Source: Hoeflea marina
GTDB lineage: Bacteria; Pseudomonadota; Alphaproteobacteria; Rhizobiales; Rhizobiaceae
Length of the DNA: 64,000 nucleotides
NCBI RefSeq assembly: GCF_003182275.1
Contig: NZ_QGTR01000003.1
Location: 62,001 to 126,000 of the forward strand
Reading direction: 5' to 3'
Shown here: positions 1-64,000 of the stretch, piece after piece
Layout: each line of letters opens with the position of its first letter
Numbering within the stretch: position 1 is the first letter of the stretch
Program-made: the position numbers and the translations under genes
The notes under the pieces: model-generated
What the model was told of the DNA's origin: nothing
Seen by the model: the letters and a program-made list of their open reading frames with translations, nothing else
Databases searched by the model: none

Positions 1-27
1 CGCAGCTGACTTCGGGCTTTTCGGCAT
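1..27 (-). CDS. possible start of a gene truncated by the window edge
   Basis: Read on the minus strand, an ATG at 27-25 is preceded by a purine-rich GGGGGAG stretch about seven bases upstream, a plausible ribosome binding site. Only nine codons (MPKSPKSAA) lie inside the window, so no function can be given. It would be the gene after galE in the same direction. It could equally be a chance ATG. Confidence 0.25.
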
Positions 28-133
28 CGGCGTCTCCCCCGCCCTTCGAGGGCCGCTGCCGCGGCCGTCCCCGGGATAGGGGTGAAAGGGCTGGTCGCGT
101 GGCCGCTTCAGGATGCAGAGCCGGCGGGCCCCG

Positions 134-1126
134 TCAGATCCGGTTGCGGCGCGTGAGACCGGCCTCCCAGGCGAGCGCGCTTTCGACGATTCCGTCGAGG
201 TCGTCGTGCTCGGGCACCCAGCCGAGAATCTCCCGGGCGCGGGTCGCGTCGGCCACCACGCTGACGGCATCGCCCGGTCGGCGGCCGGCCATGCGGATGT
301 CGAAATCCGCGCCGTGGGCGCGGCGGACGGCGTCGAGCACGTCGAGCACCGAATAGCCGCGGCCATAGCCGCAATTGGCCACCAGGCTATCGCCGCCGCC
401 GCGCAGATGGGCGAGCGCCCTGAGATGGGCGGCCACCAGGTCGGTGACGTGGATATAGTCGCGGACACAGGTGCCGTCGCGCGTCGGGTAATCGGTGCCG
501 AAGACATCGATGTGGCCGCGCTTGCCGAGCGCCGCCTCGGTGGCGGCCTTGATCAGATGAGTGGCGCCCCTGGTCGACTGGCCGGTGCGGCCGCGCGGAT
601 CGGCGCCGGCGACGTTGAAGTAACGCAGCGCGGCATAGCGGAGGTCGTGGGCGGCGGCGGCGTCGCGCAGCATCAGCTCGGTCATCAGCTTGGAGACGCC
701 ATAGGGCGATTCCGGCGCGAGCGCAGCGGTCTCGCTTACCGGCGCGTCGGTGGCAGGCGTGCCGTAGACGGCGGCGGTCGAGGAGAACACCAGATGCGGG
801 ACGCCGGTCTCCACCGCGGTGCGGATCAGCCCGAGCGAGTTGACGGTGTTGTTGTGATAGTAGCCGAGCGGATCGGAGACGGATTCGGGCACCACCACGG
901 AGCCGGCGAAATGGATGATGGCGTCGACGCCGTGATCGCGGATCACCGCGCCCAGCGCCGCCGTGTCGGCGATGTCGGCGCGGATGAACCTCGCCTCCGG
1001 CGCCACCGCCCATTCGAAGCCTGTCGACAGCCTGTCGACCACCACCACGTCCTCGCCGGCATCGACGAGCGCCCAGACCATGTGGGAGCCGATATAGCCG
1101 GCGCCGCCGGTCACCAATACGCTCAT
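134..1126 (-). CDS. galE: UDP-glucose 4-epimerase GalE
   Basis: This 330-residue protein has the usual GalE length. It interconverts UDP-glucose and UDP-galactose in the cytoplasm with bound NAD, feeding galactose use and surface polysaccharide synthesis. The N-terminal Rossmann motif TGGAGYIG is at residues 6-13, the SST motif at 115-117, and the catalytic Tyr142-x-x-x-Lys146 pair lies in SPYGVSK. The RYFNVAGADP stretch is also typical of the family. The ATG is preceded by GGAGG eight bases upstream, which supports this start. The gene is followed about 100 bases later by a possible further gene in the same direction. A related NDP-sugar epimerase cannot be fully excluded, but the match to GalE is strong throughout. 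Confidence 0.93.
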   Translation of the reverse strand: MSVLVTGGAGYIGSHMVWALVDAGEDVVVVDRLSTGFEWAVAPEARFIRADIADTAALGAVIRDHGVDAIIHFAGSVVVPESVSDPLGYYHNNTVNSLGLIRTAVETGVPHLVFSSTAAVYGTPATDAPVSETAALAPESPYGVSKLMTELMLRDAAAAHDLRYAALRYFNVAGADPRGRTGQSTRGATHLIKAATEAALGKRGHIDVFGTDYPTRDGTCVRDYIHVTDLVAAHLRALAHLRGGGDSLVANCGYGRGYSVLDVLDAVRRAHGADFDIRMAGRRPGDAVSVVADATRAREILGWVPEHDDLDGIVESALAWEAGLTRRNRI

Positions 1127-1192
1127 TGCCCGATCCTCCGTCCGATCACGACCGGATCATGGCCGAAAAAGCTTCCCAATCCCTCAACGGCG

Positions 1193-2359
1193 CTACAGCG
1201 CGGAAATATGCCGGGCGAGCCGTGCTGCGGCCTCCTCCACCTGGTCGAGCCGCCTGAGGAAGCAGGCGCGCAGGAACAGTTCGCCGCCCTTGCCGAAGGC
1301 GGTGCCGGGCGCCAGGCCGACATCGGCGCCGTCAACGATGGCCTTGGCCGCCGCCATCGAATCGGTGATGCCGTCAACGCGGAAGAAGGCATAGAAGGCG
1401 CCGTCGGGCTTGGACATCACCACCCGGTTGGTGGCCGCCAGCGCGTCGCAGAACAGGTCGCGCGCCGCCGTCGCCTGGCGCACCTGCGCCTCGACGAACG
1501 CCTCGCCCTGCTCGAGGGCCGCAACCGCGCCCTTCTGCATGAACTGGGCCACGCCGGAGGTCTGGTACTGCACCGAGTTCTCGAGCACCTGGGCGAGTTG
1601 CGGCGGGGCGACGATCCAGCCGACGCGCCAGCCGGTCATGGCCCAGTTCTTGGAGAACGAATTGACGTAGAGGATGAGGTCGTCATCTTCGGACACGTCC
1701 AGGAAGGACGGCGCCCGGCCCCCCTTGTAGTAGAACCGCGAATAGATCTCGTCGGCGATGATCCACAGCCCGTGGCGGCGGGCGAGATCGAGAATGGCGG
1801 CAAGATCCTCGCGCGTCGCCGTCCAGCCGGTCGGGTTGGAGGGCGAATTGAGGAAGATGGCGCGGGTGCGCGGCGTGATGGCGGCCGCGATGCGATCGGG
1901 ATCGATGGTCCAGCGGCCGGCGCCATGGTCCAGCGGCACCGAAACCGGCACCCCGCCCGACATCGCCAGGGCGGCGGCCAGGTTGGGCCAGGCGGGCGTG
2001 ATCTCGATGATCTCGTCGCCGGGATCGGTCACCGCCTCGATGGCGATCTTGATCGCCTGCATGCCCGAAGCGGTGACGCAGAAGGCGTCGATCGGCAGCC
2101 GGCGATCGAAATGCCGGGCATAATAGTCGCTGAGCGCCTGGCGCAGTTCGGGAATGCCGCGCTGCCAGGTGTAGAAGGTCTCGCCCGCCAGCAGCGCCTC
2201 GGAAGCGGCGCGGGTGATGAAATCGGGCGTGGCCAGGTCGCCCTCCCCGGCCCAGAGCGGGATGAGTCCCGGCTTCAGCCTGCCATGATTGATGACGGCG
2301 ACGATGCCGCTCTCGGGGGCCTCGATGGCGCGGCGGCTGAGATGGGTGACAGGCGACAT
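1193..2359 (-). CDS. pyridoxal-phosphate-dependent class I/II aminotransferase
   Basis: The product is a 388-residue fold-type I aminotransferase. Lys237 in the SFSKNWAMTGWRVGW block is the expected Schiff-base lysine for PLP, and NSPSNPTGW and DEIYSRFYY are the usual substrate and cofactor motifs. Substrate specificity cannot be read from the sequence; the family covers aspartate, aromatic and other amino acids. An upstream in-frame ATG at 2407 exists, but the ATG at 2359 has GGAG eight bases upstream and begins at the conserved MSPVTHLSRRAIEAPESG start, so I prefer it. It lies between mscL and galE on the same strand, 66 bases before galE, and may share a transcript with it. Confidence 0.88.
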   Translation of the reverse strand: MSPVTHLSRRAIEAPESGIVAVINHGRLKPGLIPLWAGEGDLATPDFITRAASEALLAGETFYTWQRGIPELRQALSDYYARHFDRRLPIDAFCVTASGMQAIKIAIEAVTDPGDEIIEITPAWPNLAAALAMSGGVPVSVPLDHGAGRWTIDPDRIAAAITPRTRAIFLNSPSNPTGWTATREDLAAILDLARRHGLWIIADEIYSRFYYKGGRAPSFLDVSEDDDLILYVNSFSKNWAMTGWRVGWIVAPPQLAQVLENSVQYQTSGVAQFMQKGAVAALEQGEAFVEAQVRQATAARDLFCDALAATNRVVMSKPDGAFYAFFRVDGITDSMAAAKAIVDGADVGLAPGTAFGKGGELFLRACFLRRLDQVEEAAARLARHISAL

Positions 2360-2450
2360 GGCGATCTCCGTTTCGATCCCCGTCCGTAGCCCAAAATCCG
2401 GCCGCATGCACGTCAGCAGAGGTGATGATTCGATCGATTTCCGTCATGAA

Positions 2451-2472
2451 GATCCGGGCCGATGCCCGGATC
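2451..2472 (-). terminator. perfect hairpin downstream of mscL
   Basis: GATCCGGGC and GCCCGGATC form a perfect 9 bp stem with a four-base CGAT loop, 54 bases past the mscL stop codon on the minus strand. There is no clear U-tract, so it may be a weak intrinsic terminator or a 3' stabilising stem. Further GC-rich inverted repeats lie between it and the mscL stop. Confidence 0.45.
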
Positions 2473-2525
2473 ATCCGTGCGGCATCCGGGCGCCGGGCCG
2501 GGAGGCGCGGCGCCGGGCCGGCAGC

Positions 2526-2939
2526 CTACTTCTTGAGCAGATCGCGGATCTCGGTCAGCAGCGCGATGTCGGCGGGCGGCGCCACCGGCGCGGAGGGCTT
2601 CTCGACTTCCTTGGTGCGAAGCGAATTGACGCCCTTGACCATGAGGAAGATGATCCAGGCAAGGATGAGGAAATTGATCAGCACCGTGAAGAAATTGCCG
2701 TAGGCGAGAACCGCGCCCTGTTCGCGGGCCGCGTCGAGCGTCGTCGCCGTCACACCGCCGGCAAGCGGAATGAAGAAATTGGAAAAGTCGATGCCGCCGA
2801 AGATGGCGCCGACGACCGGCATGATGATGTCGTTGACCAGCGATGTGACGATGAGGCCGAACGCCCCGCCGATGATCACGCCGACGGCGAGGTCCATCAC
2901 ATTGCCTTTGGAAATGAAAGCCTTGAACTCGTTGAGCAT
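2526..2939 (-). CDS. mscL: large-conductance mechanosensitive channel MscL
   Basis: This 137-residue inner-membrane protein is the pentameric channel that opens on membrane tension and releases solutes during hypo-osmotic shock. The signature start [21 protein letters not shown] and the first transmembrane helix are at residues 1-40. A periplasmic loop and a second helix ([14 protein letters not shown]) follow, then a short charged C-terminal bundle ending in EIRDLLKK. Longer in-frame starts exist upstream, but the ATG at 2939 has GGAGG about eight bases before it and gives the family length. It is divergent from the large sensor kinase gene, with a repeat element between them. Confidence 0.95.
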
Positions 2940-3072
2940 GCGTTGCCTCCGTCGTGCGCGCGTCGTCATCGGACAATCCCCCCGCGCCGTGCGCCCCGCG
3001 GACCGATTGTGAGGGTGGTATAGCATGGCCCCGCGGGCCGCCGGAAGCAACGGCCCTCCTTTATGCCCAGAT

Positions 3073-3147
3073 TGATGTGCTTGCGCCCCTTGTCTTTGCA
3101 TGCGTGGTCCCGAAGCCGCAGGACACTTCCGGCCGACATGCATTAGG
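3073..3147 (+). repeat. RIME1-like repeat, partial copy 1
   Basis: This is a truncated copy of the double-palindrome element also seen near 13.4, 21.1 and 43.8 kb. It keeps the second arm of the first palindrome (GATGTGCTT) and the whole second palindrome, from GCATGCGTGGTCCCGAAGCC to CCGGCCGACATGCATTAG. The left half of the first palindrome is missing. It lies between the divergent mscL and sensor kinase genes. Confidence 0.7.
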
Positions 3148-3236
3148 CGGAAAGTTCAATCGCGCCCGGCTTGTGCAGGCCACCGATACGGCTATTGTCT
3201 CAGCGCGTATCCGGGGATGGTTGGATGGAGGGAACT

Positions 3237-6200
3237 ATGCTGCCGGGCTGGCTGGTTTTCACATCGGCGCTGTTCTACCTGCTCATGCTGTTTGCGATCG
3301 CCACCTATGGCGACCGCTCGGCGCACCAGCGCCGGCGGCAGACCGCCGGACGGCCGATCATCTATGCGCTGAGCCTGGCGATCTACTGCACCTCGTGGAC
3401 CTATTTCGGCGGCGTGGGCCTGGCCGCCTCGCGCGGGATGGAATTCATCGCCATCTATATCGGTCCCGTGCTGATGTTCACCTTCGGCATGCCGGTGATC
3501 CGGCGCATCGTCAATCTCGCCAAGGCCGAGAAGATCACCTCGATCGCCGACTTCATGGCCGCCCGCTACGGCAAGAATCCGCTGGTGGCCGCCCTGGTGG
3601 CGCTGATCGCCGTCATCGGCACGATCCCCTACATCGCCCTGCAGCTCAAGGCGGTGTCGATTTCGGTGGCCGCCATGATCGATGTCGAACAACTGGCGCG
3701 AATGACCCACTCGCTGTTCCTGTCCGACATCTCGTTCTTCGTCACGCTGGTGCTCGCCGCCTTCGCGATGATCTTCGGCACCCGCCACACCGACGCCACC
3801 GAGCACCAGGACGGGCTCATTCTCGCCATCGCGATGGAATCCGTGGTCAAGCTGGTGGCCATCACCATGGTCGGCATTTCGGTGGTGTTCGTCTTCTTCG
3901 ACGGCCCCGGCGACCTCATGCGCGCCTCCTACGACAGCGTGCAGGTGATGCAGGCGCTGACCTACCAGACGCCGCCGGCGCGCTGGTTCCTGCTCATCGG
4001 CCTGTCGGCCATCGCCATCATCCTCCTGCCGCGGCAATTCCACGTCACCGTGGTGGAGAACCGCACGCCCAGCGAACTGCAGATGGCGCGCTGGCTGCTG
4101 CCGCTCTACCTGGTGGCCATCAATCTGTTCGTGATGCCGGTGGCCATCGCCGGCATCCTGCAGTTCGGCCCCGGCGCGGTCAGCGATCTGTTCGTGCTGT
4201 CGCTGCCGATGGTCAACGGCATGCCGCTCCTGACCCTTATCGCCTTCATCGGCGGGTTCTCGGCCGCCACCGCCATGGTCATCGTCGCCTCGGTGGCCAT
4301 CTCCATCATGGTGTCCAACGACATCATCGTGCCGGTGGTGCTGAGGCGGCGCGACCGGCGCAGCACCGGCGGCGACTTCTCCCGCACGATCCTCAGGATC
4401 CGGCGCACGGCCATCGTCGGCATCCTGTTGCTGGGCTTCGCCTACTACCGGGCGGCCGACATCAATGCCGGCCTGGCCTCGATCGGACTGCTGTCATTCG
4501 CGGCCATCGCGCAGCTGGCCCCGGCCTTCTTCGGCGGCCTGTTCTGGCGCCAGGCCAATGCGCGCGGCGCCATCGCCGGCCTCTCGGGCGGCATCATCGT
4601 CTGGGGCTACATGCTTCTCGTGCCGAGCCTCGGCGGCCCCGACAATTCCGCGGTGGCGGCGACCGTGCTCGAATTCGCCGTCCCGGGCTTCCGGACGCTG
4701 ACCGGACCCGAGCCGGACGCGCTGTTCAACTCGGTGCTGCTCAGCCTCATCATCAACTGCCTGCTCTATGTCGTGGGCTCGATGTCGCGGCGGCCGAAGT
4801 CGATCGAGCGGATCCAGGCCGCGGCCTTCATCCCGCAGGGCCGTCGCGCCATCGAATCGGGCCGCAGCTGGAAGACCAAGGTGACCGTCAGCGACCTCAA
4901 GCAGACCATCAGCCGCTATCTCGGACATGAACGCACCGACCGGTCGTTCCATTCCTACGAGCGCTCCGTCGGCCGCTGGATCAACGACCAGGACCAGGCC
5001 GACATGGGGCTGCTGCGGTTTGCCGAACAGCTGCTCGGCAGCGCCATCGGCTCGTCCTCGGCACGCCTGGTGCTGTCGCTGCTGTTCGAGCGCGCCGATG
5101 AAATGCCCGGCGACACCGCCCGGCTTCTCGACGAGGCGTCCGAGGCGCTGCAGTACAACCGCGACCTGCTGCAGACGGCGCTCGGCCAGATGGACCAGGG
5201 CATCACGGTGTTCGACAACACCAACCGGCTGACCGTCTGGAACAAGCGCTTCCGCGCGCTGCTCGACCTGCCCGAACAGGTGGGCCAGGTCGGCTTCTCG
5301 CTGGAAAGCATCCTGGCAATCCTGACCAGCCGCGGTGACCTGACCAAGGAGGAGGAGCGCGACGTCCTCGACCGGTTCCTGACGATGGACCGTCCCTTCT
5401 CCCTAACCGTCGGGCGCGAGCGCCGGATCATCGAAATCCGGTCCAATCCGATGCCCGACAGCGGCTTCGTCACCACCTATGCCGACATCACCGAACGGGT
5501 GACCGCCGACATGGCGCTCAAGCAGGCCAACGAGACGCTCGAACAGCGCGTGGACCAGCGCACCGCGGAGCTGACGCGGGTCAACCGCGAGCTGGAAAAG
5601 GCCCAGCTCGCGGCGGAGGACGCCAATATCGGCAAGACCCGCTTTCTTGCCGCCGCCGGGCACGACATCCTGCAGCCGCTGAATGCGGCGCGGCTGTATT
5701 CCTCGACGCTCGTCGAACGGCTTGGCGATTCGGCGGACATGGAACTGGTGCGCAACATCGATTCCTCGCTGGAATCGGTGGAGGCAATCCTTGGCGCCGT
5801 TCTCGACATCTCGCGGCTCGACACCGGCGCGATGAAGCCGCAGATGACGAGCTTCCCGCTCAACGACCTGCTCCGGCGCATCGCCACCGACTTTGCACCG
5901 ATCGCGCTCGAACGGAACCTGCGGTTCACGGTGATGCCGACGAGCGTCTTCGTGCGCACCGACCCCAACCTGCTGCGGCGGCTGGTGCAGAACCTGGTGT
6001 CCAACGCGATCAAGTACACCCGCGAGGGGCGGGTGCTCATCGGCGTGCGGCGGCGCGGCAGCAAGGTTCTCATCCAGGTCCTCGACACCGGCATCGGCAT
6101 ACCGCCGTCGAAGTTCCGCACCGTGTTCAAGGAATTTACCCGGCTCGACGAGGGCGCGCGCACCGCGGCAGGCCTCGGCCTCGGCCTGTCGATCGTCGAC

Positions 6201-6737
6201 CGCATCGCCCGCGTGCTCAAGCACAGCGTCGACATCTACTCGAAGGCCGGCAAAGGCACCGAATTCCGGGTCGAGGTGCCGATCGAGACCAATATCCAGC
6301 GGCTGCAGTCAGGACCCAAGAAGTCCGGGCGGGACATGGCCAGCGCCAACCTGCAGGGGCTGCGCGTGCTGTGCATCGACAACGAGCCCAAGATCCTTGA
6401 AGGCATGACGCTGCTGCTCGGCGGCTGGGGATGCACCGTGATCGTCGCGGGGTCGGTCGCCGCAAGCCTGGAGATCGTCGCCGTCCAGGATGCTCCGGAC
6501 GTGATCCTGGCAGACTATCACCTGGACGACGGCTTCGGCATCGACGCCATCCTCGAACTGAGGAAGCTCTGGCACAGCGACATCGCGGCCCTGCTGGTGA
6601 CCGCCGACCGGACGCCGGAGGTGCGCACGCTGGCCGAATCGGAGCGGATCGCGGTGCAGAACAAGCCGATCAAGCCGGCGGCGCTGCGCGCCTTCCTCAA
6701 CCAGATCGCGGTGATCAAGCGCGCGGCGGCCGAATAG
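3237..6737 (+). CDS. SSS-family transporter-like hybrid sensor histidine kinase (SSS-PAS-HisKA-HATPase-REC)
   Basis: This 1166-residue inner-membrane protein joins a sodium:solute-symporter-like membrane domain (about residues 5-530, a dozen or more hydrophobic helices) to a signalling module. A PAS domain (about 650-755) and a short coiled coil come next. The HisKA domain has phospho-acceptor His809 in AAAGHDILQPLNAAR, followed by a HATPase domain with N-box NLVSNAIKYT (about 919) and G-boxes DTGIGIP and GLGLGLSIV. A receiver domain closes the protein, with Asp1093 in LADYHLDDG. Such proteins are thought to sense a solute, or its transport, and pass phosphate to a regulator; the solute here is unknown. 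ATG 3237 has GGAGGG four to five bases upstream. A LuxR-type response regulator lies tail to tail 14 bases downstream and is the obvious partner. Confidence 0.88.
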   Translation: MLPGWLVFTSALFYLLMLFAIATYGDRSAHQRRRQTAGRPIIYALSLAIYCTSWTYFGGVGLAASRGMEFIAIYIGPVLMFTFGMPVIRRIVNLAKAEKITSIADFMAARYGKNPLVAALVALIAVIGTIPYIALQLKAVSISVAAMIDVEQLARMTHSLFLSDISFFVTLVLAAFAMIFGTRHTDATEHQDGLILAIAMESVVKLVAITMVGISVVFVFFDGPGDLMRASYDSVQVMQALTYQTPPARWFLLIGLSAIAIILLPRQFHVTVVENRTPSELQMARWLLPLYLVAINLFVMPVAIAGILQFGPGAVSDLFVLSLPMVNGMPLLTLIAFIGGFSAATAMVIVASVAISIMVSNDIIVPVVLRRRDRRSTGGDFSRTILRIRRTAIVGILLLGFAYYRAADINAGLASIGLLSFAAIAQLAPAFFGGLFWRQANARGAIAGLSGGIIVWGYMLLVPSLGGPDNSAVAATVLEFAVPGFRTLTGPEPDALFNSVLLSLIINCLLYVVGSMSRRPKSIERIQAAAFIPQGRRAIESGRSWKTKVTVSDLKQTISRYLGHERTDRSFHSYERSVGRWINDQDQADMGLLRFAEQLLGSAIGSSSARLVLSLLFERADEMPGDTARLLDEASEALQYNRDLLQTALGQMDQGITVFDNTNRLTVWNKRFRALLDLPEQVGQVGFSLESILAILTSRGDLTKEEERDVLDRFLTMDRPFSLTVGRERRIIEIRSNPMPDSGFVTTYADITERVTADMALKQANETLEQRVDQRTAELTRVNRELEKAQLAAEDANIGKTRFLAAAGHDILQPLNAARLYSSTLVERLGDSADMELVRNIDSSLESVEAILGAVLDISRLDTGAMKPQMTSFPLNDLLRRIATDFAPIALERNLRFTVMPTSVFVRTDPNLLRRLVQNLVSNAIKYTREGRVLIGVRRRGSKVLIQVLDTGIGIPPSKFRTVFKEFTRLDEGARTAAGLGLGLSIVDRIARVLKHSVDIYSKAGKGTEFRVEVPIETNIQRLQSGPKKSGRDMASANLQGLRVLCIDNEPKILEGMTLLLGGWGCTVIVAGSVAASLEIVAVQDAPDVILADYHLDDGFGIDAILELRKLWHSDIAALLVTADRTPEVRTLAESERIAVQNKPIKPAALRAFLNQIAVIKRAAAE

Positions 6738-6751
6738 GGCGCACTGCCCCG

Positions 6752-7408
6752 TCAGCCGGGCTGATGCAGCACCTCGGCGCCGATCTTGGACAGCTGGATG
6801 ACCGCCTGGGTGCGGCTGTCGACGCCAAGCTTCTGCAACACCGCCGAGACGTGGGCCTTGATGGTGGCTTCCGAAACGCTGAGCTCATAGGCGATCTGCT
6901 TGTTGAGCAGGCCTTCGGCCAGCATGCCGAGCACGCGGCCCTGCTGCGGCGTCAGCGTCTGGATCCGGGCGATCAGCGCCCCGATCTCGGGATCATGTTC
7001 TGAGCCGAGGTCGATGTCGCCGGGCGTCCATATGCCGCCGTCGAGCACCGCGCGGATGCCCTCGCGGATCTGTTCGATGCTCGCGGACTTGGAAATGAAG
7101 CCCGACGCGCCGAGCTCGAGAGCGCGGCGGATCGTGGTCGGGTCGTCGGTTGCCGAGACAACGACGACCGGCAGGCTGGGGAACTCCGCCCGGAAGGCGA
7201 TCAGCCCCGACAGACCGGACACGCCCGGCATGGTGAGATCGAGCAGGATCAGGTCGGCGTCGGAGTTCAGCCCGGCCTGCCTGCGGGCCGTATCAAGGTC
7301 GCCCGCCTCGACGATGACCGTGTCGGTGGCAATTCCGGACAAGGCCTGCCGCATGGCACCGCGAAACAGCGGATGATCGTCTGCGATGATGAATGTGAGT
7401 TGCCCCAT
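6752..7408 (-). CDS. LuxR/NarL-family response regulator
   Basis: The 218-residue protein has an N-terminal receiver domain with acidic pocket Asp10-Asp11 and phospho-acceptor Asp57 in LILLDLTMPG. The C-terminal LuxR-type helix-turn-helix begins TPQQGRVLGMLAEGLLNKQIAYELSVSEATIKAHV. It is a cytoplasmic transcription factor activated by phosphorylation. The ATG at 7408 has GGAGGGGG about nine bases upstream and starts the receiver domain exactly, so longer upstream starts are rejected. It is convergent with the hybrid kinase at 3237-6737, with only 14 bases between their stops, which suggests a cognate pair. Target genes are not visible from the sequence. Confidence 0.88.
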   Translation of the reverse strand: MGQLTFIIADDHPLFRGAMRQALSGIATDTVIVEAGDLDTARRQAGLNSDADLILLDLTMPGVSGLSGLIAFRAEFPSLPVVVVSATDDPTTIRRALELGASGFISKSASIEQIREGIRAVLDGGIWTPGDIDLGSEHDPEIGALIARIQTLTPQQGRVLGMLAEGLLNKQIAYELSVSEATIKAHVSAVLQKLGVDSRTQAVIQLSKIGAEVLHQPG

Positions 7409-7559
7409 GCAGTATTTCCCCCTCCAGAGGCCCGGCAGCAAGACCGGCAATCTGTCGCGCCTCACTGTAGCGGGACGCGGAGCGGTGATGCAAGAGAGCT
7501 GCGCAAGCATGGGGCTGCCGGGCAACGACCCGCGCGACCGCCGCGGAGGAAGAAGCCGA

Positions 7560-8024
7560 TCAGGTGCGGTCGGGCGCCGGCTCCGCGCCGCCGTCCCGCC
7601 TCTCGCGGTCCGTGCGCAGCTCGTCGATCATCCCGAAGAAGCCGCGCATCATCTTCTCCATCACGCCGAGGGTGCGCTCGATCTCCGCATCATCGGGAAG
7701 CGCGCGGTCGGGCGGCGCGATCATCGGCGACTGCCGGCCGTCAATATCGGCCAGCGCCTCCAGTGCGGCAACCCTGCCCGACAGGCTGGCGAACTGCTCC
7801 TCGAAGGCACGGCGCTCGTCGGCCGCCATGCGGCAGACGATCCCGCCCTCCGCCTCTGTGCAGAGCGACATCTCACCCGTCTGTGTATCCAGGCGGACAA
7901 AGCCGTTTTCGGTCTTTTGCATCGTGAAGCGGTTTGCTAATCCATCCTGCGCCAGCGTGGGCCCCGCGGCGAGGAGCAGGGCGAGCAACAGGGCAAGGGA
8001 TACGGGCAATCGGACGGACGTCAT
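7560..8024 (-). CDS. small exported protein of unknown function
   Basis: I do not recognise a named family for this 154-residue protein. It begins with a clear Sec signal peptide (MTSVRLPVSLALLLALLLAAGPTLAQ, cleavage after residue 26 or so). The next segment, KTENGFVRLDTQTGEMSLCTEAEGGIVCRMAADERRAFE, carries two cysteines that could form a disulphide. A helical region and an acidic tail follow. AAGGAG lies six to seven bases before the ATG at 8024. A much longer in-frame reading reaches 8456 but overlaps the divergent DUF952 gene and lacks a site, so it is rejected. It is likely periplasmic. Confidence 0.7.
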   Translation of the reverse strand: MTSVRLPVSLALLLALLLAAGPTLAQDGLANRFTMQKTENGFVRLDTQTGEMSLCTEAEGGIVCRMAADERRAFEEQFASLSGRVAALEALADIDGRQSPMIAPPDRALPDDAEIERTLGVMEKMMRGFFGMIDELRTDRERRDGGAEPAPDRT

Positions 8025-8132
8025 GGCTGATCTCCTTTTGCATTCCCGATAGCAGACAATCATGCCAAAACTGCGAAACCCCATCCTGTCACAGGAGCGG
8101 CAGCAGTCAAACCGGAAGGCGGGCAGACTACA

Positions 8133-8480
8133 TTGAACACGACCATCTACAAAATTGCGCCGGAACCGCTGTGGCGGGAAGCCGAATCTCGGGGGCGCTT
8201 CGAGGGCGCCCCGATCGATCTGGCAGACGGATTCATTCATTTCTCCACCCGCGACCAGGCAGAGACGACGGCGCGGCTGCATTTCGCAGGTCAGGACAAG
8301 CTGGTGCTGGTGGCCGTGGATGCCGGGCTTCTCGGCGACAAGCTGGTCTACGAGCCCTCGCGCGGCGGCGACCTGTTTCCGCACCTGTTCGCCATGCTGG
8401 AGCTGTCGGCGGTCAAGTGGGTCAGGCCGCTGCCTCTGGGCGAAGACGGGTTGCACCGGTTTCCGGACATGGAGGCATGA
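8133..8480 (+). CDS. DUF952 domain protein
   Basis: This 115-residue protein matches the DUF952 family over its whole length: IYKI at the start, the GFIHFSTRDQ block near residue 34, VDAGLLGDKLVYEPSRGGDLFPHLFA in the middle and HRFPD at the end. The family is small and cytoplasmic with no settled biochemical role; a glutathione-S-transferase-adjacent or ADP-ribosyl-related function has been discussed but is not shown here. The start is a TTG codon with a weak GGAAGG upstream; no ATG is available in frame. Its stop overlaps the pyrD start as ATGA, so the two are translationally coupled. Confidence 0.8.
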   Translation: MNTTIYKIAPEPLWREAESRGRFEGAPIDLADGFIHFSTRDQAETTARLHFAGQDKLVLVAVDAGLLGDKLVYEPSRGGDLFPHLFAMLELSAVKWVRPLPLGEDGLHRFPDMEA

Positions 8481-9559
8481 GCGGCCTGCTGGAGACGCTC
8501 GGCCGGCGGGCGCTGTTCACCCTCGATCCCGAAACCGCCCACGGGTTGTCGATCACGGCGCTCAGGAGCGGACTCGTGCCTGCCTGCCCCCCGCCGCATG
8601 ATCGCCGACTTGCCATCAGGATCGCAGGCCTGGATTTCCCCAACCCGCTCGGCATGGCCGCGGGCTTCGACAAGAACGCCGAGGTGGCGCCGGAACTGGC
8701 GCGGCTGGGCTTCGGCTTCGTCGAGATCGGGACCGTGACGCCGAAGCCGCAGGACGGCAATCCGCGTCCGCGGATCTTCAGGCTGGTCGAGGACCGGGCG
8801 GTGATCAACCGGCTCGGCTTCAACAATCGCGGCCACCAGGCGGCCCTGGAGCGGATCGGTTCGCGCGCCCGGGCCGGAATCCTCGGCGTCAATATCGGCG
8901 CCAACAAGGACAGCAGCGACCGCGTCGGCGACTATGTGGCGGGCATAGCCACATTCGCCGGAGTGGCGGACTATTTCACCGTCAATGTCTCCTCCCCCAA
9001 CACGCCGGGCCTGCGCAGCCTGCAGACCCGCGAGAGCCTGGCCGAACTTCTGGCCCGGGTGCTGGCCGAGCGCGACGGGCACGCGAAGAGAGTCCCGGTG
9101 TTCCTCAAGATCGCTCCCGATCTCGCCGAGGAGGAACTCGATGCCATCGCCGAGGAATGCCTCGGCCACCAGCTCGACGGCATCATCGTCTCCAACACGA
9201 CGCTGTCACGCGCCGGCCTCGCGGACCGGCGCCAGGCGGGGGAGACGGGAGGCCTGTCCGGAGCGCCGATCTTCGAGCGCTCCACCATCGTGCTGGCCAA
9301 GATGCGCGCACGCCTGGGCAACGCCATGCCGCTGATCGGCGTCGGTGGAATCGGGGACGCGGCAACGGCCGCCGAGAAGGTCCGCGCCGGCGCCGACCTG
9401 GTGCAGCTCTACACCGGCTTCATCTTTGGCGGGCCGCAACTGCCGGGACGCATCGTCTCGGGCTTGTCCCAGATCTGCGAGCGCGAGGGGCTGTCGAAGC
9501 TGTCGGACCTGCGCGACACCCGCACTACCGACTACGCCGCCCGTTCGATTCCCGCCTGA
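8477..9559 (+). CDS. pyrD: dihydroorotate dehydrogenase (quinone), class 2
   Basis: The 360-residue enzyme oxidises dihydroorotate to orotate with FMN and passes electrons to membrane quinone, the fourth step of pyrimidine synthesis. It shows the class 2 pattern: an N-terminal amphipathic segment (LLETLGRRALFTLDPETAHGL), then FDKNAEVAPEL, GTVTPKPQDGNPRPRIFRL, NRLGFNN, and NVSSPNTPGLRSLQ with the catalytic serine. The phosphate-binding glycines come in GVGGIGD and YTGFIFGGP. ATG 8477 follows a GGAGG and overlaps the DUF952 stop by four bases. Its 3' end overlaps the end of the convergent MATE gene by 28 bases. Confidence 0.95.
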   Translation: MSGLLETLGRRALFTLDPETAHGLSITALRSGLVPACPPPHDRRLAIRIAGLDFPNPLGMAAGFDKNAEVAPELARLGFGFVEIGTVTPKPQDGNPRPRIFRLVEDRAVINRLGFNNRGHQAALERIGSRARAGILGVNIGANKDSSDRVGDYVAGIATFAGVADYFTVNVSSPNTPGLRSLQTRESLAELLARVLAERDGHAKRVPVFLKIAPDLAEEELDAIAEECLGHQLDGIIVSNTTLSRAGLADRRQAGETGGLSGAPIFERSTIVLAKMRARLGNAMPLIGVGGIGDAATAAEKVRAGADLVQLYTGFIFGGPQLPGRIVSGLSQICEREGLSKLSDLRDTRTTDYAARSIPA

Positions 9560-10902
9560 GCGTCGGGAAATGCGCGGCGGATGCGCGAGGGCAGCAATCC
9601 CGCAAGCGCCACGCCGCGAACGATCAGGAACAGGTTGAAGGCCGCCCACAGGCCGTGATTGCCGAACGCGGCGGCGAGGCCCGCCGACAGCGGCAGGAAC
9701 AGCGCGATCGACACCAGCATCATGTTGCGCATGTCGCGCGACCAGGTGGCGCCGATAAAGACCCCGTCCATCTGGAAGGCGAGCACGCCCGCCACCGCCG
9801 TGACGGCGGCCCATGGCAGGAAATCGCCGGCGAGGTCGAGCACGTCCGGCGCCGTCGTCATCCAGCCGATGACGGCGCCGCCGAAAAGCAGGAAGAAGAG
9901 CGTCGTCAGCGACGCGAGCGAAAAACCCCAGATCAGCGTCAGCCGCACCGCCTGCAGGAAGGCCGGCCTGTGGCGGGCGCCGATGGCGCGGCCGGCGATC
10001 TGTTCGGCGGCGGTGGCAAAGCCGTCAAGATAATAGCCCGCGACCATGAAGATGTTCATCAGGATGGCGTTGGCGGCAAGCGTGGTCTCGCCGAAGCCGG
10101 CCCCGGTGCGGGTGAACCAGGCAAAGGCCAGGATCAGCGCCAGCGAGCGGATCATGATGTCGCCGTTGAGCGCCATGAGCCGCACCAGCGAAGCGCGGTC
10201 GAGAATGCGCGACAGCCGGGGCGCGCGCGACCTCTCGAAGCGGGCCAGCACGATCAGCAGGCCCACGGCGCATCCGGCGATTTCGGCCATCACCGTCGCC
10301 CAGGCGACACCCGCCAGTCCATAGCCCAGGCCGATGCCGAGCCAGATCGAGAGCACGATGTTGACGCCGTTGATGATGCTCTGCAGCATCAGGCCGGTTC
10401 CGCCCATGCCGCGGCCGAGCACGTAGCCGAGCAGGGCATAGTTGGCCAGCGCCGCCGGCGCGGAGAGCACGCGGATGGCGAGGTAGGTGGTGGTGGCCGC
10501 GGCAACGGGCGCATCGGGGCGCATGAAGACGAGCCCCGCCCCGAGCAACAGCGGCGCCACCGCAATGACCGCAACACCGGCCACCACGGCAATGACCAGC
10601 GAGCGCCAGAACACCGCCTGCTCCTCGGCTTCGTCGCCGCGGCCCATCGCCTGGGCGACGAGCCCGGTCGTGGCCGAGCGCAGGAAATTGAACGTGGTGA
10701 AGACGAGGTCGAACAGGATCGCGCCGATGGCAAGGCCGCCGATGAGCGCCGCATCCCCCAGCCGACCGACCACCGCGGTGTCGACCAGGCCAAGCAGCGG
10801 CGTGGTCAGAAACGCCAGCGTCATCGGCACGGCAATGGCAAAGACCATGCGGTTGGTCACCGTGAAGGCGCGGCCCTCGGGCGGCAGGACGTCGGAAATC
10901 AA
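9532..10902 (-). CDS. MATE-family multidrug/toxin efflux protein (DinF-like)
   Basis: A polytopic membrane protein of about 456 residues with the twelve-helix pattern of MATE exporters, which expel cationic compounds using proton or sodium gradients. The segment TPLLGLVDTAVVGRLGDAALIGGLAIGAILFD is typical of the DinF branch. FNFLRSATTGLVAQAMGRGDE and a second-half repeat with GYYLDGFATAAEQIAGRAIGAR follow. The start is uncertain: the coding frame stays open to 11109, but homology begins near DVLPPEG, so I chose the TTG at 10902; a GTG or ATG slightly further in is possible. It is convergent with pyrD and overlaps it by 28 bases at the 3' end. Substrate unknown. Confidence 0.85.
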   Translation of the reverse strand: MISDVLPPEGRAFTVTNRMVFAIAVPMTLAFLTTPLLGLVDTAVVGRLGDAALIGGLAIGAILFDLVFTTFNFLRSATTGLVAQAMGRGDEAEEQAVFWRSLVIAVVAGVAVIAVAPLLLGAGLVFMRPDAPVAAATTTYLAIRVLSAPAALANYALLGYVLGRGMGGTGLMLQSIINGVNIVLSIWLGIGLGYGLAGVAWATVMAEIAGCAVGLLIVLARFERSRAPRLSRILDRASLVRLMALNGDIMIRSLALILAFAWFTRTGAGFGETTLAANAILMNIFMVAGYYLDGFATAAEQIAGRAIGARHRPAFLQAVRLTLIWGFSLASLTTLFFLLFGGAVIGWMTTAPDVLDLAGDFLPWAAVTAVAGVLAFQMDGVFIGATWSRDMRNMMLVSIALFLPLSAGLAAAFGNHGLWAAFNLFLIVRGVALAGLLPSRIRRAFPDAQAGIERAA

Positions 10903-11117
10903 TGGCAGGGGCGACAAGGATGACGTCCGGTGAATTGCGGGTAGCCCTTCCTGCGTGAGTCCCGTCTCCGAGTAAAGCCGGATCCGCGGTCCGCGGCCGG
11001 ATGCTTGCGCGGCAGGCAGGGCGGTCCGGTCGAGTCTTGCCGCGGCCCAATGGGTGTTTTGCGGCTGTTGCGTGGCGGCCGATGCCGAACAGATCGCCGA
11101 TCGATACAATTTTCGCT

Positions 11118-11132
11118 TTTCCGGACCGGAAA
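11118..11132. promoter_or_regulatory. inverted repeat upstream of the diguanylate cyclase
   Basis: TTTCCGG-A-CCGGAAA is a perfect 7 bp inverted repeat with a single central base. It sits 46 bases upstream of the diguanylate cyclase start, in the gap shared with the divergent MATE gene. The symmetry and position fit an operator for a dimeric regulator, but no regulator is identified. Confidence 0.35.
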
Positions 11133-11178
11133 TTTAACTTCCCCGCGCTAGAGTTGTTCGTCACGAGCGAAGGATGAG

Positions 11179-12387
11179 GTGGTGGATTCAACATATATTC
11201 TTTCGGCCTTCAATCCGGTTCTCGCCCTGGTCTTCGCGGTGATTTTCCTGCTGATCTGGCGGCGGCAGCGGGACGCGACGCATGTGCTGAACTGGGCGAT
11301 CGGCTATGGCGCCGCCAGTGTCGGATTCGGCTTCGAGTATTTCCATTTCTTCTTCCCGGCGCTTGAACTGTGGATGGGCATCAACATCTTCATCCCGGTA
11401 AGCGCGCTGTTTGCCGCCCGGGGGCTTTGCCTGCGCCATTCCGGTCGATCGCCGGACGGGCTGCTGGTCGCCATCCTCGCGCTGACCAATGTCGTGGGTT
11501 GGTGGTTCGTCTTTGGCGCCCCCAATGTGCTGGCGCGCGGCCTCACGGTCAGCACCGGCATCTCTGCGCTCATGCTGGTGGCGACCTACGCGATCGCGAA
11601 GAACCGGCAGCGCGACCGGATCGACATCGCCGTTTCGATCGCTGCCGTTTCGATCGCGGTCATGCTGATGGCCAGGCTCGTCGGCTCGCTCATGATGGAC
11701 GGCCCTCCGGTCGCCGACACACGCGAAGCCGACTCCTTCTGGATCATCTCGCTGAAGGTGGTCGGGCTCTACTCCTGGATGGCGTTCGCGATCCTGTTCG
11801 TGCTGCGCATCGCCGCCGACCTGGTGTCGGAACTCAGCCTGCAATCGATCACCGACCCGCTCAGCGGCGTGCTCAACCGGCGCGGATTCTTCGCCGCCGC
11901 GGAAACGATGATTGCCGGCGCCACGCAATCGCTCCCGGTTTCGATGCTGATCCTCGACATCGACCACTTCAAGAAGGTCAATGACGACTACGGCCACCAG
12001 ACCGGCGACGAGGTGATCAGGCGGGTCGCCCATGTGATGGACACCTCGGCCCCGGACACCGCAGTGGTCGGCAGGCTGGGCGGCGAAGAGTTCGCCATCT
12101 TCCTCCCCAACACCCGGGCCGAGGCGGCGTGCGGATTTGCGGAATCGCTGCGCGCCCTGCTCCGGATGCAGGCCCATCCGGGCATTCCGGCCAGCCACCC
12201 GGTCACGGTCAGCATCGGCGTGACCGAGGGCCATGGCGAGAGTCTCGACCAGATGTTCCAGCTTGCCGACACCGCGCTCTATCGCGCCAAGCATGGCGGG
12301 CGCGACCAGGTGCAACTGGACCGCGGCACCGAAGCGGAACCGGACGCGACCGCGCGGCTCGACCTGATCCCGGGTCTTCCCGGCTGA
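11179..12387 (+). CDS. membrane diguanylate cyclase (GGDEF domain)
   Basis: A 402-residue inner-membrane protein. Roughly the first 220 residues carry six or seven hydrophobic helices without a recognisable named sensor domain. A GGDEF domain follows from about residue 232 (LQSITDPLSGVLNRRGFF) to 385. The active-site motif is intact as GGEEF in GRLGGEEFAIF, so the protein should make cyclic di-GMP from two GTP. The product-inhibition RxxD motif normally placed just before it is absent: the aligned positions read PDTA. The start is GTG 11179 with AAGGATGAG upstream; a second GTG follows at once. No EAL domain is present. Confidence 0.88.
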   Translation: MVDSTYILSAFNPVLALVFAVIFLLIWRRQRDATHVLNWAIGYGAASVGFGFEYFHFFFPALELWMGINIFIPVSALFAARGLCLRHSGRSPDGLLVAILALTNVVGWWFVFGAPNVLARGLTVSTGISALMLVATYAIAKNRQRDRIDIAVSIAAVSIAVMLMARLVGSLMMDGPPVADTREADSFWIISLKVVGLYSWMAFAILFVLRIAADLVSELSLQSITDPLSGVLNRRGFFAAAETMIAGATQSLPVSMLILDIDHFKKVNDDYGHQTGDEVIRRVAHVMDTSAPDTAVVGRLGGEEFAIFLPNTRAEAACGFAESLRALLRMQAHPGIPASHPVTVSIGVTEGHGESLDQMFQLADTALYRAKHGGRDQVQLDRGTEAEPDATARLDLIPGLPG

Positions 12388-12444
12388 GGGGAATCGCTGC
12401 CGGTTGTGTTCCCGCCCATGGACTGCGGATGCGCTCCGGGCCAT

Positions 12445-13359
12445 ATGTCAGCCATGCCAGCGCTGCCGATCGTCCATGCTCCCGCCTATGACGCCGCCTT
12501 CGCCCCCGGCCACCGCTTCCCCATGGGCAAATACACCCGCCTGGCGCAGTTGCTGATCGATGAGGGCTACGCCGACCTCGACGGCTTTCACCGCCCCGGT
12601 CCGGCGGCGGCAGAGTGGCTGGCTCTGGCCCATGACCGGAGCTATGTCGACCAGGTCATCGCCTCCCGCGTGCCGAAGCCGATCGAGCGCGAAATCGGCT
12701 TCGATGTCGATGACCGGGTGTCATTGCGGGCGCGGCTGGCGACGGCGGGCACCGTGATGGCGGCCCGGCTGGCGCTCGACACCGGCATTGCCTGCAACAC
12801 CGCCGGCGGCAGCCATCACGCCCGCCGCGCCCAGGGCGCCGGCTTCTGCACCTTCAACGACGTCGCGGTGGCGGCCCATCTGCTGCTTGCCGGGCAGGAG
12901 GCGGAGCGAGTCCTGGTGATCGACCTCGACGTGCACCAGGGCGACGGAACCGCGGAGATCTGTGCCGGCAATCCCCGCATCAGGACGGTGTCGATGCATG
13001 CGGAGAGGAATTACCCGGCGCGCAAGACGGCGTCGAGCATCGATGTCGGCCTGCCCGACGGCACCGGCGACGAGGCCTATCTGGAGACCCTCGACCGGCT
13101 GCTGCCGCTGACCGTCGAGGGGTTTGCGCCGGATCTCGTGTTCTACAATGCCGGCGTCGATCCGCACCGCGGCGACCGGCTGGGCCGTCTCGATCTCAGC
13201 GATGACGGCCTGCTGGCGCGCGACAGGCGGGTCTTCTCCTGGTTCCGGCAGAAGGACATTCCGGTGGCATCGGTGCTGGGCGGCGGCTATTCGCACGACA
13301 TCGACGCGCTGTCGCGTCGGCATCTTCTGACATTCCGGGCAGCGCTGGAGAGCCTCTGA
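12445..13359 (+). CDS. histone deacetylase / acetylpolyamine amidohydrolase family protein
   Basis: A cytoplasmic zinc hydrolase of about 304 residues in the arginase/deacetylase superfamily. The His-His pair is in GGSHHARR, the zinc ligands Asp and His are in DLDVHQGDGT, and the third ligand Asp is in NAGVDPHRGDRLG. The glycine motif is SVLGGGYSHD. Bacterial members remove acetyl groups from small amines such as polyamines or from proteins; the substrate here is unknown. Several ATGs are possible (12406, 12418, 12445, 12454) and none has a strong ribosome site; I chose 12445 because homology begins just after it. It follows the diguanylate cyclase by 57 bases on the same strand. Confidence 0.85.
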   Translation: MSAMPALPIVHAPAYDAAFAPGHRFPMGKYTRLAQLLIDEGYADLDGFHRPGPAAAEWLALAHDRSYVDQVIASRVPKPIEREIGFDVDDRVSLRARLATAGTVMAARLALDTGIACNTAGGSHHARRAQGAGFCTFNDVAVAAHLLLAGQEAERVLVIDLDVHQGDGTAEICAGNPRIRTVSMHAERNYPARKTASSIDVGLPDGTGDEAYLETLDRLLPLTVEGFAPDLVFYNAGVDPHRGDRLGRLDLSDDGLLARDRRVFSWFRQKDIPVASVLGGGYSHDIDALSRRHLLTFRAALESL

Positions 13360-13364
13360 CGCAC

Positions 13365-13462
13365 AGCACGTGAATTCGGATCGACGCGACGTGATTGAGC
13401 TCATTGCAATCATGCAGGTCGTGATCCAAAAACCGCTGCACATGTTCGGTGCGACACGCATT
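13365..13462 (+). repeat. RIME1-like repeat, degenerate copy 2
   Basis: This copy lies just after the deacetylase-like gene stop. It aligns with the same element at 21.0 and 43.8 kb: CATGCAGGTCGTGATCC, AACCGCTGCACATGTTCGG and GCGACACGCATTGG correspond to the second palindrome. The first palindrome is eroded. Several mismatches in the arms suggest an old copy. Orientation is the same as the other three. Confidence 0.65.
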
Positions 13463-13488
13463 GGACCGCTCCGGACAAGTCCCGGAGC

Positions 13489-13755
13489 CTATCTGCGGAA
13501 ATTGAGCAACCGGAGGATGAGGAAGACCGGAACCACGACGCAGGCACCGAGCGCCAGATAGACGCCGAAGCGGCCAAGCGCCGCAAAGCCGGTTTCCCAG
13601 ATGTTCACCAGCGTGTCGCGGATCATGTAGAGGACATCGAGCGGATACCAGTGGAAGGCGCTCATGATGACGCCGACGACAAAGGAGATGACCAGGAGCT
13701 TGAGGATGGTGCGCCCGAGAGTGTCGCCCAGAAACCGTGTCAATCCGCCGCTCAT
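13489..13755 (-). CDS. small two-helix inner-membrane protein (DUF6460-like)
   Basis: An 88-residue protein with two hydrophobic helices, ILKLLVISFVVGVIMSAF and YLALGACVVVPVFLILRLL, separated by WYPLDVLYMIRDTLVNIWETGFAALGRFG. It resembles the small integral-membrane family that Rhizobiales genomes carry beside other genes (DUF6460); the function is unknown. The ATG at 13755 has GGAG six bases upstream. It follows the DNA ligase gene on the same strand with a 59-base gap, so it may be co-transcribed with the repair genes by read-through, but nothing in the protein suggests a repair role. Confidence 0.75.
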   Translation of the reverse strand: MSGGLTRFLGDTLGRTILKLLVISFVVGVIMSAFHWYPLDVLYMIRDTLVNIWETGFAALGRFGVYLALGACVVVPVFLILRLLNFRR

Positions 13756-13814
13756 GTCCGTCTCCCGAAGTTGCAGCCTCCACATAGGCATGGACAGGGC
13801 TTCGGGCAAGCCCG

Positions 13815-15437
13815 TCACTGCGCGCCGGCGATCATCTGCTCCAGCGTTTCCAGCCGGTCGGCTTCGGCAGGCGGCTTGTCCCAGCGCAGACGGTTGATGC
13901 GCGGGAAGCGCATGGCGACGCCGGACTTGTGCCGCGTCGAGCGCGCGATGCCTTCGAAGGCGACCTCGAAGACCAGGCCGGTCACCGCATTGGCGCGCAC
14001 CGAGCGGACCGGGCCGAAGCGCTCGATGGTGTGGTCGCGGACATATTTGTCGATGAGCTTGAGCTCCTCGTCGGTGAAGCCGAAATAGGCCTTGCCGACG
14101 GGAACCAGTTCTCCCTCTTCCGGTTCGCCGCGCCAGACGCCGAAGGTGTAGTCCGAATAATAGCCCGAACGCTTGCCGTGGCCACGCTGGGCATACATCA
14201 GCACCGCGTCGACGAGATGAGGGTCGCGCTTCCACTTGAACCATTCGCCGCGCGGGCGGCCCGCGACATAGGGCGCGGTGCGGCGCTTGATCATCACGCC
14301 CTCGATCACCGGCTCGGGCAGTGCCAAGCGCAATTGCGCCAGTTCGTCCCAGCTGTCGAAGGCAAGCATCGGCGAGCAGTCGAAACGGTGCGGGTCGAGC
14401 GGCGCGATGAACGCTTCCAGGCGGGCGCGGCGCTCGGCGAAGGGCAGCCCCCTGAGATCCTCTGAGCCGTCCTGCAGCAGGTCGTAGGCGCGCAGGAAGG
14501 CGGGATGGTCGCGCACCATCCTGCCGGTCACCGTCTTGCGGTTGAGACGCTGCTGCAGATCGGAGAAGGTGCCGATGGAGACCTCCCCCTCCGCCAGCCG
14601 CGCCACAAGCAGTTCGCCGTCGACAGTGCCGTCGAAGGCGAGATGATCGACCAGATCGGGAAAGGCTGCGGATATGTCGTCGCCGGTGCGGGTGTAGAGC
14701 CTTCGCACGCCGCGTTCGGCGGTGGCCTGGACGCGGATGCCGTCCCACTTCCACTCGGCGACGAAGTCCGCCGGATCCAGCCTGGTGAAATCCGCATCCT
14801 CGATGGCGTGCGACAGCATCACCGGCCGGAACGGCGCGGCAGCCGCGTTGACCGGCTTGTCGGCCACGCCCTCGAGCCAGTCGAACAGGGTCCGGTAGGG
14901 CGGCTCCAGCCCATGCCAGAGCTCCTCGATCTCGGTCACGGCCACACCGCCGAAATCGGCCAGCGCCTGCTTGGCGAGCCGGGCCGAGAGCCCGATGCGG
15001 AAGCCGCCGGTGACGAGCTTGAGCAAGGCATAGCGGGACGAGGCGTCGAGCTGGTCGAGCCAGCCTGCGATCAGCTGCGGACCCTCGCGACGGGAGGCGC
15101 CGGCGAGCGCCTCGACGATCCCGGTCAGCGAGGGCGCATCGTTTCGACCCGCGTGCGGACCGGCGGGCACCGGCCATGCGAGCGCGATGGTCTCGGCGAG
15201 ATCGCCGACATAATCGTAGGACAGTTTGAACAGCTCCGCATCCATGCGGCCGGCGATGAGTTCACGCAGCATGGCCGGTTTGACCGAGGCAATGTCGAGG
15301 CCGTTGGTCAGCGCCGCGAGTGCATAGCCGCGCTCGGGATCGGGCACGGCGCGGAAATAGCCGCTCAGCAGCTTGAGCTTGCCGTTGCGGCCCGGCGTGA
15401 GCACCAGCGTATCGATGAGGTCGGCAAAGCGGCGCAT
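13815..15437 (-). CDS. ATP-dependent DNA ligase of the Lhr-associated damage-response cluster
   Basis: A 540-residue ATP-dependent ligase with an N-terminal helical domain (about 1-200), an adenylation domain and an OB-fold domain. The nucleotidyl lysine is Lys230 in EWKWDGIRVQA. RLYTRTGDDISAAFPDL, GTVDGELLV, EGVMIKRRTAPYVAGRPRGEWFKWKR and the C-terminal FKW-type motifs are present. The family (LigB/LigC-like) is known from a conserved cluster with an Lhr helicase, an exonuclease and a phosphoesterase, and is annotated as a cisplatin damage-response ligase. The start codon follows the exonuclease stop directly (TAG then ATG), so the two are coupled. It would seal nicks in a repair pathway, inferred from context. 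Confidence 0.92.
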   Translation of the reverse strand: MRRFADLIDTLVLTPGRNGKLKLLSGYFRAVPDPERGYALAALTNGLDIASVKPAMLRELIAGRMDAELFKLSYDYVGDLAETIALAWPVPAGPHAGRNDAPSLTGIVEALAGASRREGPQLIAGWLDQLDASSRYALLKLVTGGFRIGLSARLAKQALADFGGVAVTEIEELWHGLEPPYRTLFDWLEGVADKPVNAAAAPFRPVMLSHAIEDADFTRLDPADFVAEWKWDGIRVQATAERGVRRLYTRTGDDISAAFPDLVDHLAFDGTVDGELLVARLAEGEVSIGTFSDLQQRLNRKTVTGRMVRDHPAFLRAYDLLQDGSEDLRGLPFAERRARLEAFIAPLDPHRFDCSPMLAFDSWDELAQLRLALPEPVIEGVMIKRRTAPYVAGRPRGEWFKWKRDPHLVDAVLMYAQRGHGKRSGYYSDYTFGVWRGEPEEGELVPVGKAYFGFTDEELKLIDKYVRDHTIERFGPVRSVRANAVTGLVFEVAFEGIARSTRHKSGVAMRFPRINRLRWDKPPAEADRLETLEQMIAGAQ

Positions 15438-16448
15438 CTATTCCGCCTCGTCTTCGTAGCCGACCATGTGCAGCGGCCGGGCCCGTGTGCCGTTCATCTC
15501 GCACCAGCGCACCAATGCCTCCTCGCGGCCATGGGTGACCCAGACCTCTTCGGGCGCGATGGCGGTGATCGTGGCGGTCAGTTCGTCCCAGTCCGCATGG
15601 TCGGAAATCACCAGCGGCAGTTCCACGCCACGCTGGCGTGCGCGCTGGCGCACCATCATCCAGCCCGAGGCAAACGAGATCAGCGGATCGGGGAAGCGCC
15701 GCGCCCATTTGTCGCCGAAGGCCGAGGGCGGGCCGAGCACGACGGCGCCGGCGAAATCGCCCTTGCCGCCGGTCTCGACGGTGGCCGGACGCAGCTCGCC
15801 CAGCGCAATGCCCTGGCTTTCGTAATAGTCGCACAGGCGCTTGAGCGCGCCGTGGATGTAGATCGGCTGGTCGTAGCCGGCGTCGCGCAGCAGCCGGATG
15901 ACGCGCTGCGCCTTGCCCAGCGAATAGGCGCCGACCAGGTGGGCGCGGTCGGGATTGGCGCCCACCGAACCCAGCAGCCGGGAAATCTCGTCCCCGGCAT
16001 CGGGATGGCGGAAGACCGGCAGGCCGAAAGTCGCCTCGGTGATGAAGACATCGCAGTCGACCGGCTCGAAGCTGGCGCAGGTGGGATCGGGACGCGGCTT
16101 GTAGTCGCCGGAGGCGACGATGCGCAATCCGCCACGACCGACGGCGATCTGCGCGGAACCGAGCACGTGGCCGGCGGGGTGAAACCGCACCGCGACGCCG
16201 TCGATTATCAGGGTCTCGCCCAGGGCCGCCACCTGGGTCGAGCCGGCATGGTCCTCGCCGTAGCGGATGGCCATGATGTCGAGTGTTTCGGCGGTGGCCA
16301 GCACGTGACCGTGGCCGGCTCGGGCGTGATCGGCATGGCCGTGGGTGATCAGCGCGCGCTCCACCGGCCGCACGGGGTCGATGTGGAATCCGCCCGGAGG
16401 GCAATAGAGTCCCTCGGGACGCGGGCAAAGGAGCTCATCGGGGCGCAT
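15438..16448 (-). CDS. ligase-associated metallo-beta-lactamase-fold exonuclease
   Basis: A 336-residue metallo-beta-lactamase/beta-CASP-like nuclease, related to SNM1 and CPSF73-type enzymes. The metal-binding HxHxDH motif is HGHADH at residues 36-41; later ligands lie in HPAGHVLGSAQI and ASGDYKPRPDPTC, and a C-terminal ISDHADWDEL block is the expected distal histidine. The known family is a 3' end-processing exonuclease encoded next to the ATP-dependent ligase. A longer reading to 16556 exists, but the family start MRPDELLCPRPEGLYCPPGG is at 16448, which also lies within the gap to the divergent methyltransferase gene. The stop is adjacent to the ligase start. Confidence 0.9.
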   Translation of the reverse strand: MRPDELLCPRPEGLYCPPGGFHIDPVRPVERALITHGHADHARAGHGHVLATAETLDIMAIRYGEDHAGSTQVAALGETLIIDGVAVRFHPAGHVLGSAQIAVGRGGLRIVASGDYKPRPDPTCASFEPVDCDVFITEATFGLPVFRHPDAGDEISRLLGSVGANPDRAHLVGAYSLGKAQRVIRLLRDAGYDQPIYIHGALKRLCDYYESQGIALGELRPATVETGGKGDFAGAVVLGPPSAFGDKWARRFPDPLISFASGWMMVRQRARQRGVELPLVISDHADWDELTATITAIAPEEVWVTHGREEALVRWCEMNGTRARPLHMVGYEDEAE

Positions 16449-16558
16449 GGCGTGAAGGTAGGGCCGGCGATGGCTTTGGAAAAGGGCCTTCACAACAGGC
16501 TTGTGTTTATTTGTGGCAAGCGCCATAGCCAGCGGACAGTCCTCCCATCTGGTCATCC

Positions 16559-17566
16559 ATGTCCCCTCCGCAACTCACATCCGGCGACGTGCTCGCCGAC
16601 CGGCGCGCCGGTTATGCCCGCATGCTGCTGGATTCGGGCGACGCGGCGGCGGCAGCGGACCTGCAACGCCAGGCGCTGGATCTGGCGCCCGGCTGGGCCG
16701 CGGGCTGGCACGAGCTCGGCCTCTACCGGGAAGCCGCCAAGGATCTCGCCGGCGCCGCCGAAGCCTGGCGGCAGGTGCTGGTGATCGAACCGGCAGACAT
16801 GTTCGGCGCCGGGATGAAGCTCGCCCTGGTGGGACATGCCGCGATCCCCGCGGTGCCGCCGAGCGAATATGTGGCGCAGTTGTTTGACGACTACTCAGAC
16901 CGTTTCGACACCGCGCTGGTCGAAGCGCTGCACTACGTCGTGCCCGAACGGCTGACGGCGATGATCGCGGACGCGGCCGGCCCCGGCGCCCGCTTTGCCA
17001 AGGTGATCGATCTTGGTTGCGGCACCGGGCTGTTCGGCGAGCGGATCCGCGGCGTCACCTCCTGGCTCGAAGGCTACGACCTGTCCCAGGGCATGCTGGC
17101 GAAAGCCGCCGAAAAGGGCGTCTACGACGAACTCGGCCAGGCTGACATCCTCTACGGCATTGAAGCCGCGCGGCAGCCGGGCGCCAGCCAGGCCAACCTG
17201 GTGGCGGCAGCCGACGTGTTCGCCTATTTCGGCGATCTCGACCCGGTGATGGCGGTGGCAGCTGGCCTGACCGTGGACCAGGGCCTCATGGCCCTTTCGC
17301 TGGAGGCCGGACCAGACGACTGCGACTGGGTGCTGCAGACCTCGCTGCGCTACTGCCACGGCGAGACCTATCTCCGCCGCCTGCTTGACAGCCACGGATT
17401 CACCCTGGTGTCGCTGTCGCGCGAGCCTATCCGCCGCGACGGCTCCAACCAGATTACCGGGCTGCTGGTCGTGGCGCGCAAGCGCAGCCCCGCCGCGGTC
17501 AAGCCGCCGGAGACCGCTGTCGCGCTCAGCGGCGATGCCATCCCGGTTCCCTCCGCTCCCAACTGA
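16559..17566 (+). CDS. TPR-containing class I SAM-dependent methyltransferase
   Basis: A 335-residue cytoplasmic protein. Residues 10-85 form one or two tetratricopeptide-like repeats (DLQRQALDLAPGWAAGWHELGLYREAAKDLAGAAEAWRQ is the recognisable block). The C-terminal two thirds are a Rossmann methyltransferase with the SAM motif VIDLGCGTGLFGERI and a following acidic residue in EGYDLSQGM. Substrate unknown; relatives are often annotated as trans-aconitate or ubiquinone-type methyltransferases on weak grounds. It starts 110 bases from the divergent exonuclease gene and ends 59 bases before the Lhr helicase, placing it inside the repair cluster. That could be coincidence or a functional link. 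Confidence 0.82.
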   Translation: MSPPQLTSGDVLADRRAGYARMLLDSGDAAAAADLQRQALDLAPGWAAGWHELGLYREAAKDLAGAAEAWRQVLVIEPADMFGAGMKLALVGHAAIPAVPPSEYVAQLFDDYSDRFDTALVEALHYVVPERLTAMIADAAGPGARFAKVIDLGCGTGLFGERIRGVTSWLEGYDLSQGMLAKAAEKGVYDELGQADILYGIEAARQPGASQANLVAAADVFAYFGDLDPVMAVAAGLTVDQGLMALSLEAGPDDCDWVLQTSLRYCHGETYLRRLLDSHGFTLVSLSREPIRRDGSNQITGLLVVARKRSPAAVKPPETAVALSGDAIPVPSAPN

Positions 17567-17625
17567 GCGGCACGGCGACTGCAATTGGCATTGGACAGCG
17601 CAATCGCCGGCGCTAGATTTACGAC

Positions 17626-20151
17626 GTGAAAGCCGAATCCCCTCCCACTCCGGATGCCCGGGACCCTGCCCTGCCCGAGCCCTTCGCCGGCTGGTTCGCC
17701 GCGCGAGGCTGGCAACCGCGGGCCCATCAACTCGACCTGCTGGCCAGCACCCGGGCGGGCCGGTCCATGCTGCTGATCGCGCCAACCGGCGCCGGCAAGA
17801 CGCTGGCCGGCTTCCTGCCGTCGCTGACCGAGCTTGCCGCCCGCGGCAGGCCAAAGCCGGGGTCCGCAGGACAGGGCCTGCACACGCTTTACATCTCGCC
17901 GCTCAAGGCGCTGGCCGTCGACATCGAGCGCAACCTCGCCCGGCCGGTGGACGAGATGGCCCTGCCGGTGCGGATCGAGACGCGCACGGGCGACACGCCG
18001 CAATCCAAGCGGGCGCGCCAGCGGCTCGATCCCCCGGACATTCTGCTGACCACACCCGAGCAGGTCTCGCTGCTGATCGCCAATGGCCAGGCGGAAGGTT
18101 TCTTCAAAAATCTGCGCTTCGTCATCCTCGACGAACTGCACTCGCTGACCGCGTCCAAGCGCGGCCACCTGCTGGCGCTGGCGCTGGCTCGATTGAGGGC
18201 GCTGGCACCCGATCTGGTCACCATCGGCCTGTCGGCAACCGTCGCCGACCCCGAGGAACTGCAGCGCTGGCTGGTGGCGCAAAGACCGGGAACGACGGCT
18301 GAGGCGGGACGGATCACGGTGGAGGGCGGCGCCAGGCCCGAGATCAGCATTCTCGAGACCAGCGAGCGCATCCCGTGGTCCGGGCACTCGGCGCGCTACG
18401 CGGTGCCGGACATCTATGAGGTGATCAAGCGACACCGGACGACGCTGCTCTTCGTCAACACCCGCAGCCAGGCCGAGATGCTGTTCCAGGAGCTTTGGCG
18501 GATCAACGACGACAGCCTGCCGATCGCATTGCATCACGGCTCGCTCGACGCCACCCAGCGCCGCCGTGTCGAGGCGGCCATGGGGCGCAACGAACTGCGC
18601 GCGGTCGTGGCGACCTCGACGCTCGATCTGGGCATCGACTGGGGCGACATCGACCTGGTCATCCATGTCGGCGCGCCCAAGGGCGCCAGCCGCCTGGCGC
18701 AGCGGATCGGGCGCGCCAACCACCGCATGGACGAGCCCAGCCGGGCAATCCTGGTGCCCGCCAACCGCTTCGAGGTCATGGAATGCCAGGCTGCCATCGA
18801 CGCCAACTATGTCGGCGCCCAGGACACGCCGTCGGGCGGCACCGGCGCGCTCGACGTGCTGGCACAGCATGTGCTCGGCATGGCGGCGGCGGGCCCCTTC
18901 TCCTCCGACGGGCTGTTCGCCGAGGTCACCAGCGCAGAGCCCTACGCGACCTTGTCGCGCGAGCGTTTCGACAAGGTGGTCGATTTCGTCGCCACGGGCG
19001 GCTATGCGCTGAAAAGCTATGACCGCTATGCCCGCATCCGCAAGCGCGACGACGGGCTGTGGCGGATCTCCAATCCGCAGGTGGCGCAGCAGTACCGGCT
19101 CAACATCGGCACCATCGTCGAGGCGCCGATGCTCAATGTCCGCATGGCCAGCCGCAGGAACGGCACCGTCGGCCGCGGCGGCCCAGTGCTGGGCAAGGTC
19201 GAGGAGTACTTTCTCGAAACCCTGGCGCAGGGCGACACCTTCCTGTTCTCCGGCAAGATCCTGCGCTTCGAGGGCATCCGCGAGAACGAATGCCTGGTCA
19301 GCCGCGCCTGGGACCAGGATCCGAAGGTGCCGGCCTATGCCGGCGGCAAATTCCCGCTGTCGACCTACCTCGCCGAAGGCGTGCGCGGCATGCTCGCCGA
19401 TCCGGCACGCTGGGGCGCCCTGCCCGACCAGGTCTCCGACTGGCTCAGGCTGCAGCGCGACGCCTCGCTGCTGCCCGGCCACGGCGAGCTGCTGATCGAG
19501 ACATTTCCGCGCGGCAGCCGGCACTATCTCGTCGCCTATCCCTTCGAAGGCCGGCTGGCGCACCAGACGCTCGGCATGCTGCTCACGCGTCGGCTCGAAC
19601 GCGCCGGCGCCCGGCCGCTCGGCTTCGTTGCCACCGACTATTCGCTGGCTGTGTGGGGGCTCGAGGATCTCGGCGCGATGATCGGCTCCGGACGCCTCGC
19701 TCTCGCCGACCTGTTCGACGAGGACATGCTGGGCGACGACCTCGATGCGTGGCTCGCCGAATCATGGCTCCTGAAGCGCACATTCCGCAATTGCGCGGTG
19801 ATCTCCGGCCTGATCGAGCGCCGGCACCCGGGCAAGGAAAAGTCCGGACGCCAGGTGACGGTGTCGGCAGACCTGATCTACGACGTGCTCAGGAGCCACG
19901 AACCCGACCACATCCTGCTGCAGGCCACCGCCGCGGATGCCGCATCCGGACTTTTGGACATTCAGCGGCTCGGCGCTATGCTCGCCCGAATCAAGGGCCA
20001 TCTCGTGCACCGCCGGCTCGACCGGATCTCGCCCCTGGCGGTGCCGATCATGCTGGAGATCGGGCGAGAACCGGTCAGCGGCCAGGCCCATGACGACATT
20101 CTGGCGGAAGCCGCAGACGATCTGGTTGCCGAGGCGATGGGACAAGCGTGA
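17626..20151 (+). CDS. lhr: Lhr-type DEXH-box DNA helicase (ligase-associated)
   Basis: An 841-residue superfamily 2 helicase of the Lhr-Core type, an ATP-dependent 3'-to-5' DNA translocase. Walker A is APTGAGKT with Lys58, and the Walker B box is DELH at residues 169-172. Motif III GLSATV, motif IV LLFVNTRSQAEM and motif VI QRIGRANHRMDEPSR follow, then the Lhr-specific winged-helix and beta-barrel region. The length fits Lhr-Core rather than full-length Lhr (about 1500). The start is a GTG at 17626; no nearby ATG fits. Its stop overlaps the GTG start of the next gene. It belongs with the ligase, exonuclease and PdeM as a DNA-damage response set. Confidence 0.92.
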   Translation: MKAESPPTPDARDPALPEPFAGWFAARGWQPRAHQLDLLASTRAGRSMLLIAPTGAGKTLAGFLPSLTELAARGRPKPGSAGQGLHTLYISPLKALAVDIERNLARPVDEMALPVRIETRTGDTPQSKRARQRLDPPDILLTTPEQVSLLIANGQAEGFFKNLRFVILDELHSLTASKRGHLLALALARLRALAPDLVTIGLSATVADPEELQRWLVAQRPGTTAEAGRITVEGGARPEISILETSERIPWSGHSARYAVPDIYEVIKRHRTTLLFVNTRSQAEMLFQELWRINDDSLPIALHHGSLDATQRRRVEAAMGRNELRAVVATSTLDLGIDWGDIDLVIHVGAPKGASRLAQRIGRANHRMDEPSRAILVPANRFEVMECQAAIDANYVGAQDTPSGGTGALDVLAQHVLGMAAAGPFSSDGLFAEVTSAEPYATLSRERFDKVVDFVATGGYALKSYDRYARIRKRDDGLWRISNPQVAQQYRLNIGTIVEAPMLNVRMASRRNGTVGRGGPVLGKVEEYFLETLAQGDTFLFSGKILRFEGIRENECLVSRAWDQDPKVPAYAGGKFPLSTYLAEGVRGMLADPARWGALPDQVSDWLRLQRDASLLPGHGELLIETFPRGSRHYLVAYPFEGRLAHQTLGMLLTRRLERAGARPLGFVATDYSLAVWGLEDLGAMIGSGRLALADLFDEDMLGDDLDAWLAESWLLKRTFRNCAVISGLIERRHPGKEKSGRQVTVSADLIYDVLRSHEPDHILLQATAADAASGLLDIQRLGAMLARIKGHLVHRRLDRISPLAVPIMLEIGREPVSGQAHDDILAEAADDLVAEAMGQA

Positions 20152-20879
20152 ACACTGGAACGAAAATGGCGGCGCTGGCCGCCCATGCGGATGCCGGCCC
20201 GGCCATGGCGGAATTCTCCGTGCACGGCACGGCAGTGACATGTGATCCGAACGGCATCCTGATGCTGCCCGATTCCGGCGTGATGGTGGTCTCCGACCTG
20301 CACCTGGAAAAAGGCGCGGCCTTCGCACGACGCGGCCTGATGCTGCCGCCCTACGACACGGCGGCAACGCTGGCGCGGCTGGCCGTGGCGATCGCCCGGC
20401 ATGATCCGAAGACCGTGATCAGCCTCGGCGACAGCTTTCACGACCGCAACGGCTCGATTCACATGCCGGACATCTATCGGGCCGGCCTGCGCGAGCTGCA
20501 GCGCGGCCGCGACTGGATCTGGGTCGAGGGCAACCATGATCCGGACGCGCCGGCCGGGCTGGATGGCAGCTGGTGCAGCGAGGTCCATATCGAGACGCTC
20601 TGCCTGCGGCATGAGCCCTCCGCCCGCGCCGCAGCCGGCGAGATCGCCGGGCACCTGCATCCGGTCGCCCGTGTTGTCCGCCGCGGCAAGGCGGTGCGCC
20701 GGGCCTGCTTCGCCAGCGACGGCACCCGCCTGCTGATGCCCGCCTTCGGCTCCACCACAGGCGGCCTGGAACTGCGCCATCCGGCCATGCGTCACCTCTT
20801 CGACCGCTCCAAGCTGATTGCCCATCTGCTCGGGCGCGAGCGCATCTATTCGGTGGCTTTCGGGCGGATGATCGGCTGA
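20148..20879 (+). CDS. pdeM: ligase-associated DNA damage-response endonuclease PdeM
   Basis: A 243-residue calcineurin-like metallophosphoesterase. The metal-binding motifs run in order: SDLHLEKG (Asp50, His52), GDSFHD, GNHD and GHLHP. The family is known from the Lhr/ligase cluster and works as a manganese-dependent nuclease or phosphodiesterase on DNA. The GTG start at 20148 overlaps the helicase stop by four bases, so translation is coupled. The first 20 residues are poorly conserved, so the true start may be slightly internal (ATG at 20205 is possible). It is followed directly by a GGCGGA-ACAC-TCCGCC hairpin. Confidence 0.9.
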   Translation: MNTGTKMAALAAHADAGPAMAEFSVHGTAVTCDPNGILMLPDSGVMVVSDLHLEKGAAFARRGLMLPPYDTAATLARLAVAIARHDPKTVISLGDSFHDRNGSIHMPDIYRAGLRELQRGRDWIWVEGNHDPDAPAGLDGSWCSEVHIETLCLRHEPSARAAAGEIAGHLHPVARVVRRGKAVRRACFASDGTRLLMPAFGSTTGGLELRHPAMRHLFDRSKLIAHLLGRERIYSVAFGRMIG

Positions 20880-20895
20880 GGCGGAACACTCCGCC
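20880..20895 (+). terminator. short hairpin directly after pdeM
   Basis: GGCGGA-ACAC-TCCGCC forms a 6 bp stem with a four-base loop starting at the base after the pdeM stop codon. No U-tract follows, so termination is unproven; it may act with the further inverted repeats downstream. Confidence 0.4.
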
Positions 20896-20917
20896 GGGAT
20901 GCCCGGGCGCCACTCAG

Positions 20918-20953
20918 AGCGCTTCTCCTTTTCGCAAAATCCGAGAGGCGCTT
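20918..20953 (+). repeat. imperfect palindrome upstream of RIME copy 3
   Basis: AGCGCTTCTC (20918-20927) pairs with GAGAGGCGCT (20943-20952) around an AT-richer loop. It lies in the gap between pdeM and the TIGR02186 gene and may be part of a longer mosaic intergenic element that ends with the RIME1-like unit. Confidence 0.4.
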
Positions 20954-21015
20954 GGAGTATTGGCTTACAGCGTTGTCCGGCGACGAAGTGAACTTCACCT
21001 CCTCTGGAAACACTC

Positions 21016-21121
21016 TAAAGCACATCGCGGGAACCCAGCTTCACGCGATGTGCTTTAGCTCTTTGTAATTATGCATGTCGTGATCCCGAAACCGCTGCAC
21101 ACTTTCGGGCGACATGCATTA
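21016..21121 (+). repeat. RIME1-like repeat, complete copy 3
   Basis: Two palindromes in tandem. The first has arms TAAAGCACATCGCG (21016-21029) and CGCGATGTGCTTTA (21044-21057). The second has outer arms ATGCATGTCG (21071-21080) and CGACATGCAT (21110-21119) and inner arms CCCGAAA and TTTCGGG. It closely matches the copy at 43.79 kb. The size and design fit the rhizobial RIME1 class. The final TTA (21119-21121) is the stop codon, read as TAA, of the minus-strand TIGR02186 gene. Confidence 0.85.
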
Positions 21122-21922
21122 GTCCTTGCGGAAGACGACGCTGGCAAGCCAGCCGGTGACCAGCGCCAGCAACACGGAAACGATGCCGTAGGCGAACGAG
21201 TACTGGTGCGCGAAATTGTAGGTGAACTGCTCCAGGCCGGTCTTGACCACTCTGAGCGGCAGACTGGTCTCCATGACGTATTCACCGTTCTTGTAGAGCA
21301 CGGCGCGGACCTTGTGCAGTCCGACGGGAATGTTGGCAGGCAGGAACACCGAGGCTCGGAACAGGCTTTTCGAGATGAACTCGACGCCATCGGGCACGCG
21401 CTGATAGAGACCGCTGGAGCGCTTGATGCGGCGCAATGCGTCGCGGAAATCGCCCAGCAGGCTGCCGTCTCCCAACCCGCCCGAGGGCGCGAGGCGGATA
21501 TTGTTGATTCCGATGTCACGCGATGACAGGTCCATCGGGGACGCGATGTTCTCGAGCGGTCGGGTGCTCGACATCGAATAGGATGCGGGGATCGGCTCGA
21601 AGCTGATCGAATGGCGGTTGACCCAGATCCCCGCCACACGCTCCTTGCGGCGGACAGTCGTCGTGCGCATCGGCCCCTCAAGCGCCACCACGACATCGTA
21701 GGCACCGATCTGCAGCAGCAATTCGTCGACATCGTCGATGGCCCCGAACACCGTGATCCCGGCGCCGGCGAAATCCGAGCTGATCGCGATCTCGTTGGTC
21801 GAAATGCCGATGTCGAGACGCTCGCGGAACTTGTCGTTGCGGCTGCCCGCCGGCTCGATGATCTGACCGGCGGCAGCCGATTGCAGCGCGAGCAATCCTA
21901 TGAGGGCGAGCAGCAGCCGCAT
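21119..21922 (-). CDS. TIGR02186 family membrane-anchored protein
   Basis: A 267-residue protein with an N-terminal signal peptide (MRLLLALIGLLALQSAAAGQ), a long periplasmic domain, and one C-terminal transmembrane helix (GIVSVLLALVTGWLASVVF) that ends in a short basic tail. This is the layout of the TIGR02186 family, which is usually encoded beside a TauE/SafE exporter, as here. The role is unknown; a periplasmic partner of the exporter is the simplest idea. Its ATG overlaps the exporter stop by one base (TGATG), showing tight coupling. Its stop codon lies on the edge of the RIME-like repeat. Confidence 0.8.
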   Translation of the reverse strand: MRLLLALIGLLALQSAAAGQIIEPAGSRNDKFRERLDIGISTNEIAISSDFAGAGITVFGAIDDVDELLLQIGAYDVVVALEGPMRTTTVRRKERVAGIWVNRHSISFEPIPASYSMSSTRPLENIASPMDLSSRDIGINNIRLAPSGGLGDGSLLGDFRDALRRIKRSSGLYQRVPDGVEFISKSLFRASVFLPANIPVGLHKVRAVLYKNGEYVMETSLPLRVVKTGLEQFTYNFAHQYSFAYGIVSVLLALVTGWLASVVFRKD

Positions 21923-22848
21923 CAGTATCCAAAGCTCCCGGTGATGACGGAGTAGATTTCCGCGGGCGGAGCAATCAGCCCGTAGGCAAGGCGGATGCCG
22001 ACGGCCAGCACCAGCAATGCCAGCCCGGCGCGGAGTTGTTCGCCGCGCATCTTCTGCCCCACACGCAGTCCGTACTGGGCGCCGATGACACCGGCGATCA
22101 TCAGCAGGCCGCCCAGCACGATGTCGACCGAATAGTTGGTCGTCGCCTGAACGATGGTGGTGAAGGCGGTGACGAAGATGATCTGGAACAGCGACGTGCC
22201 GATGACGACATTGGTGGGAATGCGCAGCAGATAGATCATGGCGGGAACCATGATGAAGCCGCCGCCGACGCCCATCACGGAGGTCAGCACTCCGATGCAG
22301 AAGCCGAGCACGATGACCGGGATCACGCTGAGATAGAGCTTGGAGCGCTTGAACCGCATCTTCAGCGGCAGGCGGTGAACCCAGTTGTGCTGACCGGGCT
22401 TGCGAAGTGACACCTGCTTGTTGGCAGCCGTCCGGCGCATCGAGCGGACGCTTTCCCAAAGCATCAGTCCGCCGATGGATCCGAGGAAGACCACATACAG
22501 CAGGGAGATGATCAGATCGAGTTGGCCGAGCTTGCGCAGATAGACGAAGATCTGAATGCCGGCCGAGGCACCGAGCAGACCGCCGATCAGCAGCATCGTG
22601 CCGAGCTTGAGGTCGAGCGTGCCGCGGCGGAAATGGGTGAGCGCTCCCGAAATCGAAGAGGCCACCACCTGGTTGGCGCCGGTGGCGACTGCCACGGCGG
22701 GCGGAATATTGTAGAAGATCAGCAGCGGCGTGATCAGAAATCCGCCGCCCACGCCAAACATGCCCGAAAGGAATCCGACGGCCCCGCCCATTCCCAGAAT
22801 CACCAGGATATTGACCGACAGTTCAGCGATCGGAAGGTAGATGGTCAC
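21922..22848 (-). CDS. TauE/SafE family sulfite/organic-anion exporter
   Basis: A 308-residue inner-membrane protein with about eight or nine helices and the two family repeats, marked by GFLSGMFGVGGGFLITPLLIF near the N-terminus and GVLTSVMGVGGGFIMVPAMIYLL in the second half. Family members export sulfite, sulfoacetate or related small anions; the specific substrate cannot be told from sequence. It is followed by the TIGR02186 gene in an overlapping pair, a common arrangement in Rhizobiales. The central hydrophilic loop (RSMRRTAANKQVSLRKPG) is cytoplasmic by the positive-inside rule. Confidence 0.9.
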   Translation of the reverse strand: MTIYLPIAELSVNILVILGMGGAVGFLSGMFGVGGGFLITPLLIFYNIPPAVAVATGANQVVASSISGALTHFRRGTLDLKLGTMLLIGGLLGASAGIQIFVYLRKLGQLDLIISLLYVVFLGSIGGLMLWESVRSMRRTAANKQVSLRKPGQHNWVHRLPLKMRFKRSKLYLSVIPVIVLGFCIGVLTSVMGVGGGFIMVPAMIYLLRIPTNVVIGTSLFQIIFVTAFTTIVQATTNYSVDIVLGGLLMIAGVIGAQYGLRVGQKMRGEQLRAGLALLVLAVGIRLAYGLIAPPAEIYSVITGSFGY

Positions 22849-23013
22849 CTCGTGCTCCCGGAGACTGCGAACAAGGGAAGCGGGCCTGGCCCGATAGTGG
22901 ATAGGTCGTTTCTGCGCGCTTCATCAGGCTGAGTCAATTCAAACCCGAGCTCCAGACCGGATTGGCCGGATCGGTTTCAATCAACTGGCCTCACGGACGC
23001 CGATCGGGAGGCC

Positions 23014-26000
23014 TCAGCCGTTGCGGGCCAGCAGCTCCCTGACCAGGACATCGGTGATTTCGCCGGTCGGTTCCATGCCCGCCGATTGCTGGAAGGCCTT
23101 GATCGCGCTCACCGTCTTGGCGCCCATCACGCCATCGGCGGTTCCGGCATCAAAGCCCAGCTTGTTCAGGATCGCCTGGATGTTGCGGATTGCCTTGGTC
23201 ATGTCGACCGACGCGGTGCGGGTCTCGACACCGCCCCACTCCGCCGGGATCTCGACGGAGTTGGCAGCATCATTGAGGGGTTCGGGCTTCCAGCCGGCGA
23301 CGAGGGCCTTGGCATTCTCGGCCTGTTCGGGACGGAGTGCGTTGTAGACTTCATCGCGCTTGGCGGCGGCATCCTTGTCGCCTTCACTGGCCGCCACGGC
23401 GAACCATTTGTAGGATTGTTCAAGATCGCGGGGGACGCCGTCGCCGCGGGCATAGAGGATGGCAAGGTTGACCTGGCTGTCGCGAACACCGACCTCGGCA
23501 GCCTTGATGAACCAGGTGGCAGCCGACTCGTAGTCCGGCGCCGCACCTGTGGTGGCGTAGAGAACCGCGAGGTTGTGCATGGCGCTGGCATTGCCCTGTT
23601 CGGCGGCCAGTTGATACCATTTCTTGGCCTCGTTGATATCACGATCGATACCGCTGCCCTTTTCGTAGAAATTGGCAATGCGGTATTCCGCAGGTGCGTG
23701 GCCAAGATTGGCGGCACGCAGATACCAGGCGGCGGCGCGCTCAAGATCAACCGGGGCGCCACGGCCATCGGTGAAGCGGGAACCGATTTCATAGAAGGCC
23801 AGCGGATTGCCGTCCACCGCAGCCCGGCTCAGGGCCGCGGGGATGAAGCCGTCCGGCAAGGCATCGAGATCCGCCTGGAGCACGGCACCGGCATCGGCGG
23901 CAGGGACAGGCTGGCCGGTGGACTGCGCGCTCACCGGCTCGACAACCGGTGCAGGGCTATCGGCGGCCTGCTCTGCAGACGCGCTTGTTCCCGGCGTATC
24001 GGCCGCCTCAGGCTCGACAAGCCGGATCTCAGGGGCAGGCGCAGCCCCGGCATCGGCGCCGGCCGGGGCCGCAGGCTCGACCACTGCCTCGGGGCTCGCC
24101 GCGCTGTTTTCATCGGGCGCTGCGGGAACCGCGGGCTCGACAATCACCGGATCGTTGACTGCCTGCTCCACCAGCGGATCGTCAGCCAAGAACCCCTGAA
24201 TGAGGGGCAACGTCATGACGACGAGCAGCACGGCGCCGACAGCCATGAGGATGGGCTTGCGGCGCGCCTTGACGATGTCGAGAAGGCCGGAGCGGCTGCC
24301 CGTCTTGCCGTTTCGACTGAACGTCTCGACCTCGGCTGCCGCGGCCATGGCCGCACGGCGGGCGGAGGCGAGGAATTCCGCCTTGTCCATGCCCGAGCCT
24401 TGGGTCTCGCCGCGGCCACGCTCCGCGGCCTGGGCTTCACGAACCTTCTGAAGGATGCGATTGATGTCGGGAGCTCCCGAGCCGGGTTCAAGCGGCATGT
24501 TGGCCGTCGCCGGATCGAGCTCGAGGGCCGGCTCCAGCGGCGGTACATGGGCCTCGGTGAAACGGGGCTCCGCGGGGCCTTCCTGCCTAGACCCTTCCTT
24601 CGACGAACGGATGCGGGACGCGATCCCGGCCAGGAACGAGCGCTCGCCGGCGGCCTTCGCCGAGGCGGCGGCGTCGGGCTGCCCCGAGGCCGCTTCGGCG
24701 GCAGCAGCGTGTTCAGCCGCAAGCGCGGCCGCCACTGCCGGTGCACGCGCAGGTCTGGCCGGCCGGCCAATCGACTCCGCCGCATCGGCGTGCTGCGGCA
24801 GTCTTTCGTCGCCCGAGCCATCATGATCATCATCGAAGGAGGCGGCCATGGCCCGGTCGAGCGCTTCCAGTGATGCCTGAGGCATGGTGCTCACCGGCTG
24901 CGGTGCCGAAGGGCGGGCGGCCGGCGTCATGTCGAGGTTTTCCAGCCGGCCGGCGATCTTGAGCAGGGTGTCCTGAACCGCCTCGAATGCGCGGGCCGTG
25001 CGGTCGTCGCTCTTGCGGCTCAGCTGTTCGAGCGACTTGAGGTCGTCGGCCAGCGCGCTGATGATCTCGATATTGGCGATCGATTGCGGCGTCGATTGCC
25101 CCGCCGTCTGGCCGGAATAGGCCGAAAGCGCCGCTTCGGCTGCCTGGCGGGCGGCTTCGATCACATATTCGTCGCTGGTGGCGAGGTGCTCCTCGATGGA
25201 GGCGAGCCGCAGGTCGATGGCGTCTGATCCGGCGCCTGCGGCACCCGACGAGATCAGCTCCGACAGATTGGCGATCTGGGTTTCGAGACTGCGCATGGCA
25301 TCGTCGCTGCCACCGGACCCGGCATAGGCGTGGTCGAGACGCTCCGCAATATCGGTCAGGCGGGCTTCGATGGTCTCAAGACCGTGCAGCGACACGCTGT
25401 CGATCATCCCCTGCGGAGCCGACGGCCGATCGAGCCGCACGACGATATCGGCCAGCCTGGCCTCCAGATTTTCAAGGCCCGGCAACGGCTCGGCCGGCCG
25501 CGACGCGGTTTCCTCGGCGCGTCCGAGCAGCGATTCGAGCCGGCCGATGACGGCGTCCGGGATGGCGGCGGCAGCCTGCGGGGCGGGCGCCGGAATGCTG
25601 TCTATCCGGCTTGCCAGGTCGTCGAGCCGCGCGGCCAGCGAGTCGCTGACGCTGCGCGCGTCCATGCGGTCGATCTTGCCTGCGAGTTCGGCGAAATGGT
25701 CGGTGAAATCCGGCAGACTGGCCTCGCCGGAACCGGACTCGAGCATCAGCTGCATGTTGGCGAGCCGGGCATCAAGCCGGCCGATGGCCTCGTCATCTGC
25801 AAGTTCAGCCACACGGGCGGCCAGCCGTTCAATGCGGTCGCCGAAATCGTCGAGCGAGCCGGTCGGCTCGAGCGTGTCGATCTTCTTGGCCATGGAGTTG
25901 AGCCGGGCCTCGAGCCGCTCGAGCGAGGCGGCATCAAACCTGTCGGCCGGCGTCGACTGGATGATGGCGACGGCGCGACTGATCTCGTCAAGACGCTCGG

Positions 26001-26832
26001 CGAGCGTGTCGAACTGCTGCATCATCTCCGCGGCCGAGATCGACGGCGCTGTGGCCAGGGCCTCGATGCCGCTCGCCAGTTGACTGACCCTGGCCTCAAG
26101 GGCCTGCACCGGACCGGAGCCCGGCATGGCGGCAAGCGCCTCGCGGATGTCGTCGATGCGGTAGGCGAGATTGACCAGCTCCTCGCGCAGGCCGCCGACA
26201 TCGATCCCTGCCACCTGCTCTTCCACCGTCTGCCAGCGCGACTTGAGATCACGCACGCTGTCCTCGCGGGCAAGTCCGTCGATGGTCGCGCGCAGGGTTT
26301 CGAGCTCATGGCGCAGGGCATCGGCCGTGCCGCCGTGGTCGCCAAGGCGGTCGACGCTGGCGGAGATCCTGGCGAGGTCATGCCGCAGATCCTCGGGTAT
26401 CGCGGTTTCACGGGCATCGACCGTGAGCCCGTGCATTTCCTCACGCAGCGCGCCGATCTCTGTGGCCAGGCTGTCCTTGATATCGGCCTTGAGTTCGCGG
26501 CGCATCTCGGCAAGCATCGCCGAAAGGCCGCGCAGGTCCCGGTCGTCGGAGCGCATGGCGGAGTCCGGCTGGCTGCCGGGACGTTGCGGCTGATGAGCGC
26601 CGCCGCGCAGGCTGCGGTTCTCGAGCTGACGCTGGCGGGCGCGGATCTCCTCCAGCGGGTCGCCGGCCGCGGGCGTCGGCTGGTGCGCCGGCCGGGGCTG
26701 CGCCTGCCGGCCGGAGCCGATCAGTCCTTCGATACGGGCTTCGAGCCCTTCGATTGTCCGGTTCAGCGCGTCCAGCGAGGAATCCTGTGGTCCAGGCCGG
26801 TTGGGGTATGATCGCGATCCGTTCATGTGCAT
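23014..26832 (-). CDS. podJ: PodJ-like polar localisation protein (coiled coil, TM, Sel1 repeats, peptidoglycan-binding domain)
   Basis: A very long (about 1272-residue) protein. The first roughly 600 residues are highly helical with repeated LEARLADI and LDDLASRID-type heptads, consistent with coiled coils. A single transmembrane helix (KPILMAVGAVLLVVMTLPL) lies near residues 860-880. A Pro/Ala/Glu-rich periplasmic linker, four Sel1-type repeats (about 1010-1160, for example FYEKGSGIDRDINEAKKWYQ) and a C-terminal PG_binding_1 domain (LNKLGFDAGTADGVMGAKT) follow. The order matches PodJ, which organises the new cell pole and division in Caulobacter and rhizobia. ATGs at 26832 and 26826 are both possible. 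An AT-rich region lies upstream, shared with the divergent MerR gene. Confidence 0.75.
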   Translation of the reverse strand: MHMNGSRSYPNRPGPQDSSLDALNRTIEGLEARIEGLIGSGRQAQPRPAHQPTPAAGDPLEEIRARQRQLENRSLRGGAHQPQRPGSQPDSAMRSDDRDLRGLSAMLAEMRRELKADIKDSLATEIGALREEMHGLTVDARETAIPEDLRHDLARISASVDRLGDHGGTADALRHELETLRATIDGLAREDSVRDLKSRWQTVEEQVAGIDVGGLREELVNLAYRIDDIREALAAMPGSGPVQALEARVSQLASGIEALATAPSISAAEMMQQFDTLAERLDEISRAVAIIQSTPADRFDAASLERLEARLNSMAKKIDTLEPTGSLDDFGDRIERLAARVAELADDEAIGRLDARLANMQLMLESGSGEASLPDFTDHFAELAGKIDRMDARSVSDSLAARLDDLASRIDSIPAPAPQAAAAIPDAVIGRLESLLGRAEETASRPAEPLPGLENLEARLADIVVRLDRPSAPQGMIDSVSLHGLETIEARLTDIAERLDHAYAGSGGSDDAMRSLETQIANLSELISSGAAGAGSDAIDLRLASIEEHLATSDEYVIEAARQAAEAALSAYSGQTAGQSTPQSIANIEIISALADDLKSLEQLSRKSDDRTARAFEAVQDTLLKIAGRLENLDMTPAARPSAPQPVSTMPQASLEALDRAMAASFDDDHDGSGDERLPQHADAAESIGRPARPARAPAVAAALAAEHAAAAEAASGQPDAAASAKAAGERSFLAGIASRIRSSKEGSRQEGPAEPRFTEAHVPPLEPALELDPATANMPLEPGSGAPDINRILQKVREAQAAERGRGETQGSGMDKAEFLASARRAAMAAAAEVETFSRNGKTGSRSGLLDIVKARRKPILMAVGAVLLVVMTLPLIQGFLADDPLVEQAVNDPVIVEPAVPAAPDENSAASPEAVVEPAAPAGADAGAAPAPEIRLVEPEAADTPGTSASAEQAADSPAPVVEPVSAQSTGQPVPAADAGAVLQADLDALPDGFIPAALSRAAVDGNPLAFYEIGSRFTDGRGAPVDLERAAAWYLRAANLGHAPAEYRIANFYEKGSGIDRDINEAKKWYQLAAEQGNASAMHNLAVLYATTGAAPDYESAATWFIKAAEVGVRDSQVNLAILYARGDGVPRDLEQSYKWFAVAASEGDKDAAAKRDEVYNALRPEQAENAKALVAGWKPEPLNDAANSVEIPAEWGGVETRTASVDMTKAIRNIQAILNKLGFDAGTADGVMGAKTVSAIKAFQQSAGMEPTGEITDVLVRELLARNG

Positions 26833-26989
26833 GTCCGCTCTGACTGATGACCCGGAGCTTTCGCTCGCCTTCAAACCGTTTCCACCGTTGGCCCGCCGCC
26901 GCCCGGACCCAGGCCCTGGCGGCGACGATCCGATCGGCTTTCCGGGACAACGCGTGACAGAAAGAATCCGGGAGTAACTGCTCGTTGTC

Positions 26990-27090
26990 CGCACATTCCG
27001 CGAAACGTGGTAAACAACCCGTTAACCAAGGTTACTTTTCTGCTTTAATTGCGCCATTTTTTACGCGACTTGACGCTAGGTAAGAAATAT
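26990..27090. promoter_or_regulatory. AT-rich divergent control region between podJ and merR
   Basis: This stretch is far more AT-rich than its surroundings. It includes the imperfect inverted repeat GTTAACCAAGGTTAC at 27021-27035 and a TTTAATT run. The TTAACC half-site is reminiscent of alphaproteobacterial CtrA sites, but a full TTAA-N7-TTAA match is not present. It probably holds the promoters for the podJ-like gene and the MerR regulator. Confidence 0.4.
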
Positions 27091-27161
27091 TGTCTGAGAT
27101 CGGAGGCTGGCCGGAGTGGCCGGACCGTGATTATCCCCGACCGGGCGGCACAGCACAGATC

Positions 27162-27557
27162 ATGAACGACAGCGACAGCGACGAAGCGATCTACAAGATT
27201 GGCGACCTGGCGGCCGAATTCGGGGTGACGCTGCGGACTCTTCGCTTCTATGAGGATCGCGGCCTACTCACTCCGAAGCGCTCCGGCGTCACCCGGCTCT
27301 TTACCAAGCGCGACCGTGCACGGCTCAAACTCATTCTTCTCGGCAAGCGCGTCGGTTTCTCGCTGACAGAAGTCAAGCGGATGATCGATCTCTACGATCC
27401 GCGTGGCAAGAACGTCACCCAGCTGAAGGTGGCACTGGAAAAGGGCGAGATGCAGATGCGGGTGCTCGAGGAGCAGCGCGACAGTCTAAACGTCGCCATC
27501 AGCGAACTCGAGCGCACGGTGAAGACTGTCCGCGACATGCTCGCCAACGGCGCCTGA
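27162..27557 (+). CDS. MerR-family transcriptional regulator of the beta-oxidation operon
   Basis: A 131-residue dimeric DNA-binding protein with an N-terminal MerR winged helix (YKIGDLAAEFGVTLRTLRFYEDRGLLTPKR is the diagnostic block) and a C-terminal coiled coil (EKGEMQMRVLEEQRDSL). No cysteine-rich metal site is present, so it is not a metal sensor. It is like the LiuR group that controls branched-chain and fatty acyl-CoA breakdown, and it sits directly before an acyl-CoA dehydrogenase operon on the same strand. A longer form from TTG 27090 is possible; ATG 27162 fits the family start, although its ribosome site is weak. It probably responds to an acyl-CoA, which is inference. Confidence 0.85.
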   Translation: MNDSDSDEAIYKIGDLAAEFGVTLRTLRFYEDRGLLTPKRSGVTRLFTKRDRARLKLILLGKRVGFSLTEVKRMIDLYDPRGKNVTQLKVALEKGEMQMRVLEEQRDSLNVAISELERTVKTVRDMLANGA

Positions 27558-27796
27558 CCAGCGCCCGCGCCACGCGACGCCCTCGCCGCCATACCGTTCC
27601 CGATCCCGCGCCTGTCCACCCGCACAGACCGATGCGCGCGCCGGCATATTGCTCTCCCAGGCATCTGCCGGCGCCTTTCGCAAGTGCAGCCACCTTTTCA
27701 TTTTCACGGCATTTTCCGGTCAAGATGGCGCAAAACATGCATTTTCCGTTGTTTTTGGCAGGGCCGGAAGGCCTGAACGCCAGAATCTCCTTTTTT

Positions 27797-27825
27797 TAAC
27801 GTTTACGCGCACGTCAAAATTGACT
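27797..27825. promoter_or_regulatory. candidate operator upstream of the acyl-CoA dehydrogenase operon
   Basis: The AT-rich stretch around 27797-27825 contains AACGTTTACGCGCACGTCAA, with ACGT near both ends and TTTACG facing CGTCAAA. It resembles the TTTACGT-type sites reported for LiuR-like MerR regulators, but the symmetry is imperfect. It lies 65-93 bases upstream of the first dehydrogenase start, in a 332-base gap with no gene. Confidence 0.3.
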
Positions 27826-27889
27826 ATGCATTGGATTGAGGATCGCGGCGCGGTGACGCCACGTGGAAACGAACATTGGTGAGGATCAC

Positions 27890-29686
27890 ATGCCAATCTA
27901 CAAGGCGCCGGTCGAAGACACGCTTTTCATTCTCAACGACGTGCTCGGCTATGAGCGCTATTCGAACCTTCCCGGTTTCGCCGATGCCAGCCCCGACATT
28001 GTCGAGGCGATCCTGCAGGAGGGCGCGCGGATCGCGGAAGAAGTTTTCCTGCCGCTCAACAAGTCCGGCGACAGCGAAGGCTGCGTGCGCCATGATGATG
28101 CCACGGTGACCACGCCGAAGGGCTTCAAGGACGCCTACAAGCAATATTGCGAGGGCGGCTGGCTCGGTCTTGCAGCCGATCCGGAATATGGCGGCCAGGG
28201 CCTGCCCTATGCGCTGCACACGGCGGTCAGCGAATACATGATCTCCGCCAACATGTCGCTGATGATGTATCCGGGCCTGACCCAGGGTGCGGTTGCCGCC
28301 ATCCACGTGCACGGCAGCGCCGAGCAGAAGGCCAAATACCTGCCGAAGATGATCGAGGGGGTCTGGACCGGCACCATGAACCTGACCGAGCCGCATTGTG
28401 GCACGGATCTCGGCCTGCTGCGCACCAAGGCCGCGCCGCAGGACGACGGCAGCTACAGGATTTCCGGCCAGAAGATCTTCATCTCGGCCGGCGAACACGA
28501 CATGTCCGACAACATCGTGCATCTGGTGCTGGCACGCATCGAGGGCGCGCCGGAGGGCGTGAAGGGCATCTCGCTGTTCATTGTGCCCAAGTTCATGGTC
28601 GGTGACGACGGCTCGCTCGGTGACCGCAATCCGGTGACATGCGGTTCCATCGAAGAGAAGATGGGGATCCACGGCAACGCGACCTGCGTGATGAACTATG
28701 ACGAGGCCACCGGCTATCTCCTCGGCAAGGAGAACGAAGGTCTCAAGGCCATGTTCGTGATGATGAACGAAGCCCGCCTCGGCGTCGGACTGCAAGGTCA
28801 GGCAATGGGCGAGATCGCCTACCAGAATGCAGCCGCCTACGCCCGCGAACGGCTGCAGGGCCGCTCGCTGTCCGGCGCCAAGGAGCCGGAGAAGAAGGCC
28901 GATCCGATCATCGTCCATCCCGACATCCGGCGCACGCTGATGACCATCAGGGCCTTCAACGAAGCCGGCCGCGCATTCGCCCTCTGGACAGCGCTGAAAT
29001 CCGACGTCGCCCACAAGTCCGAGGTCGACAGCGACATCCAGGAGGCCGACGACCTGCTCACCCTGGTGACGCCGATCGTCAAGGGCGTGCTCACCGACAA
29101 GGGCTTCGACCATGCGGTGATGGCGCAGCAGGTGTTCGGCGGCCATGGCTACATCGAGGAATGGGGCATGAGCCAGTATGTGCGCGACGCACGCATCGCG
29201 ATGATCTACGAAGGCGCCAACGGCATCCAGGCACTCGATCTCGTGGGCCGCAAGCTCGGCGCCAATGGCGGTCGCGCGGTGATGGCGTTCTTCAAGGAAG
29301 TCGGCGATTTCTGCGAGGAAAACCGCAGCAATGAGGCGTTGGCGCCCCACACCAAGGCCCTGAAGAAGGGCCTCAACGACCTGCAGGCCTCGACCATGTG
29401 GCTGATGCAGAACGCCATGGCCAAGCCCGACAACGCAGGGGCGGCCTCGACCGACTACCTGCACCTCTTCGGACTGGTGGCGCTGGGCTACATGTGGGCG
29501 ATGATGGCGCGCGCGGCGCTCGCCAAGCAGGCGGAAGGCGACAGCGCAGGGGCGGAATTCTACGCCAACAAGCTGACCACCGCACGCTTCTACATGGAGC
29601 GCATCATGCCGGAGACAGCATTGCGCAAGATACGTGTCGAAGCCGGTTCGGATTCGATGATGGAGCTGGCCGCCGACGCATTCTGA
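27890..29686 (+). CDS. acyl-CoA dehydrogenase with C-terminal extension domain (FadE-type)
   Basis: A 598-residue FAD enzyme, longer than the usual 380-400 because of an extra C-terminal helical domain, as in the DmdC/long-chain group. It introduces the 2,3 double bond in acyl-CoA, the first step of beta-oxidation. [13 protein letters not shown] is the substrate and FAD loop, and [41 protein letters not shown] is the C-terminal active-site region with the candidate catalytic Glu in YEGANG. ATG 27890 has GAGG six bases upstream. First gene of a four-gene operon with a second dehydrogenase, thiolase and FadB. Confidence 0.92.
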
Positions 29687-29695
29687 TTTTGGTGA

Positions 29696-29719
29696 GGGCG
29701 GAGGCGGAGCCTCGCGCCC
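29696..29719 (+). other. hairpin between the two acyl-CoA dehydrogenase genes
   Basis: GGGCG-G-AGGC pairs with GCCT-CG-CGCCC to form an interrupted stem in the 49-base gap. It could modulate processing or stability of the operon message; the next gene's GAGGAGA ribosome site follows it. Confidence 0.3.
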
Positions 29720-29735
29720 GGTTGAGGAGAAAGAC

Positions 29736-30908
29736 ATGGCTACCATGCCGTCGGAAGTGCTTGGCGTACCGCGCCCGGACTGGATGGAAGACGACGTCGC
29801 GATGCTCGAGGACATGGCCTATCGCTGGCTCGAGTCGGAAGTGGCGCCGCATTACGACCGCTACGAGAAGCAGGAGATGGTCGACCGCAGCGCCTGGGAG
29901 GCGGCCGGTGCCGCAGGCCTGCTCTGCGCCTCGATGCCGGAGGAATACGGGGGCTCGGGCGGCACCTATGCGCATGAGGCGGTGATCGCCGAGGCGCTCG
30001 GCCGCGTCGGCACGGACGGCTTCGGCATCGCACTCCACAACGCCATCGTCGCCCCCTACATCCTGCATTTCGGCTCCGAGGAGCAGAAGAAGAACTGGCT
30101 GCCGCGGATGGCCAGCGGTGAACTGATCGGCGCCATCGCCATGACCGAGCCCGGCGCCGGCTCCGACCTGCAGGGCATCAAGACGACGGCGAAAAAGGAT
30201 GGCAACCACTACGTCATCAACGGCTCGAAGACCTTCATCACCAATGGCCAGCACGCCAACCTGGTGATCGTGGCCACCAAGACCGACCCGACCAAGGGCG
30301 CCAAGGGCGTCTCGCTGATGGTGATCGAGACCGAAGAGGTCGAGGGCTACCGCCGAGGCCGCAATCTCGACAAGGTCGGGCTCAAGGCCAACGACACGTC
30401 CGAGCTGTTCTTCGACGATGTGCGCATCCCGACCGCCAACATGCTCGGCACCGACGAAGGCCAGGGGTTCGCCCAGTTGATGACCGAGCTGCCGCAGGAG
30501 CGGCTGCTGATCGCCAACCAGGCGATCTCGATGATCGAGCGGGCGCTCGCCATCACCATCGACTACGTCAAGGAGCGCAAGGCCTTCGGCAAGGCGGTGA
30601 TCGAGTTCCAGAACACCCAGTTCAAGCTCGCCGAACTCAAGTCGGAAGCGGTGATGGCGCGGGTCTTCGTCAATCACTGCATCGGCGAACACCTCAAGGG
30701 CCGGCTCACCGCCACCACCGCATCGATGGTCAAGTACCTGACCACCGACCTGCAGTGCAAGGTGGTGGACGAATGCGTCCAGTTGCACGGCGGCTACGGC
30801 TACATGAACGAGTATCCGGTGGCCCGCATGTTCCGCGACGCCCGCGTGCAGCGGATCTACGGCGGCACCAACGAAATCATGAAACTCTTGATCGCGCGGA
30901 GCCTCTGA
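29736..30908 (+). CDS. acyl-CoA dehydrogenase (short/medium/branched type)
   Basis: A 390-residue enzyme of standard ACAD size. The N-terminal helical domain starts MATMPSEVLGVPRPDWM. The middle beta domain has MTEPGAGSDLQGIKTTAKKDGNHY and SKTFITNG, and the C-terminal helices have RKAFGKAVIEFQNTQFKLAEL and QLHGGYGYMNEYPVARMFRDARVQRIYGGTNEIMK. FAD-linked oxidation of an acyl-CoA to the enoyl-CoA, passing electrons to ETF. Chain-length preference cannot be judged. A GAGGAGA site is about nine bases before the ATG. Its neighbours on both sides are beta-oxidation genes, so it probably extends the chain-length range of the operon. Confidence 0.92.
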   Translation: MATMPSEVLGVPRPDWMEDDVAMLEDMAYRWLESEVAPHYDRYEKQEMVDRSAWEAAGAAGLLCASMPEEYGGSGGTYAHEAVIAEALGRVGTDGFGIALHNAIVAPYILHFGSEEQKKNWLPRMASGELIGAIAMTEPGAGSDLQGIKTTAKKDGNHYVINGSKTFITNGQHANLVIVATKTDPTKGAKGVSLMVIETEEVEGYRRGRNLDKVGLKANDTSELFFDDVRIPTANMLGTDEGQGFAQLMTELPQERLLIANQAISMIERALAITIDYVKERKAFGKAVIEFQNTQFKLAELKSEAVMARVFVNHCIGEHLKGRLTATTASMVKYLTTDLQCKVVDECVQLHGGYGYMNEYPVARMFRDARVQRIYGGTNEIMKLLIARSL

Positions 30909-30935
30909 GCCCCGCCAAACCGAGGAGACCACCCG

Positions 30936-32144
30936 ATGGTTGACGTATTTGTTTATGATCATGCCCGCACCCCGCGCGGACGCGGCAAGAAGGACGGCAG
31001 CCTGCACGAGGTGCCGTCGGTGCGGCTCGCCGCCAGGATGCTCGAAGCCATCCGCGACCGCAACGGGCTTGACACGGCAACCGTCGATGACGTGATCCTC
31101 GGCTGTGTCGACGCGGTCGGCGAGGCCGGGGGCGACATCGCGCGCGCCGCCACCTTCGAGGCCGGCTACGCCACCGAGGCTCCGGGCATCCAGATCAACC
31201 GCTTCTGCGCCTCCGGGCTCGACGCGGTCAATCTTGCCGCGGGCAAGATCGCCTACGGCGCCGACGACATCGTCATTGCCGGCGGCGTGGAATCGATGTC
31301 GCGCGTCGGCATCGGCGCCCAGGGCGGCTCCTGGTTCATGGATCCGTCCGTCAACATCCCGTCCTACTTCATGCCGCAGGGCGTGTCGGCCGACCTGATC
31401 GCGACGAAATACGGATTCAGCCGTGACGACGTCGACGCCTACGCGGTGGAAAGCCAGAAGCGCGCCGCCCATTCCTGGGCCAAGGGCTATTTCGACAGAT
31501 CGGTGGTGCCGGTCAAGGACATCAATGGCCTGACGATCCTCGACAAGGACGAGCACATGCGTCCGGGCACCGACATGCAGGCGCTGGCAAGCCTCAACGC
31601 CTCCTTCGTCATGCCGGCCGAAATGGGCGGGTTTGCCGCCGTCGCCATCCAGGCGCATCCGGAAATCGAGGCGCTCAATCATGTCCACCATGCCGGGAAT
31701 TCGTCGGGCATCGTCGACGGCGCCAGCGTCGTGCTCATGGGCTCGAAGAAGGGCGGCAAGTCGATGGGGCTCACGCCGCGCGCCCGCATCCGGGCCTTCG
31801 CCAATATCGGCTCCGAGCCGGCGCTGATGCTGACCGGACCGGTCGATGTGACCGAGAAGCTCCTGAAGCGCGCCAAGATGAAGATCTCGGACATCGACCT
31901 GTTCGAGCTCAACGAGGCCTTTGCCGCCGTGGTGCTGCGCTATTGCCAGGCCTTCGACATTCCGTCCGACAGGATCAACGTCAATGGCGGCGCCATCGCC
32001 ATGGGGCATCCGCTTGGCGCCACCGGCGCGATGATCCTCGGCACAGTGCTCGACGAACTCGAACGCCGCAATCTCAACACCGCGCTCGTCACTCTGTGCA
32101 TCGGCGCCGGGATGGGCACGGCAACGATCATCGAACGCGTCTGA
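30936..32144 (+). CDS. fadA: acetyl-CoA acyltransferase (thiolase, FadA-type)
   Basis: A 402-residue degradative-type thiolase that cleaves 3-ketoacyl-CoA with CoA in the last step of beta-oxidation. The nucleophile is Cys91 in NRFCASGLDAVN, the catalytic histidine is in GGAIAMGHPLGATGA, and the second cysteine is in CIGAGMGTAT. The protein is one residue class longer than biosynthetic acetyl-CoA acetyltransferase but the families overlap; the FadB gene next door favours the beta-oxidation role. The ATG has GAGGAG upstream. Confidence 0.93.
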   Translation: MVDVFVYDHARTPRGRGKKDGSLHEVPSVRLAARMLEAIRDRNGLDTATVDDVILGCVDAVGEAGGDIARAATFEAGYATEAPGIQINRFCASGLDAVNLAAGKIAYGADDIVIAGGVESMSRVGIGAQGGSWFMDPSVNIPSYFMPQGVSADLIATKYGFSRDDVDAYAVESQKRAAHSWAKGYFDRSVVPVKDINGLTILDKDEHMRPGTDMQALASLNASFVMPAEMGGFAAVAIQAHPEIEALNHVHHAGNSSGIVDGASVVLMGSKKGGKSMGLTPRARIRAFANIGSEPALMLTGPVDVTEKLLKRAKMKISDIDLFELNEAFAAVVLRYCQAFDIPSDRINVNGGAIAMGHPLGATGAMILGTVLDELERRNLNTALVTLCIGAGMGTATIIERV

Positions 32145-32161
32145 TCACGGAGAAAATGACC

Positions 32162-34375
32162 ATGACCACCACCAATTTCACCGTAGACACCGATTCCGAC
32201 GGCATCGCGCTCGTCACCTGGGACATGCCCGGCAAGTCGATGAATGTCTTCACCCAGGCCGTGCTCGAGGAGCTCGACGGGATCGTCGACCGGGTCGTCG
32301 CCGACGCCGACATCAAGGGGGTGGTCTTCACCTCCGGCAAGGCGTCGTTCTCGGGCGGCGCTGACCTGACCATGATCAAGTCGATGTTCGACCTCATGGA
32401 AGAGGAGAAGCGCACCAATCCCGACAATGCACAGAAGCTTCTGTTCGACATGGTCGGCCGGATGAGCGGACTGTTCCGCAAGATCGAGACCTGCGGCAAA
32501 CCGTGGGTCTCGGCGATCAACGGCGTGTGCATGGGCGGCGCGTTCGAACTCTCGCTCGCCTGCCACGGCCGTGTGGCGGCGGACTCGCCCGCCGTCAAGA
32601 TGGGCCTGCCGGAAGTCAAGGTCGGCATCTTCCCCGGCGCCGGCGGCACCCAGCGCGTGCCGCGCCTTGCCAATGCGCAGGACGCGCTGCAGATGATGAC
32701 GACCGGCTCGACGCTGACGCCGCAGCGTGCCAAGGCCATGGGCCTCATCCACGAGATTGCCGAGCCGAAGAAGCTCGTCTCGGCCGCCAAGGCCATGATC
32801 AAGGGCGGGCTCAAGGCGGTGGCGCCCTGGGACGAAAAGGGTTTCAAGCTGCCCGGCGGCCTGATCTGGTCAGCCCAGGGCGCCCAGCTCTGGCCGGCGG
32901 CCTCGGCGATCTACCGACGCGAGACACAGAACAACTATCCCGCCGCGGCCGCCATCCTGAAGAGCGTGTTCGAAGGCCTGCAGGTTCCCATCGACACGGG
33001 ACTGAGGATAGAGCAGCGCTATTTCAGCCACATCCTGCAGACCTCCGAAGCCCGTTCGATGATCCGCTCGCTGTTCGTCTCGATGCAGGAGATCAACAAG
33101 GGCGCCCGCCGCCCCGAGGGCATCAAGCCGACCAAGTTCCGCAAGGTGGGCGTCGTCGGCGCCGGCTTCATGGGCGCCAGCATCGCCTATGTGACGGCGA
33201 AGGCCGGCATCCCCGTGGTGCTGATCGACCGTGACCTGGACGCCGCCGGCAAGGGCAAGGCCCATTCGGAGGACCTGGTGAAGAAGGACATCCAGAAGGG
33301 CAAGACCACGCGCGAGGACGGCGACAAGCTGCTCTCGCTGATCACGCCTTCGGCCGACTATGCCGACATCGCGGAAGCCGACCTGGTCATCGAGGCGGTG
33401 TTCGAGGACCGCGACGTCAAGAAGGCGGTGACCGAGGCCGTGGAGGCCGAGATCCGTCAGACGGCGGTGTTCGCGTCCAACACCTCGACCCTGCCGATCA
33501 CCGGCCTGGCAAAGAACTCGAAGCGCCCGAAGAACTTCATCGGGATCCACTTCTTCTCGCCTGTCGACAAGATGATGCTCACCGAGATCATCCTCGGCCG
33601 CAAGACCTCGGACAAGGCGCTGGCCACGGCGATGGATTTTGTCGCGGCGATCAAGAAAACGCCCATCGTGGTCAACGACACCCGCGGCTTCTTCGTCAAT
33701 CGCTGCGTGCTGCGCTACATGAACGAATCCTACAACATGCTGGTGGAAGGCGTGCCGCCGGCCATGATCGAGAATGCCGCCAAGATGGCCGGCATGCCGG
33801 TCGGGCCGCTGGCGCTCAACGACGAGGTGGCCATCGACCTGTCGCTGAAGATCATCCGCGCCTCCATCGCCGATCTCGGGGAAGGCGCTGTCGATCCGCG
33901 CCATCTCGAACTGATCGAACGCATGGTGGAAAAGGAAGGCCGGCTGGGCCGCAAGAACGGCAAGGGCTTCTACGACTATCCGGCCAAGCCGGCCAAGAAG
34001 CATCTGTGGCCGGAGCTCAAGACGCTCTATCCGCAGCAGGATGCCGACAAGGTCGACGTCAAGGAGCTGCAGAACCGCTTCCTGGCCTGCATCGCCCTTG
34101 AAGCGGCGCGGACCATGGAAGAGGGCATCGTCACCGATCCCCGCGAGGCCGATCTCGGCACCATTCTCGGCTTCGGCTTCGCGCCCTACACCGGCGGCGC
34201 GCTGTCCTATATCGACTCCATGGGAGCCGACGTCTTCCTGGCCATGTGCAAGGGCCTGGCGCGCAAATACGGCCGACAGTTCCGGGCGCCGAAGCTGCTC
34301 ATCGACATGGCCGCGAAGGGCGAGACGTTCTATGGCCGCTTCAATCCGCATGCGGAGACGAAGACGGCGGCCTGA
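32162..34375 (+). CDS. fadB: FadB-type enoyl-CoA hydratase / 3-hydroxyacyl-CoA dehydrogenase
   Basis: A 737-residue bifunctional enzyme. Residues about 1-190 form the crotonase domain (FSGGADLTMI, then GLPEVKVGIFPGAGGTQRVPRL). A linker is followed by a Rossmann NAD-binding domain (VGVVGAGFMGASIAYVTAK, IGIHFFSPVDKMMLTEII) and the 3HCDH C-terminal domain, giving hydration and oxidation steps of beta-oxidation. It would form the trifunctional complex with the upstream thiolase. Both ATG 32156 and 32162 are possible; GGAG at 32149-32152 is at the right distance only for 32162. The operon is closed by a hairpin 30 bases downstream. Confidence 0.94.
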   Translation: MTTTNFTVDTDSDGIALVTWDMPGKSMNVFTQAVLEELDGIVDRVVADADIKGVVFTSGKASFSGGADLTMIKSMFDLMEEEKRTNPDNAQKLLFDMVGRMSGLFRKIETCGKPWVSAINGVCMGGAFELSLACHGRVAADSPAVKMGLPEVKVGIFPGAGGTQRVPRLANAQDALQMMTTGSTLTPQRAKAMGLIHEIAEPKKLVSAAKAMIKGGLKAVAPWDEKGFKLPGGLIWSAQGAQLWPAASAIYRRETQNNYPAAAAILKSVFEGLQVPIDTGLRIEQRYFSHILQTSEARSMIRSLFVSMQEINKGARRPEGIKPTKFRKVGVVGAGFMGASIAYVTAKAGIPVVLIDRDLDAAGKGKAHSEDLVKKDIQKGKTTREDGDKLLSLITPSADYADIAEADLVIEAVFEDRDVKKAVTEAVEAEIRQTAVFASNTSTLPITGLAKNSKRPKNFIGIHFFSPVDKMMLTEIILGRKTSDKALATAMDFVAAIKKTPIVVNDTRGFFVNRCVLRYMNESYNMLVEGVPPAMIENAAKMAGMPVGPLALNDEVAIDLSLKIIRASIADLGEGAVDPRHLELIERMVEKEGRLGRKNGKGFYDYPAKPAKKHLWPELKTLYPQQDADKVDVKELQNRFLACIALEAARTMEEGIVTDPREADLGTILGFGFAPYTGGALSYIDSMGADVFLAMCKGLARKYGRQFRAPKLLIDMAAKGETFYGRFNPHAETKTAA

Positions 34376-34402
34376 GACCGGCGCGCGCCAAGGAAAATCG
34401 AG

Positions 34403-34421
34403 CGGGCCTTCGGGCCCGTTT
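34403..34421 (+). terminator. intrinsic terminator of the fad operon
   Basis: CGGGCC-TTCG-GGCCCG forms a 6 bp GC stem with a stable UUCG-type loop and is followed by TTT. It starts 28 bases after the fadB stop and fits a rho-independent terminator for the four-gene operon. Confidence 0.75.
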
Positions 34422-34551
34422 CGCTGCGCGCAGCCGCTTTCCCCATCCCCCGGACTGATTGTCGCCGCGTCGATCACGCTTGTCATCTTAGGGGCTTGCG
34501 GAGACCTGCCGGATTTAGCACTGTGCCGGAAATTCAGGGAGGCGCTCGGCC

Positions 34552-35169
34552 ATGACCACGATCGACTATTATTTCTATTCCGCCTCGCCCTTCACCTATC
34601 TCGGCCATCAGCTCATCTGCGAGGTCGCCGAGCGGCACAAGGCGAAACTCAACTTCAAGCCGGTCAACCTGTTTTCGGTCTGGGAGACCTCGGGCGCCGT
34701 GCCGCCGGCCAAGCGTCCGCCGGTGCGGCAACGGCTCAGGCTGATCGAACTGCAGCGTCTGGCGGAGTATCGCGGCCTGCCGATCAATCCGCATCCGAAG
34801 CATTTTCCGATCGATGCCTCGCTGGCCGACAGGACCGTCATCGCCCTGGTCGAGAACGGCCACGACCCGAGCATCTTCCTGTTCAAGGTGCTGGCCGGTG
34901 TGTGGGCGCGCGAGGAGGATGTATCCGACGAGCGCGTGCTGGCGTCCTACCTGTCGCAGTCCGGGCTGGACCCGAAGCCGGCGCTGGATGATGCCAAGAG
35001 CGACGAGGTGGCGGCCATCCGCGAGCGAAATTCCGCCGAGGCGATCGCCGCGGACGCCGTCGGCGTTCCCACCTACGTGCTCAATGGCGAGCCGTTCTGG
35101 GGACAGGACCGGATCGAGCATCTGGAGAAGGCGCTGATCAGCGGCCGCCCGCCCTATCGCGCCCGCTGA
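34552..35169 (+). CDS. 2-hydroxychromene-2-carboxylate isomerase / DsbA-like thioredoxin-fold protein
   Basis: A 205-residue protein of the DsbA/GST-kappa superfamily. YYFYSASPFTYLG at the start carries the Ser-Pro motif (in place of CxxC) seen in HCCA isomerases, with the serine as catalytic residue. GVPTYVLNGEPFWGQDRIEHLEKAL is the typical C-terminal block. The family isomerises 2-hydroxychromene-2-carboxylate in naphthalene breakdown, but many members are of unknown function and no aromatic pathway is adjacent. The ATG starts the protein exactly at the conserved strand. It stands alone between the fad terminator and a LexA-like gene. Confidence 0.8.
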   Translation: MTTIDYYFYSASPFTYLGHQLICEVAERHKAKLNFKPVNLFSVWETSGAVPPAKRPPVRQRLRLIELQRLAEYRGLPINPHPKHFPIDASLADRTVIALVENGHDPSIFLFKVLAGVWAREEDVSDERVLASYLSQSGLDPKPALDDAKSDEVAAIRERNSAEAIAADAVGVPTYVLNGEPFWGQDRIEHLEKALISGRPPYRAR

Positions 35170-35318
35170 GGATTGCACCGCATCGCAGGCTCGGAAGCTT
35201 GCTGCCGTGAGGATATTTTTCCTAGGCATCTTTACTTTTTGGCCTGCATTCGTGTAAAACAGGATGGCGGCCCGAGAGGGCTCGGCTGCCGCAATTCGCC
35301 CCTGGTTCGGGATCTGCC

Positions 35319-35990
35319 ATGCTCTCGCATGAACGCATCTGGTCGGCACTCGACTCCCTGGCCGAACGCTACGGCCTGACCGCATCGGGCCTTGCCCGAC
35401 GGGCCGGCCTGGACGCAACTGCCTTCAACAAGTCCAAACGCCGCGGCAGCGACGGGCGCGATCGCTGGCCGTCGACCGAATCCGTGTCCAAGGTGCTGCA
35501 GGCCACGGGCTCCTCGCTGGACGAATTCCTGACCCTGGTCCAGGGCGAGCAGCCGGCCCGGGAGTCTGCCTTCGCCGGAAGTGCGATTCCGCCGCAACCC
35601 GCGCCGATCCCGCTTCTGGGCTTCGCCCAGGCGGGTGCCGGCGGGTTTTTCGACGATGGCGGCTTTCCTGCCGGCCAAGGCTGGGATGTGGTCGACTTTC
35701 CGGCTGCCGCCTCGACGCGGCCGGGAGTCTATGCGCTCGAAATCCAGGGCGACAGCATGATGCCGCTCTATCGCGACGGCGACATTCTCATCGTCGAACC
35801 GGGCGCCCAGGTGAGGCGCGGCGACCGGGTGGTGGTACGGACCCGCGAGGGCGAAGTCATGGCCAAGGTGCTGCACCGCCAGACGCAGCGCGGCATCGAT
35901 CTCGTCTCGCTCAACCCCGAGCATCCCAACCGCAGCTTCGACACCGACGAAATCGACTGGATGGCGCGGATCATCTGGGCCAGCCAGTAG
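35319..35990 (+). CDS. helix-turn-helix / S24 peptidase-domain regulator (LexA-like, phage-repressor type)
   Basis: A 223-residue regulator. The N-terminal HTH (WSALDSLAERYGLTASGLARRAGLDATAFNKSKRR) is followed by a linker and an S24 autopeptidase domain. The nucleophile is Ser146 in EIQGDSMMPLYRDGD and the general base is Lys183 in GEVMAKVL, the catalytic pair of self-cleaving repressors. It may be cleaved during RecA-stimulated SOS response or act without cleavage; no canonical Ala-Gly cleavage site stands out, though AQAGAGG at about residues 108-114 is the obvious candidate. It is not LexA itself, which has a different HTH. No prophage is nearby. Confidence 0.82.
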   Translation: MLSHERIWSALDSLAERYGLTASGLARRAGLDATAFNKSKRRGSDGRDRWPSTESVSKVLQATGSSLDEFLTLVQGEQPARESAFAGSAIPPQPAPIPLLGFAQAGAGGFFDDGGFPAGQGWDVVDFPAAASTRPGVYALEIQGDSMMPLYRDGDILIVEPGAQVRRGDRVVVRTREGEVMAKVLHRQTQRGIDLVSLNPEHPNRSFDTDEIDWMARIIWASQ

Positions 35991-36184
35991 GCCGGATCCG
36001 GCCGCATCGGCCGGCTTGCCGTCTCTCGTCCTTGCAGGTCGGCGCCGGAGTTCCTATTCTCCAACCAGATCGTTTTCGATTTCAACGAAATCACGTCACC
36101 GATCCAGTCTTTTGTTGTCCCTTGTCCCGTTGCGAAGCCTGGCGCTTTGCCGGGACAGGATCCAGTCCAAACCGGAAGCAGGCC

Positions 36185-36598
36185 ATGACCGATCGCATTT
36201 CCACGCAAGACGCCCTCATCTACCTCATGGTCACCATGTCCGCCGTCGACACGGCGATGAATGACGCGGAATTCGCCCGCATCGGCCGCCTGGTGCGGTT
36301 CCTGCCGGTGTTCCAGGGTTATGACGACACGCAACTGGTGGAGGTGAGCCGAGCCTGCGCCGAGATCCTCAAGGGCCCCGAGGGCCTCGATATCGTGCTG
36401 GAAGTGGTCAAGGACGCGGTGGCGCCGAAGCTCTACGACACGGCCTATGCCCTGGCCGTCGAAGTCGCTTCGGCCGACTACAACATCCAGCAGGAGGAGA
36501 TCCGGCTGCTGCAGATGCTGCGCGACCGTCTCGGCCTCGACAAGCTGACATGCGCGGCCATCGAGCGCGGTGCCATCGCCCGCTTCAGGCACGCCTGA
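36185..36598 (+). CDS. TerB-family protein
   Basis: A 137-residue helical protein of the TerB/DjlA-like family: ALIYLMVTMSAVDTAMNDAEFARIGRLVRFLP at the start, and AVEVASADYNIQQEEIRLLQMLRDRLGLD in the second half, with the paired acidic residues (DxxxxxxE) characteristic of the TerB metal-binding fold. Named after tellurite resistance genes, but isolated copies such as this one have no proven role. ATG 36185 has a GGAAG stretch about seven bases upstream. No other ter gene is present nearby. Confidence 0.8.
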   Translation: MTDRISTQDALIYLMVTMSAVDTAMNDAEFARIGRLVRFLPVFQGYDDTQLVEVSRACAEILKGPEGLDIVLEVVKDAVAPKLYDTAYALAVEVASADYNIQQEEIRLLQMLRDRLGLDKLTCAAIERGAIARFRHA

Positions 36599-36607
36599 GC
36601 GAGGCGG

Positions 36608-36621
36608 CGGGCGGCCGCCCG
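36608..36621 (+). terminator. palindrome downstream of the TerB-like gene
   Basis: CGGGCGGCCGCCCG is a perfect 14-base palindrome nine bases after the stop codon. It has no loop of usual size and no U-tract, so termination is doubtful; the remaining 130 bases to the next gene show nothing recognisable. Confidence 0.25.
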
Positions 36622-36752
36622 GCTTCGGTCCGCCGCGCCCCGAGGCGGCTCTCACCAAGATTTGTTTCGCAACCGCCTGACCGGCGTGTCAGGCTTCGCG
36701 ACGGGCAGCGCCACAGGCGCGGCTCACCCGATCGATCGAGCCAGGAGACCCG

Positions 36753-37586
36753 ATGACCCTGTTCGGACTGACTGAGCCGGTGCTGCGCCTGACAGCCTTC
36801 GGGCTGATCTTCGCCTGCCTTTCGCTCACGGAACTGCTGGCCCCGCGGCTCGAGCGCGCCGAACTGCATGGCGCATGGAAATCGCGCCGCTGGGCCACCA
36901 ACATCGCCATGGTCGTGCTGTCATCGCTGGCGCTCCGTATCATCTTTCCGCTGGCAGCGGTCGGAACCGCGCTGTGGGCAGCATCGAACGGCTACGGCCT
37001 GTTTGCACATGTCGGACTGCCGGCCTGGCTGGCAGGCATCATCGCCTTCGTCGTTCTCGACTTCGCCGTCTGGCTCGAGCATCTCGTCAGCCACAAATGG
37101 ACATGGCTGTGGCGGATCCACCGCATGCACCACGCCGACACCGGGATCGACCTCACGACCGCGCTCAGATTTCATCCGCTGGAGATCGTCCTGTCGATGC
37201 TGTGGAAGGCCACCGTCATCGTGGCGCTGGGACCGCCGGCCATCGCCGTTCTGGTCTTCGAGATCGTGCTCAACGGTTCTGCGATGTTCAATCACGCCAA
37301 CATCAAGCTGCCGATCGGTGTCGACCGGTGGCTGCGCACGCTGATCGTGACACCCGACATGCACCGCATCCATCACTCGACGGACCCGCGCGAGACCGAC
37401 TCGAACTACGGCTTCAATCTCGCCGTCTGGGACCGACTGTTTGCCACCTACACGCATCGGCCGAGACTGGGCGACGAGAAGATCGAAATCGGCCTGTCCG
37501 AGTATCGCGGCCTGTTGCCGGCCTCCCTGCCCTGGGCGCTGGCGCTGCCGTTCCGCTCGCGCCCTGCCGGGCGCCGGGAAGACTGA
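36753..37586 (+). CDS. sterol desaturase / fatty acid hydroxylase family membrane protein
   Basis: A 277-residue membrane protein with four or more helices and the eight-histidine di-iron signature: HLVSH, HRMHH (in WRIHRMHHADTGID), the single His of RFHP, and HRIHH near residue 208. Enzymes of this family insert oxygen at an inactive C-H in lipids such as hopanoids, sterols, carotenoids or sphingolipid-like lipids; the bacterial substrate cannot be told here. It begins at ATG 36753 after a GGAGAC site. It is convergent with the binding protein at 37591, their stops only about five bases apart. Confidence 0.88.
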   Translation: MTLFGLTEPVLRLTAFGLIFACLSLTELLAPRLERAELHGAWKSRRWATNIAMVVLSSLALRIIFPLAAVGTALWAASNGYGLFAHVGLPAWLAGIIAFVVLDFAVWLEHLVSHKWTWLWRIHRMHHADTGIDLTTALRFHPLEIVLSMLWKATVIVALGPPAIAVLVFEIVLNGSAMFNHANIKLPIGVDRWLRTLIVTPDMHRIHHSTDPRETDSNYGFNLAVWDRLFATYTHRPRLGDEKIEIGLSEYRGLLPASLPWALALPFRSRPAGRRED

Positions 37587-37590
37587 GGGA

Positions 37591-38472
37591 TCAGTAGAGC
37601 CCGTTCGGGAACCAGCGCAGATAGAGCTCCGCGAACCGGCCGCTGCGATTGAGCGCAGCCAGCGCGTGATCGAAGGCGTCGGCGAGCGGCTGATTGTCCG
37701 GCGCCACCGCGATGGCCAGACCTTCGCCGAGATAGTCCACTGACAGAAAGGGGCCGTCGAAAAACCGGCAGCAACCTTCTGCGCCGGCGCTCGAGAGCCA
37801 GAACGACAGCTGCACGCCATCGCCATAGACGGCGTCCACGCCGCCCTTGCGCAGCGCATCGAACATCCAATCGGCGCGGTCAAACGTGACGGGCCGTATA
37901 TCCGGAAACCAGTTCCGCAACATGGCCTCGTGCGCCGAATGGGCGAGCACGCCGACCCGACGGGCCGCAAGGGCGTCGGCGTCGGTGCCGCCGATGGCGG
38001 CGTCGCCGCGGATGACGAAGCGGGCAGGAAGCGCCAGGTAAGGCCGGGTGAAGCGATACCTGTCGCGGTTCTCCGCGGTGACCGCAATGCCGGCAATGAG
38101 CGCCTCGCCCTGAGCGTTGCCGAGCGCATTGCCGAGTTCGGACCAGGGCAGCGCCTGAATCTGGCATTTGTCCAGCGCCGACAGTTCATCGCAGATGGCA
38201 CGGGCGAGATCGACATGAAAGCCCGAGAGCCGCCCGGTGCGGTCGAGAAAGCTGAAAGGCGGAAAATCCACACTGGTCAGAAATCGGATGCGGGATCGCG
38301 ACGACAGGTCCGGGACGGCGATGCGCTCGCGCGGGTCCATATAATTGGGAACGGCGACCTCGGCGGCAGATCCGAGCATTGGAAGCAGCGCGAAAATCAC
38401 ACCAAAAATGCACGCTAGACGCGAAAATCCCTTAGTTTCGAGGGGTGTCAAACGATGCGCTTTAGCTACCAT
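37591..38472 (-). CDS. periplasmic amino-acid-type substrate-binding protein
   Basis: A 293-residue protein with a signal peptide (FSRLACIFGVIFALLPMLGSAAE, cleavage before AEVAVP) and a type II periplasmic binding fold, seen in FPPFSFLDRTGRLSGFHVDLARAICDEL and YRFTRPYLALPARFVIR. Such proteins feed ABC importers for polar amino acids, but no permease or ATPase gene lies nearby, so it may instead serve a sensor or an importer encoded elsewhere. ATG 38472 is chosen because it sits just before the signal peptide; ATG 38517 is possible but would overlap the divergent gene. No good ribosome site is visible for either. Confidence 0.8.
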   Translation of the reverse strand: MVAKAHRLTPLETKGFSRLACIFGVIFALLPMLGSAAEVAVPNYMDPRERIAVPDLSSRSRIRFLTSVDFPPFSFLDRTGRLSGFHVDLARAICDELSALDKCQIQALPWSELGNALGNAQGEALIAGIAVTAENRDRYRFTRPYLALPARFVIRGDAAIGGTDADALAARRVGVLAHSAHEAMLRNWFPDIRPVTFDRADWMFDALRKGGVDAVYGDGVQLSFWLSSAGAEGCCRFFDGPFLSVDYLGEGLAIAVAPDNQPLADAFDHALAALNRSGRFAELYLRWFPNGLY

Positions 38473-38515
38473 TGAAACGACGTCCGGTTGTCCACACGGT
38501 GTGTGTAGCAGAGTC

Positions 38516-39346
38516 ATGGAACCAAACAACACTCTTCCACCACCGGAGGATCCGCCGGTTCGGCTGCCGGCCACGAGTGCGCATGGTCAGGGACATTTCA
38601 CGCCGCATCCAGCGGGGACCGTGGACCTCCGCGCCGAAGCCGAATTCTTCGCCCGCTGCGGAATCGGCAAGCCCGACGTCAAGGCCGCGTGGGCGGACGC
38701 GGTCAGGAACGCCACCAGCATCGAGCGCGAGCTGATCGCGGCGCGGCGACTGGACCCCGACATCTATTACCGCTTCCTCGCCCAGCACCTGGGCCTGACA
38801 TTCGCCGACCGCATCGACCCGACACAGATGATTCGTCCGGAGCGCGACGAGATCCCGCTGCGGCGGCCCGGACCGGTGAAGATCCGGTTGCATGACCGGG
38901 TCCTGACCGTTCTGGCGCCGGAGGCCCGCGATCTGCCGCGATGGCGACACCGCCTCGCCCGCGACCCCGGACTCCGCGAGGCGCTGGTTGTGGCCGCGCC
39001 GCAGACAATTCGAGACGCTGCCTGGGCCGCCGGCGCATCCGAGCGGGTGCGGGCCACGACGCGGTCGCTGGCCGAAACCGCGGCCGCATCGAGCGCTCGC
39101 CAGGTGCTGACCGGCCGGCAGGGATTTGCCTTCGGCTGCCTGCTGGGGGTCATGGTCTGGCTCGCGGTCACCTGGCCGGCCCTGACGCTGGACGGAGTTC
39201 ATCTCACCTTTTCGAGCCTGTTTTTCGGCAACATCCTGTTGCGACTTGCCGCCGCGTCCGGCCGTCGATCCCCCTGTCGGTGCCGTCGGCGAACGTCCCG
39301 GAACCGGACTGCCGGTCTATACAATCCTGGTCGCCCTGCGCGATGA
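38516..39346 (+). CDS. N-terminal part of a frameshifted family 2 glycosyltransferase
   Basis: This reading frame encodes about 240 residues that match the N-terminal part of large bacterial glycosyltransferases: a GspE-N/MshEN-like helical domain (FFARCGIGKPDVKAAWADAVRN, then RRLDPDIYYRFLAQHLGLTF) and a pair of hydrophobic helices near residues 205-240 (GFAFGCLLGVMVWLAVTWPALTL). From about 39247 the frame continues into a basic, low-sense tail (SGRRSPCRCRRRTSRNRT), while the catalytic domain continues in the +1 frame. A single extra base near 39248-39255 (GCCGCCGCG) would explain this. Start ATG 38516 has a weak ribosome site. Confidence 0.65.
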   Translation: MEPNNTLPPPEDPPVRLPATSAHGQGHFTPHPAGTVDLRAEAEFFARCGIGKPDVKAAWADAVRNATSIERELIAARRLDPDIYYRFLAQHLGLTFADRIDPTQMIRPERDEIPLRRPGPVKIRLHDRVLTVLAPEARDLPRWRHRLARDPGLREALVVAAPQTIRDAAWAAGASERVRATTRSLAETAAASSARQVLTGRQGFAFGCLLGVMVWLAVTWPALTLDGVHLTFSSLFFGNILLRLAAASGRRSPCRCRRRTSRNRTAGLYNPGRPAR

Positions 39347-40457
39347 GGCGGCGATGGCGAGCCAGCTGGTTGCGGCCATGGCGCGGCTTCACTGGCCCAG
39401 GAGCCTGCTCGACATCAAGTTCATCTGCGAGGCCGGGGACAGCGCCACGATCGCCGCGCTTGCAGCCTGCAGACCGGGCGCGGAATGCGAGGTGGTCATC
39501 GTGCCGCCGCTCCACCCGATGACGAAACCGAAGGCGCTGCAATATGCACTGCAGGGCGCGCGTGGCTCCCTCGTGGCCGTCTACGACGCCGAAGACGTAC
39601 CCCATCCGGCACAGTTGCTGGAAGCGCATGCGGCCTTCGCGCTCGGCGGTGGACGCCTGGCATGCGTCCAGGCGCCGCTGGCGATCGCCAACAGCGGCCG
39701 GAACTGGATCACGACGCTCTTCGCGCTCGAATATGCCGGCCTGTTCCGGATGCTGATCCCGTTTCTTGACCGCCACAATCTGCCGATCCTGCTTGGCGGC
39801 ACCTCGAACCATTTCCGGCGCGAGGCCCTGATCGAGGTGGGCGGCTGGGATCCCTACAATGTCACGGAGGACGCGGACCTCGGCATGCGGCTTTATCGTC
39901 GCGGCTTCCGGACCAAGGCGATCTGGCGCGCGACGGTGGAAAGTGCGCCGCAGACGCTGGCGGTGTGGATCCGCCAGCGCAGCCGATGGTACAAAGGCTG
40001 GACGCAGACATGGCTGGTGCTGATGCGCCAGCCGATCAGACTTGCCCGGGAACTGGGGCCGGTCGGCTTCATCACGTTCCAGTTGCTGCTCGCCGGCATG
40101 CTGGTCTCGGCGGCCATACATCCGATGCTGGCGCTGTTCCTGCTGGCCAGCCTCTATCTGTCATGGCAGGGTGCAGTGCCTCCGGGCTGGGACCTGCATG
40201 CCGGCTTGTTCGCGATCGACCTGTTCAATGTCACGGCAAGCTATCTGGTCTTCCTCTGCCTCGGATGGCGGGGCATGGCGCCGGCCGAGAAGGCGCGCAT
40301 CCCGATACGCGGGATCTTCCTGCTGCCTGCCTACTGGATCGCCATGTCGGTGGCGGCATGGCGCGCGGTCATCCAGTTGCCCTTCAAACCGCACCTCTGG
40401 GAGAAGACGCCGCACCCGGCCCAGGGACGCAGACGGCCACCCCATCCGGCGCCCTGA
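39246..40457 (+). CDS. family 2 glycosyltransferase, catalytic part (frameshifted relative to its N-terminus)
   Basis: About 403 residues with a GT-A fold catalytic domain. VYTILVALRDEA starts the sugar-nucleotide region, DAEDVPHPAQL carries the metal-binding acidic motif, TEDADLGMRLYRRG supplies the catalytic acid, and QRSRWYKGWTQTW is the QxxRW motif of processive enzymes. Three to four transmembrane helices follow. The protein probably synthesises an extracellular or cell-surface beta-glycan, product unknown. The only start in this frame (TTG 39246) has no ribosome site and lies where the upstream frame loses sense, so this is best read as the second half of one gene split by a frameshift. 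Confirming whether it is real needs read data. Confidence 0.7.
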   Translation: MPPRPAVDPPVGAVGERPGTGLPVYTILVALRDEAAMASQLVAAMARLHWPRSLLDIKFICEAGDSATIAALAACRPGAECEVVIVPPLHPMTKPKALQYALQGARGSLVAVYDAEDVPHPAQLLEAHAAFALGGGRLACVQAPLAIANSGRNWITTLFALEYAGLFRMLIPFLDRHNLPILLGGTSNHFRREALIEVGGWDPYNVTEDADLGMRLYRRGFRTKAIWRATVESAPQTLAVWIRQRSRWYKGWTQTWLVLMRQPIRLARELGPVGFITFQLLLAGMLVSAAIHPMLALFLLASLYLSWQGAVPPGWDLHAGLFAIDLFNVTASYLVFLCLGWRGMAPAEKARIPIRGIFLLPAYWIAMSVAAWRAVIQLPFKPHLWEKTPHPAQGRRRPPHPAP

Positions 40458-40534
40458 AGATCAGGTCCAGGCCGAATGAGCCGCACGCCATCGTCGGAGG
40501 CCGGCTGAAACAGGCAGCCTGAACTGATATTCCT

Positions 40535-40563
40535 GTTGACCCGGGCCATTCAGTTGGCATTGT
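40535..40563 (+). promoter_or_regulatory. weak candidate promoter before the PqqD/B2 operon
   Basis: TTGACC at 40535-40540 is a good -35 match, followed after about 17 bases by ATTGTG, a poor -10. It lies about 30 bases upstream of the PqqD-like gene start and 78 bases after the glycosyltransferase stop. The rest of the gap holds only a nine-codon ATG frame. Confidence 0.3.
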
Positions 40564-40592
40564 GCGCAGATTGAACTCTGTTGGAGTATCCC

Positions 40593-40898
40593 ATGACGGT
40601 CCCCCCATCCCGAAACGGCGTGACGCACTCGACACGCCTTGCCCTGTCGCCACAGTCGACGCTCCAGCCGCTCGGCGACACCGAAGGCGGCGTGGTGCTC
40701 AAGCTGGATTCGGGAGAGCTGTTCACCGTCAATGACACGTCCCTGGCATTCCTGCAGGAGCTTGATGGCACGGCCAAGATCGACGATGTCGCCGGGCGGC
40801 TTGCCGAGATCTTCGACGTCGATGCGGCGACCCTGACCAGCGACCTTATCGAGATTGCGGACGATCTGATTGATGAATCTCTAATATACATTGTCTGA
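40593..40898 (+). CDS. PqqD-like RiPP recognition protein (lasso B1-like)
   Basis: A 101-residue protein of the PqqD/RiPP recognition element family, which binds the leader part of a precursor peptide and presents it to modifying enzymes. VVLKLDSGELFTVNDTSLAFLQELDGTAKIDDVAGRLAEIFDVD is the characteristic winged-helix core: a small beta sheet with an Asn/Asp-rich turn followed by helices. In lasso-peptide clusters this protein (B1) works with the B2 protease, whose gene follows here with a one-base TGATG overlap. GGAG is seven to eight bases before ATG 40593. First gene of a tight four-gene operon; no matching precursor is obvious. Confidence 0.82.
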   Translation: MTVPPSRNGVTHSTRLALSPQSTLQPLGDTEGGVVLKLDSGELFTVNDTSLAFLQELDGTAKIDDVAGRLAEIFDVDAATLTSDLIEIADDLIDESLIYIV

Positions 40899-41365
40899 TG
40901 TCTCCGTTTGCACCCATCGGCCTGCCCTTCCCCTGGGAGCTATGGATTGCCGCCAGGCTGTTGCCGCTCTTTGTCCGGAACAGGCCACTGCACGACATCC
41001 TGAAGCTCGCCAATCCGACCGGGTCATCGCCGGGCCGTGACCCCATGCCCGCGGATGCCATCGTTCGGGCTGTCAAGAGGGCTGCGGCGCGGCCGTGGCT
41101 GATGCGCCACCGCCGCTGCCTCAGGGAGGGTCTGCTGGGGTTCCATTACCTCTCGCGGGAAGGCTATCGGCCACTGCTGCATTTCGGCATCATCCCGGAA
41201 AGCCTGGCCAGCGCGCGACCGAAGGCCCATTGCTGGATCAGCCTCGACGGAACCATCATCCTCAACCCGCCGGAAGTCCCGATGCTCGATCTTTTCACCT
41301 ACGACGGCAGCCGTTCGGCGCCCGCCACCCGGGCGCATGGAAGACTGGAACCGATGAATGGCTGA
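40898..41365 (+). CDS. lasso-peptide biosynthesis B2-like protease
   Basis: A 155-residue transglutaminase-fold protein of the lasso B2 (McjB C-terminal) family, which removes the leader peptide before ring closure. The catalytic cysteine is Cys74 in RHRRCLREG and the histidine is His111 in AHCWISLDG. In McjB the third residue is an aspartate twelve residues after the histidine; here that position is Asn123 in IILNPPE, while the only nearby Asp is Asp117. This is unusual and may reduce or change activity. It has no N-terminal extension, so it relies on the separate PqqD-like partner. It overlaps the next gene by eight bases. Confidence 0.83.
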   Translation: MSPFAPIGLPFPWELWIAARLLPLFVRNRPLHDILKLANPTGSSPGRDPMPADAIVRAVKRAAARPWLMRHRRCLREGLLGFHYLSREGYRPLLHFGIIPESLASARPKAHCWISLDGTIILNPPEVPMLDLFTYDGSRSAPATRAHGRLEPMNG

Positions 41366-42365
41366 CCCGGTGCTGTGTCTCAATTTCTTCGGCGCCCGAT
41401 TGAGCGTGGCGGCCGATTCGCCAAGATGGCTCGACCGGATGCGGCAGGCCTTTGCGGCCTTCGTCGGCGACGAACCGCGACCGGGCGATTTTTTCCTCAC
41501 CATCTCGGACTCTGCCGGCCAGGGCGAACCGCCGGATCTGGCCCTGACATGGGAGGGAATCCTGCCCGACGGGCGTCCGGGCAGGGTCTGGGAATCAGCC
41601 TTCACGGCCGTTCTGGCCGTGGAGGAGTCTGTCGTGGTCAAGATCGAGCACACCGAAGGGTCGGCGACCGCCCATGTCATGGCCGGAGGCGACGCCGCGC
41701 TGTTCAGTTCGGCCCTGATGTTCATCCTGGACGCGGCGCTTCTGGCGGCCGGACAGCAGCTCGTGCACGGCGCCTGCCTGGTGGACCAGCGTTCGCAGCG
41801 CGCGGCGCTGATCTGCGTTCCCTCCGGCGGCGGCAAGACGACCACCTCGATGGCGATGGCGCGCGACGGGTTCTCGCTGATGACCGACGACGCCAGCGTG
41901 CTGATCCCGAACGCCGGGAGGCCGCTGGTCTGGGGACTGCCGCGACCGCTGAAGGTGCACCGCTATACGGCGGACCTGCTGTCCTGGATCGGGCCGCTGC
42001 CCGACACGTGGGATGAGAACGGCGAGCAGGGGATCCCGCTGGCCAGGATCGCCGACCGGATCAGCGTTATGGCGCCGCAACCGGTCGAACTCGGTGCCGT
42101 CTTTCTGCTCGGGCCGCGCTCTTCCGGCGATCATGCGGTGACGCGATTGCCGAAGCCCGAGATGCTGATTGCCATTGCGCATGACAATGTCGCCTTTCGA
42201 GCTGCCGGCATGACGCCGCGAGCCCTGCGGCGGTTCGGGGAGCTTGGCGGCATGGTCGCCGACGTACCAACCTTCCAGATTTCCGCCGGGCGCGAGCTGG
42301 CCTCGCTGCCGGCGATGGTCGCGGCGGCGATGAACGAGGACGTCCTGGCGTCGCGGATCCCGTGA
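41358..42365 (+). CDS. HPr-kinase-like protein of lasso-peptide clusters
   Basis: A 335-residue protein. Residues 1-130 are an N-terminal domain of the HPr-kinase-associated type. A Walker A loop PSGGGKTT with Lys160 follows, and TDDASVL plus the GLPRPLKVHR region complete a P-loop kinase-like core. Homologues in lasso clusters (for example the paeninodin kinase) phosphorylate the C-terminal serine of the precursor. No precursor is identified here, so this role is by family and context only. It overlaps the B2 gene by eight bases and the next gene by four (GTGA), so the operon is translated as a unit. Confidence 0.78.
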   Translation: MADPVLCLNFFGARLSVAADSPRWLDRMRQAFAAFVGDEPRPGDFFLTISDSAGQGEPPDLALTWEGILPDGRPGRVWESAFTAVLAVEESVVVKIEHTEGSATAHVMAGGDAALFSSALMFILDAALLAAGQQLVHGACLVDQRSQRAALICVPSGGGKTTTSMAMARDGFSLMTDDASVLIPNAGRPLVWGLPRPLKVHRYTADLLSWIGPLPDTWDENGEQGIPLARIADRISVMAPQPVELGAVFLLGPRSSGDHAVTRLPKPEMLIAIAHDNVAFRAAGMTPRALRRFGELGGMVADVPTFQISAGRELASLPAMVAAAMNEDVLASRIP

Positions 42366-43405
42366 GCGAAAGCCGCATCAGCGGATGGCTGGCACGCCTC
42401 TCCGATCCCGGCGGCCTCAACCGCCGCTCCTCGCCGCCCGCCTTCGATGCCGGCGACGAGGCGCAGTGGCTGCGCTTGCTGGACGAGGCGGGAAGCCACA
42501 ATGTCCGCCCCGCCGTGGTCCGGAATCTCGGCGTCGAATTGCGCGAGTCCCCCGGCTCCTTCATCCGGGGGACGGACGCGGAGACGGCAGGGCCCATCAG
42601 GGCCCTCATGGCCAGCGCCAACGACCTGCGGCTGCAGGATGTCTCGCGCGCGGTGCTGCTGGCCTCGGTGGCGCGGCAGATCCTGCAGGCAATCGACCGC
42701 GCCGGGCTGCCCGCGACCCTGGTCAAAGGCGTGGATTTCGCCGAGAAGGCCTATGGCGGCCTGCACATGCGCAGCTTCTCGGACATCGACCTGCTGGTCC
42801 GGCCGGAGGCCGAGGCGGATCTTGGCGAGGTTCTTCGGGCACTCGGGCTCGAGGCGCATGAGCCGCCGGGCAAACGCATCGACTACACCGAGCGGCAGTG
42901 GACCCGGTCACACCAGCATGGCGGCTTGCTGCTGGTCGAGGTCCACACCGACGTCGTCCACGCGCCCGAACTCCGTGCCCGCCAGACGCTGACCTATGAT
43001 CTTTACGCCGATCCCGCGGCGGGCGGCATCACGCCTGCCGGCCGGATGGTGCTGGCGGGCCTGCATGGCGCAACGTCGCATCTCTTCGGCCGGCTGCAGT
43101 ATGTGGTGGACGGCTTGATGATCGCGCGCATGGGCGTGGATGCGGACGAGCTTCGCGTCCGCGCGGAGCGGTCCGGCGCCTTGCTGCCCGTGGCCACGAT
43201 GCTGCGCCTCGCCGCGGAACTCTATGGCTGCGGGTCGAGCCGCGGCCTGCTCGACGCGCTCGGACCGGTCGCCTGGGCAAGGCTGGAGCGCCGGCTGATC
43301 AGCGCACCCATGGTGATGTCTGCCAAGAGCGTGCATCGCTGGCGGCTGTTGCCGCAGCGCTATCTCTATCGCCGGCTGCTGAGGATGACAGGCCTGCCCT
43401 CCTGA
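42362..43405 (+). CDS. nucleotidyltransferase-fold protein of a lasso-like cluster
   Basis: A 347-residue protein of the Nucleotidyltransferase (uncharacterised, NTP_transf) family often found in lasso-peptide operons. The probable catalytic region is LVKGVDFAEKAYGGLHMRSFSDIDLLV, whose DID could bind metal; a GS motif typical of the superfamily is not clear. The rest is helical with several His and Cys. The role in RiPP modification is not known; transfer of a nucleotide or activation of a carboxylate has been suggested for the group. It starts with GTG 42362 overlapping the kinase stop and ends 484 bases before the next, convergent gene. Confidence 0.75.
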   Translation: MSESRISGWLARLSDPGGLNRRSSPPAFDAGDEAQWLRLLDEAGSHNVRPAVVRNLGVELRESPGSFIRGTDAETAGPIRALMASANDLRLQDVSRAVLLASVARQILQAIDRAGLPATLVKGVDFAEKAYGGLHMRSFSDIDLLVRPEAEADLGEVLRALGLEAHEPPGKRIDYTERQWTRSHQHGGLLLVEVHTDVVHAPELRARQTLTYDLYADPAAGGITPAGRMVLAGLHGATSHLFGRLQYVVDGLMIARMGVDADELRVRAERSGALLPVATMLRLAAELYGCGSSRGLLDALGPVAWARLERRLISAPMVMSAKSVHRWRLLPQRYLYRRLLRMTGLPS

Positions 43406-43789
43406 AGCACCCTGCGAGATTCACGCATTCGGAGGTGGCCGCGCGTGCTGACAGCGCGGAGAGTGCGGCCGCAGCCTGCACCGGCGTCGGCCCGGCGCCT
43501 TCGGTCGACCCGGTCCCCTCTCCACGGGTGCCCGACCAACGTTCCCGTCATTCCGCGGCGGCCGCCCGAGCCGCCGTCGAAGGACAAGGGGCCGAGCGAC
43601 ACACCCCTCACCTTCAATTCCTGCCGCGTGGTTGCATCAGGACGCTGAACTGGCATCCTCTCATTTCTGCTGGTGGTCTACTTCACCGATGCGTGAATGC
43701 GCTCGCGAAGAATCCGCATACGGCATCGGCGGACCCCGGTCACGCAGGGACACATCATCACAGAGACGCGGCTTTGCGCGGCATGTTCC
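43406..43789. other. intergenic stretch with no recognisable gene
   Basis: Between the nucleotidyltransferase gene and the RIME-like repeat. Short open frames exist on both strands but none has a convincing start, ribosome site or family resemblance. A minus-strand frame from 43656 has a Gly-rich stretch but no lasso precursor features. Confidence 0.6.
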
Positions 43790-43893
43790 AAAGCACATCG
43801 CGTGAACTCAGATTCACGTGATGTGCTTTCGCTCTTTGATTTTGCATGTCGTGGTCCCGAAACCGCTGCACAGTTTCGGGCGAGATGCATTAG
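43790..43893 (+). repeat. RIME1-like repeat, complete copy 4
   Basis: The first palindrome has arms AAAGCACATCGCGTGAA (43790-43806) and TTCACGTGATGTGCTTT (43813-43829), which differ at one pair. The second runs from TGCATGTCG (43843) to CGAGATGCA (43889), with inner arms CCCGAAA and TTTCGGG. About 80-90 percent alike to the 21.0 kb copy by eye. The TTA at 43890-43892 is the stop codon (TAA) of the minus-strand gene that follows. Confidence 0.85.
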
Positions 43894-45779
43894 CGCCTGG
43901 GCATCCCCGCCGGCCTGAGATGGCGGCGAAGGGCTGCAATGCGAAAGATCGCATTGGGGGCGCCATAGCCGCGATAGCCGCGACGCTCGACAATCTCGAA
44001 GAACAGTCCCTCGCCGAATGTCGGGCTGTAGAGCTGGAAATACTCTCCATGCTCGTCCCGGTCATAGAGGATGTTGCGCGACTTGAGCCGCTCGGTGAGT
44101 TCGGGGTCGAGACCGAAGCGGGCTTCGACATCGTCGTAATAGTTCGGCGTTATCGCCAGCGTCACGAAGCCGTTGCGGCGCAACGCGTCGGCGGTGGCGA
44201 AGATGTCGCCGGTGGAAAACGCCAGATGCTGGATGCCCGATCCGGAGGTTTCGGTGATGAAATGGCCCGCCAGCGTGTTGCGGTTCTCGGCCCCGTTCAT
44301 GGTCACCCGCAGGGTGCCTTCGGCGTTCTCGACGACCTGGCTGCGCACGAGTCCGGCCGGATCGACGATGTCGACCATTGGCGTCTTGTGGGCCGCGAGC
44401 GTCGAGGTGTAGAACAGCAGCCAAGTGAGCATCTCGTCATATTTGACCGTCTGAGCGACATGATCGATGGCGATCAGGCCCGCCGGGGCGGTGTCGGCAA
44501 CGGCTGCATGCGGAATGAATTCCACGTCCCAGATGCGGGCGAGCCCGGCGGTGTCGTCGAGAAAATAGATCACGCCGCCGCCGACGCCGCGGATGGCCGG
44601 CATGGTGATCTCGTCCGGACCCACCGCCTGCTCGAAGCACTCGGCGCCCAGCGCCAGTGCGCGCTCGAACGCCGCCCTGGCATCGTCCACCTTCAAGCCC
44701 AGCGCATAGGCGGTGGCGCCGTGGACCAGATATGAGGAAGCGGCAAATCCCTTGTCCTCTGTGTTGAGCACCAGCCTGATGCCGCCCTGGCGATAGAGCG
44801 TCACGCGCTTGGACCTGTGCTCGGCAGCCCGCTCGAAACCCATGGCGGAAAACAGCGCCGCCAGTTGCCCGCCTTCTTCCTCGTCGGCGGAAAACTCGAT
44901 GAAGGCGACGCTCTCCACCCGGGCGCGGTCCGGCATGGCCGGAACCTGGATGGCGATGTCGGGCTCCAGCCGGGAGACCCGATCCATCAGATAGACGAGC
45001 GAGCGGTGACCATCGACCGATATGGCCGAAGGCGAACCGCCGCGGAACTGGTCATTGAAGATCTCCAGCGACAGGTAGCCGTCATAGCCCGTGGCCGCCA
45101 CTGCGCGCATGAAATCGATCACAGCCAGATCACCCTCGCCGGGCATGTTGCGGAAATGCCGGCTCCAGTAGAGCAGGTCCATCTCGATCTGCGGCGCGTC
45201 CGCCAGCTGGACGATGAAGATCTTGTCGCCGGGTATCGAGCGGATCGAATTGACGTCGATCCTGCGGGCGAGCGTGTGGAAGCTGTCCAGGATCAAACCG
45301 ATATTGGCGTGGTCGGCGCGGCGGACGACCTCCCAGGCGTCGCGATGATCATGAATGTGGCGGCCCCAGGCTAGCGCCTCGTAGCCGACCCTGAGGTTCC
45401 GCCTTGCCGCGCGCTCGCCCAGTTCCAGGAAGTCCGCCGCGATTCTGTCGATGCCGCCGAGCGCCACCGGCGAGACATTCGAGCAGATCAGCATCAGGTC
45501 GGTGCCCAGCTCCTGCATGAGGTCGAACTTGCGCTCGGCGCGGTCGAAATTGCGGCCGCGCAGCGGCTCCGGCATGCCCTCGAAATCGCGGAACGGCTGG
45601 AACAACGTGACCTCAAGCCCGTGATCGCGCACCATCCGGCCGACCTCGGCCGGCGAGCCATCGAAGGCGAGAAAGTCGTTCTCGAAGATCTCCACGCCGG
45701 CAAAGCCCGCCGCGGCGATGGCCGCCAGCTTCTGCTCGAGATCGCCGCTGATCGATACCGTGGCTATGGACGTCTTCAT
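43890..45779 (-). CDS. quiC: 3-dehydroshikimate dehydratase-like protein (sugar isomerase/HPPD-domain fusion)
   Basis: A 629-residue fusion. The N-terminal half (about 1-270) is a xylose-isomerase-like TIM barrel with metal-binding residues in YEALAWGRHIHDH, LDSFHTLARR and the SLEIFND block. The C-terminal half is a vicinal-oxygen-chelate, 4-hydroxyphenylpyruvate-dioxygenase-like domain (AIDHVAQTV, HLAFSTGDIF, EYFQLYSPTFGEGLFFEIVER). This layout is that of QuiC/QsuB dehydratases, which turn 3-dehydroshikimate into protocatechuate during quinate and shikimate breakdown. It overlaps the oxidoreductase gene as ATGA and belongs to an operon with a TctABC importer. The exact substrate is inference. 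Confidence 0.85.
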   Translation of the reverse strand: MKTSIATVSISGDLEQKLAAIAAAGFAGVEIFENDFLAFDGSPAEVGRMVRDHGLEVTLFQPFRDFEGMPEPLRGRNFDRAERKFDLMQELGTDLMLICSNVSPVALGGIDRIAADFLELGERAARRNLRVGYEALAWGRHIHDHRDAWEVVRRADHANIGLILDSFHTLARRIDVNSIRSIPGDKIFIVQLADAPQIEMDLLYWSRHFRNMPGEGDLAVIDFMRAVAATGYDGYLSLEIFNDQFRGGSPSAISVDGHRSLVYLMDRVSRLEPDIAIQVPAMPDRARVESVAFIEFSADEEEGGQLAALFSAMGFERAAEHRSKRVTLYRQGGIRLVLNTEDKGFAASSYLVHGATAYALGLKVDDARAAFERALALGAECFEQAVGPDEITMPAIRGVGGGVIYFLDDTAGLARIWDVEFIPHAAVADTAPAGLIAIDHVAQTVKYDEMLTWLLFYTSTLAAHKTPMVDIVDPAGLVRSQVVENAEGTLRVTMNGAENRNTLAGHFITETSGSGIQHLAFSTGDIFATADALRRNGFVTLAITPNYYDDVEARFGLDPELTERLKSRNILYDRDEHGEYFQLYSPTFGEGLFFEIVERRGYRGYGAPNAIFRIAALRRHLRPAGMPRR

Positions 45780-46825
45780 GGCTGATGCCTTTCGTGGACG
45801 AGATCGACGGCCAGACCGGTCTGACTGCTCTCCTGGATGGCGGCCATCACCCGGAGCGCCTCCCAGCCTTCGCGCACGGGGACCAGAGGCTCGGCCCGGC
45901 CAAGCGCCACCTCGCAGAAATGACGCATCTGCAAGGCCAGCGGATCACCGGCGTCGCAGAGCAGCTGCCGCCTCGAGATCGACGTCCACCAGTCGTTGCG
46001 GCCCTCGTCATGCCAGAGGCCGAGGTCGGGGATCGACAGCGAGGCCGCGGTGCCGCCGATCATCATGCTGCAGGCGTCCGTCCGCGGATAGGCGGGGTTC
46101 TCGCCTGCCGTCAGTTCCCAGCTCCAGGGCGCGACGATGGCGTCGGAGAGCGTCAGGGTGCCGATCGCGCCGCTCTGAAACCGCAGCAGGACGGCAGCGC
46201 TGTCCTCGACCGCCAATCCCCGCGCCGCATTCGAGGCGATCGCCTGCACGGAGGCGATGTCGCCGCAAAGCGCACGCAGCAGGTCGATCTCATGGATCGC
46301 ATTGATCATGATCGGCCCGGCCCCCGGCTCGCGCCGCCAGGCGGTGGCGAAATAGCCCTCCGGCTTGCAGAACCAGACGGTGACATGGGCGGCAATGATC
46401 CGGCCGAGCGCGCCTCCGGCAATCTCCCGGCAGGCGGCGATGATGCGCGGATTGTGGCGGCGGTGATGGCCAACCAGAACCGGCACGGCGCTGCGTTCCG
46501 AGGCCAGCACCAGCCGTTCGGCCGCAGCGGGCGTGTGGCCCACCGGCTTTTCCACCAGCGCCGCCACGCCGGCGGCCATGCAGTCGAGAGCGTTGTCGAC
46601 ATGATCGGGCGTCGGCGTCGCAATCACCACGCCATCCGGCCGGTCGGCGGCGAGCAGGTCTGCGAGCGAGGCAAACCATGGCGTGCCGAGGCTCTCGGCC
46701 AGGTCACGCGCCTCTGCCGCCGGATCCACGATGGCTGCGAGCCGCGCCTCGCGCATGACATGCTCCACATGCCGGCGGCCTATCAGGCCGGCCCCGAGAA
46801 CGGCCAGTCGTGCTGTCGATTGCAT
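45776..46825 (-). CDS. Gfo/Idh/MocA-family NAD(P)-dependent oxidoreductase
   Basis: A 349-residue enzyme with an N-terminal Rossmann domain (LAVLGAGLIGRRHVE) and the family's EKPVG motif near residue 90. The C-terminal alpha/beta domain carries INAIHEIDLLRALCGD, whose His is the usual catalytic residue. Family members oxidise sugars, inositols, quinate/shikimate and related compounds. Its place between a 3-dehydroshikimate-dehydratase-like gene and a tricarboxylate-type importer suggests quinate or shikimate dehydrogenation, which is inference. The stop overlaps the next gene (ATGA). Confidence 0.85.
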   Translation of the reverse strand: MQSTARLAVLGAGLIGRRHVEHVMREARLAAIVDPAAEARDLAESLGTPWFASLADLLAADRPDGVVIATPTPDHVDNALDCMAAGVAALVEKPVGHTPAAAERLVLASERSAVPVLVGHHRRHNPRIIAACREIAGGALGRIIAAHVTVWFCKPEGYFATAWRREPGAGPIMINAIHEIDLLRALCGDIASVQAIASNAARGLAVEDSAAVLLRFQSGAIGTLTLSDAIVAPWSWELTAGENPAYPRTDACSMMIGGTAASLSIPDLGLWHDEGRNDWWTSISRRQLLCDAGDPLALQMRHFCEVALGRAEPLVPVREGWEALRVMAAIQESSQTGLAVDLVHERHQP

Positions 46826-46894
46826 CAGGTCTCCGTCATCTGCAACAGGTCAGGATTGCCGGCCATCGCGGGAAGCCCGCGCCTGCCCGGCGGC

Positions 46895-48418
46895 TCAGGC
46901 TGATTCGCCCTCCGGTCCGCGCTTGCGCCGCCAGCCTGTGAGCCGCGGCCAGAGCGGCGTCTGCGAGAGCAGCATCAGCAGGAAACTGAGGGTCAGCACA
47001 AAGGTGATCGGATGGGAAACAAAGTCCCAGGCGAATGTTCCGATGTCGTTTCGTGCGCCGATCATGGCGCGGCGGTAGTTGGCGTCCATCATCGGGCCAA
47101 GAATGACCCCGAGGATGACCGGCCCGACCTGGAAGCCGTAGGTCTTGAGGAAATAGCCGAGCACGCCGAAGCCGAGCATCCAGTAGATATGGGCCGGATT
47201 GTTCTGGATCGCGTAGGTTCCCACCGCCGAGAGCACGATGATGAGGGGGATCAAGATCGCCTTCGGACATTCGACAATGCGGGTAAATATCTTGATACCG
47301 GTCAAGCCGAAGATCAGCAGGAAGACGTTGGCGAGCGTCAGATTGCCGACGGTGAACCAGAACAGGTGCGGCGTTTCCACCAGCATCAGCGGTCCCGGCT
47401 TGAGGCCGTGGATGAAGAGAGCGCCGATGATCACCGCCGTGACAGCGTCCCCCGGGATGCCCAGGGTCAGCATCGGAATGAAGGCGCCGCCCACAGCTGC
47501 GTTGTTGGCCGCCTCCGGCGCAATCAGGCCTTCCTTGCAGCCCTGCCCGAACGGAACCTCCGGCTTCTTGGTGGTGCGTTTGGCAAAGTCATAGGCAAGC
47601 AGGGCGGCGATATCGCCGCCCGTTCCGGGAAGAGCGCCGATGATGGTTCCGATCCCCGAAGAGCGCATCGCCAGGCCGAAGTATCGCTTCACATCGGAGA
47701 ATTTCGGGATGATCCGGTCGATCTTCTGCTTGATCGCCGGCAGGTCGAGATTGTGCAACTGGGCGAACGCCTCGCCAACGCCGAAGAATCCGATCATCGC
47801 CGCAACATAGGGAATGCCGCCCATCAGCGTGACGGAATCGTAGGTGAAGCGGCCTTCCGCTGTCATCGGATCGAGGCCGACCATGCCGATCAGCACCCCG
47901 AGGGCGCCGGCGAAAGCTCCCTTCGCAAAGCTCTCGCCCGACAGCGTACCGACGAGCAGAATGCCGATCAGACCGAGCAGCAGATAGTCGCGCGAGTTGA
48001 ACATCAACGCGAAGCCGGAGATCATCGGCGCAAACAATGCCAGCGCCAGAATGCCCACGAAACCGCCAAACACGGACATCACCGTGGTCAGGCCGATGGC
48101 CTCGCCGGCCTCGCCGCGCTGGGCCATCGGGTAGCCTTCGATGGCAGTGGCAATGGCGCTCGGCGCGCCGGGAATGTTGAGAAGAATCGCGGTGCGGGAG
48201 CCGCCATAGACGCCGCCCGTGAACACGCCGGCAATCAGCGCCAAGGCATCATTGACATCCCACTTAAAGGTGAACGAGATCAGGATCGAGGTCGCCATGG
48301 TCACCGAGAGGCCGGGAATGGCGCCAACATAAATGCCCGCAAGCGTTCCGATGCCGGTCAGAAAGAGCAGCCACGGATCAATCCAGGACAGACCGAAATT
48401 GCCGATGATCTCCACCAT
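46895..48418 (-). CDS. tctA: tripartite tricarboxylate transporter, large permease TctA
   Basis: A 507-residue inner-membrane permease with about twelve helices, the main transport subunit of a TctABC secondary importer. GIYVGAIPGLSVTMATSILISFTF near the start and GTIIGALPGTGGDIAALLAYDFAKRT in the second half are the two characteristic internal-repeat motifs. AVGGAFIPMLTLGIPGDAVTAVIIGAL is the conserved central block. The transported carboxylate is not defined; the neighbouring catabolic genes suggest an aromatic precursor such as a shikimate-pathway acid. Starts right after the TctB stop. Confidence 0.93.
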   Translation of the reverse strand: MVEIIGNFGLSWIDPWLLFLTGIGTLAGIYVGAIPGLSVTMATSILISFTFKWDVNDALALIAGVFTGGVYGGSRTAILLNIPGAPSAIATAIEGYPMAQRGEAGEAIGLTTVMSVFGGFVGILALALFAPMISGFALMFNSRDYLLLGLIGILLVGTLSGESFAKGAFAGALGVLIGMVGLDPMTAEGRFTYDSVTLMGGIPYVAAMIGFFGVGEAFAQLHNLDLPAIKQKIDRIIPKFSDVKRYFGLAMRSSGIGTIIGALPGTGGDIAALLAYDFAKRTTKKPEVPFGQGCKEGLIAPEAANNAAVGGAFIPMLTLGIPGDAVTAVIIGALFIHGLKPGPLMLVETPHLFWFTVGNLTLANVFLLIFGLTGIKIFTRIVECPKAILIPLIIVLSAVGTYAIQNNPAHIYWMLGFGVLGYFLKTYGFQVGPVILGVILGPMMDANYRRAMIGARNDIGTFAWDFVSHPITFVLTLSFLLMLLSQTPLWPRLTGWRRKRGPEGESA

Positions 48419-48419
48419 C

Positions 48420-48911
48420 TCAGGACCATCCCCGCATCAGCGTACCCGCAGGAAGAACCACCTGGAAGACGACCCTGAACACAAGGTAGACCGCGAGCAG
48501 CGACACTGCGGTCAGCGCGGTGGTCATCAGCAGGCTACGGCGCCATAGAAACAGAATGGACAAAAAGAGGAAGATCGCCGAGCTGATCAGAAAGCCCACC
48601 CAAGGCATCGCCGCGAGATACAGTGCCACCAAGCCGATCATGCCGCTGAGCCGGAGCGGCACGATATCTGCGACAAAGCCATGCAGTGGCGAACGTCCGC
48701 CCGCAACCGGACGGCTGCGCACCACGTCGCGCAGGATGGCCAATCCAGAGACCAGCATCGTGCCGGTCGCAAGCATCGGGAAGATCCCCGGCGTGGAGAG
48801 GCCGGAGAATCCGGAGATCGCGAAGGCCTGCCAAAGCAAAATGGCGCTGAACACCACGAGCGCAATGGCAAAAACAAGTTCTCCTGGCCGGCGTGACTGT
48901 CTGGTCTGCAT
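48420..48911 (-). CDS. tctB: tripartite tricarboxylate transporter, small permease TctB
   Basis: A 163-residue membrane protein with four hydrophobic helices (LVFAIALVVFSAILLWQAF, LSGMIGLVALYLAAMPW and others), the size and pattern of TctB. Poor sequence conservation is normal in this subunit, so the call rests largely on position between TctC and TctA. ATG 48911 has GGGAGAAA four bases upstream; a longer start to 48983 would run into a strong hairpin and is rejected. Confidence 0.85.
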   Translation of the reverse strand: MQTRQSRRPGELVFAIALVVFSAILLWQAFAISGFSGLSTPGIFPMLATGTMLVSGLAILRDVVRSRPVAGGRSPLHGFVADIVPLRLSGMIGLVALYLAAMPWVGFLISSAIFLFLSILFLWRRSLLMTTALTAVSLLAVYLVFRVVFQVVLPAGTLMRGWS

Positions 48912-48945
48912 GCACTTTCTCCCGAAAGCAACGGATGCGCAGCGA

Positions 48946-48974
48946 GATGCCCCGGCGCTTGCGCCCGGGGCATC
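48946..48974 (-). other. strong intercistronic stem-loop between tctC and tctB
   Basis: GATGCCCCGG (48946-48955) and CCGGGGCATC (48965-48974) form a perfect 10 bp stem with a nine-base loop, ten bases past the tctC stop. No U-tract follows, so it is more likely a stability or attenuation element than a full terminator. A similar stem follows the TRAP binding-protein gene at 55.7 kb. Confidence 0.55.
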
Positions 48975-48983
48975 CTGTCGCAA

Positions 48984-49979
48984 TCAGGGGCGCGCGATGC
49001 CCAGCGAGTCCGGGCTGACCTTCGCCGCACCGCTGTCCTGCAGCGCCCAGGCGGTGACCTGCTGCCACTTCTTGAGGAAGGCGGCCGCCTCGTCGCCGGA
49101 AATGTTCATGATCACATTCCCCTTGTTGGCCATCAGCGTCACGAATTCGGAGCTCTTTGCGCCTACACCAAAGGCTGCAACCAGCTTGGCCTTGACGTCG
49201 TCGGGCACGTCGGACTTGACGAAGACACCATAGAACGGCCCCCAGGGCAGGAATTTGGCCATCTCCGGGATGGCGTCGGTGATCGGCACCACATCCGGCA
49301 TCGATTCGACCGCTTCGCCATTGACCACGGCGAGCGCCCGCATGGTGCCGGCCTTGATCTGCTCGGCCGCCGCGGAAATTCCTGCCGGCATGAAGTCAAC
49401 CTCGTTGCCGAGCATCGCCGTCAGGCCGGGGCCTTCCCCATCAAAGGGAATGGCGGTGACGTCGAAATCGACCGAGTTCTTGATCAGCGCCGCCACCGTG
49501 CTTGGCAGTCCACCCGGACCGGTGGAGCCCATCTTGACCATCGCGGGATTGGCCTTGATGTCGGCAAGCAGCTCCTGCATGGTCTGGTACTTCGAGCCGG
49601 ACGGAACGACGATGACTGCCACACCACGGCCCAAGATGTTGACGGGGTAGAAGCCCGAATAATCCAACTTTGACACGCCCATGATGGGGTGCAGCTGCGG
49701 GTTTTCGGCTCCGTAAAGGAAAGTGTAGCCATCGGACGGCGCCGCAGCGACGAAGGCGGTGGAAATGGCGCCGGCGCCACCGGATTTATTGAGCACCACG
49801 ATCGGCTTGCCGAGCGCCTGCTCGACGGCAGGGTTGACGGCGCGGGCGACCGTGTCCGTGGCGCCGCCGGCGCCCCACATGACAACGCCCAGGACCTCGC
49901 GTTCCGGATAGTCGGCGGCTTGCGCAACGGCAGCCATCATCGACAGAGCGGCAGCCGCTCCCAGCAGTTTGCGTAGCAT
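48984..49979 (-). CDS. tctC: tripartite tricarboxylate transporter substrate-binding protein TctC
   Basis: A 331-residue periplasmic protein with a Sec signal peptide (MLRKLLGAAAALSMMAAVAQAA). The Bug/TctC fold follows, with PEREVLGVVMWGAGGATDTVAR, IVVLNKSGGAGAISTAFVAAAPSDGYT and GSTGPGGLPSTVAALI. It binds a carboxylate and delivers it to TctBA. ATG 49979 has GGAGG six to seven bases upstream. First gene of the operon; the 193-base upstream gap carries an imperfect CCAT/ATGG inverted repeat. Ligand not known. Confidence 0.92.
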   Translation of the reverse strand: MLRKLLGAAAALSMMAAVAQAADYPEREVLGVVMWGAGGATDTVARAVNPAVEQALGKPIVVLNKSGGAGAISTAFVAAAPSDGYTFLYGAENPQLHPIMGVSKLDYSGFYPVNILGRGVAVIVVPSGSKYQTMQELLADIKANPAMVKMGSTGPGGLPSTVAALIKNSVDFDVTAIPFDGEGPGLTAMLGNEVDFMPAGISAAAEQIKAGTMRALAVVNGEAVESMPDVVPITDAIPEMAKFLPWGPFYGVFVKSDVPDDVKAKLVAAFGVGAKSSEFVTLMANKGNVIMNISGDEAAAFLKKWQQVTAWALQDSGAAKVSPDSLGIARP

Positions 49980-50130
49980 TGAATTCCTCCCAAAAACGCC
50001 GCAGGGCGAGCTGTCGCCGGCGGCTCTCTCCTCAAACAAGTCCCATTGGCCGGCACCTCCCGCGCCTGCCGACGGTGGTCATGGTGGACGGTTTCAACCG
50101 TCTGCGCAATTACCAATATGCTCATGGATC

Positions 50131-50152
50131 ATACCATTCCGATATGGCACGG
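50131..50152. promoter_or_regulatory. candidate operator upstream of tctC
   Basis: CCATTCCGATATGG is an imperfect inverted repeat (CCAT and ATGG ends), preceded by an AT-rich ATGCTCATGGATCATA stretch. It lies about 160 bases upstream of tctC, close to the end of the LysR gene. It may be the LysR site, but this is only a guess. Confidence 0.25.
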
Positions 50153-50172
50153 AAGGGGACTTCACTGCGCTT

Positions 50173-51087
50173 TCAGGCGTTCGATGCCTGCATGGCATCG
50201 CGCAGCGCCACGATGAAGTGATCCTCGAAGCCCGAGAGCTCAACATCCCTGCGGATCGCGACGTAGGTCTCGAAATCGGTCTTTTCCTCGATGGGAATGA
50301 CAGCGATATGACCATCGTCCGCGCCGAGATCTGCGACCGTGAAGCTGTCGAGCACCGCGATGCCGAGATCCTGCCGCACCAGGCCGATGACCGTGGACCC
50401 GAAGCGGGCCCGGATGTTGATGTCATACTGGATCTGCGTGGCGTCGAAGATCGAGGCCATGATGGCGCCATAGGGATCCTTCGGATCGATTCCGATCAGC
50501 GGATAGTCCGCCATCTCGCGCGCCGAGACCGAAACCCGGCCCGCCAGGGGATGGCCGCGCGCGGCGATGCAGACAAGCCTGCCGCTGGCCAGCGGCCGGA
50601 ATTCGATCGCCGGGTGGTCGAAGCGGTGGCTCATGCAGACCAGTTCGCCCTTGCGCAGCATCAGGTAATCGGGGGCCTCCTCGATCTTGAGCAGCTCGAT
50701 GTTGAGGCGTATGTCGGGAAACCGCTGCTTGAACCGGATGATCGCGCGCGGGATCATCGCATGGGCGATGCTGGGGACCGAACCGATGGAGAGCTCGACG
50801 TCGCGGCCGCGGCGCAACTGGTTGACGGCATAGTCGAGGTCGCCGAGCTTCTTGTGCACGGCATGCAGTTGCACGAAGACATCGGCCGCTTCCGGCGCGG
50901 GCACGAAGCGGCCGTTCTCGCGGTTGAACAGGCTGATGCCGAGCTGGCTCTCGACATGCTTGATGGTGCGGCTGACACCCGGCTGGGCGACATGGAGAAT
51001 GCGCGCCGCGCCGCCGATGGATCCCGCGACCATGACGGCCCGGATCGCCTCGATCTGGTGAAGCGTGAGTGACTTGTCCGAAGCCAT
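50173..51087 (-). CDS. LysR-family transcriptional regulator (near tctC operon)
   Basis: A 304-residue LysR-type regulator. The N-terminal winged helix-turn-helix is LHQIEAIRAVMVAGSIGGAARILHVAQPGVSRTIKHVESQLGISLF. The C-terminal effector domain has SIGSVPSIAHAMIPRAIIRFKQRFPDI and an LGIAVLDSFTVADLG block. ATG 51087 follows GAGGGG by about five bases; a much longer reading upstream is rejected because it lacks a site and a conserved sequence. It lies upstream of the Tct/quiC operon on the same strand and is its likely regulator. The 358-base gap to the next divergent LysR gene shows no gene. Confidence 0.88.
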   Translation of the reverse strand: MASDKSLTLHQIEAIRAVMVAGSIGGAARILHVAQPGVSRTIKHVESQLGISLFNRENGRFVPAPEAADVFVQLHAVHKKLGDLDYAVNQLRRGRDVELSIGSVPSIAHAMIPRAIIRFKQRFPDIRLNIELLKIEEAPDYLMLRKGELVCMSHRFDHPAIEFRPLASGRLVCIAARGHPLAGRVSVSAREMADYPLIGIDPKDPYGAIMASIFDATQIQYDINIRARFGSTVIGLVRQDLGIAVLDSFTVADLGADDGHIAVIPIEEKTDFETYVAIRRDVELSGFEDHFIVALRDAMQASNA

Positions 51088-51445
51088 GCGTCCCCTCTCC
51101 GCCGCCTGATCGCTGTCGCGGCGCCCGGTATCGCGGCCACTTCTAGCGCGAGTCCCGCGCATGGCGAAATGATTCATTGCCGGCGCTTCCGGCGCGTCGT
51201 GCATCCCGAGATGCGGCGACAATCGACGGCGCCGACCTTGATGCGGGCTCTGCCGGCTCGGCAAACGGGGGTTCGGGCCCGGCCATCTCCCGGAGGCCGG
51301 TGATGCACCCCGGCCCAGTTGTGCGCATAACCCGACCACGCCGCGGCGCCGGGGACTGCTCCGGGCCGGACCGCGTTTCGACTTCCAAATCGAACGACGC
51401 TGGCTTACGGTCAAACCGGGAGATCCTCCAAGGGCGACATTGCGA
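51088..51445. promoter_or_regulatory. gap between two divergent LysR genes
   Basis: This 358-base stretch holds no convincing gene. It is probably the shared promoter region of the two LysR-family regulators. I could not pick out a clear T-N11-A binding site in it. Confidence 0.4.
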
Positions 51446-52384
51446 ATGATTTCGGCCAAGCCGGTCCTAGGCGAACTCAACTGGAACCTGTTCCGCACCT
51501 TCTGCGCCATCGCCGAGGAAGGCGGAATCACCCGCGCGGCAAGGCGGCTCAACATGAGCCAGCCCTCGATCAGCCAGGCACTCCAGCGGCTGGAGGACCA
51601 ATTGGGCTGCCAGCTCGTGTTCCGCGACAGCCGCCGCTTTTCGCTGACCGCCCGGGGCGAACGCATCTACCAGGAGTGCAGCGAGATCTTCCGCTGCGTC
51701 GACCGGATTTCGATCCTCACCGAAGACCGCAACGATGAGGAGTTCGGCGAGGTCAGCCTGCAGATCGTCAGCAATCTGGTTTCGCCGCTCATCAACGAGG
51801 CGCTGCGGCTCTATCACCTCAGACATCCATCGATCACCTGGAACATCGAGGTTCAAAACAGCCTGGAGACGGTCCGGCGCATCGCCCAGGAGAAATCCGG
51901 CATCGGCATCTGCCTGTTGGCCAAACCGGTGTTCAATCTCGACTGCAGGCTGCTGTTTCGCGAGGAGTTCAGCGTCTTCTGCGGGGCCGAGCACCCGTTC
52001 TTCGGCCGCACCCAGATCACCACCCGGGAACTGCGCCAGGAGCCGTTCGTCGCTTTCACCTGCGCCACGGAGGGTATGGGCCTGGAACCGATGGCCGTGC
52101 TGAGCGAGAGCGTCGGGCTCGGCAACCGCGTCAGCGGCCGCAGCCCAAATCTCGAGGAGGTCCGGCGCATGATCGTCGCAGGGTTGGGCATCGGCATATT
52201 GCCGCTGATGGCAGTGACCGACGAGCTGGAACGGGGCCTGCTGTGGCGGCTGGAAGTCAGCGACCATCCCATCGGTTCGGATGTGTTTCTGGTCAGCAAC
52301 CCGCAAGGCAGCCTGACTGTCCCGGAGCAGAACTTCATCACCGTGATGAGCGAGCTGCAGGCGCTCTACCCCGACATGCACTGA
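51446..52384 (+). CDS. LysR-family transcriptional regulator (near the amidase/TRAP operon)
   Basis: A 312-residue LysR-type regulator with the HTH block NWNLFRTFCAIAEEGGITRAARRLNMSQPSISQALQRLEDQLGCQLVFRDSRRF. The C-terminal effector-binding domain includes SPLINEALRLYHLRHPSITWNIE and IVAGLGIGILPLMAV. ATG 51446 lies six bases in from a possible TTG at 51440; the weak AAGGG upstream fits either. It is divergent from the other LysR gene and its 3' end faces the hydrolase/TRAP operon on the opposite strand, with a hairpin between. It may regulate that operon. Confidence 0.87.
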   Translation: MISAKPVLGELNWNLFRTFCAIAEEGGITRAARRLNMSQPSISQALQRLEDQLGCQLVFRDSRRFSLTARGERIYQECSEIFRCVDRISILTEDRNDEEFGEVSLQIVSNLVSPLINEALRLYHLRHPSITWNIEVQNSLETVRRIAQEKSGIGICLLAKPVFNLDCRLLFREEFSVFCGAEHPFFGRTQITTRELRQEPFVAFTCATEGMGLEPMAVLSESVGLGNRVSGRSPNLEEVRRMIVAGLGIGILPLMAVTDELERGLLWRLEVSDHPIGSDVFLVSNPQGSLTVPEQNFITVMSELQALYPDMH

Positions 52385-52392
52385 CAACGGAC

Positions 52393-52425
52393 AGGCCTGC
52401 TGTCGAGACGGAGACAGCACGGCCT
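52393..52425 (+). terminator. stem-loop between the convergent LysR and hydrolase genes
   Basis: AGGCC-T-GCTGTC pairs with GACAGC-AC-GGCCT around an eight-base loop, starting nine bases after the LysR stop. The stem is long with small interior mismatches and could terminate both convergent transcripts. No run of T follows on either side. Confidence 0.45.
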
Positions 52426-52537
52426 GAGGCCGCGGGGGGCCTCTCGTGGAGAGAAACCCCAGTCGGGCCGCATCCGGGCAGTTTCCCCGCATGGTGGATC
52501 TCGGGTCGGCAAGCCAATGCGACAAACCAGTGGAGCG

Positions 52538-53782
52538 CTAGCGGTCCGCGCGCGCCACAACCGCATGCAACAGCACGTTGACGCCGGCCAGAAAGTCGTC
52601 CGGCTCGCAGCTTTCCTCATTGTTGTGGGTGATGCCGCCCTTGCACGGCGTGAAGATCATCGCCGTCGGGCAATGGGTGGCCAGGAAATAGGCGTCGTGG
52701 CCAGCCTGGGACTGGATGTCGCGCCACTTGAACCCCATGCGCCTGGCTTCCTCGCGGGTGCCGGCTACCATCTCTTCATCGAAGATATCGCCGCCCCAGA
52801 ACCATTCGTCCTCTATGACGGCCTCACAACCGGCCTTGGCAGCACTCTCGAACAGAGCTCGCCGCATCTTTTCGGCCATGACCCGGGCTGTAGCGGGATC
52901 CGGATGGCGAACATCGCAGATCGCCTGCGCGCTGTCGGAAAGGATGCCCGGCTTGTTCGGCCAGGCCGCTAGCCGTGCCCCCGTCGCCTTGCCGTCGCCG
53001 ACGGCGAAATCCCAGCCGATATCGTCCACCGCGGTCAGCCAGCGGGCACCGGCGACCAGCGCATTGTGACGAAGGTCCATCGGCGTCGGGCCGGTATGGG
53101 CGGTCTTGCCGTTGAACTGGACCCGCATGCCGTGGCTAGGATAGCCGGCGGTCACGATGCCCACCTGCTGCCTTTCCGAGTCGAGAATGGGGCCCTGCTC
53201 GATGTGCAATTCGTAATAGGCGTCGATCTCGCCCGCCTGGCAATTGGTGCGGCCATTGTAGCCGATGCGCTCGAGCTCATCGCCGAAGCGGGCGCCGTCG
53301 TCGCCGACCAGGTCCTTGACCCAGGCAGGGGCATACTTGCCGACATAGCACCCAGACGCCACCATCGGCGGCGAAAAGCGGGCGCCCTCCTCGTTCGTCC
53401 AGTCGACGATGACAATGGGGCGCCGCGTGGCGTGGCCGGCGTCATTGAGGACACGGACCACTTCCAGCCCGGCCAGAACGCCGGCGATTCCATCAAACCG
53501 ACCGCCGTTGATCTGTGTGTCGAGATGGCTGCCGATCATGACGGGAGGCAGGTCATTCTGCGTGCCGTTGCGCCGGCCAAATATGTTGCCCAGTTCGTCG
53601 ATGTCGACCTGGAGGCCTGCGTCGCGGCACCAGCCGACAAAGATGTCACGCATCGTCCGGTCGTCATCGCTCAGGGTGAGCCGCGACAGCCCGCCCGGCC
53701 GACCCTTGCCGACTTCGGCGGAGCGCTCGATCGTGGACCAGAAACGATCGATGTCGGCGCGGAGGTCAGGCGAAAATGTCAT
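52538..53782 (-). CDS. Zn-dependent amidohydrolase (hydantoinase/carbamoylase, M20 family)
   Basis: A 414-residue metal-dependent hydrolase of the allantoate amidohydrolase / N-carbamoyl-L-amino acid hydrolase group. GSHLDTQINGGRFDGIAGVLAGLEV binds the first metal, WTNEEGARFSPPM supplies the Glu-Glu pair, and AGHDAYFLATHCPTAMIFTPCKGG carries the C-terminal histidine. A dimerisation domain with GKTAHTGPTPMDLRHNAL lies between. It would cut a ureido or carbamoyl group from a linear substrate. Two starts are possible: ATG 53818 overlaps the TRAP stop, but ATG 53782 has GAGGA about six bases upstream and is preferred. Follows the TRAP genes in one operon with the RidA gene upstream. Confidence 0.87.
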   Translation of the reverse strand: MTFSPDLRADIDRFWSTIERSAEVGKGRPGGLSRLTLSDDDRTMRDIFVGWCRDAGLQVDIDELGNIFGRRNGTQNDLPPVMIGSHLDTQINGGRFDGIAGVLAGLEVVRVLNDAGHATRRPIVIVDWTNEEGARFSPPMVASGCYVGKYAPAWVKDLVGDDGARFGDELERIGYNGRTNCQAGEIDAYYELHIEQGPILDSERQQVGIVTAGYPSHGMRVQFNGKTAHTGPTPMDLRHNALVAGARWLTAVDDIGWDFAVGDGKATGARLAAWPNKPGILSDSAQAICDVRHPDPATARVMAEKMRRALFESAAKAGCEAVIEDEWFWGGDIFDEEMVAGTREEARRMGFKWRDIQSQAGHDAYFLATHCPTAMIFTPCKGGITHNNEESCEPDDFLAGVNVLLHAVVARADR

Positions 53783-53817
53783 GGCGTCCTCAAGACGGTT
53801 GGCAAGGGTTCCGGTCA

Positions 53818-55098
53818 TCAGATGGCCGGCAGAAAAGCGGTGATGATCTGCGGGAAGACCACCAGCAGCAGCAGGATTGCAATCATCACGCCCAGGAACG
53901 GGATCAGATAGCGGAACGTCGCGGCAAGCGGGATCTTGCCGGTCCTGCACGCGGCCATCAGATCGATGCCGAGCGGCGGGGTGTTGGCACCGATTGCCAG
54001 GTTGATGGTCAGCAACACGCCGAAATAGACCGGGTCGATTTCATAGCTTCGCAGAACCGGCATGAACACCGGCGCCAGGATCAGGATGATGGCGATCGAT
54101 TCCATGAACGTCCCGAGCACCAGCACTGCCAGCATGATCAGCAGCAGCGCCATCATGGCGCTGTCGGTAGCGCCGGTGATGCCGTTGACGACGAGCTGCG
54201 GCACCTGTTCGACCGTCAGCACCCAGCCGAAGACCGACGCGGCGGCGATCACCAGCAGGATCGAGCCGGTCATCTCGGTGGTTTCCCGGAGCAGCGAAGC
54301 GATGCCCGACAGCGTCAGCTGGCGATAGACGAACAGACCGATGAACAGGGCATAGGCGACGCCGATGCCGGCCGCCTCCGTCGGCGTGAAGATTCCGAAA
54401 CGAATGCCGCCGACAATGATCAGGGGCGCGACCAGGGCGAGGATCGAGTCTCCGAAGGCCGGCCTGAGCCGCGACCAGCTGAACGCTTCGCCACCCTTCC
54501 AGCCGTTCTTCCGGGAGATCCACCAGGCAACGACGATCAGGCCGATTCCCAGCAGAATGCCTGGGCCGATGGAGCCGATGAACAACTGCCCGATCGAGGT
54601 TCCGGTGGCCGTGCCGTAGACGATCAGCACGATGGACGGCGGTATCACCGTTCCGAGAGAGCCGGCACAGCCAAGGGCCGCGGCCGAGAACCCCGGCTCA
54701 TAGCCGCGATCCTTCATGGCGGGCAGCATCATCGAGCCGATGGCGACCACGTCGGCGACGCCGGACCCGGACAGCGAGCCGAACATCATGCAGGCGATGA
54801 TCATGACAATGGCGAGGCCGCCGGTGCGCTGGCCGACGACGGCGGCGCACAGCGCAATGATCCGCGGCGCCAGCCCGCCATGCACCATCAGCAGCCCGGC
54901 AAACAGGAACAGCGGAATGGCGAGCAAGGTGAAGCTGTCGATGCCGGCGACCATGCGTTGCGCCACGACGATGAGCGGGGCGGTATCGGCGATCAGCAGG
55001 TAGAATACAGAGGACAGCGCCAGCGCGATGGTGATCGGCGCGTCGATGAGGACGAGGGCGACAAAGCTCAACAGCAGGATGATGAGGCCGAGACTCAT
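53818..55098 (-). CDS. dctM: TRAP transporter large permease DctM
   Basis: A 426-residue polytopic membrane protein with about twelve helices, the transport subunit of a TRAP secondary importer. GGLAIVMIIACMMFGSLSGSGVADVVAIGSMMLPAM is the conserved motif region and LGCAGSLGTVIPPSIVLIVYG the other. ATG 55098 starts the hydrophobic N-terminal helix; a longer reading upstream overlaps the small permease and is rejected. The stop (TGA) overlaps an alternative ATG of the hydrolase gene. Confidence 0.92.
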   Translation of the reverse strand: MSLGLIILLLSFVALVLIDAPITIALALSSVFYLLIADTAPLIVVAQRMVAGIDSFTLLAIPLFLFAGLLMVHGGLAPRIIALCAAVVGQRTGGLAIVMIIACMMFGSLSGSGVADVVAIGSMMLPAMKDRGYEPGFSAAALGCAGSLGTVIPPSIVLIVYGTATGTSIGQLFIGSIGPGILLGIGLIVVAWWISRKNGWKGGEAFSWSRLRPAFGDSILALVAPLIIVGGIRFGIFTPTEAAGIGVAYALFIGLFVYRQLTLSGIASLLRETTEMTGSILLVIAAASVFGWVLTVEQVPQLVVNGITGATDSAMMALLLIMLAVLVLGTFMESIAIILILAPVFMPVLRSYEIDPVYFGVLLTINLAIGANTPPLGIDLMAACRTGKIPLAATFRYLIPFLGVMIAILLLLVVFPQIITAFLPAI

Positions 55099-55571
55099 TT
55101 GCGCCATCCCCCGACAAACACCGCCACCAGCGAGAAGCAGGCCGTGACCGGCAGCGCCAGATAGACCAGTCCGACCGGCAGGCTCAGCACCGTGGTTTCG
55201 TGGGACCAGGTGGCCATGGTCAGGTTCCAGCCGGTGACCAGAAGCACGAGCAGGAAGGCGGCTGTGGCGATCATGGCGAGGAAGGCGATGGCATTGCGGA
55301 AGCGACCGGGTGCGACCAGCAGATCGGTTATGCCGGCGGACAGATGGCTGCGCCGGACGAAGCCGGAGATGGCGCCGATGAAGGTCACCCAGACCAGCAG
55401 CAGCCGCGGAAGTTCCTCCGACCAGCGGGGCGTGTAGGACAGCACGTAGCGGGCAAACACGACATAGACGATGATGGCGGAAAAAGCGGCAATGGCGGCG
55501 CCGCCGCAGGTGGCTGCCCAATAGTCCAGAGCATTGCCCAGACGGACGGATCGATCGGGCCTGTCTTCCAT
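55095..55571 (-). CDS. dctQ: TRAP transporter small permease DctQ
   Basis: A 158-residue membrane protein with four hydrophobic helices (IAAFSAIIVYVVFARYVLS, FLAMIATAAFLLVLLVTGW and others), the size of DctQ. It stabilises the DctM subunit. Its stop region overlaps the DctM start by four bases. The binding-protein gene lies 140 bases upstream, separated by two stem-loops. Confidence 0.88.
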   Translation of the reverse strand: MEDRPDRSVRLGNALDYWAATCGGAAIAAFSAIIVYVVFARYVLSYTPRWSEELPRLLLVWVTFIGAISGFVRRSHLSAGITDLLVAPGRFRNAIAFLAMIATAAFLLVLLVTGWNLTMATWSHETTVLSLPVGLVYLALPVTACFSLVAVFVGGWRK

Positions 55572-55647
55572 GGGAGCGTCCTTGTCGTTGAACGGGAGCG
55601 GTCGGGATCAGCTAACGTCAAGCCACCCAAGCGCAAATCCGATGCTG

Positions 55648-55701
55648 CCGGCGCTTTCGCCGGGCATCGCTCACCGCGGCGCCGAAGCGACGCGGTGAGC
55701 G
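55648..55701 (-). other. tandem stem-loops between dctP and dctQ
   Basis: The first hairpin in transcription order has arms CGCGGTGAGC (55692-55701) and GCTCACCGCG (55670-55679), a perfect 10 bp stem with a 12-base loop, starting 11 bases after the dctP stop. The second pairs CCGGCG (55649-55654) with CGCCGG (55659-55664). Neither ends in a U-tract. They probably protect the dctP message or reduce read-through into dctQM. Confidence 0.55.
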
Positions 55702-55711
55702 TGTTTCGGCA

Positions 55712-56707
55712 TCAGTTGCGGTAACTGTTGAGGGTCTCGAGCAGTTCGGGACCGAAGACATCCTTCTGGGCTTCCCAGATCGGCTCAAGCGCCTTGACGA
55801 AAGCCGGCTTGTTGACCTCGTTGAACGCCATCCCCTTGGATTCCAGCTTTGCCACCAGTTCCTGTTCGGCTGCAGCGACCATCTCGCGCTGCTTGTTGCC
55901 CCAGCTGACGGCGGCAGCCTTCACAAGGACCTGATCCTCCGGGGAGATCTTGTCCCAGACGGTCTTCGACACCGTCAGGCAGGCAGCGCCCCAGATGTGC
56001 CCGGACATCGAGACATATTTCTGCACTTCAAAGAACGACGCGGAATCGATGATCGAGAGCGGGTTCTCCTGGGCATCGAAGACGCCCTGCTGCAGAGCCG
56101 AATAGAGTTCGCCGAACGCCAGCGGAGCCGGCTGCGCACCAAGCGCCTCGAAAGTCGCCAGCCGCACCTTGTCGGGCGTGACGCGGATCTTGAGCCCGGC
56201 AAGGTCGGCGGGTTCGACGATCGGACGGACATTGTTGGTGATGTTGCGGAAGCCGTTCTCCCACCAGCCGAGGACCTCGATGCCCTGGGCGTCGAGCAGA
56301 TCGGCCAGCGCCGTCCCGAGCTTGCCGTCGAGCGCCGCAAAGGCCTGCTCGCGGCTTGTCCAGGCATAGGGCATCTCGATGATGCCGAGCTTGGGCTCGA
56401 CGAACTGGAAGGAGCCGCTGCCGATCACGCCACCCTGGATGGTGCCGATCTGCATGCCCTCGATGACTTCCTTTTCAGAGCCCAGCTGGCCGGACGGAAA
56501 GACCTCGACATCGACGCGGCCTTCGGTCTTCTCCGCCACCTCGGCTGCAAACCCCTTTGCAGCAACATTCCAGCTGTGGGTTTCCGGCAGCACATGGGCC
56601 AGACGGATGGTGGTTTCGGCAACTGCCAGGGATGGCGAGAAAATGCCGATCATGGCGGCGGCGATCCCGCAGGCAGCGGTGTGGAAGAGCTTGTCTGCAA
56701 TCTGCAT
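55712..56707 (-). CDS. dctP: TRAP transporter solute-binding protein DctP
   Basis: A 331-residue periplasmic protein. A signal peptide (LFHTAACGIAAAMIGIFSPSLAVAE) is followed by the DctP fold: TTIRLAHVLPETHSWNVAAKGFAAEV, VDVEVFPSGQLGSEKEVIEGMQIG, and the ligand-gripping Arg region LKIRVTPDKVRLATFEALGAQPAPLAFGELYSALQQGVFDAQENP. Binds a carboxylate-bearing solute for DctQM; specificity unknown. The neighbours suggest a ureido or amino acid derivative. A GTTACCCC stretch precedes the start. Confidence 0.92.
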   Translation of the reverse strand: MQIADKLFHTAACGIAAAMIGIFSPSLAVAETTIRLAHVLPETHSWNVAAKGFAAEVAEKTEGRVDVEVFPSGQLGSEKEVIEGMQIGTIQGGVIGSGSFQFVEPKLGIIEMPYAWTSREQAFAALDGKLGTALADLLDAQGIEVLGWWENGFRNITNNVRPIVEPADLAGLKIRVTPDKVRLATFEALGAQPAPLAFGELYSALQQGVFDAQENPLSIIDSASFFEVQKYVSMSGHIWGAACLTVSKTVWDKISPEDQVLVKAAAVSWGNKQREMVAAAEQELVAKLESKGMAFNEVNKPAFVKALEPIWEAQKDVFGPELLETLNSYRN

Positions 56708-56867
56708 GTTGTTACCCCTTTTTTGCTCGTTACTGTCGTGGATATGAGAGCACCCTGTCCGACAGGCGGCAAATAGGCTGAACCAATGCTTCCAATAGTG
56801 GCTGATTATGGAGCGTGACGCGCAGAGCCTGCTGCCAGGTCGCCCTCGGGCGGGAACGGGGCGGCGG

Positions 56868-57266
56868 TCACGCGGAGTCGATGGTGGCGATGCACTCTAT
56901 TTCGATATCGAAATGGGTCCATGGCTTGATCGCCACGCAGGTCCGGGCTGGAAAACCCTCGGTGAAATACTCGCGGTAGACGGCGTTGAGATCGGCGGCC
57001 ATGTCATTGTCGGAGATGAACACCAGCGCTTTGGCGACGCAATTCATCGATGATCCCGCATGCCCGAGCGTAAAGGCAAGCGCGTCCAGACAGGCGCGCG
57101 CCTGGGCGGCGATGTCGCCACGGACGATCTCGCCTGTCCTGACATCGAGCGGCGGCATGCCGCAGGTGTAGAGCGTCTCGCCGACACGCACCAGTGCAGA
57201 GGTGGGTGCTCCCAACCGGCGGATGGCCTCGGAGATGACCGGCACTTCGATGATCGTCCGCTTCAT
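56868..57266 (-). CDS. RidA-family protein (reactive imine/enamine deaminase type)
   Basis: A 132-residue RidA/YjgF-type protein that forms a trimer and hydrolyses reactive enamine or imine intermediates. LVRVGETLYTCGMPPLDVRTGEIVRGDIAAQARACLDALAFTLGHAGSSM is the family core and FPARTCVAIKPWTHFDIEIECIATI the end. The canonical Arg of RidA at the active site aligns with the Arg of FPARTCV. ATG 57266 has AAGGAAAA upstream; a longer start at 57329 is rejected. It precedes the TRAP/hydrolase operon on the same strand, about 160 bases away. Confidence 0.87.
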   Translation of the reverse strand: MKRTIIEVPVISEAIRRLGAPTSALVRVGETLYTCGMPPLDVRTGEIVRGDIAAQARACLDALAFTLGHAGSSMNCVAKALVFISDNDMAADLNAVYREYFTEGFPARTCVAIKPWTHFDIEIECIATIDSA

Positions 57267-57300
57267 GGGTTTTCCTTTTCTCGCTGTCACCCTCCGGTAC

Positions 57301-57332
57301 GGGGTGAAGTCGGCGTCCGTCGCCGACACCCC
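57301..57332 (-). other. long hairpin upstream of the RidA gene
   Basis: GGGGTG-AAG-TCGGCG pairs with CGCCGA-CACCCC, giving a 12 bp stem with a three-base bulge and a five-base loop. It lies about 195 bases past the GGDEF/EAL stop and 35 bases before the RidA start, so it may be the terminator of the former or a leader element of the latter. Confidence 0.4.
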
Positions 57333-57525
57333 AGAAGGAGAAGCAGGGCTGATTTGTCAACCTGCCGCAGGCCTCGCGCGCGGCCGCGACTGCCTCGCCG
57401 CCGGAGACTCCGGCTTGACGCTTGAAACGAGCACGGTCGACCGGATGTCGAATGACCGAAGAGGCACGGTCGTGCCGGAGCAACGGCACTTTGCAGCCGG
57501 CGCTTGCCGTGGCTGCAGGCCGGAG

Positions 57526-60192
57526 TCACGCCACCGCGCGCCAGTGCTGGCGCCGGACAAACTCGATCAGCCGGTCCGACGACATCGGCGCCGCGAACGC
57601 GTAGCCCTGCAGCGTGTCGCAGCCGAGTTCGCGCAGAATGGCGGCGTGCTCCATCGTCTCGACGCCCTCCGCCACCACCTTGATGCCGAGGGACTGGCCG
57701 ATGTCGATGATCGAGGCCACCAGCCGCCGCTGACTCTCGCATCCGACGATGGGCTGAATCAGGCAGCGGTCGATCTTGAGGGTTGTCGGCCGGACCTGGA
57801 TCAGACTGACGATCGAGGCGAAGCCGGTGCCGAAATCGTCGATCTCGATCTCGATGCCGAGCTGCTTGAGCCGCGCGATGTTGTCGACGATGGTCTCGTT
57901 GTTGTCATCGAGGAAGATCGATTCAAGCAGCTCGAAGGACAACGTGCCCGGCTCGAAGGCGAGCCCATCGAGGCCGTCGATCAGATTGGGATCGTAGAGC
58001 CTGCCCGCCGAGACATTGACCGACATCTTGGGAATGTGCAGGTTCAAGGCCTTCCAGCGTGTTGATTGCCACAGGGTCTGCTTGAGAATGATCTGGTCGA
58101 TCATCGGCACGACATCGAGTTCCTCCGCGGTCGGCAGGAACGCATCCGGCGTCAGCAGTCCTTCGGTCGGATGCTCCCAACGCGCCAGCGCCTCGACGCC
58201 AACGATGTCGAGCGTCCGGGCGTCGAACTGCGGCTGGAAATGAGGCAGGAATTCCTGTCTTTCCAATCCGCTGAGAATGTCGTCGGCCAGGCGCTTGCTG
58301 CGGATGATCCCGGTCTTGAGCGATTCATTGAAGAACTCGAAGCGATTGCGTCCGTTCTTCTTGGCCCGGTAGAGCGCAATGTCGGCATCGACGAGAAGCG
58401 GCTTGCACGGCTCCGCCTCATTGCAGTCTGCCATGGCAATGCCGATGCTGACGCCGAAACGGCACTGGTGGTTCTGATAGGGAACCGGCTGGCGCATCTC
58501 ATCGACGATGCGGCCGGCGAGCGCTGCCAGTTGCGCCTCGTCGGTCGGCTGGGTAATGGCGATGACGAACTCGTCGCCACCGACGCGGGCGATGATGTCT
58601 CCCTGCCTGACGCTGCCGCGGAGCACCGATGCGGCATGGACCAGCATGGCGTCGCCGGCGGCATGGCCGAGCGTATCGTTGATCTGCTTGAACCGGTCGA
58701 GGTCTATGTGCAGCAAGGCAGTCACCTGATGGCCGGCGGCGCCACTCAGAAGCCGGTCGTCCAGGAACCGCCGGTTGGGCAATCCGGTCAGGCTGTCATG
58801 GAGCGAGTTGTGCTCCATTTCGGTGCGGGCGCACTCCAGATCCAGGTTTCGAAGCTCCGCATTCTGCTTGGCCAGGACCAGGCTGGCCTTGAGCTCGAAA
58901 TCCGCGGACACATCCCAGTTCGCCCCGATCATGTAGCGCTGCCCAAAATCACCGTCGTGAATGGCGGCAATGGCCCTGATCCATCGCGTCGCGCCCTGTC
59001 CGTCCCGAACCCGGAACTCGGATTCATAGGTGGTTCCATTGCCGATCGCTTCCGTGAATTCGCGCTCCGCGCGGTCCCGATCATCCGGGTGCAGCGCCCT
59101 GCGCCAGTGCTCGACATCGATTCGGGTGACATCGTCGGGAAGGCTGTAGAGTTCCCTCATCCGGCTGTCCCATGTCAGGATGCCGGAATCCAGGGTGAGC
59201 TCCCAGACACCGATCCGGGAGGTGTTGAGCGCCAGCGTCAGCCTTTGCGACAGCTTCTGCGCGAGACGCTGGCTGCGCCTGAGGTTGCGGATGTCCTTCC
59301 GCCGCTGATCGAAGAGGTAGCCGGCGATCGAGATCGGCGCGATCAACAGGAGCGCGGCGACAACGATATAGAAGCGGAACACCCAAACATCGGCCGAGGA
59401 GTCCGACCAGCCTCCGCGAGGGATCGCGGCCAGGCGCCAGCTGCCGCTTGGCAAGGTCACTTCCGACACCACCGGATCGCTGTCGAGCAGCCGCGACCGG
59501 CCGAAGAAGACGGCGCCGGCAGCACCTGTTGCGTCTCTCCCGGATATGGCGATCTCGATCGGCAGGTCGTCGGCGAGAAGCCCACTGTCGGCATACAGCC
59601 GCTCCACGTCCACGACCGCGGAGACAATGCCCCACAGATGCCTGCCATGAAATTCATCATCGATGAAGACCGGAAACCGCCCGATGAACCCCTGCCCGCC
59701 CTGCAGCAGGTCGACCGGCCCGGCAAGCACCATTTCCTTGGACGCGACCGCCCGCAACGCGGCCTCGCGCTGGACGGCGTTGTTGCGGTAGTCGAGTCCG
59801 ATCGCCTTTTCATTGCCCTCGATCGGATACATGAGGCTCACGACAAGGTTCGGCGCGCCGGCAATATTGCGCAGCTGCGAATGGTGGCCGACCAGGTTGG
59901 AGGCGATGCGGCTGAAGCGGTCCTGATCGATGTCGGGCTGGGATGCGATGACGGCGGTCAGCCCGCGCACCAGCTGGATGTTGCTGGTGATGTTGCCTTC
60001 CAGGCTTGCACGGATGGCGCCAAGCTGTTCGCTGACCTCGGTGCGGGCACTTTGATGGTGAATTGCCCGGTTCTGGTGGTCGGCGAAGACACCGATCGCC
60101 AGCGCGCCGATCAACGCGATGCCGGCGGCGGCGGCGCCGGGCGGAAAGAAGGCCAGTCTGGCAATCATCCGCATGAGAAAGCGTGCACTCAT
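57526..60192 (-). CDS. membrane-bound GGDEF-EAL protein with CHASE and PAS domains
   Basis: An 888-residue inner-membrane c-di-GMP enzyme. A first helix (about 10-32) and a second (about 260-285) enclose a periplasmic CHASE-like sensor domain; a PAS domain (about 330-440) follows, then GGDEF and EAL domains. The GGDEF site is intact (RVGGDEFV) and has an RxxD inhibition motif (RQGD) in front. The EAL domain also looks active: GVEALARW, ESIFLDDN, IDDFGTGFAS and EGVET are all present. It could make or degrade c-di-GMP according to a periplasmic ligand. ATG 60192 has GGAG six bases upstream. Confidence 0.9.
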   Translation of the reverse strand: MSARFLMRMIARLAFFPPGAAAAGIALIGALAIGVFADHQNRAIHHQSARTEVSEQLGAIRASLEGNITSNIQLVRGLTAVIASQPDIDQDRFSRIASNLVGHHSQLRNIAGAPNLVVSLMYPIEGNEKAIGLDYRNNAVQREAALRAVASKEMVLAGPVDLLQGGQGFIGRFPVFIDDEFHGRHLWGIVSAVVDVERLYADSGLLADDLPIEIAISGRDATGAAGAVFFGRSRLLDSDPVVSEVTLPSGSWRLAAIPRGGWSDSSADVWVFRFYIVVAALLLIAPISIAGYLFDQRRKDIRNLRRSQRLAQKLSQRLTLALNTSRIGVWELTLDSGILTWDSRMRELYSLPDDVTRIDVEHWRRALHPDDRDRAEREFTEAIGNGTTYESEFRVRDGQGATRWIRAIAAIHDGDFGQRYMIGANWDVSADFELKASLVLAKQNAELRNLDLECARTEMEHNSLHDSLTGLPNRRFLDDRLLSGAAGHQVTALLHIDLDRFKQINDTLGHAAGDAMLVHAASVLRGSVRQGDIIARVGGDEFVIAITQPTDEAQLAALAGRIVDEMRQPVPYQNHQCRFGVSIGIAMADCNEAEPCKPLLVDADIALYRAKKNGRNRFEFFNESLKTGIIRSKRLADDILSGLERQEFLPHFQPQFDARTLDIVGVEALARWEHPTEGLLTPDAFLPTAEELDVVPMIDQIILKQTLWQSTRWKALNLHIPKMSVNVSAGRLYDPNLIDGLDGLAFEPGTLSFELLESIFLDDNNETIVDNIARLKQLGIEIEIDDFGTGFASIVSLIQVRPTTLKIDRCLIQPIVGCESQRRLVASIIDIGQSLGIKVVAEGVETMEHAAILRELGCDTLQGYAFAAPMSSDRLIEFVRRQHWRAVA

Positions 60193-60370
60193 TGTCGCTC
60201 CGGTGAAACCACGGCGCCCGGCTTGGGCCAGGCACTGCGCCACTCCATTTCAAGCGACGATAGACGGAAACCCGTAACAATTGACTAAGACATGACGGCG
60301 CATTCCAGAGATCCGGTTGCGCAGTGAGGCGCGGTGATGGATCGTCGCCGCAAACCCCTGGTACCGGACC

Positions 60371-61174
60371 CTAGCCATTGTCCATCAGCGTGTGGATGAA
60401 CCGCGAAAACAGCTCACCCTGCGAACGGATCCGCAATTTCGCATAGATGTTCCGCCGATGGATCCGCACAGTGCCCGAGGATATGGACATGATACGTCCG
60501 GCGGCTTCGGCCGAGTGCCCTTTCAGAGTGTATTCCACCACCTCGCGCTCCCGGGGGGTGAGGATGGCGTCACCGAAGGTCTGGAAGGCATGCTCGATAT
60601 GGCTCTGGATCCTCGACTGCCCGCTCTCCTCGGGAACCTGCGAGAACGTCGCGGACAGTTCCGCCCAGTTGCCGCGGATTCCCGCCTCCACGATCGGCCG
60701 CACGGAGTCCAGCGCAGCGATCTCCCTGGCCGTAAACGGCCTCTCGGCGCGCATCAGCGACACCACGGCCATGGCGCTGCCGGGCAGGTCGATGAAATAG
60801 CCGATCTCCTCGGCCAGTCCAGTCCTGACATAGTAGGTCCGGAAATACTCTCCCTGATAGAAGCGATCGGGCGCCAGATCCTTCATGCGGTAGAGCCCGG
60901 GCTTCACCGGCAGGGCGCTGGCGAGGAAGAACGGATCGAGCAGGTAGGGTCCCTCCTGGTAGTCGGTGACGAAGATCCGCCGCTTGCCGGTTGGAAAATC
61001 GTCATAGAGATCGATCGGACGGGCGGAGCCGCGATAACCGAAGATGACGGTGAAATCGAAGGCGGCCACCTGCCGCAGCATTCCCGAGAGGGCGGGAGGA
61101 AACTGATCGGATCCGATGGCGGCGATCATGCCGCCCGCCGCGGCGATCCAGGACCTATCCATGGCGGGAGACAT
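60371..61174 (-). CDS. LuxR-family transcriptional regulator
   Basis: A 267-residue regulator with a helical N-terminal ligand-binding-like domain (about 1-190) and a C-terminal LuxR helix-turn-helix (LTPREREVVEYTLKGHSAEAAGRIMSISSGTVRIHRRNIYAKLRI). It lacks a receiver domain and the AHL pocket signature, so the effector is unknown. ATGs at 61174 and 61162 are both plausible with weak ribosome sites. It is divergent from the polyamine-type ABC operon with 78 bases between starts, which contains the AT-rich GTGATATATACATC region, and is its likely regulator. Confidence 0.82.
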   Translation of the reverse strand: MSPAMDRSWIAAAGGMIAAIGSDQFPPALSGMLRQVAAFDFTVIFGYRGSARPIDLYDDFPTGKRRIFVTDYQEGPYLLDPFFLASALPVKPGLYRMKDLAPDRFYQGEYFRTYYVRTGLAEEIGYFIDLPGSAMAVVSLMRAERPFTAREIAALDSVRPIVEAGIRGNWAELSATFSQVPEESGQSRIQSHIEHAFQTFGDAILTPREREVVEYTLKGHSAEAAGRIMSISSGTVRIHRRNIYAKLRIRSQGELFSRFIHTLMDNG

Positions 61175-61252
61175 CCCGCCGGGCCGTGTATGCTAAACGT
61201 GATATATACATCAACTCTCTGGTTTCCTACTGTTTGCCAGGAGTTAGACAAT
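61175..61252. promoter_or_regulatory. divergent promoter region, LuxR gene and ABC operon
   Basis: The 78-base gap carries an AT-rich block (TGATATATACATCA, around 61200-61213) unlike its GC-rich surroundings and a TATATA that could serve as a -10 element. It is the only room for control of the divergent polyamine-type transporter operon. Confidence 0.4.
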
Positions 61253-62461
61253 ATGCGCCAAACCAAGCAGAATCCAGGGCAGCTCAATTCCATGGGGTAT
61301 GCCCCGATCCCCGGCAGCATCGCCGAATTCCGCGGCGCGACCAAGCTGTTCGGCGAGGTCGTGGCGGCCGACCATATCGATCTCGCCATCTTCAAGGGCG
61401 AGTTCCTCTCCTTCCTGGGCCCGTCCGGCTGCGGCAAGACCACCGCCCTGAGAATGCTGGCCGGATTCGAAACTCCCAGCCGGGGCGACGTGCTGATCGA
61501 CGGCGACCGGGTCAACGACATGCCGCCGCACCGCCGGCCGGTGAACATGGTGTTCCAGCACTATGCCCTGTTTCCGCATCTCAACGTGTTCGACAACATC
61601 GCCTACGGGCTCAGGCAGCGCAGACCCAGGCCCGGGGCGTCCGAAATCGCGACAAAGGTGGAACGCACGCTCGAGACCGTCCGGCTGCCGGGCTACGGCA
61701 AGCGCCGGATCTGGGAAATGTCGGGCGGCCAGCAGCAGCGGGTGGCGCTGGCCAGGGCGCTGGTCAACGAACCCAAGCTGCTGCTGCTCGACGAGCCGAT
61801 GGCGGCGCTCGACCGCAAGCTGCGCCGGGAAATGCAGATCGAGCTGCAGACCCTGCAGCGCCAGCTCGGCATCACCTTCGTGCTGGTGACGCACGATCAG
61901 GAAGAAGCCCTGTCGATGAGCGACCGCATCTGCCTGATGCGCGGCGGCAGGATTGTGCAGATCGGCTCGCCGCGATCGCTTTATGATGAGCCGGCGAGCC
62001 GATATGTCGCCGATTTCGTCGGCAAGTCGAATTTCTTCGAGGGCCGCCTGAGCGGCCGCTCGGCGGGGATCGGCAGCGTGGAGACCAGATCAGGCATGCT
62101 GCTGTCGGGGCGAACCGTCGGCGATTTCGCCGAAGGCCAGACGGTCGCCGTGAGCATCAGGCCGGAGCAGTGCCTGCTTTCGCAATCCGAACCGGGCGAA
62201 GCCGCGGCCGGGGCCACGCGGATCAAGGTGCGGATCCGTAACCGCATCTTCCTGGGCGAGCACACCGAATACCTGGTCGAGAGCGGAGGCATGGGCGAGT
62301 TTCTCGTCCATGTGTCGCGCCAGGCGGACGCAATGTCGGGCGCATTCGAAGCCGGCGAAGAGGCCTGGGCGAGCTGGCCGCGGGAGGCGGCCATCGTCCT
62401 TGAGAACGATGCAACCAGTGAACCACCAAAAAAGGGGAATGAGCATGTCGAGGAAAAGTGA
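61253..62461 (+). CDS. potA: spermidine/putrescine-type ABC transporter ATPase (PotA-like)
   Basis: A 402-residue ATPase. Walker A is GPSGCGKTT, the Q-loop region is NMVFQHYALFPH, the signature is SGGQQQRVALA, and the Walker B is LLLLDEPM with the H-loop THDQEEA. The C-terminal TOBE domain (about 290-400) is typical of Pot/spermidine and related importers. ATG 61253 has AGGAG about nine bases upstream; the frame is open far upstream but has no homology there. It energises import with the downstream binding protein and permease, overlapping the next gene's start. Confidence 0.9.
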   Translation: MRQTKQNPGQLNSMGYAPIPGSIAEFRGATKLFGEVVAADHIDLAIFKGEFLSFLGPSGCGKTTALRMLAGFETPSRGDVLIDGDRVNDMPPHRRPVNMVFQHYALFPHLNVFDNIAYGLRQRRPRPGASEIATKVERTLETVRLPGYGKRRIWEMSGGQQQRVALARALVNEPKLLLLDEPMAALDRKLRREMQIELQTLQRQLGITFVLVTHDQEEALSMSDRICLMRGGRIVQIGSPRSLYDEPASRYVADFVGKSNFFEGRLSGRSAGIGSVETRSGMLLSGRTVGDFAEGQTVAVSIRPEQCLLSQSEPGEAAAGATRIKVRIRNRIFLGEHTEYLVESGGMGEFLVHVSRQADAMSGAFEAGEEAWASWPREAAIVLENDATSEPPKKGNEHVEEK

Positions 62462-63605
62462 CTTCATATCTCGCGAAAAGTTCATGCAGGAGCTTCGGCG
62501 CCTCGAGAAGGGCTCGGTCACGCGCCGCCACTTTCTCGGCGTGACGGGCCTCGGCGCGGCGGCTGCCGTGCTGGGTGCGACCATGCCGGGCCTGATGCCG
62601 CGGCGCGCCTTCGCCGCAGGCGACATAGGCGATCGCGTCGTTCTCGCCACCTGGCCGAACTATCACGATCCGGCGAATTTCGAGGCCTTCACCGCGGCCA
62701 CGGGCGCGGCCGTGCAGGTCAATGTCTTCGGCTCTAACGAGGAAATGCTGGCCAAGCTCCAGGCCGGCGGCAGCGGCTGGGACGTGTTCGTGCCCACCAA
62801 CTACACCATCACCACCTATGTCGACGCGGACCTGATCGTGCCGATCGACACCGCCCGCGTGCCCAACTACGACCCGGCGGCCTTCGAGGCGCGGTTTGCC
62901 GCCCCCGGCACGGTGGACGGCAAGCTCTACGCCCTTTCCAAGAACTGGGGCACGACCGGCTTCTGCGTGAACTCAAAGCACACCGGCGGTGTCAAGGTCG
63001 AGACCTGGAAGCAGTTCTGGAACATGACGATGGACGGATTCTCGGGCCGCACCATGGTTCACGACTACCAGCTGACCACCATCGGCAATGCGCTCAAGTA
63101 TTTCGGCTATTCCTTCAACTCGATCGACCCGAAGGAACTTGCTGACGCCGAGAAACTGCTCATCGACGCCAAGCCGCATCTCTTCGCGATCAATTCGGAC
63201 TATCAGCCATCGATGCGCAACGAGGACGCCTGGATGTCGATGTGCTGGACCGGAGACGGCAAGCAGCTGCACACCGACCTCCCCGAAATCGAGTTCGTCA
63301 TCGGCCGCGAAGGCGGCGAGATCTGGAGCGATTTCTATGCCATTCCGAAAGGCGCTCCGCACCTTGATGCAGCCTATGCGCTGATCGACTTCCTGATGAC
63401 GCCGGACATCAACAAGAAGGAAGCGCTGGCACACGGCTATCCGGTCGCCGATTCGCGCGTCAACGCGATGCTGCCGCCCGAGCTGCTCAACGACCCGATC
63501 CTCTATCCGGCAGCCGACCTGCTGAGTTCGCTGGAGTTCGGCGCCGCCGCGACGCTCACCGACCCCAACCGCGCCGAACTGATGGCCCGGTTCAAGTCGG
63601 CCTGA
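62445..63605 (+). CDS. potD: Tat-exported polyamine-type substrate-binding protein (PotD-like)
   Basis: A 386-residue periplasmic binding protein with an N-terminal twin-arginine signal, TRRHFLGVTGLGAAAAVLGATMPG, so it is exported folded. The mature part has the spermidine/putrescine binding fold: VLATWPNYHDPANFEAFTAATGAAVQVNVFGSNEEMLAKLQAGGSGWDVFVPTNYT, and a YALSKNWGTTGFCVNSKHTG block. ATGs 62439 and 62445 are both possible; GGGG at about seven bases favours 62445. It overlaps the end of the ATPase gene by 17 bases. The true ligand may be a polyamine or similar cation. Confidence 0.9.
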   Translation: MSRKSDFISREKFMQELRRLEKGSVTRRHFLGVTGLGAAAAVLGATMPGLMPRRAFAAGDIGDRVVLATWPNYHDPANFEAFTAATGAAVQVNVFGSNEEMLAKLQAGGSGWDVFVPTNYTITTYVDADLIVPIDTARVPNYDPAAFEARFAAPGTVDGKLYALSKNWGTTGFCVNSKHTGGVKVETWKQFWNMTMDGFSGRTMVHDYQLTTIGNALKYFGYSFNSIDPKELADAEKLLIDAKPHLFAINSDYQPSMRNEDAWMSMCWTGDGKQLHTDLPEIEFVIGREGGEIWSDFYAIPKGAPHLDAAYALIDFLMTPDINKKEALAHGYPVADSRVNAMLPPELLNDPILYPAADLLSSLEFGAAATLTDPNRAELMARFKSA

Positions 63606-63621
63606 CGGAGGCGTGAAGACC

Positions 63622-64000
63622 ATGCGACCACAGGCGCGAAACTGGCTGTTGCTGGCACCGGCGGGAGCCTGGTTCCTGTTCATGCTGGTGCTGCCGCTTG
63701 TGGTCGTGCTGGTCTTCAGCTTCGGAGAGCGGGGGCCGGCCGGCGGCTATGTCCCTGCCTTCACGCTCGAGCAGTATCTCAACCTTCCCGCCCGCTGGAC
63801 CGCGTTCAAGAACACGCTGACGCTGGCGCCCGTCGGCACAATGCTGGCGCTGCTGATTGCCTATCCGCTGGCTTATTTCCTTGCCGTCCGCGCCAATCCG
63901 AAGTGGCGGATGATGCTGCTGATCCTGGTCATCGTGCCGTTCTGGACCAGCATCCTGATCCGCAGCTACGCCTGGATCTTCATTCTCGGCGGCCGCGGGA
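63622..64000 (+). CDS. potB: polyamine-type ABC transporter permease PotB-like (truncated by window)
   Basis: The first 126 codons of a permease, cut by the window end. It begins MRPQARNWLLLAPAGAWFLFMLVLPLVVVLVFSF, a cytoplasmic Arg start and the first helix; SFGERGPAGGYVPAFTLEQYLNLP and NTLTLAPVGTMLALLIAYPLAYFLAVRANPKWRM follow, characteristic of the PotB/C first permease. The ATG at 63622 has a GGAGG about ten bases upstream. It continues the operon with the ATPase and binding protein; a second permease (PotC) is expected downstream. Confidence 0.88.
   Translation, partial: MRPQARNWLLLAPAGAWFLFMLVLPLVVVLVFSFGERGPAGGYVPAFTLEQYLNLPARWTAFKNTLTLAPVGTMLALLIAYPLAYFLAVRANPKWRMMLLILVIVPFWTSILIRSYAWIFILGGRG

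Follow-up and report, generated by a model that had tools for sequence, protein, structure and literature searches.

The closest known counterpart of the locus described here is the LPP system (linear polyphosphorylated peptides) of the Bacillota, published in 2026, which operates with a discrete RRE, an HprK-like kinase and an NTP transferase and has no macrolactam cyclase (PMC13381572). Its NTP transferase, LppN, is without known function; deletion of lppN changed nothing detectable, and its discoverers suggested that a partner is encoded outside the core cluster (PMC13381572). B1, B2, kinase (K) and nucleotidyltransferase (N) genes also occur together in the Bsf phosphorylated lasso peptide cluster of Bradymonas, whose kinase targets Ser3 in the core peptide (PMC10368454). 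Lasso peptides of the paeninodin/pseudomycoidin type have an HPr-kinase-like tailoring kinase, to which pseudomycoidin adds a tailoring nucleotidyltransferase (PMC7533575, PMC8498205).

The window, that is, the whole stretch of DNA analysed, comprises 64,000 nucleotides of the Hoeflea marina genome and contains an operon of four genes (the quartet) with the B1, B2, K and N set of Bsf and the kinase and nucleotidyltransferase of the pseudomycoidin type. Unlike the quartet, Bsf also encodes a cyclase (BsfC) and a transporter (BsfD), and its core peptide has Gly1 and Asp8 (PMC10368454); the products of the paeninodin/pseudomycoidin type are threaded, phosphorylated at a C-terminal Ser and made with a cyclase (PMC7533575, PMC8498205). 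We consider it probable (roughly 0.7) that this operon supplies the common processing enzymes of a lasso-derived RiPP system that makes linear products without a cyclase and reaches its scattered precursors in trans. A literature search, conducted mostly outside subscription papers and preprints, returned no description of such a quartet system in Alphaproteobacteria.

The four-gene operon

Four intact ORFs on the plus strand make up the operon:

40593..40898, + strand, PqqD-like discrete RRE (B1); PF05402, 45.7 bits (cut-off 23.4)
40898..41365, + strand, B2 transglutaminase-like leader peptidase; NF033537, 48.4 bits (cut-off 33)
41358..42365, + strand, kinase of the HPr-kinase/PEPCK fold (K); match to 1jb1 in the PDB, and structure model
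42362..43405, + strand, NTP_transf_5 nucleotidyltransferase (N); PF14907, 78.5 bits (cut-off 31.2)

An earlier note on this DNA, made from the window alone, had reported these ORFs and described them as a set known from lasso peptide clusters. Re-reading of the coordinates gave the same ORFs and junctions, with a one-base overlap between pqqD and B2 (TGATG), an eight-base overlap between B2 and the kinase gene and a four-base overlap between the kinase and nucleotidyltransferase genes (GTGA); the assigned identities were backed by the matches above, and the presence of the same set in Bsf agrees with the description (PMC10368454). The pqqD start was placed at the ATG at 40593; an in-frame TTG lies further upstream, at 40581.

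PqqD, the expected leader binder, was the sole PF05402 match in the H. marina genome and scored 30.5 bits against the lasso PqqD model NF033530, which is under the cut-off of 70. B2 was likewise the sole genomic match to PF13471 (Transglut_core3; 39.2 bits, cut-off 26). Its residues Cys74 and His111, which we take to be catalytic, were invariant in 14 aligned sequences, and the B2 alignment gave no match when compared by sequence with the PDB.

The kinase had no Pfam match. A PDB search with its alignment matched HPr kinase (entry 1jb1, E = 4.4e-5), and the best structural matches of its model (mean pLDDT 92.3) were PEPCKs, as expected of the HPrK/PEPCK fold. His137, G159, K160, Asp177 and Asp178 were invariant across 16 aligned sequences and correspond to the His, P-loop and Asp-Asp motif given for BsfK (PMC10368454). 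Membership of the HPr-rel-A system was rejected, since the kinase scored 24 bits against TIGR04352, far below the cut-off of 200. In the nucleotidyltransferase, Asp141 and Asp143 were invariant in 19 aligned sequences; its model (pLDDT 90.5) matched MenT1 (E = 2.6e-3), ANT(2'') (E = 1.0e-2) and LnuA in the PDB, all weakly and none at E≤0.001.

Synteny, which the earlier note had proposed to compare, was conserved. The quartet was complete in all 19 loci fetched from outside the H. marina genome and in 79 of the 80 loci of a collection scan, which confirmed 99 loci and gave the best 80 of them, counts in which one quartet gene is present by construction, as the loci were brought in by the kinase or B2. 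Given this completeness, the quartet is not a chance arrangement. The single exception, L116, had no recognised nucleotidyltransferase.

Precursor genes

At one related locus (L029), ten short ORFs on the minus strand of a 2 kb gap share the recurring start MKKxYxKPxLxKREKLSxVTA, and scans of other loci revealed leaders of the same type followed by varied short cores; the leader consensus was YxKPxLxKRxxLxAVTA. A precursor (≥14 bits) adjoined the quartet at only 13 of the 19 fetched loci and at 41 of the best 80 of 99. In H. marina there was none in the window, where the leader HMM gave no match above 7 bits (best listed, 5.8), and none beside the operon, where both gaps were read in six frames, in agreement with the earlier observation that neither a cyclase nor a precursor gene lies nearby.

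The H. marina genome was searched with an alignment of 23 precursors, none of them from that genome (A3). At least nine precursor genes were found, all on three contigs other than that of the operon (best E = 6.5e-9; nine matches reached E≤0.026 and five of them E≤1.4e-4). The ORFs have ATG starts and encode 30 to 33 residues, e.g. MKREYLKPTLVKSAVTLQAVTAQVVISGPNENA. One of them, at 273 kb of contig C1 (core QVVISGPNENA), was 73% identical to a precursor of G038 whose gene immediately precedes pqqD. The kinase of G038 is also the closest to that of H. marina (50%), and the 12 precursors that the two genomes encode all had a Tyr-to-cut spacing of 18. Precursors were found at several distant sites in several genomes and were multi-copy in genomes with the kinase. 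The term orphan, which had been applied to the operon, is not apt, since the quartet looks like a central unit that works in trans. One enzyme set that serves many precursors encoded away from it is also known for the prochlorosins; their chemistry is that of lanthipeptides and their enzymes are unrelated to those of the quartet.

A search for short ORFs that co-occur with the quartet, also proposed in the earlier note, led to a precursor family whose distribution follows that of the kinase. Among 199 family genomes, which include Mesorhizobium (G073, G155, G402, G422), the kinase search gave 11 matches, ten at E<1e-20 and one weak (G071). With a 36-row alignment (A4), precursors were detected at E≤0.001 in exactly those ten genomes (10/10, compared to 0/189 of the others), an association that is partly circular because six of the ten had supplied rows to A4; G073, G085, G155 and G164 gave no rows, though other Mesorhizobium did. 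The candidates scored in each genome were also limited in number. No precursor was found in G071, and two matches in kinase-free genomes (E = 0.0028 and 0.0054) were treated as noise. When ten precursors were compared with NCBIfam, no lasso precursor cut-off was reached.

Core peptides

Core statistics were obtained from 100 distinct precursors, with the cut site assigned by rule and related sequences counted, so that the values are not independent. Two hits were left out, one for lack of the Tyr motif and the other (L047) for a tail of more than 70 residues from the Tyr, and the scattered precursors of L182-L201 lie outside the count. The distance from Tyr to the cut was 17 in 74 precursors and 18 in 13, and residue -2 was Thr in 56 and Val in 39. 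By the rule-assigned cut site, the precursors have the leader feature of lasso peptides, YxxPxL at -17/-14/-12 with Thr at -2; in Bsf YxxPxL occupies the same positions (PMC10368454).

Most cores differ from those of lasso peptides, in which Asp/Glu at positions 7-9 is combined with a tail long enough to thread. Asp/Glu was present at positions 7-9 in 13 of the 100 cores, which leaves the majority unable to form a lasso ring, and in three cores it was combined with a length of at least 13 residues. Three of the nine H. marina cores have Asp/Glu at these positions, each in a core of 8-11 residues. All 100 cores had Ser/Thr within the first seven residues (1000 shuffles: mean 77, maximum 88), and 57 contained [ST]G (1000 shuffles: mean 25, maximum 36); the other 43 were without S/T-G, and the position of the Ser/Thr varied. 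Eleven cores contained Thr and no Ser. By analogy with LppK, which did not phosphorylate a Ser-to-Thr variant (PMC13381572), these Thr-only cores count against phosphorylation.

Proposed pathway

In the proposed cyclase-free pathway, the short precursors, the expression of which is presumed, would be made from the genes on the three other contigs. PqqD would bind the YxKPxL motif of the leader, as lasso RREs suggest by analogy, and the HPr-kinase-like enzyme would phosphorylate a Ser/Thr, often that of S/T-G, near the start of the core, where such sites are enriched. The nucleotidyltransferase might then add a group onto the phosphate, a speculative step, and B2 probably cleaves after the V-T-A of the leader. 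No ring would be closed and no threading would occur, since the genome is without a lasso cyclase and the cores mostly are without an acceptor residue.

The earlier note had offered, as one of three options, a new kind of peptide that is cleaved and phosphorylated but not threaded. This option is the best supported of the three, as there is no cyclase in the genome and most cores appear unable to close a ring; very similar cyclase-free logic has been published for the Bacillota (PMC13381572). If the pathway is correct, cyclase-free lasso-derived phosphopeptides are not confined to the Bacillota but are also made in Alphaproteobacteria, Mesorhizobium among them, where another protease is used, and the products are a little-known kind of modified linear peptide. 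Gene-cluster mining would miss such precursors because they are far from the enzymes.

It is improbable that the system simply is the LPP family in another phylum. The two have the same logic of discrete RRE, HprK-like kinase and NTP transferase without cyclase, and also in common are a Tyr-xx-Pro leader motif and an early Ser in the core; in both, a true lasso cluster sometimes lies close by (PMC13381572). Polyphosphorylation of an early core Ser marks LPP (PMC13381572); for the quartet system the comparable observation is the Ser/Thr within the first seven residues of all 100 cores. The operon examined, however, has B2 in the place of the SipW-like peptidase SpI, and the consensus given above is without the VLxHQxIxFET part of the LPP leader (YxxPxVLxHQxIxFETxxS); the median core has 10 residues compared to 45 in LppA (PMC13381572), the precursors are scattered, and ligase/GNAT/carrier and formyltransferase-like partners are present. 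The LPP paper calls LPP restricted to the Bacillota (PMC13381572), whereas the quartet system is found in Alphaproteobacteria. No counterpart of the MsbA-like transporter of LPP was recognised at the loci compared, where most neighbours are unannotated, and no export gene was identified. Because LPP-defining features, SpI in the operon and the LPP leader, were not found, the system is provisionally regarded as related to LPP and not as a member.

We also regard as unlikely a role of the operon in the modification of larger or surface proteins rather than small peptides. In its favour, L047 and L182 each have a leader joined to a Peptidase_S74-like domain, three precursors of one genome each adjoin an outer-membrane beta-barrel gene, and a glycosyltransferase ORF lies upstream of the operon within the window. 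Core length argues against this role, since 78 of the 100 cores are at most 12 residues long and only four exceed 20, with the long tail of L047 outside the count.

Ligase, GNAT and carrier protein genes

Contig C2 of H. marina has a precursor on either side of a gene trio for ligase, GNAT and carrier protein. Ligase and GNAT genes were present together at 7 of the 19 fetched loci and at 5 of the best 80 of 99, and a formyltransferase-like gene was present at 3 and 13, respectively. At L046 the genes for PqqD, B2, kinase, ligase, GNAT, carrier and nucleotidyltransferase all run in one direction. Matches to the GNAT at E≤1e-20 were obtained in 6 of the 199 family genomes, all within the ten with a strong kinase match, although this association is partly circular because three of the six supplied rows to the alignment used (A5). 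The earlier suggestion that partners are encoded elsewhere was correct for the precursors and for this trio and incorrect for a cyclase.

The trio may acylate the peptide, possibly in the step assigned to the nucleotidyltransferase. In several species the nucleotidyltransferase gene is directly beside those for the ligase, GNAT and carrier, which offers a concrete test of the idea that LppN has an outside partner (PMC13381572). More tentatively, the system could be a RiPP class of its own, in which one operon matures as many as 14 precursors per genome, many encoded at scattered sites, to give short linear peptides with a phosphate-linked group on an early Ser/Thr, an acyl group being supplied by the trio in a number of species; the trio would then be the missing partner of the nucleotidyltransferase. 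We lean against this extended version.

Lasso cyclases in quartet genomes

A lasso operon with its cyclase gene at another site, or in a part that the assembly lacks, would explain why B1, B2, leader motif, kinase and nucleotidyltransferase are those of phosphorylated lasso clusters, and the H. marina assembly (5.26 Mb, 20 contigs) is 96.6% complete. A search for McjC-like genes had been proposed; in this genome no lasso cyclase over the NF033535 cut-off was found. Of the two strong PF00733 proteins, one is an N-acetylglutaminylglutamine amidotransferase (TIGR03104, 1008.6 bits) and the other an asparagine synthase (TIGR01536, 378.5 bits), both with NF033535 scores far below its cut-off, and two weak matches, read by eye, are presumably MnmA and ArgG. 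A lasso cluster with a remote cyclase was therefore rejected for H. marina. Furthermore, in 6 of 20 quartet genomes (G131, G164, G327, G356, G437, G474) all PF00733 matches were below 40 bits, and, as described above, few cores have the acceptor residue.

Cyclases were found elsewhere. In a test that took in 17 of the 30 PF00733 proteins above 60 bits of the 20 quartet genomes, with L219 and L220 outside the scan, five Mesorhizobium-genus quartet genomes proved to encode one that passes the NF033535 cut-off, at a distance of 9-29 kb from their quartet. In the two cases that were read, G073 and G331, a lasso-like precursor (...ETITQGGGGNTATDVSFPAHTPIGDLTFS) was found around the cyclase, together with kinase-like, nucleotidyltransferase-like and weak B2-like matches (the first two by Pfam in G073). 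The cyclase there has its own lasso-like set, so the two systems are neighbours; proximity to a true lasso cluster, frequent for LPP in the Bacillota, is a feature that these quartets have in common with LPP (PMC13381572). In Ancylobacter (G273), two proteins had the lasso cyclase family as best match (215.9 and 281.9 bits, under the cut-off of 525) and are encoded on contigs other than that of the quartet. Cross-talk with lasso systems may occur in these six genomes. For the operon of the window, dependence on a distant or missed cyclase appears very unlikely.

Distribution

The quartet system is sporadic. In addition to the 11 kinase matches, B2 gave 14 matches, one of them weak, among 297 genomes of the order. 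Among the best 80 loci, 63 are labelled Mesorhizobium, a genus of the order Hyphomicrobiales, and the others include Aquibium, Ahrensia, Ancylobacter, Chelativorans, Prosthecomicrobium, Hoeflea, Kaistia and a Rhodospirillaceae bin. Neither the kinase nor precursors were found in the two further genomes of the window's genus among the 199 family genomes. A class-wide search of 385 genomes added 32 with a kinase match at E≤1e-8, each of them distant (best 4.3e-17), and no further genome matched the precursors at E≤0.001, an absence that is weak because at most 5 and 20 candidates were scored in each genome.

This patchiness is what a degenerate remnant of a lasso cluster, the remaining option of the earlier note, could show, but that reading can practically be dismissed, since all four genes are together in 98 of 99 loci (the 19 fetched and the best 80 combined, two sets that share genomes), the active-site residues are invariant in aligned relatives, precursors are multi-copy where the kinase is present, and the overlaps are tight, which the note itself had taken as evidence against decay.

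Surroundings of the scattered precursors

A shared stress promoter, which the trehalose-type genes described below had suggested, was considered and rejected: the EcfG consensus was found in none of ten upstream regions (nine precursors and the operon). No common neighbour was general among 25 scattered precursor loci (five from H. marina and 20 from other genomes). ORFs that matched at least two other loci among the 25 were ABC-type ATPases, an AMP-ligase-like ORF (L146), a 631-aa ORF (L182) and, in one genome, the beta-barrel genes. Trehalose-type genes are located near two of the H. marina precursors, one identified by Pfam and the other read by eye.

Lasso cluster and precursors

In the related genome G073, a lasso cluster was located near the quartet; its precursor sequence contains GGGGNTATD.

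L207 (G073 locus), about 13364-19041: cyclase, kinase-like gene, nucleotidyltransferase gene and precursor

Cores in which a serine is flanked by two cysteines were found in the window's own genome (below) and in G073 (ACTPSTCPV and ACPISQCGD; loci L188, L190 and L191), and may constitute a disulphide subfamily.

L149 (own-genome locus), 11402-11497: core APCISDSCA

At two further loci the precursor leader was fused to a Peptidase_S74-like domain, which was matched by Pfam in the first (34.7 bits) and recognised by eye in the second.

L047, 7657-8055, minus strand: leader fusion
L182, 4790-5131, minus strand: leader fusion

Three scattered precursors of the relative G131 (L185, L186 and L187) each adjoined an outer-membrane beta-barrel gene (PF13505).

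Other genes of the window and its genome

Upstream of the operon lies a pair of ORFs that overlap in different frames and, on visual inspection, resemble the N-terminal and catalytic parts of one membrane glycosyltransferase. The switch from one frame to the other falls between about 39246 and 39346, and a Pfam glycosyltransferase match over the cut-off was obtained for the second ORF alone.

Window 38345-40457, plus strand: ORFs of 333 and 403 aa

Two other genes were recorded, the first carrying a second match in the genome to NTP_transf_5, the family of the quartet's nucleotidyltransferase.

G000:C1:855387-855968 (L151, own genome): NTP_transf_5 match in a 546-aa open frame
Window 43890-45779, minus strand: single ORF with xylose-isomerase-like TIM barrel and HPPD/glyoxalase domains
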